Source: Ignavibacteria bacterium (GTDB taxonomy: Bacteria > Bacteroidota > Ignavibacteria > Kapaibacteriales > UBA4661). Taken from it: a stretch of DNA of 34,590 bases. The DNA lies in the NCBI GenBank assembly GCA_014654705.1, contig JACVZY010000073.1, positions 1 to 34,590 on the forward strand, given 5' to 3'. This document shows positions 1-34,590 of this stretch, one piece after another. Position numbers and translations under genes: made by a program. Below the pieces are notes generated by a model. It was not told the DNA's origin. It searched no databases and was given only the letters and a program-made list of their open reading frames with translations. Position 1 is the stretch's first letter, and each line of letters starts with the position of its first letter.

Positions 1-1193
1 GAATTGCGAACAAGCATTTGATTTTCGGCATCTTTTTTCAGGAGTTTGATTTCGGCATCTTTTTTATCGGCGGCGTATTTTGCCTCGCGAGCGGCGGATT
101 TTTTGGCGAGTTCGTCGTTTGAAATCGAATTCCACAGAAGAATAAACGCTTTGTAGGCTCCGAACGCCTGCCCTATATCGCCAGCAGCTTCGTGCGCGGC
201 GGCAAGAGCCTGGAGCGCGTCGCGTTTGTCGGGTCGAGCACCGAGGCTGTCCGCCAGAGCGATTGCCCGCCGTGCGTGGGACACTCCCTCGCGCGGTTTG
301 CCTTCGGCGACGGCAAGTTCTGCAAAGAGGCGGTATATATAAGCAATATCGCCTTTATTGTTCAGCTCCTCAGCCAACGCAATCGCGCGCTCCAGCATCG
401 TGCGGGCTTCGGCGTAGTTCCTCACGCTCGTCAACGCTTCGCCCAGATTGAGGATATTGATTTCCATGTCTGCCTTGTTCTTTAACCGCTCGTTGATAGC
501 GTACGCGCGGCGCAAATAGGCAATGGCGGTGTCCCACTGGCGTATTTGCATATACTTGTTGGCGATATTGTTCAAGTTTTTGGCTTGCCCAGACAGATCC
601 CCCGCGGCTTCGGATAACGCAAGTGCTTGCCGCTGATACTCCAACGCTTTCACGTAGTTCCCGCTTTCGCCATACACCGACCCGATAGAGTTTAGTGTGC
701 GGGCGATAGTTCTTTCATTGCCTTTATTGCCGAGCGCTTCAAAAAGAGACAAAGCGCCAAAGAGCAAATCGAACGCGGCATTGAGGTTGCCCTGCCTGTA
801 TTGTGTAAACCCCAAGTACCTCAGCGCGTCGGCGCGTTCGCTCGTGTGTCCGCCGCGCTCGGCTATAGTGAGCGCCGCTTCCGCCGCTCGGGTCGCTTCG
901 GGGTATGAGCCTTGTTGTTCATGCGAATCTGCAATCAAATTCATGGCTGCGGCTTGCCCGCGGGTGTCTAGTAGGCGTTCGGCAAGTGCGTACGCTTTCT
1001 CGGCGGTTTTGCGCTGTAGGAGGGGATCGCCTTCTTGCAACTCGGCAATGCGGAGAAGCAGCGAAACTTTTGCGGTGTCTTCGCGGGCGGTTTTGAGGGT
1101 GGTTTTTAAGGAATCCAACACGGACGTTTGGGCGTAAAGAGCGGGCGCATACAGGCAAGCTGAGACACATAAAATGAGAATAAAACGCATCAT
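1..1193 (-). CDS. Exported TPR-repeat protein, 5' part (runs off the left edge)
   Basis: The frame is open from an ATG-ATG pair at 1193/1190 to the left edge, about 397 codons, so the C-terminus is missing. Residues 1-20 form a signal peptide with a likely cut after LYA before QTS. From about residue 30 to 330 come tandem TPR-like helical pairs, with motifs such as YVKALEYQRQALALSEAAGD and WDTAIAYLRRAYAINERL, typical of a periplasmic protein-interaction domain. After them the sequence turns into a charged, Lys/Glu/Ala-rich coiled coil (AADKKDAEIKLLKKDAE). In FCB bacteria this TPR-coiled coil order usually leads to a membrane helix and a SpoIIE phosphatase, histidine kinase or LuxR domain, but none of these lies inside the window, so the output domain is unknown. 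Start choice: the first ATG gives the intact signal peptide. Confidence 0.8.
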   Translation of the reverse strand, partial: MMRFILILCVSACLYAPALYAQTSVLDSLKTTLKTAREDTAKVSLLLRIAELQEGDPLLQRKTAEKAYALAERLLDTRGQAAAMNLIADSHEQQGSYPEATRAAEAALTIAERGGHTSERADALRYLGFTQYRQGNLNAAFDLLFGALSLFEALGNKGNERTIARTLNSIGSVYGESGNYVKALEYQRQALALSEAAGDLSGQAKNLNNIANKYMQIRQWDTAIAYLRRAYAINERLKNKADMEINILNLGEALTSVRNYAEARTMLERAIALAEELNNKGDIAYIYRLFAELAVAEGKPREGVSHARRAIALADSLGARPDKRDALQALAAAHEAAGDIGQAFGAYKAFILLWNSISNDELAKKSAAREAKYAADKKDAEIKLLKKDAENQMLVRN

Positions 1194-1273
1194 ATAGTTC
1201 GTAGGAAAAATGGTGCAGTCAAGGAAAAAAGATCTGTATTGCTTCTGCGTACAAAAACATACATAGAAGTTGT

Positions 1274-1651
1274 TTAACATTTTAGGGAAGTAAGGATTCT
1301 GCGGATGAACAGGACGATAAACCCGATAACATTCATCGCCGTCCAGTTCTTGAGCTTGGTTTTATAGCGAACAAGTAAGCCCTTGAAGCCATCTAACCAC
1401 GCAAAGGTATGTTCAATAACCGTTCATTGCTTGTAGAGTTTATCGTCAAAGTATTCGTCGCGTTCTTGAGCAATGCCATTGCGCGGGTTCATCGGGATGT
1501 TGGCTTCGATACCGAACCCTGCCAAGACCGACCGAACAACGGAAGTATCAAAAGCGGCATCAGCATTGAGGAAAATGCCTTGAACATCAATGGCAAAGCT
1601 TCGAAAGTACAAATGTTGAGTTATCTCCGTCAACTCTGCTTTTGCCAAACC
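1274..1651 (-). pseudogene. IS5-type transposase remnant with an in-frame stop
   Basis: The C-terminal half of a DDE transposase reads on the minus strand. It keeps the second catalytic aspartate region (FLNADAAFDTSVVR), the motif IPMNPRNG, and, after the break, VIEHTFAWLDGFKG with the third acidic residue. The reading frame is interrupted by TGA at 1424-1426 (KQ-stop-TVIEHTF), where relatives usually have Arg or Glu; a CGA to TGA change would explain it. The frame then continues to a stop at 1274. The N-terminal half with the first Asp is absent, and the remnant abuts the stop of the VOC gene at 1674. I saw no convincing terminal inverted repeats. It is a dead fragment of an insertion sequence. 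Confidence 0.75.
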
Positions 1652-1673
1652 ATTATTAGCGGTAGTTTTTCTG

Positions 1674-2423
1674 TCATTTGTTTGGTGATTGATGTAATGC
1701 TATCCTATTTCCTTCTGTATCTTCAAATTCTGCAACAAAGCCTAATCCGTTATCTGTCTTTGGATATAAAATGTGTCCGCCGTTTTCTATTGCAAGTTTT
1801 AACGTATTATCAATGTTCAATGTCTTAAAATATATAACTACGCCGTTTTTTGTTGGTTTGTAAATTTCTCCTTTGGCTAATGCACCTGAAATTCCTGTTT
1901 GCCCGTCCGTAAATGGAAATAAAGCCATTTCATTATGGTCAATTACTTCTTTTTCAAAGTCAAATTGAAAAACAGATTTGTAAAATTTTGTTGCTCTATC
2001 AATGTCTGTAACAGGTATCTCAAAATATACAACCGGATTAAAACTTGTATTCATTTGCTCGCTATTTTGTTTGTTTTCATCTTTCACTTTGTCATTTGTC
2101 TTATAGTTACAACACGTTAAACTAAGAATAAGTAGTCCACTGAAAAGTGAAGTTGTCAATTTGTAGGTAGTGGTAAAATTGGGTTGATACTTTCTCTCAT
2201 AGCACAGACATTTCTGTCTGTGTCCTTGAGCCGCAAAGCGTCTTAATGTTGGCACAGACAGAAATGTCTGTGCTACGGACGGATAATTCTTCATCAACTT
2301 TTTTCTAACACAATCGGCAAGGATATTTGCTGTCCCTGCCAAAAGCAGGCTTCGGATAACAGGAGGAGCATCAATACCTAGTCTGGAAAGTTTTTTTTCG
2401 GAGGGGTGAGTTTTTGCGTGCAT
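1674..2423 (-). CDS. VOC (glyoxalase/bleomycin-resistance fold) protein, start uncertain
   Basis: The C-terminal about 120 residues are a single VOC module: VVYFEIPVTDIDRATKFYKS at the start, MALFPF and GVVIYFKT in the middle, and GFVAEFEDTEGNRIALHQ at the end. This is the pattern of small lactoylglutathione-lyase-like proteins; the substrate cannot be told. Upstream is a hydrophobic stretch followed by LSLTCC, which would serve as a lipoprotein signal. The full open frame begins with ATG at 2423, but residues about 50-75 are simply the translation of a 23-bp inverted repeat (2200-2275). I therefore think the first 85 or so codons are not original. Better starts are TTG at 2159 (lipoprotein form, 161 aa) or ATG at 2054 (cytoplasmic form, 126 aa). 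The repeat may have separated the gene from its old start. Confidence 0.7.
   Translation of the reverse strand: MHAKTHPSEKKLSRLGIDAPPVIRSLLLAGTANILADCVRKKLMKNYPSVAQTFLSVPTLRRFAAQGHRQKCLCYERKYQPNFTTTYKLTTSLFSGLLILSLTCCNYKTNDKVKDENKQNSEQMNTSFNPVVYFEIPVTDIDRATKFYKSVFQFDFEKEVIDHNEMALFPFTDGQTGISGALAKGEIYKPTKNGVVIYFKTLNIDNTLKLAIENGGHILYPKTDNGLGFVAEFEDTEGNRIALHQSPNK
2200..2275. repeat. REP-like element with 23-bp perfect inverted repeat
   Basis: Arms at 2200-2222 and 2253-2275 are exact reverse complements (core CACAGACAGAAATGTCTG), separated by 30 bases. Each arm is itself partly palindromic (CAGACA/TGTCTG), so the element can form nested hairpins. It lies inside the open frame that leads into the VOC gene. 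This build is typical of short dispersed palindromic elements. Copy number in the genome cannot be judged here. Confidence 0.75.
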
Positions 2424-2513
2424 TTATGCTCTCGTTTCGGGTGAATTTTTAGTTGAGATATGGAAAATATATATGCTGCTTCCGGTCAAGATTGTATGAT
2501 TTCTTTCTATGGT

Positions 2514-2789
2514 TTAGTTGCTGCTCAGTTTGTTTTGAGTGATAGCTGCAAGAATATCACGCATTATTTCCAGATGAGCCGTGGACTCTTTCGTAGCGGA
2601 GTGAAGGTCTTTCACCTTCTCCACAATAAAAGCGGCATGGTGGTTAAGGTATTCTAAATATTCCCGAGGCGAAGCGAGTAGCAGTACAGCTATCATACCG
2701 TGCAAGGCAGCCGTAATCTGCAACTCATTGCTTTGATATGCCTTGTCGGCAAGGCAGCGGAGTTCTGTTAGAAGTTCTTCTTTATTCAT
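2514..2789 (-). CDS. Small helical protein of unknown function
   Basis: A 91-residue frame from an ATG at 2789. The sequence is predicted helical throughout, rich in Leu, Ala, Glu and His, with no signal peptide, membrane span, cysteines or recognised motif. It contains a short hydrophobic run (MIAVLLLASP) in the middle. It stands alone between the VOC gene and the chemoreceptor gene, in the same direction as both, with a REP-like inverted repeat upstream at 2861-2931. I do not recognise the family. Compositional regularity and the lack of a competing frame make it a plausible real gene. Confidence 0.45.
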   Translation of the reverse strand: MNKEELLTELRCLADKAYQSNELQITAALHGMIAVLLLASPREYLEYLNHHAAFIVEKVKDLHSATKESTAHLEIMRDILAAITQNKLSSN

Positions 2790-2860
2790 ATTACACGCAC
2801 TGTTTTGAAAGTGTTGGGGGGAGTATCGCGTTTATGGTTGATACAATAACCACTGACCAC

Positions 2861-2931
2861 TGAAGCTACGCTTCTGCCACACATCTCTTTTAGGCAGAAG
2901 AAAAGGAACTGTTATAAGAAGCGTAGCTTCA
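2861..2931. repeat. REP-like inverted repeat, 15-bp arms
   Basis: TGAAGCTACGCTTCT at 2861-2875 is the exact reverse complement of AGAAGCGTAGCTTCA at 2917-2931. An inner alternative pairing exists (CTTCTGCC with GGCAGAAG), so two mutually exclusive hairpins are possible. It lies in the gap just downstream of the chemoreceptor gene that ends at 2967. It may act as a transcript end or be a dispersed REP element; there is no T-run typical of an intrinsic terminator. Confidence 0.65.
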
Positions 2932-2966
2932 GAGGAAAAAATTGGCAAAACTTCAAGCACAAAGCC

Positions 2967-4808
2967 TCAAGGACGCAGCCTCTCTCCGGGCAGTATGCGC
3001 CGATGATGAGAAACTTCTTCCAAGTACCGAGACAGGGAACCCACCGTCGAACGATATGTTATTTTGCTTGTTGTGAACTGCCGGACGGATTCTGCTAGTT
3101 CTTTGGTTATAGCTTTGAGTTCGTGTGCATCTTCCATGCCCTCGTTCATTGCCTTCACCGATGTTTCGGTTATCTGCCGTATGGTGTCAATATTACGGGT
3201 AATTTCGTTCACTGCCGTAGATTGTTCTTCTTCCGCAGTGGCTATCTGCTGAATAATTGCGGCAACTTTCTGCGTACGAGCCATAATAGTGAAGAGTGCT
3301 TCTTGTGCTTGTCCGGCAGTCCTTCTGCCTGTTTCTACTTCCTCTTGTCCCAGATGAATGCCTTTCATTGCGCCGGAAGCCTGATTTTGGATTGTCCGCA
3401 CGGCGGCGGCGATTTCTTTCGTGGCTGTTTGGGTTCGTTCGGCAAGTTTGCGGACTTCATCGGCAACAACGGCAAAGCCGCGACCATGTTCGCCCGCACG
3501 AGCAGCTTCGATGGCGGCGTTCAGCGCGAGAAGATTTGTTTGGTCTGCTATTTCATCAATAATTTCCGCTACCTGCCCAATACCTAAGCTACTCTCGTCA
3601 AGTTGATGCATTGTCTCTGCCGCATTGTTGATAACCCTCCCAATACTCTCAACGGCTTTCAAAGCACTTTCCACCACGACACCGCCTGTACGTGCTTCAC
3701 GCTCGGCTTGTGCGGCTTCCTCTGCCACATGCACAGTCTGCTCACTATTATTGGCAAGTGTTACGGCAATCTCCTCCATTGCTACTACTACCGTTGCCGT
3801 AATTTCTGATTTCTGTTGCAGTTGGTCGTTCATGGCTTGAATGCTTTGCACAATCGTCTCGGCTTGTCCTGAGGTTTCTTCTACTCTCGTTCTGACGTGA
3901 TCCACCAGTTCCCGCATCTTGCTGACGGCAGTACTGAAGCCGTCATAGAGGTAGCTTATCGTATCGTTGTTGTCCGAGTGGATGCTGACGGTCAGATCGC
4001 CATCGGAGAAACGCTTCATTTCTGCAAGGATTGCCTCAACACTGGTTTCGAGGTACTCTTGCGCTTCTTTGCTTCTTTGAAGGATTGCCGCATCTTTGCG
4101 ATTGGCTGCTTCCTGTTCTGTACGCAAGGATGCAAGTGCCTCTTCCACTTTGCGCTCGACGGAGGCTTTTTCGGCAGCGAGATGCTCTTGCGCATTTCTT
4201 CTGGCACTATCGGACAACACAACAATCACCATGATAATTATCTCCGAACAGAGGGCAACATTCCCTGAAAATAGGATGTTATATGTGGCAATATAATCAA
4301 CCCCTGTTTGAAACGAAACTCCAAAGAAATGTTGCTCAAATGTTAATCCAATCGTGTAAAGTGCTATGAAAATGGAGTATCCTATGGTTGCTTTCCTCCC
4401 AATTAACATCAAGGCAAGAATCCCCGGTACGGGCAACGCCGGAATGCAAAATGATTCTGCCCCTCCGGTAATACTGATAATACCTAACAGTACAATCGTT
4501 GTTGTAATTACAGATGTATGAGCGGCAATGCGAACGGCTCCTTTCTGTTGTACTAACCATATTGTAATGAAAATACCCACAGTATAAAATGCCGTTGCCA
4601 ATGTGTACAGTGAAAACATCCCAAACACCGTCATAAAAAAAACGCTATTGATTAAAGTAATTGGAACCATGACCATCTCAATAGTCATCAGGAAGACTGC
4701 CTTTTGGTATGCGTTGCTTTGGCGGTCAATGCTTGTGTGGATGAAGCGGTCTATGAATTGTGGCGGTGCTGCCTGTGTAGATTTGGGGGAACTAGAAGTT
4801 GTTTTCAT
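2967..4808 (-). CDS. Methyl-accepting chemotaxis protein with polytopic membrane sensor
   Basis: 613 residues. The first about 200 residues hold roughly six hydrophobic helices with very short loops (for example [19 protein letters not shown] and [11 protein letters not shown]), so the sensor is the membrane domain itself rather than a periplasmic ligand domain. A coiled coil (about 205-250) follows, then a HAMP-like unit ([13 protein letters not shown]) and the cytoplasmic signalling domain. Its conserved hairpin tip [19 protein letters not shown] lies near residue 420, and [16 protein letters not shown] follows. The tip is the contact site for CheA and CheW. No che gene is in the window, so the partner kinase is encoded elsewhere. 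There is no C-terminal pentapeptide for CheR/CheB. Downstream of the receiver gene at 5055-5471 in the same orientation, with a gap of about 245 bp. Confidence 0.93.
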
Positions 4809-5054
4809 AGCTGTTGTGGTGGTTAGTAGTTAATAAAGTATTTGTGTGAATTCGCACGTATCGGTCATGATTGGTTGTTGTGGAGATTAGTTGCTTGAAA
4901 TTGAGCGTGATAATTTTTGCATGATATGAAACCTATTTTCTCAAGTATATTTCCTCTAAAGAAACTGTTTATAAATCTTGTATGTATTTCCTCGCTGTTT
5001 TTTGTCGGTCCCCCTTCAAGCTATGATTCGTGAATGTTGCCATGATACATTGAT

Positions 5055-5471
5055 TCAAGGCAGGATAAATCTTTGTATTGCGATCAGCAGTTCTTTGTGG
5101 AGGTTCATCTTATCCACCCAAGCGACAATACCATGCTGCTTGGCATGTGCATGGAGCGTAGGGGAAACTTCCGCACTGACCATCAGAATAGGAATATGCT
5201 GATGACGAGCGGAGAGTTTGAGCGTCGCAGTAAAAGCTATGCCGTCCATCACTCCAGCACCCAAATTGTAATCGCTCAGAATAATGCGAGGTAACTGACT
5301 ATCGGGCATCTCAAAAAGTGCCGACAAACAAAGATGCGGGTTTTGGAATGCCTGAACATACCAGCCTTCAGATTCCAATAAACATAGCATATTTGCACGT
5401 ATCGTGGCATTGTCTTCGAGCAGAACAATATCAATGTCGTCATGGGAGGACGCAAGAAAAGGGCTATTCAT
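5055..5471 (-). CDS. Stand-alone response regulator receiver
   Basis: 138 residues forming one CheY-like receiver domain. Acidic residues near the start (VLLEDNA), the probable phosphorylation Asp in LSDYNLG near residue 62, Ser in LMVSAE and the conserved Lys in VDKM are all present, in the right order. There is no output domain, so it must act through protein contact. It sits between the chemoreceptor gene (2967-4808) and the receiver-kinase gene (5553-6788), all on the minus strand, only about 80 bp from the latter. This suggests a phosphate acceptor for that kinase, by inference from position. Start at ATG 5471. Confidence 0.9.
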   Translation of the reverse strand: MNSPFLASSHDDIDIVLLEDNATIRANMLCLLESEGWYVQAFQNPHLCLSALFEMPDSQLPRIILSDYNLGAGVMDGIAFTATLKLSARHQHIPILMVSAEVSPTLHAHAKQHGIVAWVDKMNLHKELLIAIQRFILP

Positions 5472-5552
5472 AACGTGTGTTGGTAAGAGAGGTTAAAGAA
5501 AACATCCCATCGGGGAAGGTATCTATGAACATACACCCCAAATGATTATTGT

Positions 5553-6788
5553 TTACCTACTATCTGTTTGTTGGTGGATGTGCGTGTTGTGTACAGTTGT
5601 TGTTGTGCTATCATTGTTGATATTGTCGGTCATTGTGTTTTCCGATTCCATTGTAACAAATATATCCGAGGTCAAGGGGAACCCTACCCACACAGTAGTG
5701 CCAATACCCGGAGAGCTTGTAATTGAAAAAGTACCTTTGTAGAGCTTCGCCACACTTTTGACAAAAGCCAGCCCAAGACCTGTCCCTTGCTGCTCATAGT
5801 ATTCACGATCAAACTGGACAAAGACAGTAAACTGCTCTCGAAGAATCGCCACCTGCGCTGCGTTAAGCCCCCGCCCTTGGTTGCTTATGGAGAGAATGTA
5901 TTTACTCCGTGTTTTGTCAAGCCCTGCCGTAATCCATACCATCGTACCGGGCATGGAATATGTAAAAGCATTCCGGCACAGTTCAGCGACGAGTTTCTCA
6001 AAGTAAGGGAAGAAGAGGGTGAGCCAGACGCTCTCATCCGCAACACAAACGTAGTCGCTTGTGCGTTGAAATTTTTCCGCACACATTTGTACGGTTTTTT
6101 CTACCAAAGCAGCCGCATTGAAGGGCGCAGAATATTGTATTGGTTTGTCGCGATGTACATTCTCGATTTCGTTTTGAATACTGGCATACATACTGAAATT
6201 TGAGGAAATATGAACGAGGCGGTCGGTAGCAGAAAGAACAAGGTTGTAGAGTTCTGCCATGTCCTCACGCTGCATTACATAAAAATCACGCTGGAGAATA
6301 TCCATAGCCACCGTGATTTGGCTGATGGGAGTAAAAATTTCGTGCGGAATGGTGCGGGTGAGGTAATAATTGATATTGTCCAGATACCAGCGCATCCACC
6401 GCCGTTTTTCTTTACAGCGCTGTATGCGGATGCGAACAGCTTCCAAGAGTTTTTCTGCCTCAAATGGTTTGGTAACGTAGTCGTCGGCACCCTGATTCAT
6501 GGCAAAACGAATCTCCTCCGTCCGACTTTTTGCACTAAGCATAATCACCGGAATATGGGCAAGTTCGGGATGGCTCCTGACGGCATTGAGGACTCCAAAT
6601 CCATCCACAGTAGGCATAACAATATCGGTCAGAATAATGTCCGGTCGCTCATACTCAAGTGCTGCTTTTGCTTCATCACCGTCGGCAACAGCCGTTACGG
6701 AGTAACCTTCTCCCGTAAAAAGTGTATCAAGCAGTTCGAGTATTATAGCGTTATCTTCAACGATAAGTATGTGTTGCGTGATATTCAT
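5553..6788 (-). CDS. Receiver-histidine kinase hybrid protein
   Basis: About 411 residues from ATG 6788. Residues 1-125 are a receiver domain (HILIVEDNA, phospho-Asp in ILTDIVMP, Lys in YVTKPFEAEKL). A short linker leads to a dimerisation helix with the His box IPHEIFTPIS near residue 146, then a HATPase domain with the N box (ELCRNAFTYS) and G boxes (SNQGRGLN, GTGLGLAFVKSVAKLY). There is no membrane segment, so it is cytoplasmic and takes its signal through its own receiver or a partner. The tail is Asn/Thr/His-rich and looks disordered. The frame is open up to 7019, but the extra 77 residues have no domain and the ATG at 6788 directly precedes the receiver, so I chose that start. It reads divergently from the LytTR gene at 7090. 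Confidence 0.92.
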   Translation of the reverse strand: MNITQHILIVEDNAIILELLDTLFTGEGYSVTAVADGDEAKAALEYERPDIILTDIVMPTVDGFGVLNAVRSHPELAHIPVIMLSAKSRTEEIRFAMNQGADDYVTKPFEAEKLLEAVRIRIQRCKEKRRWMRWYLDNINYYLTRTIPHEIFTPISQITVAMDILQRDFYVMQREDMAELYNLVLSATDRLVHISSNFSMYASIQNEIENVHRDKPIQYSAPFNAAALVEKTVQMCAEKFQRTSDYVCVADESVWLTLFFPYFEKLVAELCRNAFTYSMPGTMVWITAGLDKTRSKYILSISNQGRGLNAAQVAILREQFTVFVQFDREYYEQQGTGLGLAFVKSVAKLYKGTFSITSSPGIGTTVWVGFPLTSDIFVTMESENTMTDNINNDSTTTTVHNTHIHQQTDSR

Positions 6789-7089
6789 AATAATGCTATT
6801 TCCAAAAAGTGCTACTTCTTTTCTGCCGACGGTGGTCTTTTGACGGACTACCAACAGTGCATAAATACTTATTCGCCACACAAAAGGAAAGTATCTCTCG
6901 CGTAAAGGAGAAGGATTTCGGGATAAAGCAGTTATATTTATGAATAAATCGTAAAAGATTTTTGGGTAAAAGGTATAGTTCGGAGCAGATATATCCCGCA
7001 CTTGTTGATTTGTTGGCAACTTTCACTTCCATTCCCGGCAAGCATCCTTTGGCATAAGTCCGCCAATACTTGCTCTAAACAATGTTGTT
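6789..7089. other. Divergent intergenic region
   Basis: About 300 bases between the receiver-kinase gene (minus) and the LytTR regulator gene (plus). It must hold promoters for both directions, but I found no good match to the TTTG/TAnnTTTG pattern with correct spacing. The open frame upstream of 6788 runs through it without coding character. I see no RNA gene or repeat. Confidence 0.5.
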
Positions 7090-7914
7090 ATGAAAGTATT
7101 TATCATTGAAGATGAAGCCCCATCCATCAACTGGCTCACCGAGCGGCTGCATAAGGTCGAACCGAATGTTGCGATTATCGGTGTCGCCCACAGTATTAAA
7201 GAAGCGGTAACATGGCTGGAAACTACTACAACAGAGCCGGATCTTATCTTTATGGATATTCAGCTCACCGATGGTCTGTCGTTCGAGATTTTTCGGCAGA
7301 GTTTTGTGCGCACACCGATTATTTTCACGACCGCGTTTGATTCCTACGTCCTTGAAGCATTCAAACTCCACAGCATTGATTATTTGCTTAAACCCGTGAA
7401 TACCAATGAACTTCGCCGCAGTTTGACGAAATATCACGAATACTATGCAGTCACACACACACCGCCCGTAGCATCAGCGGTGGCATCTGCCGACTCTCTG
7501 CCGGAGGCGGAAAATATCCACAACTTTATTCAGAAGGTCTTGCATCACACGCAAAAGGAACCGCCGAAACGGTTACTGGTACAACGCGGCAGTAAATTTA
7601 TTTCCCTGCAAGCCGATGATATTGCGTATTGTTATGCCGAACAGCGTTTAGCATACATTGTTACTCACGATAACAAACGGTATCTGAAAGGTGATTCTCT
7701 GGATGAACTTCAGGCAATGCTGCCAACGGAAACATTTTTTCGTATCAATCGGCAATACCTCGCACATATCCGTTCGATTGCGGAGGTACAAGCTTTAGAA
7801 CACGGTAAGCTGAACGTACAGATTTCTTTGGCTTCAGAGCCGTCGCGTGTGGTGCTGAATTTGACGGTGAGCCGCGACAGAGCAGGTCAATTCAAAGAAT
7901 GGTTTGGTGCGTGA
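7090..7914 (+). CDS. LytTR-family response regulator
   Basis: 274 residues. Residues 1-120 are a receiver (MKVFIIEDEAPS, phospho-Asp in MDIQLTDG near residue 55, Thr in FTTAFDSY, Lys in YLLKPVN). After a linker of about 35 residues comes a LytTR DNA-binding domain (about 160-270) with typical blocks: RLLVQRGSKFISLQADDIAY, TFFRINRQYLAHI and VVLNLTVSRDRAGQFKEWF. Such proteins bind direct repeats upstream of target promoters. The matching LytS-type kinase is encoded two genes downstream at 10383-12440 with a chemoreceptor between, so the three probably form one sensory unit. All read on the plus strand with gaps of about 115 and 26 bp. Confidence 0.95.
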   Translation: MKVFIIEDEAPSINWLTERLHKVEPNVAIIGVAHSIKEAVTWLETTTTEPDLIFMDIQLTDGLSFEIFRQSFVRTPIIFTTAFDSYVLEAFKLHSIDYLLKPVNTNELRRSLTKYHEYYAVTHTPPVASAVASADSLPEAENIHNFIQKVLHHTQKEPPKRLLVQRGSKFISLQADDIAYCYAEQRLAYIVTHDNKRYLKGDSLDELQAMLPTETFFRINRQYLAHIRSIAEVQALEHGKLNVQISLASEPSRVVLNLTVSRDRAGQFKEWFGA

Positions 7915-8028
7915 TCGGTTGTACTACCGTGGCATAGCACTCAATTGCAAACTTTTCGAGTTTTCAAACAAGCTCTAAACAACGCTGACATAATCGTATA
8001 TTTTTATTAACGTTTCCAAGATTGTAGA

Positions 8029-10356
8029 ATGCTCAAATATTTTGTACGCCTCCGCATATCGGTCAAGATTACACTTGCTTTCGTTTGTATTTTAGCAACA
8101 ATGCTGCTTGTCGGGATATATTCCATCCAAAAGAGTATTCAGAACAAGGCGAGCATTGATAATATTTATGAGGATAATCTGGTGCCGATAAACCTGCTTT
8201 CTGACCTTGCAGAAAATTCTCTCTTAATTCGACTGTATATTCGAGACTTATTGTTGGAAAAAATTGTTTTGGGCAATACGCAGAACTATGTTGCGACGAT
8301 TCAAGATCTGTTAGCCAAAGATAATATTCTTATTGATAAATATAAGTCGCATATTTCCAGTCTCGAAGAACAGAGATTGTACGAAAAAATGATAGTAGAA
8401 TTGCAGGAATTAGGCATTGTGCGGGCTGAATTTCTGCAAACGGTCGTTGTCAACAAAGAAGCCGCAATGACTATCCTGCGCAACAGATTGAGAGAGAAAA
8501 ACGAGCAATTTGAAGCAACGATAAATGCCCTCATTCTGGAAAATCGCCGTCAGGCAGAAGACTCTAAAACCGCAATAGAATCCAATATCAACCTTTCAAC
8601 ATCGATAATCATGGGCGGTTCGGTGATAGCCATTTTGACGGCATTGCTTTTTAGCAGCCTTCTGATGCGCACTGTGAATCAACCCCTTGTACACTTAACT
8701 GTAGCAGCCGAAGAGAAAAATTTCCAGAGCGACAATATTACACAACTTGCCGCGCAGTCCGAAGAAATCGGTCATTTGGCGCGATCACTGCAAATGATGT
8801 CTGCATCGGTTGCACAGGGATTACGCCTCAAGCAAGCAATGGAGAGTCTCTTGAGCGAAAAGAACTTTGAGCAAAGTCTGGAAACGCTTACCGACAAGGC
8901 GCAAGAGGTTATGCAAACACGCTTTGCTGCTTTTGCAATGTTCGATAATTCGGGGAATATCACTACATTTTTGAATCGCGGTTTTTCGCAAGAAGAAATC
9001 AGCCGCATTGGTCGTACACCCATGGGGAAGGGACTTCTGGGCTATGCTCATCAAACACAAGCACCCGTGCGTACGGCAGATATTTCCAAACATCAGCATT
9101 CAAATGGTTTTCCGTCCGGACATCCGCCGATGAAGACACTGCTTGCCGTACCAATTATTGATGGAACGGCATCGCTTGGGAATTTGTATGTGTCCGAAAA
9201 GCACGACGGAACTCCATTTACCGAACGCGATGAAGAGTCTTTACAGACCTTATCAAACCTTGCCGCGAAGATAATCTCCGCCCGAAAAAGTGAAGAGTTG
9301 ATTCGCGATCAAAGCGAATATCTTGCACGAAGTGTGAAAGATATTTTGACCACCATTGAACAATTTGCCAATGGTGATTTGACCATTCATCTGCAAGCCG
9401 AGCGTAATGATGATATTTCCTTGCTTTGTAGCGGACTGAATCGTGCAGTGGAGAATTTTCGGAATTTGGTTGTGCAAGCGCAAGCATCCGTTAAACACAG
9501 CAAGCTAGCGGCTTCTGAGATCAACACGGCAACAAGTGAGATGGCAGCAACAACGGAAGAAGAAGCAGCGCAGACTGCACAAATGGCTACATCTATGGAG
9601 GAAATGGCACGTACGATTGCCGACAATGCACACCTTACCTCACGGACAGCAACAATCACGCAATCAAGCGGTCATAATGCCGAAGAAGGTGGCAGAATCG
9701 TTGTACAAACCCTGCAAAAAATGTCGGCAATTTCTGAAATGGTGAACATAACATCAGGAACAGTTCAGCGTTTGGGCGATGCAAGCTCAGAAATCGGAGA
9801 GATTATTTCAGTCATTGACGAAATTGCCGATCAAACCAACCTCCTTGCACTGAACGCTGCCATAGAAGCTGCACGAGCAGGTGAGTCGGGTAAAGGTTTT
9901 GCGGTCGTCGCCGATGAAGTCCGCAAACTCGCTGAGCGCACGACACAAGCCACGAAAAAAATTGCCCAAACCATCACACAAATTCAACGTGAGACCAATA
10001 CTGCCGTTGCGCAGATGCAACAAGGCAAAGCCGAGATGCAAAGCGGTATTGCGCTTGCTGGTGAAGCACAAAAGGCACTTCGTAATATTGTTGAAGCCGG
10101 AAAAGAAGTGGCGACAATGGTGATGCAAGTCGCTATTGCATGTGAGCAGCAAGCCTCAACTTCAAACCAACTTGCACAAAGTGTAGATTCGATGTCTTCT
10201 GTGGTACAGGAATCTGCTGCTGGAATTGCTCAAATAGCGCGTACAGCAGAGCATTTAGACGATATGACCAAAGAAATGCACAAACTGTTGCAAATGTTTT
10301 TTGTGGGTGAGGAGCAAGAATTGGCAATTTTTTCAGAGAAAAAAAGGCTTCGGTAA
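8029..10356 (+). CDS. Chemoreceptor with 4HB-HAMP-GAF-HAMP-signalling architecture
   Basis: 775 residues. TM1 lies near residues 12-35 ([19 protein letters not shown]). A four-helix-bundle periplasmic domain runs to about 185, and TM2 ([20 protein letters not shown]) is followed by HAMP. Residues about 270-425 match a GAF domain ([33 protein letters not shown]). A second HAMP-like unit ([13 protein letters not shown]) then leads to the signalling domain with tip [19 protein letters not shown] near residue 600 and [16 protein letters not shown] after it. It could integrate a periplasmic and a cytoplasmic signal; the ligands are unknown. It sits between the LytTR regulator and its likely kinase, which is unusual for a receptor expected to talk to CheA. 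Start ATG 8029; it ends 26 bp before the kinase gene. Confidence 0.95.
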
Positions 10357-10382
10357 AGTTTAATTACGAGAAAAGATTATTG

Positions 10383-12440
10383 ATGAATACTTCCCTCGCT
10401 TTTGTGGGCTGCCCCCGATGTAGCCGTTTCTTTCGACAAGCAATGCGGCACGTCTTGGTGGCAGTAATCATGATGCTGTCTTGCGAAATTACCGCAGCAC
10501 GGGGAAACTATACACAGATACAATCGGCAGCGCAGGCAGACTCCTTACAACGGCTTTTAGCAGGAGTGCTGCCCGATACTCTTCGTGTGGAGATATTGAA
10601 TCATCTTTCGCGGTACCATTGGCGAATACGGTCGAATTTGGACTCTGCATTTTTATACGCCGACAGCGCAAAACGTCTTGCTTCGAGCGTTGGATTTCTG
10701 CGAGGACAGGCTCAGGCTCTTATAAATATTGGCATAATTCATAATTTCTGGGGAAAGGATTCGGCGGCGGTGCAATATTATAGTGCCGCGTTGCCGTTCT
10801 ACGAGCGATTACAGGACACAGCGGGCATAGTGAAGGTCTATAATGCCTTGGGCGATAACTTTGGTTCGTTACAGCGTCAGTACGCCAAGGGCATGAAATA
10901 TCTGCTTATGGCAATTAAACTTTGCGAGGAGTCGCACGATACAATCGCGATTCATGCACCTCTTTCCAATATAGCCTACTTATATATTATGCACGGCGAC
11001 TACCCTAAAGCATTGGAGTATTTTGAGAAATCTCTCCGCTTCAATATCCAATTACGGGACAGTTTGGGCATCGCAATTTGCCTCGCAAATATAGGAAAGA
11101 TGTATTGCGCTCTCCACCGCGAAGATATTGCGGTACCATACTATGAACAAGCATTGCCTATTTTTGAACATATCGGTAACCAGCATCAGATTGCGTTGGT
11201 GTGTTTAGCATTGGGAAATATCCGCCTAACTCTGGGAGAACCTCAACAAGCAAGGATATATTTCAACCGAGCGGATCATTTAAGTGCAAAGCGGCAGGAT
11301 AATGTGTACCTCACTATCGCTTTGTGCTTAGCTTTTGCAAAGCTACACCTCTACAACAAGCATTTTGGCAATGCATTGGATTATGCACGTCGCGCACATA
11401 CCATTACACTGAAGTTACATAACACGCTGCTGGACCAGCAGGAAGCATTAGAGATTATGTCGCGGTGTTATGATTCATTAGGTCAGAGTGCAAAAGCCTT
11501 CCAATACTATCGTGCGGCTATGAATGTTCGTGATTCGATTCAGAATGAAATCTATATTCGACAGGCAAACGATATACGAGAACAGTACGAGTTTGAGAAA
11601 AAAAACAAAGAAATTGCGCTATTAAGTGTGGAAGCCGAACTCCGCACAACGGAATTGCAACGAAAGCGGACGGAATGGTGGCTTTTAGTGGTGAGTTTGC
11701 TGTTTTCTGTTGCGATTGCGACACGTGCGGTACAGCTCTATCGCGAGAAGAAAAAAGTTGCCGAAGATTTAACGACAAAAAATATATTTTTAGAGTACAA
11801 AACTCAGATTCAGGAAGTGGAATCGCAGCTTGCGCCACATTTTTTGTTTAACAGCCTTTCGGCGCTTGGGGGATTGATTGCGAGAAATGCGAAGGAAGAG
11901 GCAACGGAATTTCTCGAAAATTTGGCACTGACGTACCGATATGTTCTCACACACAAGCAGCAAAATTTGGTAACGCTGGAGGCAGAATTAGATTTTGTGC
12001 AGGCATATATGTATCTTTTTACGACACGGTTCAACGAGGGGTTACAAGTTCATATTGACATTGACCGTGCATTTATTCATCATTATCTTCCGCCGATGAC
12101 GCTGCAACTATTGGTGGAAAACGCGATTAAGCACAATATCGCAAGCACGTGGCAACCATTACGTCTGGTCATTCAAACGGAAAGGCAAAACGGCGCAATG
12201 AATTTGGTAGTACGCAACAATCTACAAGCCCGCACACCAAGTATGGGCTATAAGGCAATGATGAGTATGAGCAGAGAGTTTCGGCGAACTATGCAACACG
12301 AAGAATCAACGAACGTAGGCTTACACAATCTCGCTACACGCTACCGCATCCACGCACAGCGCCTACCGACCATTGAACAAACGGAGACAGAGTTTATCGT
12401 TACCGTACCGCTATTGGCAGAAGAAGAAATTGTCATGTGA
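10383..12440 (+). CDS. TPR-containing LytS-type sensor histidine kinase
   Basis: About 685 residues. A signal-anchor or signal peptide lies near residues 20-40 (VLVAVIMMLSCEITAARG). Six or so TPR units follow (about 60-390; for example YPKALEYFEKSLRFNIQLRD), then a coiled coil and one membrane helix near 433-455 (WWLLVVSLLFSVAIATRAV). The kinase is of the His_kinase type: PHFLFNSLSALGGLI with the phosphoacceptor His near residue 484, and LLVENAIKHN as the N box near 575. The G box region (NVGLHNLATRY) is present but short, as usual in this class. The TPR part would be outside the membrane and sense a protein or peptide. The natural partner is the LytTR regulator at 7090. Start: ATG 10383; one codon upstream a TTG is also in frame. 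Confidence 0.93.
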   Translation: MNTSLAFVGCPRCSRFFRQAMRHVLVAVIMMLSCEITAARGNYTQIQSAAQADSLQRLLAGVLPDTLRVEILNHLSRYHWRIRSNLDSAFLYADSAKRLASSVGFLRGQAQALINIGIIHNFWGKDSAAVQYYSAALPFYERLQDTAGIVKVYNALGDNFGSLQRQYAKGMKYLLMAIKLCEESHDTIAIHAPLSNIAYLYIMHGDYPKALEYFEKSLRFNIQLRDSLGIAICLANIGKMYCALHREDIAVPYYEQALPIFEHIGNQHQIALVCLALGNIRLTLGEPQQARIYFNRADHLSAKRQDNVYLTIALCLAFAKLHLYNKHFGNALDYARRAHTITLKLHNTLLDQQEALEIMSRCYDSLGQSAKAFQYYRAAMNVRDSIQNEIYIRQANDIREQYEFEKKNKEIALLSVEAELRTTELQRKRTEWWLLVVSLLFSVAIATRAVQLYREKKKVAEDLTTKNIFLEYKTQIQEVESQLAPHFLFNSLSALGGLIARNAKEEATEFLENLALTYRYVLTHKQQNLVTLEAELDFVQAYMYLFTTRFNEGLQVHIDIDRAFIHHYLPPMTLQLLVENAIKHNIASTWQPLRLVIQTERQNGAMNLVVRNNLQARTPSMGYKAMMSMSREFRRTMQHEESTNVGLHNLATRYRIHAQRLPTIEQTETEFIVTVPLLAEEEIVM

Positions 12441-12523
12441 GCGTGATGTTCTGCTTCGTCGGTGCGCAAACTGCGGGTGCGGCTGCTCCGCTCGTTGTGG
12501 GCGCTATTTTCCAAGTCGGTGGA

Positions 12524-12540
12524 ATTGGCATTATGCCAAT
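12524..12540. repeat. 17-bp perfect palindrome (possible parS, operator or element end)
   Basis: ATTGGCAT-T-ATGCCAAT is perfectly symmetric around one T. It lies between the kinase stop (12440) and the convergent parB stop (12617), where no gene is supported. It shares the centre style (ATTAT) with the palindrome at 14383-14395 on the other side of parAB. That makes it a candidate centromere-like ParB site, or a site at the left end of the plasmid-like block. It is not followed by a T-run, so it is a poor intrinsic terminator. Confidence 0.6.
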
Positions 12541-12616
12541 AGGCGCACAAAAAACATTTTCATCCACCAGTACCGATATTTATCGCATTCCCGTTTTACC
12601 ATGGATTGCTATTAGT

Positions 12617-13399
12617 TTAGGTGGAATGTTTTAATTTTTTTGCCGACTTCTTTGTTTGTAGTACAGTCCGCAAAAGTGCTAAGACTTCTTCTTGTTCTTC
12701 CTGGCTCGCGCGATTTAGTTCTTGCAAAAGTTTTTGTGCTGTACTCATAACAGTTGATAATTTCTTTGAATCCGTAAACGTTACATTGTAACGATTATTT
12801 TTTTTGCCCGCTATTCCCTCCGCTATTGCATCTCGTGTGCGCTTCACCTGAACCTTCACGGCGCTCACAGATTGCCCTGTTTCTCGTGCGACTTGCTCTA
12901 ATGTTAAGCTTGTATCATTTTTACTTTTGCGCCCGGCTTGTGGTAAAACATCAGGATTTAAGAAACGCTCTTCAAAATCAGGATACAACGTTTTATACAA
13001 ACGAATTTTTTGCTCATTGCTTAGTTGCCGCCGAATTAAATTATCCTTCACCAAGAATCCACGCTCTTCTTCATAGGAAAGGTCTTCCAAAACATACTGT
13101 ACGGGAACGGTTTCATAACCAAGGGTTTTTGCTACCCGAAGACGATTATGCCCAGCCAATAACGTTCCATCTTCTTTTGCAATGAGCGGCACAATAATAC
13201 CCCGCTCTTCAATATCTTTTTTTAGCTGCTCAAAATACTCAGCAGTCTCCTCAATAAAATATTTTTTATTAAGCGCGTTATCTTTAAGCGAATATACGGA
13301 AACACGTTCAATGTCTGAAGTTTTTATACCCTTCAAACGGTCTGCACTTTTGGAAGCGATTGAACTAACGCTTTTCAGGAAAGAGCCTGTTTTAGCCAT
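12617..13399 (-). CDS. parB: ParB-family partition protein
   Basis: About 260 residues from ATG 13399. An N-terminal ParB/Sulfiredoxin-like domain (about 40-140) contains the conserved signature GHNRLRVAKTLG within IAKEDGTLLAGHNR, and a second block DLSYEEERGFLVKDNLIRRQ. A helix-turn-helix region follows (LTLEQVARETGQSVSAVKVQ), then a Lys-rich C-terminus. It would bind a centromere-like site and activate ParA. The start overlaps the parA stop by 8 bp (ATGGCTAA), showing translational coupling. The frame also extends to a TTG at 13426, but the ATG fits the overlap better. Being coupled to ParA and beside a Toprim-helicase gene points to a plasmid-type rather than chromosomal Par system, by inference. 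Confidence 0.9.
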   Translation of the reverse strand: MAKTGSFLKSVSSIASKSADRLKGIKTSDIERVSVYSLKDNALNKKYFIEETAEYFEQLKKDIEERGIIVPLIAKEDGTLLAGHNRLRVAKTLGYETVPVQYVLEDLSYEEERGFLVKDNLIRRQLSNEQKIRLYKTLYPDFEERFLNPDVLPQAGRKSKNDTSLTLEQVARETGQSVSAVKVQVKRTRDAIAEGIAGKKNNRYNVTFTDSKKLSTVMSTAQKLLQELNRASQEEQEEVLALLRTVLQTKKSAKKLKHST

Positions 13400-14216
13400 T
13401 GTGTGTACTCTCCTTTTCGTTCTCAATTTTTTCTCTTTTTAGTATTTCATCAACAAGTGCAGAATAATCCCAAGCCCCTTGTTTGTTTGGCGCATATTGA
13501 AAAATATCTTTATCACTGGCAGTTGCTTCTTTCAATGTAACCGTATCGCGTATGCGAGTGTGAAAAACGACATTAGGAAATTTCTCCTCAAGATACATTA
13601 CGCAATCCTTTGCAATGGCAACCTTCGGTTTGAAAAGTGTGATAATAACTCCGGTAATACGCAGACGCGAGTTTACACGCTTGGATATTATTTGGTCAAT
13701 TCGGTTTATGATTGAATCTAAGCCCTGCAATGAAAGTGGCTCGGCAATAACAGGAATATACACCTCGGTTGCTACCGCTAGAGCATTAGTAACACGAGTA
13801 TCCATTGCAGGAGGGCAATCAATGAATATATAATCATATTGGTCTTTAATTTCTTCCAATGCGTGTTTCAACCGAAATTCACGCATATCCCAATTCGCGG
13901 CGGCGGCTTGTGCTTCGACTGTATTCAAAGACTCCGCACCCGGCACTAAAGAAACACCATTGGTACATTTAATCATGACATCTTTGATGGATTTTGTTTC
14001 GCAAAGCACTTCATACAGGCTTTTCTTGCCGTCTTTGGGAAAACCAAAACAAGTTGTCAAATTTGCTTGACCATCAGCATCAATAAGCAATACTCGTTTT
14101 CCCCTCCTTGCAAGACCAGCCCCGATATTTAAGACTGATGTAGTCTTGGCTACACCACCTTTATTGTTTACAACGGCAATAATTTTTGCCTCTTTTGTTG
14201 CTGCTTTTGTAGGCAT
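13392..14216 (-). CDS. parA: ParA-family partition ATPase
   Basis: 274 residues. The deviant Walker A motif KGGVAKTTS sits at about residues 18-26, followed by LLIDADGQANLT (motif A') and DYIFIDCPPAMDT (Walker B). This is the standard ParA/Soj layout. There is no long N-terminal HTH extension, so it is of the short type (like Soj or type Ib). It moves DNA cargo over the nucleoid together with ParB. It is the first gene of the parAB pair. The 170 bp upstream carry a nested inverted repeat (14360-14410) that could be its operator or the centromere. Confidence 0.95.
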   Translation of the reverse strand: MPTKAATKEAKIIAVVNNKGGVAKTTSVLNIGAGLARRGKRVLLIDADGQANLTTCFGFPKDGKKSLYEVLCETKSIKDVMIKCTNGVSLVPGAESLNTVEAQAAAANWDMREFRLKHALEEIKDQYDYIFIDCPPAMDTRVTNALAVATEVYIPVIAEPLSLQGLDSIINRIDQIISKRVNSRLRITGVIITLFKPKVAIAKDCVMYLEEKFPNVVFHTRIRDTVTLKEATASDKDIFQYAPNKQGAWDYSALVDEILKREKIENEKESTHNG

Positions 14217-14359
14217 ACTGTATCAGAAATAGTGAAAATATATAGTAGTTGAGTTCTAACGTATCGTTGTATGGAGTCTCCCCACAGCATAGACAAACTC
14301 TTGTTCATCATGTATTGCAGGGCAAAATTACATCTTTTTTCATCGTCATTTGTGCAAAT

Positions 14360-14410
14360 TTTGTGCAGGAAGTTCGTAGTAAGAGTATTATACTCCACTT
14401 CCTGCACAAA
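14360..14410. repeat. Nested inverted repeat (cruciform-like) upstream of parA
   Basis: TTTGTGCAGGAAGT at 14360-14373 pairs perfectly with ACTTCCTGCACAAA at 14397-14410. The 23-base loop holds a second perfect palindrome GAGTAT-T-ATACTC (14383-14395). The TTTGTGCA motif also occurs once more just to the left, at 14350-14357. The site overlaps the last codons of the Toprim-helicase gene (stop 14388) and lies about 150 bp before parA. It may be a terminator for the helicase gene, a ParB site or a replication/recombination site. Confidence 0.75.
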
Positions 14411-17400
14411 TGTCTTCGTAGTGCAATACTCGTCGTTCCTCAGCTTCATCATACAACCGTGCTTCGTTCTTCGCTCGTTCCATAAATTGTGCTGTGTACC
14501 TCACGCCATCCACACCGTATTCGCTTACAAATTCCGCCAGCGTCTTGCGTTTTAGTTCTTTGCCGTCGTTGTCAAACGTATAATGCCCGCTAAAGCGCGT
14601 GCCGTTCTCAGTTTTCACGCGTTCCCGCACATACCGCACGTGGAACAGTGCGTCCGTAAGTTCGCCTGCCCTCTGCTGCGTCAAACGGAACATGAACCCC
14701 GTGTAGGCGTTCGCACGGTCGGCAATTTCTTTCTTGGTGCGAATGGCGTTCGGGATGTGCCGTTGTGTACCGTCTGCGTTCGTGAGGGCGCAGCCGATTT
14801 CTGCCGTGCTCGTTATCAAACGGCGTATTTCTTCTTCCCGCCGCAGTTTTTCGCGGTCGTGTTTGCTGAGGATGCTGTCGGTCAGACCTGCGAGGCTAAT
14901 CGCCTCGCGCTGCTTTATTGCCAAACGCTCGGTGAACGAAGCCCACTTACGCGGGTCTTTGTTCGTGCGGACAAGATGGAGTGCTTCCGTATGGTCAAAG
15001 CCCAGGGTGCGGGCTTCGGAGTAATAGCGCACAAGAGTTTCGGTGCGTTGTTCGCGGAGAAGGGCAGCAAAATTCGTGAGAATGGCTGTGGTCTCCGGGT
15101 GTTGTTTCATAAAGGGAAGCAAACTTTCGGGACAAATGGTTGGTAACGTGTCCTTGAGTGCTTTGGAACGAGAAAGGGTGTTTAGTGCCGCAAGGAAGTA
15201 GGCGGTCTTGTGTTCGAGCAAGTTCAAAACCGTTTCTTCGTTGTGGAGTGTCTCCCGCTTTTCTTCCTCGCGGACTTCTTTAACAATCTCAGGAGAAAGA
15301 AGTCCGCCGGGCTTCGATATGGGTTCATCCACGATGCGCACAAAGCCATATCCTTCCAGCGCTTTGGCAACATCGTCCGGTGTTTTCATCGTCAGTCGGA
15401 GGGTGTGAATACGGTACATAATCGCACATTCATCGGTTGACCAGCGATTGTTGTTGGTGTTAAAGTGCAGCATCGTGTCCTGAAGGCGTGATGTGCTTTT
15501 GCGTCCCACGCCGCAGTCGGCGGTGTGATTGCGTCCGTGGGCAGCATTGAACGCCTCGGCAACCATCTCGGCGGATAAAAGCGTTTGCAGAAAATGATGC
15601 TGTTCGTTGAAGAGTGGTACTTGATTATTGGTTGCGTGCTTGCGTGGTATTTGCTTGCTTGTTCCTTGGGTTTTGGAAGAGAAGAGCATGACATCAATGG
15701 CATCCGCCTTGCGAAAACGGTTTGCCACCTGAATAATCGTGTCCTCGTTTTTTTCATCGAGCATGAGGATTTGTACTCGTCCCGTGTTGAGGATATTCAC
15801 GCCACAATCCAGAACACTGGTCGTCAGAATCACGCGGCGTGTGAAGCGGCTTTGTTCGGTTGCCGAGCGGTATTCGGGCGAGGTGTCCATCGTGTCGCGG
15901 GTAACAATATCCACGTCGTTGTCGGCAATGCCAGACTTCAGGAGCAGTATTTTGGTGCGCTTGAGCAGTTTTTTGCTGTTGACGTTGAGGAGAATCGTGG
16001 TTGAAGGATGTTCATTGAGCGTGGTGAGAATCGTGTCAATCACGGTTTCCTCACGTTTGTCGTAGGCGCATTGCTGAAAGCGGAGCGGTCGTTTTTGTTG
16101 CACGTCCACATCGCAGTAGGTAAAATTGAGCGGCGCTTCATGGAAGAGAAGTTCGGGTGTCGCACTGAGGCACAGTGTTCGGTGTGCTTGTTTGATAAGG
16201 CGGAGCATGGTGCGCATAGCAGGGGTGCGATAATCGTAATCGCAAACGAGCTTGTGCATTTCGTCCACCACGAGAAGTGTCGTCGGTTCGCTAATCACAT
16301 CCAGAAGCCGCGCTGCAGAATCATAAACGCTGACGATAACGCAGGTGTCTAAGGGCGCATCGGCATACAGACGGTGAAGGTCGCTTTCGTTACCGGTGAT
16401 GACGATGGGCTTCAAGTCGCTGTATTCATTCTTGATTTGTTCTGCCATCGCCACGGTCGGCACGGCAAGGACGGTGACACCACCTGTTTTTCGGTGATGT
16501 TCAGGTGCAATGTGGCGTAAGACGGTATAGGTTTTCCCGCATCCGGTTGGAGCGCGAAGAACGAGGCGGGAAGCGGATTCCAAAAGGTTCGTGAGAGCTT
16601 TGAGCGCGGGCTTCTCGTCGGAGAGTTTGCAGTGAACAGAAAGCTGCCACGCAGGAATAGCATATCCGTTATCAGCATCGCCGGATTTGGAGAGCGTGAT
16701 GCAACGGAGCGGAGCAGGGGAGAGGAGCGCGTTTTTCAGTTCGGTATCAAAGCCGTATGTGCAGACGTAATCAGCAAGGTCATTGAGTGCGGGCTTGGGA
16801 GCGTCCTTTGTTTCTTGGCGCTGTAAGCGGGGGAGTGTACAAATGCAATGGTGAATAGAAGCGCCATGCTGAGAAAGAGCGTTATGCTGAACAATCCCCC
16901 GTTCCCCCTTTGACAAGGGGGCGAAGACAGTGCTGTTACTCAGCGAAGTGCTCAGTTTTTGTGCGGCATTGATACCCGCAAAGTCGGTATCAAAAACCAC
17001 ATTCACACTATTACCATTTTCCTGCAAGCGCTTCACAATGCTTGGCAACAAGCGGTGCTGCACACCGCCCAGCGTAAAAGCGTTATAGCCTTTTGCCAAG
17101 AGTATCAAACAATCCTTTATTCCCTCGACGATGTACGCAGATTCATTCGGTCTGAGTTCGTTCAGTCCCAGCGCAAACTTGACTTCGGCGGTATAGTCGT
17201 TCAGCTTCAGGTGAAAGTTTTTGGAGCGGTGGGGAAAAGGCGAGTGTGTTTCTGCGCTAAAGTAGCAATAGCCGTAGTAATTCCCATCCGCGCTTGGCAC
17301 AACGAGTGTGAATCGTGCTTCGTGTGTCCCGCCGTAGAATGTGCCTTTGGCAGACACGCCTTCATCGGTGTAGGAGCGCAAAGCGCGTATGCCGAAACGC

Positions 17401-17897
17401 TCCAAAAGTTCGCGTGTGATAAATCCGCCGGAAATCCGTGCAAGTGTTTCCAGTTCAACGGAAGTAAAGTTGGCGAGTTCAAGTGCGGTAACACGGTAGC
17501 GCTTGGTTGCTTGGTTATTTGTTACTTGTCGTTTGGTTCTTGATTCTGTAACCGTTCTTCTTTCGGCTTTATATGTATGACCACTTTCGCTTTCATCCTT
17601 CAGTTCTATTGCATAGAGCTGTGCGGCATAACGGATTTGAGCTTCAAAGGTGGTATAACCGAACCCGTGCAAAAGGGCAGTAAACGTACCGCCGTCACCG
17701 GATGCGAAGTCTTTGAAACAGACTTCACCTTTAGGATTGCGATAAATAGAGAAGTTTTTCTTGCGGGCATCTGTGCGGAACGGGGAAACGGTGCGTTCAC
17801 CAACGGTAAAGCCGAAGTCATGGAAGATGCGGGAACCGCCGTCGGCGGTGAGGATGCTGCGGTAGGCAGCAGTGAACGAGAGAGAAGCGCCAGTCAT
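14388..17897 (-). CDS. Primase/Toprim-SF2 helicase fusion, probable replication protein
   Basis: About 1169 residues from ATG 17897 (the frame stays open to a GTG at 17945). Residues about 20-100 resemble the N-terminal zone of plasmid and phage primases (SPFRTDARKKNFSIYRN, FKDFASGDGG) but lack a CHC2 cysteine set. A Toprim domain follows: YIVEGIKDCL near 255 and VVFDTDFAGINAA near 300, with its acidic residues intact. Then comes an SF2 helicase: Walker A APTGCGKT near 448, Walker B DEMH near 543, SATPE near 576 and motif VI QVANRFRKAD near 721. The last about 400 residues are helical, charged and unrecognised. The helicase motifs recall the origin-binding (UL9-like) group. It probably opens the origin and primes replication of the element. 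A REP-like palindrome is inserted in frame at 16904-16921. Confidence 0.88.
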   Translation of the reverse strand: MTGASLSFTAAYRSILTADGGSRIFHDFGFTVGERTVSPFRTDARKKNFSIYRNPKGEVCFKDFASGDGGTFTALLHGFGYTTFEAQIRYAAQLYAIELKDESESGHTYKAERRTVTESRTKRQVTNNQATKRYRVTALELANFTSVELETLARISGGFITRELLERFGIRALRSYTDEGVSAKGTFYGGTHEARFTLVVPSADGNYYGYCYFSAETHSPFPHRSKNFHLKLNDYTAEVKFALGLNELRPNESAYIVEGIKDCLILLAKGYNAFTLGGVQHRLLPSIVKRLQENGNSVNVVFDTDFAGINAAQKLSTSLSNSTVFAPLSKGERGIVQHNALSQHGASIHHCICTLPRLQRQETKDAPKPALNDLADYVCTYGFDTELKNALLSPAPLRCITLSKSGDADNGYAIPAWQLSVHCKLSDEKPALKALTNLLESASRLVLRAPTGCGKTYTVLRHIAPEHHRKTGGVTVLAVPTVAMAEQIKNEYSDLKPIVITGNESDLHRLYADAPLDTCVIVSVYDSAARLLDVISEPTTLLVVDEMHKLVCDYDYRTPAMRTMLRLIKQAHRTLCLSATPELLFHEAPLNFTYCDVDVQQKRPLRFQQCAYDKREETVIDTILTTLNEHPSTTILLNVNSKKLLKRTKILLLKSGIADNDVDIVTRDTMDTSPEYRSATEQSRFTRRVILTTSVLDCGVNILNTGRVQILMLDEKNEDTIIQVANRFRKADAIDVMLFSSKTQGTSKQIPRKHATNNQVPLFNEQHHFLQTLLSAEMVAEAFNAAHGRNHTADCGVGRKSTSRLQDTMLHFNTNNNRWSTDECAIMYRIHTLRLTMKTPDDVAKALEGYGFVRIVDEPISKPGGLLSPEIVKEVREEEKRETLHNEETVLNLLEHKTAYFLAALNTLSRSKALKDTLPTICPESLLPFMKQHPETTAILTNFAALLREQRTETLVRYYSEARTLGFDHTEALHLVRTNKDPRKWASFTERLAIKQREAISLAGLTDSILSKHDREKLRREEEIRRLITSTAEIGCALTNADGTQRHIPNAIRTKKEIADRANAYTGFMFRLTQQRAGELTDALFHVRYVRERVKTENGTRFSGHYTFDNDGKELKRKTLAEFVSEYGVDGVRYTAQFMERAKNEARLYDEAEERRVLHYEDICAGSGV
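16904..16921. repeat. GC-rich palindrome inserted in frame in the helicase gene
   Basis: CCCCCTT-TGAC-AAGGGGG forms a 7-bp stem. On the coding strand it reads APLSKGERG, followed by a low-complexity His/Gln/Cys stretch up to about LPRLQRQ. The segment lies between the Toprim and helicase domains, where an insertion would be tolerated. It looks like a dispersed palindromic element that has become part of a protein linker. Confidence 0.55.
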
Positions 17898-17946
17898 GGA
17901 GAAGGAAGTAGGGCGCGTACAAAGAGGACAAAGCGAGGGACACACA

Positions 17947-17972
17947 ATAGATTGAGTTTTTACTCAATCTAT
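17947..17972. promoter_or_regulatory. 11-bp stem palindrome at the 5' end of the helicase gene
   Basis: ATAGATTGAGT and ACTCAATCTAT flank a TTTT loop, giving a perfect 11-bp stem. It is 50 bp upstream of the ATG at 17897 and just 2 bp before the alternative GTG at 17945. It could be an operator for autoregulation or a leader hairpin in the mRNA. The near-zero distance to the GTG favours the downstream ATG as the true start. Confidence 0.5.
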
Positions 17973-18061
17973 GTTCATATTTCGCACATTAAATTCAATC
18001 CGTTAAGTGCTTTTTTATGAACATTTTATGCAGCATTCTCTCACAGAAAGCATGAGAGTCG

Positions 18062-18093
18062 TTTGCTGTAATATAACATTTATGCTATATTTG
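18062..18093 (+). promoter_or_regulatory. Bacteroidota-type promoter for a small RNA
   Basis: TTTG at 18062-18065 and TATATTTG at 18086-18093 are separated by exactly 20 bases. This is a full match to the -33 TTTG / -7 TAnnTTTG promoter known in Bacteroidota. Transcription would begin near 18098-18101 and run rightwards. Confidence 0.6.
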
Positions 18094-18098
18094 TGTCA

Positions 18099-18220
18099 TC
18101 CGCCGTTCCACGACGCGTGTGAAAAATTTCTTTCTGCTCGAGTCCGATCAAAAACTTTGCAGAAAGCTGACTTAGAAGATTCCTGAAAAAGCCACGTTTC
18201 GTCGCGTGGCTTTTTCGTTT
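18099..18220 (+). ncRNA. Probable small RNA of about 120 nt
   Basis: The stretch begins about 6 bases after the promoter above and ends with the strong terminator at 18185-18216. Within it CTTTCTGC pairs with GCAGAAAG (8-bp stem, 21-base loop) ahead of the terminator. No protein frame in this direction fits. It lies between the divergent replication fusion gene and the DUF2887 gene, a usual place for antisense or regulatory RNAs of plasmids, although it does not overlap the helicase coding region. It could instead be the leader of the 18297 gene ended by attenuation. The family is not recognised. Confidence 0.5.
18185..18216 (+). terminator. Strong intrinsic terminator, probably bidirectional
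   Basis: GAAAAAGCCACG pairs with CGTGGCTTTTTC around an 8-base loop (TTTCGTCG): a 12-bp stem with A-run and T-run on its sides, followed by further T-rich sequence. It separates the small RNA from the DUF2887 gene, which starts at 18297. Confidence 0.85.
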
Positions 18221-18296
18221 TCTTATTTTCTGTTGGCAAGATAGCATTTTTTTTTCGGCAAACAAACATGGAATTTTCCCCATTCCTTTTTTACCT

Positions 18297-19121
18297 ATGC
18301 GTACAGATGCTTTATATTTGAACCTCTTTGAGACCGCTCCGTCGTTGGCATTACGATTATCGGGCTGTGGTACGGAACGTGCAAACGAGTACACGTGTGC
18401 CTCGTCAGAACTCAAGAAAGCATTTCGTGTGGATGTCGTTCTCACACCGCCGTCAGCAGATTTACCACTGGTGTTGGCAGAAGTCCAGTTTCAACGGGAG
18501 CCGGACATTTATCACCGTTTGGTAGCATCGGGCGCGATAGCTCGGATTCAATCGCCGGAGTACCCGGATGTGCGGATGGTTATTCTTTTTGCTTCCCGTG
18601 CTGTAGATACAGGAGCCGGAGCATGGCAGCCGCTTGTGGAGGCAGGGACGCTGCGCGTGGTGTATTTGGATGAAGCGACGGCAGAGTTAATGAATGCGGA
18701 ATTTACACCGGAGGAACAATCGGCATTGCTCTTAGCACGATTGACCGTTAGTCCCAGCGACCGTACGGGTGATGATGTTATTGTCCATCATCTTGGCATA
18801 GCTATTCATGCAATGCAAATGCGGAGTTTGCAAACGTTTTTCCGTGATTTATTTGTAAATTTGTACGTCAGTAAATACAAAACCCTCAGTATCAAGGAGA
18901 TACGCGCCATGATAGACACACGAGAAATCTTTGACGATATAGGTGAGAGCCTCGCAGTACAAGAGTATGCACAAGAAGTAGCAGAAAAAGCGGTAACAAA
19001 TGCCGTAGCTCAAGCAAAATTGGAAAGCGCACTTGCCATGCTGGCAGCAGGCATACCGATAGAGAAGGTTGCCTCTATTTTGCATCTGTCCGTCGAACAG
19101 ATCATAGCAGCACGATCGTAA
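18297..19121 (+). CDS. DUF2887-type PD-(D/E)XK nuclease-like protein
   Basis: 274 residues. The first half fits the DUF2887/Rpn-like group: start RTDALYLNLFETAPSLALRL, the ELKKAFRVDVVL block with a probable catalytic Asp, then LVLAEVQFQREPDIYHRL with the E-x-Q version of the E-x-K motif, and VRMVILFASRAVD. The C-terminal part (about 190-274) is helical and ends in a short HTH-like segment (GIPIEKVASILHLSVEQI). Relatives are often present in many copies and are linked to transposition or recombination, but their reaction is mostly untested. It follows a terminator and is separated by about 365 bp from the next gene, so it is probably transcribed alone. It may be cargo of the plasmid-like block. 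Start ATG 18297. Confidence 0.85.
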   Translation: MRTDALYLNLFETAPSLALRLSGCGTERANEYTCASSELKKAFRVDVVLTPPSADLPLVLAEVQFQREPDIYHRLVASGAIARIQSPEYPDVRMVILFASRAVDTGAGAWQPLVEAGTLRVVYLDEATAELMNAEFTPEEQSALLLARLTVSPSDRTGDDVIVHHLGIAIHAMQMRSLQTFFRDLFVNLYVSKYKTLSIKEIRAMIDTREIFDDIGESLAVQEYAQEVAEKAVTNAVAQAKLESALAMLAAGIPIEKVASILHLSVEQIIAARS

Positions 19122-19485
19122 GGTTGTGTGTGCCGACTGCTTTTGTGCTCGGTTCGCTCTGGTGTTATTGCATTGTGCAATCACAGCAATACACCTTTTC
19201 TGCTGATTATTTTCTTGTGTGCCCTTCTTTCGGCGTTTGTTTTTTTTCGGCAATACGGTATATTAGTACGCCTTTTGGCTCGTAGCCTTGTGCATTCGTG
19301 TTCGTGCCCTTGTTCATGTCATGTCCATCGTTCGAGTCCTGCTGTTGTGTGATTGTCGTTTCCTCCGGCACTCACTTCCCTTTTCTTATCCCGTGTCCAA
19401 AACATTCCCCCCATCACTATTTGTATCCGTGAGGGTTGTTTTATACCCTTCCTTTTTTCTTCCCACCCCTTTTTTTTGTTGTTCT
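19122..19485. other. Pyrimidine-rich intergenic region
   Basis: About 365 bases, strikingly T/C-rich on the plus strand towards the right end. It holds a short hairpin (ATTGCA-TTG-TGCAAT, 19167-19181) just after the DUF2887 gene. The frame of the next gene is open through the last 200 bases but has no coding character. I see no tRNA or clear promoter. Confidence 0.5.
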
Positions 19486-20649
19486 ATGGCATCCATCAAT
19501 TATTGTCGTTCGTGCGGAGTTGACATCAGTTCTCACCGTTCTGATTCCTTGTATTGTGGAGAAAAATGCTCCAAACGCTATCGTCGTCTTGTACAAAAAG
19601 GACTGGCACGTCCGGCACGTGTGCAGCAATTTCAGCACGGTTTACATGACCGCCACCGCCCGGCGCATCATCGTAGTCCGGACAAGGTCGGACAAGTCCG
19701 GACTATGAAGCGTAGCAAAGGCGATAAACTCTCCGATGCTCTGATTCAGACCAGTGTCAAAACCGCTGGGAATATCATCCAAACCACTGCCGTTGGGTTG
19801 CTGAACAAGCACCTCGGTATCACTCCCGTACAACCAATACCAACTCATCAGGGGCAGCATCAAGGGCAACGATTGTTATCGGATGGAGCATCGGCATCGT
19901 CGTCTCCAGACAAACAGGTTTTCTCCCCTACAAGAGTTCCTCTCGTCATTCGGAGTGGTGAAGAACTTGCGGCGCGTCCGGCATTTAACCGATTGAACTT
20001 GCCGGAGGAGTGGTCACAGTTTTTGGGCGATATTCCCCTCCCACCGTTTACGATGTTGGTCTGGGGGATGAATGGCAGTGGTAAATCGTCATGGAGTATG
20101 CGCTTTTTACGGGTGATTGATGAGTATGCGTATCGTACACCAGCCTCGGTGTATTGTTCGGCAGAAGAAGATGTGGACGGGGTAACGGTGCAGCATCGTC
20201 AGCAGCTTACGGGTCTTACGACAAGCCGCTTTATTAACCGCTTGCCAGTAAATTCCAAGGAGTGGAAGCAGGTGTTATGGGATAGCTACCAGAAAGAGGA
20301 CAACCCACAGTGGTATTATCGGAACGTTCTGGTTCTGGACTCGATGAGCGTGTTGGAGATCACTCCGCAGTATTTTGGAGATGAGTATGATCGTCGTCGT
20401 CAGCGTGGTTTGCCAGAGGAAAAACTCTTTGTATGGGATTATTTGGCACATCATTCAGGGCGTATCTATATCGCTCATGCGACAAAAGACGGTCGGGAAT
20501 ATATTGGCGCATCGGATTGGGCGCATGATGTTGATATCGTGATAGAGTGTGTCAAAAGTTCCGGTCGTGGGCAAGCGATCATCCGCAAAAACCGCTTTAT
20601 CGCTGCGGATGGTCGTGGAAGTATAGGCTCAACGATGAACATTTGGTAA
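19486..20649 (+). CDS. RadA/Sms-like RecA-fold ATPase with N-terminal zinc ribbon
   Basis: 387 residues from ATG 19486 (a longer open frame to 19288 is non-coding in character). Residues 6-30 form a zinc ribbon: CRSCG near the start and YCGEKCSKRY later. A disordered linker of about 120 residues, rich in Ser, Gln, His and Pro, follows. The ATPase has Walker A WGMNGSGKS near residue 195 and Walker B NVLVLDSMS near 282. Late motifs IYIAHATKDG and IIRKNRF near 367 match the order of RadA, where KNRFG is a hallmark. RadA itself has a four-Cys finger and a C-terminal Lon-like domain; the latter is absent here. The likely role is recombination or DnaB-like helicase work for the element. Its spacing from neighbours suggests its own promoter. 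Confidence 0.8.
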   Translation: MASINYCRSCGVDISSHRSDSLYCGEKCSKRYRRLVQKGLARPARVQQFQHGLHDRHRPAHHRSPDKVGQVRTMKRSKGDKLSDALIQTSVKTAGNIIQTTAVGLLNKHLGITPVQPIPTHQGQHQGQRLLSDGASASSSPDKQVFSPTRVPLVIRSGEELAARPAFNRLNLPEEWSQFLGDIPLPPFTMLVWGMNGSGKSSWSMRFLRVIDEYAYRTPASVYCSAEEDVDGVTVQHRQQLTGLTTSRFINRLPVNSKEWKQVLWDSYQKEDNPQWYYRNVLVLDSMSVLEITPQYFGDEYDRRRQRGLPEEKLFVWDYLAHHSGRIYIAHATKDGREYIGASDWAHDVDIVIECVKSSGRGQAIIRKNRFIAADGRGSIGSTMNIW

Positions 20650-20856
20650 GAATGGCAGGGAAAAGGGAGTCAAAAGGCGGTATTGTGGTCATTAATATTC
20701 CTCGTATCGCCATGATGCGCTTGATTTTGTCCATATTCACCTCAAAATGACGATATTGTCCAAAAAGCACCATTATTGTAAAAAAATGCTTCAAAAATCG
20801 TAATTTGTCCACTAATGTCAAAAAACGTCATTAAAGTTCTTAATTATCGGTAAAAA
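20650..20856. other. AT-rich non-coding region with TTGTCCA repeats, possible origin or operator
   Basis: About 207 bases without a gene. TTGTCCA occurs three times on the plus strand (20727, 20756, 20805), with weaker forms (TTGTAAA 20776, ATGTCAA 20816). AATGACG at 20746 is inverted as CGTCATT at 20826. The right half is very AT-rich. It lies directly before the HTH gene at 20857. These are features of an operator region or replication origin; the repeats are too irregular in spacing to call iterons. Confidence 0.45.
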
Positions 20857-21294
20857 GTGAGCGTCGGTATGGATAAAAGGATACACAGTCGTGAGCTTCG
20901 GTGGATATTGAAGCGAACGGGATACAAACAAGTGGAATTTGCGGAGCACATAGACCGTTCTCGGCAATTTGTGAGTGCGTTGTGCTGCAATGGAGAAGCA
21001 ATACCGCTCCGATATGTGGAACAATTGATACAACTAGTCGGCGGTGAACAATATCTTCTTGCCCAAGCGGAGTATCGGACAGCGGAGCGGAAGCGGAACA
21101 AAACGATGGTTGAAGGCTGGTTATCCTACGCTGCGCGGACAGAGAGTCTGCCACCAAACGCTGAGAACAAACTTCATATCGACACTTATATGTTGGACAC
21201 GATTGAGCAATATCGTGCGAAGCAGTTTGGCGAGATTGGTGCTCAGCAGCAGCAAGCGGCAACAGCCTTTCTGGCAAAACACGGACGGGGGTAA
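20857..21294 (+). CDS. Helix-turn-helix DNA-binding protein
   Basis: 145 residues from GTG 20857 (ATG at 20869 is equally possible). An XRE-like HTH is visible at about residues 14-70: ELRWILKRTGYKQVEFAEHI, then the recognition region DRSRQFVSALCCNG, ending in YVEQLIQLVGGEQYLLAQAE. The same ending pattern appears twice in the protein at 22192-22686, so they share a domain. The second half is helical and Gln/Ala-rich without a known fold. The stop lies 5 bp before the serine recombinase ATG, so the two are co-transcribed. It probably binds the repeats at 20727-20832 and regulates this small operon, by inference. Confidence 0.75.
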   Translation: MSVGMDKRIHSRELRWILKRTGYKQVEFAEHIDRSRQFVSALCCNGEAIPLRYVEQLIQLVGGEQYLLAQAEYRTAERKRNKTMVEGWLSYAARTESLPPNAENKLHIDTYMLDTIEQYRAKQFGEIGAQQQQAATAFLAKHGRG

Positions 21295-21299
21295 GAACA

Positions 21300-22004
21300 A
21301 TGGAACATTCACAGCACCATCAGTATATCGCTTACTACCGAGTTTCGACCGCAAAACAAGGCGCGTCGGGCTTAGGCTTGGAAGCACAGCGCCATGCGGT
21401 TCATCACTTTGTACGCGGCGGCGTAATTTGTGGGGAATATACCGAAGTGGAGAGCGGCAAAAACAACACCCGTGTTGCCTTGGACAAAGCAATAACTCAT
21501 GCAAAAGAGAGGGGAGCACGATTAGTGATTGCCAAACTTGACCGTCTGAGCCGTAATGTCGCGTTTATCTTTGCGCTCAGGGATTCGGGGGTGGATTTTG
21601 TGTGCGCGGATATGCCGGACGCGAACACGCTGACGATTGGGATATTTGCAGCGATGGCACAACATGAGCGGGAGCTTATTTCCCAACGGACAAAGGCGGC
21701 ATTGCAGGCAAAGAAGCAGCAAGGCTATGTTCTGGGCACACCCCGCAATCTGACGCAGGAAGCCCGTGTGCAGGGAGCACGACAAGTTGCAGCATTAGCC
21801 CGCGCAAGTGAGCACAATAAGCGGATATGTGCGGTAATCCAGAACCTTCACGCACAAGCAATGCCGATAGCGCGGATAGCGGATTTTCTAAACAAGAGTG
21901 GTTTTCGTACCATTCGAGGGAAGCAGTTTCATGGCTCAACGGTGCGTTACTTGCTGCAATTACATCATTCATCACGTGTACAGGCACAAAAAAGCCATGA
22001 ATGA
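21300..22004 (+). CDS. Small serine recombinase (resolvase/invertase family)
   Basis: 234 residues. The catalytic domain begins YIAYYRVSTAKQGASGLGLE, with the nucleophile Ser near residue 15. Further blocks are LVIAKLDRLSRN, which has the conserved Arg residues, and IFAAMAQHERELISQRTKAAL, the long E helix. A C-terminal HTH region follows (AMPIARIADFLNKSGFRTIRG, split by a few residues). The size fits resolvases and invertases, not large integrases of phage type. It could resolve multimers of the element, or integrate it. Overlapping the end of the gene is the 13-base word ACAAAAAAGCCAT (21986-21998), which recurs at the right junction of the block (22742-22754). Co-transcribed with the HTH gene upstream. 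Confidence 0.93.
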   Translation: MEHSQHHQYIAYYRVSTAKQGASGLGLEAQRHAVHHFVRGGVICGEYTEVESGKNNTRVALDKAITHAKERGARLVIAKLDRLSRNVAFIFALRDSGVDFVCADMPDANTLTIGIFAAMAQHERELISQRTKAALQAKKQQGYVLGTPRNLTQEARVQGARQVAALARASEHNKRICAVIQNLHAQAMPIARIADFLNKSGFRTIRGKQFHGSTVRYLLQLHHSSRVQAQKSHE

Positions 22005-22056
22005 ACTGTACTGTGCAGCTCTTAAACCAGTAGTTGTAGGGCTATTTTCCATGAGT

Positions 22057-22088
22057 TTTGGATAATTTTCCTAAAAAAGGCAGATTTG
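22057..22088 (+). promoter_or_regulatory. Promoter of the double-HTH gene
   Basis: TTTG at 22057-22060 and CAGATTTG at 22081-22088 are 20 bases apart; the second differs from TAnnTTTG at one position. The start would fall near 22094, inside the small palindrome GTGGCATACCAC (22093-22104), and the iterons would be transcribed as leader. Confidence 0.45.
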
Positions 22089-22110
22089 TCAAGTGGCATA
22101 CCACATTAAC

Positions 22111-22190
22111 AACGTGAATGCCCTCATAAAAAACGTGTATGCCAAAAAATAAACGTGAATGCCCTCACTAAAAACATGAATGCCCTCATT
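22111..22190. repeat. Four iterons, period 20-21 bp
   Basis: The unit AACGTGAATGCCCTCA begins at 22111 and 22152; a variant AACATGAATGCCCTCA begins at 22173 and a shorter one (AACGTGTATGCC) at 22132. Steps are 21, 20 and 21 bp, two helical turns, so a protein would bind all copies on one face. An inverted GGCATAC, matching GTATGCC, sits at 22095-22101. The array ends right at the start of the double-HTH gene. It is typical of iteron origins and of autoregulated operators. Spacers of only 4-8 bases rule out CRISPR. Confidence 0.85.
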
Positions 22191-22191
22191 T

Positions 22192-22686
22192 ATGAAGCAA
22201 AATCAAACAGAAATACCGCATATTGATCCACTTCGCTATAGCGCATTGAAGGATTTTTGTACAATCATTGGCATTGAAGTGAGGGACGTGGCTCCTCATA
22301 TGGGTTATACAAAGGAATCGTTGTACAATGCGCGTTACCACCGGCGCACGGGAGCAGGCTCGTATATTGAGTTTTCCCGTTTAGATGGCATTATCGCTTA
22401 TGTTGGCGAGGAAGATTATAGAATCGCCTTGGCAGAGCTGCGCATGACAAAGGAGGAACGAGAAAATCCACGCAATACGCAACGCATCACATGGGATGAG
22501 GGTAAAAAGGTATTGAAACTTTGTGGAGTGACTATAGCGGAGTTTGCGTATGCCATTCTTCTGACCCCATCGCACCTGATGGGTTGGTACCGCAGGCGGC
22601 TGATACCGCTTCGGGATATACGGGCATTGAAAAATTTGGTTGGGGCAAAGAACTTCGAGACGGCATTGAGGATGGTGAGGACATAG
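22192..22686 (+). CDS. Protein with two tandem HTH-like domains, possible initiator or regulator
   Basis: 164 residues from ATG 22192; the ATG at 22180 lies inside the last iteron and is less likely. The protein consists of two similar halves. Half one runs from LKDFCTIIGIEVRDVAPHM to IIAYVGEEDYRIALAELR. Half two runs from GKKVLKLCGVTIAEFAYAIL to ALKNLVGAKNFETALRMVR. Both match the HTH module of the protein at 20857. A two-module protein directly behind iterons suits a Rep-like initiator or a repressor that binds them, but it is shorter than the usual iteron Rep proteins (about 230-400 aa) and I see no Rep_3 motif. Function by position is inference only. It is the last gene before the right junction of the block. 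Confidence 0.65.
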   Translation: MKQNQTEIPHIDPLRYSALKDFCTIIGIEVRDVAPHMGYTKESLYNARYHRRTGAGSYIEFSRLDGIIAYVGEEDYRIALAELRMTKEERENPRNTQRITWDEGKKVLKLCGVTIAEFAYAILLTPSHLMGWYRRRLIPLRDIRALKNLVGAKNFETALRMVRT

Positions 22687-22927
22687 AGTGTTGTTGGTTA
22701 GGCTTGCAGGCTGCACCAGAGAATTCATCGGAAGTTGTGCTACAAAAAAGCCATAAACGACCGTTTGTGACTTTTGCGCCTGCTTCACCATCAATTTCTT
22801 TTAGTTTTTCCCAACCTTGTTTGTATCTGTCTGGATGTTCCATTTTTGTTTTTTCGTTATTTTTCTGTCCGTAGCAAAATTGCCCGAAAAGAAAGAGTAA
22901 AATTATGTTTAATGTCGTTATTTTCAT
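22532..22927 (-). pseudogene. Truncated exported carboxymuconolactone-decarboxylase-like gene
   Basis: Residues 1-21 are a signal peptide (ILLFLFGQFCYGQ). Residues about 27-53 (MEHPDRYKQGWEKLKEIDG and a few more) match the N-terminus of small CMD/AhpD-like proteins. Homology stops after AGAKV at about 22769; relatives go on for another 80 or more residues including the catalytic Cys pair. What follows here (Ser/Pro-rich, antisense to the double-HTH gene) is foreign, so the real remnant is 22769-22927. The remaining half is nowhere in the window. The break marks the right end of the plasmid-like block, or a deletion beside it. Confidence 0.7.
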
Positions 22928-23032
22928 TTATGCACAGTGTTTGTTTACAATGACCGCTAACTACAAATTTTGTGTGGCTCTTGCATTGGATCGTATTAGC
23001 CTTATTTCCCAATGTTTTACAATGCATTTAGC

Positions 23033-24346
23033 TCATCCTTTTTGATGTGACCTCCTCACTAAAAAACATGATGTCGCCGCTAAAAAAAAACATATACCCG
23101 CTAGAAACAAGGCATTACGGGCATCGCCGCCCAGAAGTGAATCGTAGTACAACGGCACAGTTACCATACTGATAATCTGCGGCACGACAATAAACATATT
23201 GAAAATACCCATGTACACGCCGACGCGCTCCGCCGGAACAGCATCGGCAAGCATGACGTAGGGCATAGCCATAATTGAAGCCCACGCAACGCCAACCGCA
23301 CACATACAGCCCATTACCACATAGACATTCGTTGTGAAAAGCATCCCGATAAAACCCAAACCGCCAATACATAGGCAGACTGCGTGCGCACCACGATTGG
23401 TAAGGAATTTTGCTAGGGGTGGCAAAGCCATCGATGCAACGAAACATAAGGCACTAAAGACCGCCAAGCCAAGGTTTCCCCATTTTACACCTTCATCAAA
23501 GCCGGGGCTGTGTGCGTCCATAGCGCCGAAGCAGTGCCGTGCAATAGATAGTGCCAGATATTGCCACATGAGCGGCAGCCCGTACCACGTGAAAAATTTC
23601 ACCCACCAAAGTTCGCGCATCACAAGCGGCATTTCTCGAAAAGCATGAAGTAATTCGCGTAAAACTCCTTGAATACCTGCTCCAAAGCCACCTTGATGCT
23701 TTCTGTGAAATTCTTCGATGTCCTCCGGTGGATATTCGTCGGTAGTGAAGATTGTCCAGCCTACGGTGAAGAGTATTGCTGCTGCACCGACTAAAAAGGA
23801 ATAGCGCACAAAAGCAGGAATGGTTTCACTGTGTGATTGTACCATCGAGATTCCCAACAACGGAAAAACAAATGGCATCAAATTTGCCAAAGTTTGCCCG
23901 AAACCGACAAAAAAACTCTGTACCGCAAAGCCTGTCGGCAGCTGCTCTTCAGGGAGTTTATCGGCGATAAAGGCGCGGAACGGTTCCATCGTTACGTTTG
24001 CAGCACCATCCAAAAGCCACATCAACGAGGCTGCTATCCAGAGTGCCGACGAATACGGCATTAACACAAGCGCGAGGCTGGTGAAAATTGCTCCTACCAA
24101 AAAATATGGTCGCCGCCGCCCTAACTTCACAGTCCATGTTCTGTCGCTCATTGCACCGATAATTGGTTGCAGAATCAAGCCCGTGAGCGGTCCGGCAAGC
24201 CAGAGAATCGGAATTTTTGCTTCATCCGCCCCCAAATACCGATAAATCGGACTCATGTTCGCTTGCTGCAAACCAAAGGCATATTGTACACCCAGAAAAC
24301 CGAAACTCATGTTCCAGATTTGCCAAAAGGTTAAGCGAGATTTCAT
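23033..24346 (-). CDS. SLC45/MFS-type sugar transporter
   Basis: About 437 residues from ATG 24346 (a TTG at 24358 adds four). Twelve hydrophobic helices fit a major facilitator. The first loop carries SDRTWTVKLGRRRPYFLVGA, the MFS loop 2-3 signature, as in SLC45-type sucrose and maltose carriers; GLQQANMSPIYRYLGAD before it is typical of the bacterial members. It would import a disaccharide or its hydrolysis product with protons across the inner membrane. It is the last gene after the kinase (gap 47 bp) and the GH100-like glycosidase, on the same strand, which supports a sugar role. It could also carry a monosaccharide; substrate not decidable here. Confidence 0.88.
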   Translation of the reverse strand: MKSRLTFWQIWNMSFGFLGVQYAFGLQQANMSPIYRYLGADEAKIPILWLAGPLTGLILQPIIGAMSDRTWTVKLGRRRPYFLVGAIFTSLALVLMPYSSALWIAASLMWLLDGAANVTMEPFRAFIADKLPEEQLPTGFAVQSFFVGFGQTLANLMPFVFPLLGISMVQSHSETIPAFVRYSFLVGAAAILFTVGWTIFTTDEYPPEDIEEFHRKHQGGFGAGIQGVLRELLHAFREMPLVMRELWWVKFFTWYGLPLMWQYLALSIARHCFGAMDAHSPGFDEGVKWGNLGLAVFSALCFVASMALPPLAKFLTNRGAHAVCLCIGGLGFIGMLFTTNVYVVMGCMCAVGVAWASIMAMPYVMLADAVPAERVGVYMGIFNMFIVVPQIISMVTVPLYYDSLLGGDARNALFLAGICFFLAATSCFLVRRSHQKG

Positions 24347-24393
24347 AAAAAAGTTCAATGAGTAGTGTTCGATGAGATTTCGGTGAGTTTTTA

Positions 24394-25068
24394 CTAAGAA
24401 TTGGTGTGCAAAGTCGTTACGCTATAATCTTTCTCAACCCAAACATTGGCGAGGTTTGCAAGCGGAGCGACAATTCCGTGTTCGATTGCTAAGACTTCCT
24501 CAACAAAACTGCTGAGTTCATGCTCGCTACGGGCGCGTTGTAGTCGGTTTTCGCGGGTGTCGAGGTATGTACGTTTCATAAAGACGGTATAATCCGCCCG
24601 TTCCAAACCCAGAGCGTATGTTCCTTCGATAATCAAGATATTTGCTGCACGCCAGTCCAAGATTTCTTCACCAATATAGTTCTTTTGGTAATGCGCAAGT
24701 GGTTTGGTAAGCTGTGTTGTGCCCGCTTTGAACAAATCCAGATGTTCCTGCAAAAGCATCATATTCACTTCACCTATGCCGACATTACTGAGGCTTTCCA
24801 AGCGTCGTGCATGATTTGATGAGGGCGGCAGATAAAAATAATCGTCCAAATGCAGCACCGAAACGCTTGAGCCATTTTTCTCAAACTGCATTTGCAGCGT
24901 AGTCGCGGTAACAGATTTTCCGCTTCCTGATTCACCACCAATCACAATCACCTTGCGCGGATGTGCTGTGTATGGCTGGTAGTCGGTGTGCAGTTTACAG
25001 AAATGCTCATACAATCGTGCTGCTGTGGCGTAGTATTCGGGGCGAATGGTAATAATGTCTCCAACCAT
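24394..25068 (-). CDS. P-loop kinase of the uridine kinase/phosphoribulokinase group
   Basis: 224 residues. Walker A is GGESGSGKS at about residues 44-52, followed by VSVLHLDDYFYLPP, a typical block of uridine kinase-like enzymes that positions substrate and metal. YIGEEILDWRAANILIIEGT contains Walker B. RTYLDTRENRLQRAR forms the lid region with Arg residues. The first 35 residues are an extra helical piece. It would phosphorylate a nucleoside or sugar with ATP. Between a glycosidase gene (gap 45 bp) and a sugar transporter gene (gap 47 bp) in one direction, a sugar or sugar-alcohol substrate is plausible, but this is inference from context. Confidence 0.82.
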   Translation of the reverse strand: MVGDIITIRPEYYATAARLYEHFCKLHTDYQPYTAHPRKVIVIGGESGSGKSVTATTLQMQFEKNGSSVSVLHLDDYFYLPPSSNHARRLESLSNVGIGEVNMMLLQEHLDLFKAGTTQLTKPLAHYQKNYIGEEILDWRAANILIIEGTYALGLERADYTVFMKRTYLDTRENRLQRARSEHELSSFVEEVLAIEHGIVAPLANLANVWVEKDYSVTTLHTNS

Positions 25069-25113
25069 AGATGTGAAACCTTTTCTACAAAATCATTTGT
25101 ACAGAATGAGATG

Positions 25114-26370
25114 TTACAAAGCGAATGTACTCAGTGTGCTATTTATTTCTTCTTGTTTGCCGATGGCATATTCAGCCAAAATCATTCCTGAAGCAGTAAA
25201 GCACAGTTGCGGTGTGCCTGCTGCAATACGAGTTTGGGGGTTCACATACTCGAAAAAAGTGTATGGCGTTGATTCTTCACTGAGTGCGGCGGTCATGGTG
25301 GAATAAAGCATTTGTGAGGTCTCTCTAAAGCCTTGCTTCGCAAGTGCAAGAGACATCCAGCCCATAAAAATAAACCAACAGCCACCATTATGAAAGTGAT
25401 GGGGTTCATTTTTGAAGCGATAGGTACAGTTCCCTTGAAGCAAATGCCAATCAGGGCTTTCGGGTGTAATGACAGGTGCAAATACAGGCAGAAGCCAGCT
25501 TCCTTGAGCCTTTGCCAGTACATGAAGGAAATTGTTTGTTGCCGTATTTTCTTCGTTAGTACCGATTCCAAGCAAGAGTGCAAGAGCATTTGCCGCCATA
25601 TCCCAGCGTGTGTCGTAGCCATTGGGACTGAGCGAACACCACCAATACTCACCTTGCTCTGTGCCGGAGGATGAAAAATTGAATGGCGAAGGCTGCTCCA
25701 ACATACGTTTGTATGCAGTTGGGTGATACCTTTCGCCGAGAAGTGAGGTTTTACGGTAGTTAAGGCGTATAAGCTCTGTAAGACGTGCTGCGCCTTGTTG
25801 CCATTCCTCTTGCCGCCAGATAGTGTATGCTGCGCGTAATGCCCATAAGCGTAGGAGCTGGTCGTAGAGAGTGCAGCCTTGCACAATGTATTCATCTGCC
25901 CAATTTCCACTGAGCGGGATGTACAAAAGCCCTCGTTCATTAAATTCCCATGTGCGAAGTGCTGCAAATGCTCGCTCCGCGACAGGCTCAAAGAGTGATT
26001 TCAATTCAGCATCATTGCGCACGTTCACCAAAATACTCGCGCCGATAATCCACCACGTGGTTGCATCTACACGCCCTGCAAGACCGCCATAGCTCACGAT
26101 GCGCTCGCCACTATCGTTCATGCCGATATTCGACGGAATCTGTCCCGCGCCGCCTTGAGCCTTTGCGAGATTGATAAGCGATGCTCGGAATGCAGCGATA
26201 ATCCTGTCATCACCAACAAGCAGTCCTGCAAGACCCGTCATCACAGCATCACGAGAAAAAACACGCTGGTAATTGTCCACATTCTGTGCGCTCGCAAGAA
26301 TCCCGTGCGGTGTACAGGCTTTGTGAATGACACGCAGTGCCTCTTGTAACCAAATTTTATCTGTCTTCAT
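25114..26370 (-). CDS. GH100-like (alpha/alpha)6-barrel glycosidase
   Basis: 418 residues, no signal peptide, so it acts in the cytoplasm. Conserved-looking blocks are NYQRVFSRDAVMTGLAGLL near the start (with an acidic residue in SRDA), GQIPSNIG, GRVDATTWWIIGA (DATTW with another acid), YDTRWDMAANALALL, and HFHNGGCWFIFMGWMSLAL near the end. The HNGG-W block and the order resemble GH100 neutral invertases and related glycogen-debranching-type barrels. In its operon with an SLC45-type transporter and a kinase, hydrolysis of sucrose or another disaccharide is a reasonable guess. Start ATG 26370, 25-56 bases downstream of the promoter elements at 26395-26426. Confidence 0.75.
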   Translation of the reverse strand: MKTDKIWLQEALRVIHKACTPHGILASAQNVDNYQRVFSRDAVMTGLAGLLVGDDRIIAAFRASLINLAKAQGGAGQIPSNIGMNDSGERIVSYGGLAGRVDATTWWIIGASILVNVRNDAELKSLFEPVAERAFAALRTWEFNERGLLYIPLSGNWADEYIVQGCTLYDQLLRLWALRAAYTIWRQEEWQQGAARLTELIRLNYRKTSLLGERYHPTAYKRMLEQPSPFNFSSSGTEQGEYWWCSLSPNGYDTRWDMAANALALLLGIGTNEENTATNNFLHVLAKAQGSWLLPVFAPVITPESPDWHLLQGNCTYRFKNEPHHFHNGGCWFIFMGWMSLALAKQGFRETSQMLYSTMTAALSEESTPYTFFEYVNPQTRIAAGTPQLCFTASGMILAEYAIGKQEEINSTLSTFAL

Positions 26371-26394
26371 CGTACTAATTTTTCCTTGATTTCA

Positions 26395-26426
26395 GAAAAC
26401 TATAAATTCTTAGTACCAATCACAAA
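26395..26426 (-). promoter_or_regulatory. Promoter of the sugar operon
   Basis: On the minus strand TTTG (26423-26426) and TAGTTTTC (26395-26402) are 20 bases apart; the second differs from TAnnTTTG only in its last base. Transcription would start near 26388, a leader of about 18 bases before the ATG at 26370. Confidence 0.5.
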
Positions 26427-26434
26427 CGACAATA

Positions 26435-26471
26435 TCGGCGTTAATAGAGGAGGTTTGCCTACCAACGCCGA
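26435..26471. promoter_or_regulatory. Inverted repeat upstream of the sugar-operon promoter
   Basis: TCGGCGTT (26435-26442) and AACGCCGA (26464-26471) are exact reverse complements, 21 bases between them (centre to centre about 29 bp). It lies just upstream of the -33 element, the place for an activator site. The remaining gap to the TonB receptor gene (26472-26667) shows nothing else. Confidence 0.45.
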
Positions 26472-26667
26472 CATTTATCGCTTCCCCTATACACAGAGAA
26501 CAAGGATAGTTGTGGTTCTGTGTTATCGTTGTGCTATCATTTTTTCTCAACTTCGTTATATATGGCAAAATGGAAGTCAAGAAAGAGTACCTCCGCACTT
26601 ATTTTTGTTGCTTGAGAATAAGCCGATGTAAAAAGATTTGAATATACCGGACAATGTAACCATCTTA

Positions 26668-29600
26668 TTAGAAGAAATACTGTAAGGAAACCGTTGCCGA
26701 GCGTCCTAAAATAGGACGTGCGTAGAATGTTTGTGCATTCACGCTGGTTAAGCCTGAGCGCGGGTCGCCTTCGGTTAAGCCGATGGTATTGAGGATATTC
26801 GCTACGTTAATATCCATACGAAGTTTCGAGGTGATGTTCCAATACGCATTCGCATTGATTTCCGCAAATGCCGGAAGAACTTGGCGATTGTCGGGATTGG
26901 TAAATCGTTGTCCGAAATACATGATGGTTGCACTGATTCCGGCTGTTTTGCCGAAGCTGTACGACGGAGTAAAGACGAAATAGAACTGCGGTAAACGCTG
27001 AATAAATTTGTTGTTAAAGTCAAACACCGTGCCGGATTGGTCGCGGTATGTCCAGCCGATATAACGAGCGTCTTGGAATGTGCCGGAGAGCGTGAGCGAA
27101 AGGTCGCCAACGGAGTAATTTGTTTCGAGTTCTAAGCCCGCAGCTTGTGTGTTGTAGGTTTGCTGAATCGAAGTAACGCCGCCGCGTCCGTCGCTTACGA
27201 AGTCGGTAAACTTCAAATTGCCAAAGTAGCTAAAGAAGCCGGTTGCGAAAAGAACGAAGTTATCGGAGCGAAGTTTGTAACCGAGTTCGTATTGATTGAT
27301 GCTTTCAACAGCAGTGCCTGTGGGCATACCGTCTTTAGTGGAGGTTGTTGCGCCGAAAGCATAGTCACGGTCTTGCGGAGCGCGATTGCCACGACTTGCA
27401 CGAATGAATGCAGCGTTATTCCCGTTCAACGTATAATTTGCACCAAGTGACCACGAAAGCGCGGTGTAGCTATAATCAAACGGAATGTTTTTCTTATTGC
27501 CATAAGCCACGTTCTTTTCTGCTTCGCTGATTTTGCCGTCGCCATCCACATCGTAATTACGAGGTGTAACGTCTTCTGTAAAGCCAATCGTACGACCAAT
27601 ATCATAGCGAATACCACCTTCGATACTCAGTGCTGCAAATGGCTTAAATTCTACGTTTAAGTATGGTGCGTTAATTGTATTGTCAGCAGTGTAATTGCGG
27701 TAGAGCGAGCCGTACTGGATAAAGCCGTTCGATGTCAGCGATGTATTAGTAAGGGTATTGGTAAGGTTCAGAGCCCGAGGATAGATGCCGCGCGTCGGGT
27801 CGGAAGCAATATCCACAAGCATCGTATGCCACCACCAATTAGCACTGACGCGGTTTTGGTTGAAGTAGTAGCCTGCGACAACATCAAACATATCGAAACT
27901 TTTCGAGATTTCTACTTTGTTGGCAAATTGCTGAAGCGGGATATTCACCGCCCACCAGCCGTATTCGCCTACCAAACCATTGCCATTCAGATTACTCATA
28001 TCCAGCGTCGCACCTGCGCCATTGCCACGTGCGTAGCTGTACGCATAGCCGCCTTGCGTTAAACCCTTTTGACGCGCATAATCAGCCGCTGTCCACATTT
28101 GACCACCTGAGCCGAAAATAGCATTGAACTGACCTTGGATGTCGGAACTGCGGAATACATCTTTTACCATCCAACCATCGCCAAGGTCGAACTCGGCTTC
28201 CGCGCCCCATGCAAAGACTTTCGGCGACATTCCTTTGGTCAAATCCTCCTGCACCGTACCGCCGTAAGGCGTAGAGACATTAAGATTCATAAAATCAGGG
28301 CTTTGGAGTGTGCCATAATTAGGATTAAAATTAGAAATACCTTGCGCGGGGTCGCCCGTGAGCGGAATCGGCAAATAACCAATGGTGCGGTCATTGAGAT
28401 ATTTCGCATAGACGCGGATGTAGCCTTTGTCAAATGTCTTGGTGAGATTGAGCTTGATTTGCCCGCCGTTATTCGCGTTATAGCCCGGAGAGCGGATACC
28501 GTCATCGGTACGATAATGACCGCCAATGTGGAATGACCAGCCTTCGGCAATAGGACCGCCTAAATCAAAGTCTGTGCGGAAGTGGCGGAATGTCAAACCC
28601 GCAGTTTGTCTGACGCTACCGACAAAATCTGTCCCCCCACCGTTTTTGCTGATGAAGTTAATCACACCACCGGGGGCGTTGCTTGTTAGAATTGATGCAG
28701 AGCCTCCGCGAATAGCTTCAACGCGCTCCACGGATTGGTCATAGCGAAACCAAATATCGGTATTGCCGAACATTAAATCGCCATATTCAAACACCGGCAA
28801 ACCGTCCTCTTGAAGTTGTACATATCGCAGACCGCCGGAACTTGGCAAACCACGCGCGAAGACATTTCCGTTACCTTCGCCACCGGAAGATTCTGTATAA
28901 AAGCCCGGAATAGTGCGGACAATATCCGTCGCGCTGCGTGGTCCGAGTGCTTGGATTGCCATTGGTTGAATGGTTGTAATAGCAACGCTTGATTCCAGCT
29001 TGCTTTTCGTATTGCGTGTACCTGTAACCAATACCAAATCAAAATTTAACACGTCTTCTTTCAGTACAAAGTCTCGATTGGTGTTGTCAGATAAGGTGAG
29101 TTGGAGCGTTTGTGCGGTATAGCTGAACGAAGAAATATGAATTTCTACTGCACCTACAGGGATGTTTTTTATGGTAAACTTACCATCAGCATCGGTAAAA
29201 GTGCCAATAACTTTGTTCGTGGCTTTGATTTTGACGTGAACATTTGCTGAACGAATCGGGGCTTTGCTTTCATCGGTAACAGTGCCGGAAAAATTGACCG
29301 TTTGGCTTTGCATGAGAGCCATTGTATTTGCATTTGCCGACGCAGATAGCGGCTCATTTTGACTACCTGCGGCTTCGGCGTTTTTTGAGCGCTCAGCCGT
29401 AGAGCGTGGTTGAATCACATAGTTGGCATCGTCAATTTTTTTTATACGCAAATCCAACGGAGCAAGAGCGCTGTTAAGGCGTGATTCCATCTCTTCTTTT
29501 GTTGTACCGGAGAGTAGATGCTCCGCCGCGTCGTTGCTGATTTCCACTGATTTTACGATGCCAGCATTATAGTTGAACATTGCGCGGTGCTTTTCAGATA

Positions 29601-29778
29601 AATTGTTCAAGACCGCACGGAGCGCAGTTGTACGGGCTTTGGTCGTAGAGGGTGCATCACTGACGGATACTTTGGGAGCATTTTGTGCTAAAAGCTGTGC
29701 CGATGCCGTGCTAATAGAAAGGCTTCCTGCGAAAATGCCGACAGCCGTAAAAACAGGCAAGAGGATATTCTTCTTCAT
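26668..29778 (-). CDS. TonB-dependent outer-membrane receptor with STN signalling domain
   Basis: About 1036 residues from ATG 29778 (frame open to 29877). The signal peptide runs to about residue 30 (cut near STASAQ). An STN domain (about 50-125) has FNYNAGIVKSVEIS and DANYVIQP; this domain contacts an anti-sigma factor. A carboxypeptidase-regulatory-like beta-sandwich (about 160-240; FSGTVTDESKAPIRSANVHV) follows, then the plug (VLVTGTRNTKSKLESSVAIT, IRGGSASILTSNAPGGVINF) and the barrel, ending in TVSLQYFF, a terminal aromatic typical for BAM recognition. With the FecR-like gene (231 bp upstream) and the sigma gene it forms a cell-surface signalling unit. Substrate unknown; no SusD gene is next to it, so siderophores, metals and vitamins are as likely as glycans. 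Confidence 0.93.
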   Translation of the reverse strand: MKKNILLPVFTAVGIFAGSLSISTASAQLLAQNAPKVSVSDAPSTTKARTTALRAVLNNLSEKHRAMFNYNAGIVKSVEISNDAAEHLLSGTTKEEMESRLNSALAPLDLRIKKIDDANYVIQPRSTAERSKNAEAAGSQNEPLSASANANTMALMQSQTVNFSGTVTDESKAPIRSANVHVKIKATNKVIGTFTDADGKFTIKNIPVGAVEIHISSFSYTAQTLQLTLSDNTNRDFVLKEDVLNFDLVLVTGTRNTKSKLESSVAITTIQPMAIQALGPRSATDIVRTIPGFYTESSGGEGNGNVFARGLPSSGGLRYVQLQEDGLPVFEYGDLMFGNTDIWFRYDQSVERVEAIRGGSASILTSNAPGGVINFISKNGGGTDFVGSVRQTAGLTFRHFRTDFDLGGPIAEGWSFHIGGHYRTDDGIRSPGYNANNGGQIKLNLTKTFDKGYIRVYAKYLNDRTIGYLPIPLTGDPAQGISNFNPNYGTLQSPDFMNLNVSTPYGGTVQEDLTKGMSPKVFAWGAEAEFDLGDGWMVKDVFRSSDIQGQFNAIFGSGGQMWTAADYARQKGLTQGGYAYSYARGNGAGATLDMSNLNGNGLVGEYGWWAVNIPLQQFANKVEISKSFDMFDVVAGYYFNQNRVSANWWWHTMLVDIASDPTRGIYPRALNLTNTLTNTSLTSNGFIQYGSLYRNYTADNTINAPYLNVEFKPFAALSIEGGIRYDIGRTIGFTEDVTPRNYDVDGDGKISEAEKNVAYGNKKNIPFDYSYTALSWSLGANYTLNGNNAAFIRASRGNRAPQDRDYAFGATTSTKDGMPTGTAVESINQYELGYKLRSDNFVLFATGFFSYFGNLKFTDFVSDGRGGVTSIQQTYNTQAAGLELETNYSVGDLSLTLSGTFQDARYIGWTYRDQSGTVFDFNNKFIQRLPQFYFVFTPSYSFGKTAGISATIMYFGQRFTNPDNRQVLPAFAEINANAYWNITSKLRMDINVANILNTIGLTEGDPRSGLTSVNAQTFYARPILGRSATVSLQYFF

Positions 29779-30009
29779 AATAATCATTACGAATAGGGGT
29801 AAAGAAAATAGCAATTTTGGGGAATAAAAAGCGACGAAACACACAATCATCTTCAACGGTACATATCGCTTTAACACGAGTATTTACGGTCGGTCTGTAC
29901 AAACGAACACACAATTCACACTTTATATCATATCGGAAAGGAGAGAATATTTGTTTTCTATATGAACCTCATTGGGAATAAAAAATAGAGAATAAATCTT
30001 TATGCTGCA

Positions 30010-31173
30010 TTACCTTGATAAGAATAAACTATTACCGCGCAATTCCGCTCGAATATTGAAGGTTTCCTGCAAAATTTCCTTTAATAATGGCATATTATCA
30101 GCAGGAATACCGCCGGAGAAGGTCTTGGAAGCCAGTGTAGAATCCTCAAAAACCAGCGTGAAGTTGTAAGAATCTCGAAGAATTGCGGACACTTCACTCA
30201 TCGGCAACGCATCGAAAAAAACTTTACCGTCTTTCCACGATGTATAAGATTTTGTTTTTACTTCTCGGCGATTGAGCAATCCCTCCGTGTTAATTTCTAT
30301 GCGCTCTCCGGGCTGCAAAACGGCAAGTTCGCGCTTGCCGTCCGGCGAAAGAATACGAACTCTGCCTTCTTGCAGGACAACTGCCGTTTGCTCACGCCGA
30401 GTATTGACGTTAAATTGTGTACCTAATACCTCAATCAATGCCGTTTCGGTGCGGACGCGAAATTTAACTTTTTCACCATCACGAGCAGTGGGCTGTACAT
30501 GGAAAAACGCCTCGCCCTGCAAAGAAACTTCACGCACAGCTCCATTTTTCAGGGTTTCTGCGCTGTACGCAAGTTCCGAGCGTTCACCTACGACCACAAC
30601 TGAGCCGTCCGGAAGAGTTAGTGTGCTGCGTCCGCCGCCGCCACTTGTGGAAACAAATACATTCGAGGGATTGAATGAGTTTATTGTCCATAACACGCCA
30701 AGACTAATTCCAACCAACACCGCCGCCGCTATTCCTGCCCACGCATACCACGTTAATTGAGGGTTTTGAAGGGGCAAGGGCAGAATCTGCGCCTTGTGCG
30801 CGTTCTGCCGATCTTGCGTGGTGAGATTTTTGTGTACATCAATTTTTTGTAATGAGGTATGAGCAAGGGTAGAATCAGCCGTTTGAGGCGTTACATCCGA
30901 GGCAGATGATTTATGTATCTGTGCTTGAATACGCTGCCAAACAAGTTCTTGTGCACCTTCCGGGATAATGGGCATTTGAGGCTCTAAAACTCGAAACAGC
31001 AATCGTGCATCATTCATCAGAGCTAACCGCTCTTGTTGCTCATCTGCCGGGCCTTCACGCTGCCAAGCATCCCACGCTGCCGAACGTTCTGCATTTGGTT
31101 CCAGCACAAACGAGCGAAAATTATCGTCGAGTGCGAGTTCTGTCACAGATACATATTTCTTTGTGATTTCCAT
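30010..31173 (-). CDS. FecR-family anti-sigma factor
   Basis: 387 residues. The N-terminal cytoplasmic part (about 1-130) would bind the sigma factor. One membrane helix lies near residues 145-170 (WYAWAGIAAAVLVGISLGVL). The periplasmic FecR domain follows: LTLPDGSVVVVGERSELAYS, REVSLQGEAFFHV, ETALIEVLGTQFNVNTR and VLQEGRVRILS. A C-terminal domain (SWKDGKVFFDALPMSEVSAI, then IPADNMPLLKEILQETFNI) resembles the DUF4974/STN-like module of Bacteroidota FecR proteins. The protein would receive the signal from the STN domain of the TonB receptor and release the sigma factor encoded upstream (gap 96 bp). Confidence 0.93.
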   Translation of the reverse strand: MEITKKYVSVTELALDDNFRSFVLEPNAERSAAWDAWQREGPADEQQERLALMNDARLLFRVLEPQMPIIPEGAQELVWQRIQAQIHKSSASDVTPQTADSTLAHTSLQKIDVHKNLTTQDRQNAHKAQILPLPLQNPQLTWYAWAGIAAAVLVGISLGVLWTINSFNPSNVFVSTSGGGGRSTLTLPDGSVVVVGERSELAYSAETLKNGAVREVSLQGEAFFHVQPTARDGEKVKFRVRTETALIEVLGTQFNVNTRREQTAVVLQEGRVRILSPDGKRELAVLQPGERIEINTEGLLNRREVKTKSYTSWKDGKVFFDALPMSEVSAILRDSYNFTLVFEDSTLASKTFSGGIPADNMPLLKEILQETFNIRAELRGNSLFLSR

Positions 31174-31264
31174 ATTGAGATAAATCGAAGTGTTGTGTGT
31201 CGTCTAATGATAAAGAGACAGACCGAAAGAAAATCTTTACATTTTTGGTAAAAATATTTTTCGG

Positions 31265-31352
31265 GTTGTTCATTTTTTTTGAACAAGCGAGGAATGAAGG
31301 GACTTCAAGGCACGATGGAGTACGATATACACTGTTTCAATTTTTACTTCCA
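31265..31352. repeat. Direct repeat, copy A: 3' end of the sigma gene
   Basis: This 88-base stretch covers the last about 27 codons and stop of the sigma factor gene. It recurs almost unchanged, same orientation, at 32092-32178. The only visible difference is one T fewer in the homopolymer next to the stop codon (8 T here, 7 T there). Confidence 0.9.
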
Positions 31353-31950
31353 TCAGCTTTGATATTTGCTCGTGAGAAAGTTGTTCGTAAAAATGAAGGT
31401 AAATGACCTCGCGTTGTCGTTTTGGAAGGGAATTGACGTGCCGAAGTATGAAAGATCGGCGCTCGTCGGCAGTATCGTTCTCAATCCATAATTCTTCGAC
31501 CGAAGGAGAGCATTGAAAAAAAAAGCCTTCTGCCGCCACATCAGAATGATCTCCCTGATTACTGTCTGTTAAGTCTTCATCGGCAATATATTTCCGCTCA
31601 TGTTGTATAGTGCGTGCAAGGGTGCGCCTGAGAGAAGTCAGTAAATATGCCTTGACTGAACTCACTTCACCAAGAGTTGCATAGTGTTGGTAGATGTACA
31701 CAAAAAGATTTTGTACCGCATCCAAAACGGCATCATTATGAGAAGTGAGGTAATAACCATAGCGGAAAAGCGTCTTGAAATAGCGATTGTAGAGCATCTT
31801 GAAGGCTTCCGGATCGCAGTTCGTACGAAAGCGTTGCCAATACGCCTCGTCGGAATCAAGATTTACAGGCGAGTGCGACGGAAGCGTTGGAGCTTCTGTA
31901 ACAAAAGGAATAGGGTTGAGCAAGAGTGTTGCTGATAGGAAGTGAAACAA
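31270..31950 (-). CDS. ECF-like RNA polymerase sigma factor
   Basis: 226 residues. Region 2 lies at about 25-90 (DPEAFKMLYNRYFKTLFRYG, DAVQNLFVYIYQHY), region 4 at about 165-225 (LPKRQREVIYLHFYEQLSHE, with the HTH ISKLMEVKIETVYIVLHRAL). The linker is longer than usual and acidic (DEDLTDSNQGDHSD). No ATG fits; a TTG at 31950 is supported by GAGGA eight bases before it. It would direct transcription of its own operon and perhaps of the TonB receptor when FecR releases it. The gene's 3' end is duplicated upstream of the gene (32092-32178), as if a second copy had been lost there. Confidence 0.92.
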   Translation of the reverse strand: MFHFLSATLLLNPIPFVTEAPTLPSHSPVNLDSDEAYWQRFRTNCDPEAFKMLYNRYFKTLFRYGYYLTSHNDAVLDAVQNLFVYIYQHYATLGEVSSVKAYLLTSLRRTLARTIQHERKYIADEDLTDSNQGDHSDVAAEGFFFQCSPSVEELWIENDTADERRSFILRHVNSLPKRQREVIYLHFYEQLSHEQISKLMEVKIETVYIVLHRALKSLHSSLVQKK

Positions 31951-32091
31951 AATTAAATCCTCACATCACACATATACTAAATTGTAAAGTACAAAAAATT
32001 TTGTCGAAATATCATTTTTGCTTCTGTAAACTTGATATTCACCTCACTACCTTCCTTCGACCGATATTCTGACAATATAATTGAAGATTGA

Positions 32092-32178
32092 GTTGTTCAT
32101 TTTTTTGAACAAGCGAGGAATGAAGGGACTTCAAGGCACGATGGAGTACGATATACACTGTTTCAATTTTTACTTCCA
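32092..32178. repeat. Direct repeat, copy B: orphan 3' end of a sigma gene
   Basis: The stretch is near-identical to 31265-31352 but has no sigma gene attached. On the minus strand it encodes the last about 27 residues (VKIETVYIVLHRALKSLHSS and the tail) with no reading frame before them. It lies between the sigma gene's 5' end and the serine hydrolase gene's 3' end. The rest of the gap (31951-32091 and 32179-32243) shows nothing else. Confidence 0.9.
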
Positions 32179-32243
32179 CCATGCTTATAGTATCCCACTT
32201 CGATTTTGTTGTCAATACGGGGAATTGAATGTGAATTTAATTA

Positions 32244-33344
32244 TCATCGGTTAAGACTTTTCAAGACATATTCAAAGATATTCCATGAGCGTCTGTGTCC
32301 ATATCCTTGACCAAATGCGCTTGAAGTCAGTGCCACTACCAAATTTTGGCTTGGAACAACAATAACTAGATTACCGCCATTTCCCGACGCGTACAGGTAC
32401 TCATATTGCTTGTTGTTTACCTCTTTTTTGCCTTTAAACCAGAAGTATCCGTACCCGCTAGCGAAAGGATCTACCTTAGAAATGTCAAATTGAGATTGAG
32501 CAATTTCCCGTATCCATGCGGGACTCACGATTTGCTTTCCTTGCCATGTACCTTTATTTAAGACAAGTTGTCCTATTTTAGCAAAATCTATTGCAGAAAG
32601 ATATAAGTTTCCCATCGGCGTGGTTCTACCGTTAGGGGCAGAGTACCAGTAATATTCCTTAATGCCCAATGGTGCAAAAAGATTCTCCCGTGCAAAATCT
32701 ACTAACTTTTTCCCTGATGTTTCTTCAATGATTGCCCCAATCAGCATAGGGCAAACATCGTTGTACACGTATTTTTGTCCTGGCGTAAAGATGATTGGTA
32801 AGCCCATCGCAATATTCACCCAGTTATCGCATGTAAGCCATTTATCCGTATTCCCCGGTGCAGAATTATCATCATCGTCAGTATGTAAGCCGGAAGACAT
32901 AGCAAGCAAGTGTTTAATTTTTATAGTTCTATGTTCATCGTGGGCGGGGGGAATAAACTTCGGTGCGGGGAAATAGTCGTAAACATTTTGCTCAATATTT
33001 TTCACAAGTCCTTTAGCAATAGCGATGCCCAAGAGCAAGGCAGTAATACCTTTGCCGGCAGAACGAATATCCTCAATAGATTCACGCCAAAACGTATTAA
33101 AATATTCTTCGACAATAATTTTACCGTCTTTTAGAACCACTAATCCTCGAAAATCATTTGGCGGATTTGTGCGTATCAGGTGGATCAATTTTTTGATGGT
33201 ATCTTGACTCATGCCTTCCGAAGATAATTCTGCCTTTGGTAATGATGGAATCGGTGGGTTTAATGTTCCTATGGAATCACTTTGACCATTGCAGGGCAAA
33301 TATGCAAGAAAACTGAGAATGAGGATACAAATACGGTTGTTCAT
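32244..33344 (-). CDS. Exported class-C beta-lactamase-fold serine hydrolase
   Basis: 366 residues. Signal peptide at 1-20 (ICILILSFLAYLPCNGQS). The catalytic S-x-x-K motif is SAGKGITALLLG near residue 95, and the Y-x-N-type triad is VYNDVCPMLIGAII near residue 195 (Tyr-Asn). GNGGNLVIVVPSQNLVVAL near the end supplies the third strand; a KTG-like triad is replaced by GNGG. This is the layout of AmpC/EstB-like esterases and peptidases, common in Bacteroidota, rather than a true beta-lactamase. It would act in the periplasm. It stands alone between the orphan repeat and an IS3 remnant. Start ATG 33344. Confidence 0.9.
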   Translation of the reverse strand: MNNRICILILSFLAYLPCNGQSDSIGTLNPPIPSLPKAELSSEGMSQDTIKKLIHLIRTNPPNDFRGLVVLKDGKIIVEEYFNTFWRESIEDIRSAGKGITALLLGIAIAKGLVKNIEQNVYDYFPAPKFIPPAHDEHRTIKIKHLLAMSSGLHTDDDDNSAPGNTDKWLTCDNWVNIAMGLPIIFTPGQKYVYNDVCPMLIGAIIEETSGKKLVDFARENLFAPLGIKEYYWYSAPNGRTTPMGNLYLSAIDFAKIGQLVLNKGTWQGKQIVSPAWIREIAQSQFDISKVDPFASGYGYFWFKGKKEVNNKQYEYLYASGNGGNLVIVVPSQNLVVALTSSAFGQGYGHRRSWNIFEYVLKSLNR

Positions 33345-33379
33345 ATTTTCTGGAAGTAAGCATTGTTCGAGACAATCAA

Positions 33380-33404
33380 TGAGGTGTACCCCATTGGTTG
33401 GACC
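33380..33404 (-). repeat. Right end of an IS3-family element
   Basis: The stretch opens TGAGGTGTACCCC and closes GGTTGGACC, the form known from IS3-family terminal inverted repeats (TGA-x-CTG-x-ACCCC...GTTGGACC). It lies 29 bases past the stop of the transposase fragment, the usual position for the right end. No matching left end is seen. Confidence 0.6.
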
Positions 33405-33432
33405 GCTAAACTGTGATTTATAGATAATATTT

Positions 33433-33805
33433 TCACTGCTTCAGCAGTAGTCCCATCCGTTCTTTTTCAAAGACTGTTCGGGGAGTTTTGTAGTTCAACG
33501 CCTGATGGGGCTTTCGGTTGTTGTGCAAATCAAAGTACCATGTCAATGCCTCTCGAACCTCCGGTACAGTTTCCAATACCCGCAGGTATAAGCATTCGTA
33601 CTTGACACTGCGCCAAAGACGTTCACAAAACACATTGTCTAATGCCCGTCCACGTCCGTCCATACTGATACGAACATTGTGCGACAAAAGAATACTCGTG
33701 AACTGTGGACTGGTAAACTGTGCGCAGCCACGTATCCGTGGCGGTCGGTGTTGAAGATTTCCGGCATTCCATACCGCTCCAATGCTTCCAAGAGTGCTTC
33801 ACGGC
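33433..33805 (-). pseudogene. IS3-family transposase (orfB) C-terminal remnant with frameshift
   Basis: The readable part (33433-33687) gives RISMDGRGRALDNVFCERLW and then RSVKYECLYL, the end of an rve-type DDE integrase with the third acidic residue (Glu of CERLW), ending FEKERMGLLLKQ. Upstream, in another frame, REALLEALERYGMPEIFNTD contains the second Asp. The two frames are separated by an extra stretch containing GCCACG-GATA-CGTGGC in coding orientation (33727-33742) where relatives read D-Q-G-S-Q-F, so the frame is broken. The N-terminal half is missing; the fragment begins about ten bases from the stop of the phosphatase gene (33815). Confidence 0.8.
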
Positions 33806-33814
33806 TTTTTACAC

Positions 33815-34590
33815 CTACAAGCGCACCCCAACCACCAATATATCATCCACCTGAAGCATTCCGCCTCGGTGCGCATCTATCGCCTCGCCAAGCAAGCGCG
33901 GTTGTTCATCAAGCGACTTTACGGATATCTCTTGTAATAGCGGTCGCAAGCGCTTTGGCATAAATCGGCGCTGCATCTGGTCAAACTGGTCTTTGTAGCC
34001 GTCGGTTGTCAGGTAGAGCATTGTTGCGCCTTCCGGCACATCCGACAAATCCAGTTTGTGCCGCGTGAAGGTCGGATGGCGCTCTTCTTGTCCGCCCAAT
34101 TCTTCTGCCGTGCCTTTCCACTCTTGTAACGTTCCGTCAACGACAGCATAAAGCGGGTTCATAGCGCCTGCGAACTCAATGCGGCGTTTTTGCACGTCAA
34201 TCATGCAAAGGCAAATATCCATACCGTCATTGTTGGCGGTCTCGCGTTGCTTGAGGAGTGTTTGCAAGTCGTAGTGCAGTTCACGGAGAATCTCGTCGGG
34301 GTGCGGCTCCGCGAGGCGAGAGGTGATGTCATTCAAGAGGGAATTGCCAATCAAACTCATAAACGCACCTGGTACGCCGTGTCCCGTGCAGTCCACCGCC
34401 GCCACAAATACTTTGCCGCCCACCTCTTTGCACCAATAAAAATCCCCCGACACGACATCTTTCGGGCGGAAGAAAATGAAGTGTTCTGGCAAGAGTCTGT
34501 TCAGCGTTTCGGTGGAAGGGAGCATCGCGTCTTGAATGCGCTTTGCATAGCGGATGCTGTCGTTGACGTTGGTTAAGAGGCGTTGTGTTT
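33815..34590 (-). CDS. SpoIIE-type PP2C phosphatase domain, C-terminal part (runs off the right edge)
   Basis: About 258 residues of an open frame that continues past the right edge. It starts in the coiled coil typical before SpoIIE domains (LLTNVNDSIRYAKRIQDAML). Motifs follow in order: PKDVVSGDFYWC, VDCTGHGVPGAFMS with metal-binding Asp, TTDGYKDQ with a third Asp, and QVDDILVVGVRL at the end. All metal ligands appear present, so an active Ser/Thr phosphatase is expected. In relatives it is preceded by TPR or GAF sensor domains and a membrane helix. The left-edge gene (1-1193) may be a paralogue of this type. The stop is followed within ten bases by the IS3 remnant, which may have cut off sequence downstream of the gene. 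Confidence 0.9.
   Translation of the reverse strand, partial: TQRLLTNVNDSIRYAKRIQDAMLPSTETLNRLLPEHFIFFRPKDVVSGDFYWCKEVGGKVFVAAVDCTGHGVPGAFMSLIGNSLLNDITSRLAEPHPDEILRELHYDLQTLLKQRETANNDGMDICLCMIDVQKRRIEFAGAMNPLYAVVDGTLQEWKGTAEELGGQEERHPTFTRHKLDLSDVPEGATMLYLTTDGYKDQFDQMQRRFMPKRLRPLLQEISVKSLDEQPRLLGEAIDAHRGGMLQVDDILVVGVRL

Follow-up and report, generated by a model that had tools for sequence, protein, structure and literature searches.

A probable plasmid replication, partition and recombination core with a candidate primase–helicase initiator and a predicted upstream hairpin RNA in Kapaibacteria

According to passages in two reports (PMC9978351, PMC10899382), sense and antisense RNAs lie immediately upstream of CyRepA1, the cyanobacterial primase–helicase Rep of pSYSA. 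Three further systems come close to the locus described here: the complete circular 12.9-kb plasmid plasmd3 of Bernardetia sp. ABR2-2B (NZ_CP147023), which encodes a Toprim protein; Cytophagales plasmids from Hymenobacter, Spirosoma and Adhaeribacter, which carry related serine recombinases; and Rep3 iteron plasmids from the genomes studied here (contigs C113, C99 and G009:C349). Our window is a whole 34.6-kb contig (34,590 nucleotides, hereafter C73), whose host belongs to the same family as a Candidatus Kapaibacterium record. It contains a block encoding proteins of plasmid-backbone type, namely ParAB, a fused primase–helicase (PrimHel), a P-loop ATPase and a small serine recombinase (SR) (Table 1). 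We consider it fairly probable that this block forms the replication, partition and recombination core of a plasmid, with PrimHel as its Rep and under antisense RNA control, that now lies within other DNA.

As in CyRepA1, a primase-like and a helicase domain are combined in a single protein, and the RNA layout upstream of PrimHel resembles the antisense RNA that those passages place upstream of CyRepA1. However, PrimHel scores 22.3 against the 200-bit cut-off of the CyRepA1 model (NF042913), over residues 462–769 only; it has Toprim_2 instead of the N-terminal DUF3854, which Pfam does not find at E 0.1; and its RNA is a short hairpin unit without a demonstrated coding partner. The Bernardetia Toprim protein is homologous to the Toprim–helicase region of PrimHel (hhalign, 99.3%, E 2.5e-20, 432 columns), although Pfam recognizes no helicase in it and the annotation table of plasmd3 names neither ParAB nor a recombinase. 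The Cytophagales recombinases are 55–61% identical to SR over 90–97% of its length (best 15 of 2273 plasmid records; at least 60% identity in five of the 2273), but three of five stretches have an annotated replication initiator nearby and none of the five lists a PrimHel-like gene. The Rep3 plasmids share ParAB and the SR family (55–58% to the C73 SR), and C113 also has an ATPase (a partial match of 31–34%), but they carry a Rep3 initiator in place of PrimHel, and circularity is argued for C113 alone; Pfam finds no Rep3 in the block. A literature search by title and abstract found no paper on Kapaibacterial plasmids.

Table 1. Features of the block and its right junction (positions in the window)
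Feature	Position	Strand	Evidence
ParB-like partition protein, 269 aa	12617..13426	-	Pfam ParB_N 7.9e-6 (at its cut-off); PHROG 4715 ParB-like 8.4e-18
ParA ATPase, 274 aa	13392..14216	-	Pfam AAA_31 1.9e-50; PHROG 164 ParA-like 1.6e-61
14-bp perfect inverted repeat spanning the PrimHel stop codon	14360..14410		Repeat search
PrimHel, 1185 aa	14388..17945	-	Toprim (residues 271-339) fused to SF2 helicase (about 447-743)
Hairpin-RNA promoter, TTTG-N20-TATATTTG	18062..18093	+	Perfect in 4/4 copies
~125-nt RNA, candidate counter-transcribed RNA	18094..18222	+	Stem CUUUCUGC/GCAGAAAG and loop, then terminator hairpin 18185-18216
Conserved stretch, expected site of PrimHel-leader promoter	18221..18270	-	Promoter match differs by copy
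Rpn/DUF2887 family protein, 274 aa	18297..19121	+	Pfam 6.8e-25; TIGR01784 2.3e-12 (under its cut-off)
P-loop ATPase	19288..20649	+	phrog_6891 1e-7; N-terminal Cys-rich segment (by eye)
Short direct repeats upstream of HTH1	20672..20833		Repeat search
HTH1, putative HTH protein, 145 aa	20857..21294	+	HTH_31 0.02; C9 homologue 84%
SR, small serine recombinase, 234 aa	21300..22004	+	Pfam Resolvase (PF00239) 1.8e-27; PHROG 125 DNA invertase 2.9e-34; plasmid relatives
Segment between two SR 3'-end copies (21967-22004, 22723-22760; 71% identical)	21967..22760	+	Repeat search
Iteron-like 21-bp direct repeats, 4.1 units	22104..22189		Repeat search
HTH2, 168 aa	22180..22686	+	No family match (Pfam, PHROG, further profile search)
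Right junction dyad, AAAAAAGCCATAAACG-AC-CGTTTGTGACTTTTGC	22744..22777		12/16 arm positions match
Carboxymuconolactone-decarboxylase-like gene, 5' part, ends at junction	22763..22927	-	Plasmid search, by-eye alignment

A sequence-only reading had described a plasmid-like block with ParAB, a Toprim–helicase fusion, a small serine recombinase, iterons and palindromes, and without conjugation or virion genes, and in these respects it held: Toprim_2 (3.8e-6) and DEAD (3e-14) fall within the single PrimHel frame, palindromes lie at 14360/14397 and 17947–18216, and none of the eight block proteins matches a relaxase (the ICE/IME trait), conjugation or virion family in Pfam, PHROG or a further profile search. 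Its ‘RadA-like’ protein keeps the likeness to an ATPase family but not the RadA identity (in Pfam the top match, 0.047, is an unrelated family), and of its two HTH proteins HTH1 is marginal (PHROG 0.004) and HTH2 matches no family. The Rpn/DUF2887 gene and the hairpin RNA unit (18062–18222) had been overlooked. The true start of the ATPase is probably at about 19486; its homologues are 84% identical in C9 and 82% in G001, and in known plasmids it has relatives in two Persicobacter records (24–25%). A repeat array related to the iteron-like one adjoins an HTH2 remnant on contig C68.

PrimHel occurs at four loci of its own genome (C73, C9, C48 and C115), convincingly in one of 60 relatives, and in none of the seven other genomes of the same genus, a patchy distribution in keeping with the uncommon replicon type that had been proposed. 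Comparison with C9 and C48 places its conserved start probably at the ATG at 17897, and the inverted repeat at its stop codon may act as a terminator. Ratios of dN/dS (0.16–0.19 for PrimHel, 0.08–0.11 for SR) indicate purifying selection. Relatives in known plasmids are few as well as partial (40 of 72,556 records, none with 80% coverage), the PDB matches are helicases, and PADLOC yields partial helicase or Toprim matches (best PbeA, 1.9e-11); structure predictions for the ATPase and PrimHel had pLDDT of 35.7 and 33.8, too low for structure search. As the Rep of the block, PrimHel would open and prime the plasmid at its own leader or close to it, by means of a Toprim-type primase module and an SF2 helicase.

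Among C73, C9 and C48, PrimHel is 86% identical, yet ParA merely 25–36% and ParB 34–39%, which argues that the partition cassette has been exchanged; ParAB would segregate plasmid copies and be swapped between replicons of near-identical Rep. The synonymous distances between C73 and C9 vary along the block (DUF2887 0.22, ATPase 0.27, PrimHel 0.47, SR 0.50, HTH1 0.56), so the block is a mosaic rather than a single unit of a single age.

Upstream of PrimHel and directed away from it, a promoter, a hairpin RNA of ~125 nt and a terminator recur in all four copies. Judged by its sequence this unit, first noted here, has the trait of ctRNA replicons, a small structured RNA with its own promoter and terminator adjoining rep, in each copy. 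The promoter follows what we take to be the usual consensus, with a chance expectation of 0.01–0.02 per dinucleotide shuffle. Fold z-scores of the RNA with its terminator range from -3.6 to -5.0 across the four copies, matched by 0/200 shuffles in each, and the terminator may be the source of much of this score. Conservation is elevated from about 18046 to 18270, and both sides have changed in four of the 25 predicted pairs; in the alignment as made, four of the eight outer pairs of the central hairpin are intact in all four rows and the other four are broken in C115, as is one of the three inner pairs. Folded by itself, the C115 RNA forms a different, longer stem, and C73 and C48 have the loop AGTCCGATCAAAAACTTT in common. 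On the opposite strand, the match to a leader promoter is perfect in C48, has one mismatch in C115 and is absent within one mismatch in C73 and C9. A model of the RNA run across 50 loci singles out the four known copies alone (next E 0.2 or worse); Rfam finds nothing reaching its gathering score over 12000–23500, and blastn against known plasmids gives no match. Encoded on the opposite strand, the RNA could pair with the PrimHel leader, with less Rep and a lower copy number as the expected outcome.

A check for circular contigs among the sister copies gave a suggestive answer. C48 has a self-overlap of 51 bases, which is suggestive only of a circle; its closure is inconclusive because the gene family in the closure region recurs on C28 (a 59-bp exact stretch). 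C113, which carries Rep3, ParAB and a related SR, is probably a circular plasmid, since both its ends fall within one iteron array, but there Rep3 replaces PrimHel. C9 was rejected as a free circle: it has no end overlap, and it is a fragment, as C99 and C89 both contain its left end and C44 contains its right end. By tetranucleotide composition C73 is not distinguishable from the chromosome, its left flank and block lying at the 5–7th and its right flank at the 15–20th percentile among chromosomal pieces, in a test whose reference pieces were themselves included in their own reference; pieces of C48, C113, C99, C115 and C9 spread from 0 to 62.

The flanks, read earlier as ordinary chromosomal DNA, do hold genes of ordinary kinds, but they are not syntenic with any of the four relative loci whose gene order was compared (L152, L153, L155, L156). 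Integration stays unproven, as no empty site was found when the MFS (12 relatives), the sensor kinase (12), the two flanks as DNA (9 + 9) and the decarboxylase remnant (30) were sought in relatives and in the own genome. The lack of synteny would suit a larger plasmid of which the 34.6-kb contig is a part and the block the usual backbone, with no chromosomal integration, a possibility we take seriously yet find somewhat doubtful. Also in favour of the larger plasmid are flank DNA that yields scattered single-gene matches only, among the matches listed; a flank MFS gene whose C89 paralogue is distant from it (about 47%) and has DNA matches of 69–91% in the relatives; the large cargo that C48, if a plasmid, bears; and block genes that are all open in C73 and constrained in all five tested. 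Against it, the MCP gene at 8029–10356 has relatives of 72–73%, one of them (G004) on a 135-kb contig beside uvrD-like and surE-like frames (by eye), the FecR-like and sigma-factor-like flank frames (by eye) have relatives of about 50% on contigs of 141 and 144 kb, and the ends of C73 show no exact overlap, so that C73 as a free circle was rejected. Phase switching, suggested in the sequence-only reading, is unsupported: no free form of C73 was found, and the 25 longest inverted pairs in 11.5–24 kb include none that would make good arms for the edges of the block. The longest of them (12783–12817 with 23798–23832, 74% complementary) lies inside genes.

At the right edge the decarboxylase-like gene is broken, and the break falls on the centre of the hairpin 3' of SR. 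The truncation had been noted before, and the decarboxylase likeness is borne out by seven of 11 weak plasmid-search matches, which carry that annotation (the best of them at E 0.01; best overall 4e-4, unannotated); in one of the seven the similarity reaches the junction when aligned by eye. Pfam gives no match to the 56-aa remnant, a PDB search with it gave nothing useful, and no convincing native gene appears in the 30 relatives or the own genome (best E 0.032). Such a junction might be the work of a small integrative element that its SR inserts site-specifically at dyad-like sequences, the plasmid-like genes being of use while it is briefly circular. The gene-side arm matches at 12/16 positions, a level reached at 13 of 69,150 window positions including the site itself; a comparable dyad follows SR in C9 and G001; and the arm motif, allowing one mismatch, occurs in the genome only at C73 (twice) and C9 (once). 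We nevertheless find this unlikely, as there is a single junction only, the dyad can be read as a bidirectional terminator, the left side has no recognized matching end or remainder of the broken gene, and by eye no such dyad lies within 200 bases 3' of SR in C115, C113, C99 or G009:C349. SR itself is of resolvase size (within the expected range of about 180–240 aa for small serine resolvases and invertases), and since its relatives occur in 2273 plasmid records (the closest among the matches listed being Bacteroidota plasmids), SR alone is no pointer to integration; on pHsw2 a relative has a replication initiator 1.7 kb away and ParA 3.6 kb away. Primase–helicase fusions are also known from phage satellites and prophages, PrimHel has weak matches to helicases in six Clostridioides phage records, and SR additionally matches a PHROG integrase family (4.6e-24); descent from such an element is nonetheless highly improbable, given that the eight block proteins match no virion or packaging family in PHROG and that three scans of IMG/VR confirmed no relative of PrimHel or the ATPase.

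In the plasmid-core reading, which we favour, multimer resolution is the most likely role of SR, and the C73 core would now lie inside other DNA, joined at its right edge to the broken gene, chromosome capture having perhaps used the hairpin dyad. The core would represent a family carried by Kapaibacteria. Its fullest form, which we put forward only tentatively and hold to be rather unlikely as a whole, is an undescribed Kapaibacterial replicon family with a Toprim–SF2 primase/initiator, a restraining hairpin ctRNA whose stem varies by lineage, coexistence of replicons of near-identical Rep in one host through exchange of the entire ParAB cassette, and capture of C73 into the chromosome by its own recombinase while it shares its RNA loop with a resident C48. 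The Rep candidate, together with the putative compact control RNA and the partition genes, would supply starting parts for trying a first vector in Kapaibacteria, and near-identical Rep proteins with differing ParAB would offer a natural set for studying the determinants of plasmid incompatibility.

The putative plasmid-type replicon core (table below) lies in a genome of 5.72 Mb in 118 contigs. Family profile searches found no conjugation or virion families among its eight proteins, and for these the sequence-only reading of a block without such genes is borne out. Within the linker of PrimHel, the 1185-aa Toprim–helicase Rep candidate, a 33-base dispersed repeat (window 16893–16925) is read in frame as PLSKGERG and recurs at no fewer than 24 further places in the genome (40 of 65 candidates scored).

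Features of the block, in order along the window
Feature	Coordinates	Strand	Remarks
ParB	12617–13426	−	
ParA	13392–14216	−	
PrimHel	14388–17945	−	Toprim domain and SF2 helicase joined
Rpn/DUF2887 gene		+	first of the + strand genes after PrimHel
P-loop ATPase		+	after the Rpn/DUF2887 gene
HTH1		+	marginal HTH protein, between P-loop ATPase and SR
SR		+	small serine recombinase, after the HTH protein
21-bp repeat array			after SR
HTH2			168-aa protein after the 21-bp array; no family match

Of 61 genomes searched with PrimHel, four gave matches at E ≤ 0.001; two of these (G011 and G019) were marginal, near E 0.001 at 25–26% identity, and were not counted. Counted are four loci in the host genome, whose presence in one host is by assembly only, and a genome of the same family, G009; none of seven other same-genus genomes has PrimHel. 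Contig C9 of the host carries the block from PrimHel through SR with a different ParAB, C48 has PrimHel with a third ParAB, and in C115 PrimHel matches at 41% and SR at 63%. A relative, G001, is without PrimHel and has the ATPase at 82% and SR at 89%. An N-terminal PrimHel fragment occurs between transposase-like frames (by eye) on a Rep3–ParAB–SR contig of G009 (L034:10079–10663, C349).

In all four copies the spacer upstream of PrimHel carries, on the strand pointing away from the gene, a perfect match to TTTG-N19/20-TATATTTG, which we take to be the Bacteroidota promoter consensus (chance expectation 0.01–0.02 per shuffle), followed in all four by a hairpin and then a strong terminator. C73 (the window's contig, 34,590 bases), C9 and C48 are more strongly conserved between about 18046 and 18270 than on either side, where conservation is low, and C115, with PrimHel at only 41%, keeps the unit with different stem letters. 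By automatic alignment, 4 of 25 pairs have changed on both sides; in the central hairpin, four of the eight outer pairs and one of the three inner ones break in C115. The RNA would be counter-transcribed and limit Rep synthesis. On the opposite strand, a promoter-like site for a leader matches perfectly in C48, has one mismatch in C115 and, under the same rule, is absent from C73 and C9. PrimHel may act like the cyanobacterial plasmid Rep CyRepA1, whose domains are described in PMC10079941; by curated model PrimHel is not a member of that family.

The right end does cut a carboxymuconolactone-decarboxylase-like gene, as had been claimed, leaving its 55 N-terminal residues, which end at 22763; at the left edge nothing was recognised as the partner of this gene. 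The gene is broken at the midpoint of a dyad. The left arm of this dyad corresponds to the final part of the SR-terminal hairpin, which is whole in C9 and altered in G001, and gene-side bases match the arm at 12 of 16 positions, a level that 13 of 69150 places reach when this site is counted among them. This junction, a single event, would fit a crossover at the hairpin, which may simply be a terminator. The SR 3′ end recurs at 22723–22760 (71%), which suggests either addition of the segment 22005–22722 or survival of an older end of SR.

The main rival to integration into a chromosome is that C73 is part of a larger plasmid. Relatives of the window's MCP gene (72–73%) occur at one locus each in G004 and G005, neither of which keeps the surrounding gene order of C73, and in the G005 and G006 loci of the FecR-like pair only the receptor, FecR-like and sigma-like frames share their order; this lack of conserved flanks at four relative loci favours the larger plasmid. 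Against it, the MCP gene relative in G004 adjoins frames resembling uvrD and surE (by eye). Sequence composition of C73 does not discriminate between the two, and we retain chromosomal integration, as the sequence-only reading had it, at somewhat better than even.

Whether the set occurs as circular contigs is answered in part. The two ends of C48 (46.9 kb) overlap exactly over 51 bases, and reading across the overlap gives an unbroken 202-aa frame; because the overlap lies inside a gene with relatives on C28, with an identical stretch of 59 bases, its closure into a circle is suggestive only. Other compared contig ends share 51–53 bases, as expected of assembler overlaps. The two C28 relatives (L032 and L126, near 41.6 and 12.3 kb; 84–87% over about 1.1 kb) are perhaps further mobile elements. 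The simplest reading of C113 (16.4 kb) is a circular plasmid opened within its iterons, both ends being one 21-bp array that adjoins the Rep3 gene and is on no other contig, but it combines SR, ParAB and an ATPase of distant similarity with a Rep3 initiator in place of PrimHel. Rep3, ParAB and SR also stand together on C99 and on C349 of G009.

SR matches 2273 plasmid records from many phyla, five at 60% or more, and the best 15 of the 2273 are Bacteroidota plasmids, the phylum of some being presumed. For PrimHel, 40 of 72,556 plasmid records (37 Clostridioides, two Bernardetia, one Pontibacter) gave weak matches, none of the 40 covering it to 80%; among its named relatives, the nearest one found on a complete plasmid is a Toprim protein from a Bernardetia plasmid of 12.9 kb. 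A Pfam scan took in 39 chosen other frames of C48, C113, C99, C115 and G001:C389, the longest frames left out; the 25 of 33 families listed for these include defence and toxin–antitoxin families and no conjugation family. A CBASS-like pair, made up of an SMODS synthetase and a SLATT_4 effector (L113:218–1940), lies on C48, a possible plasmid, in which 4160–19843 (L113, L024) is a single 5227-aa frame, by eye a surface protein, with 70% DNA similarity to a 2310-aa frame of G001:C389. In C48, and in C308 and C232 of G009, frames that by eye resemble secreted proteins end next to ParB. Contig C68 (L027:5244–6803) has an iteron-like array and a broken relative of HTH2; close by, a frame of 210 aa resembles another serine recombinase (by eye).

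PrimHel is 86% identical in each pair of C73, C9 and C48, and the partition proteins of the same pairs share only 25, 36 and 32% (ParA) and 34, 38 and 39% (ParB). The dN/dS ratio is 0.16–0.19 in PrimHel and 0.08–0.11 in SR, and reaches 0.38 in the ATPase. Synonymous distances between C73 and C9 are 0.47 (PrimHel), 0.50 (SR) and 0.56 (HTH1), similar to the 0.56–0.59 of SR to another species, and lower for the ATPase (only 0.27) and DUF2887 (0.22). These unequal synonymous distances, together with the dN/dS ratios, point to a long period of separate, constrained evolution and a later exchange of parts.
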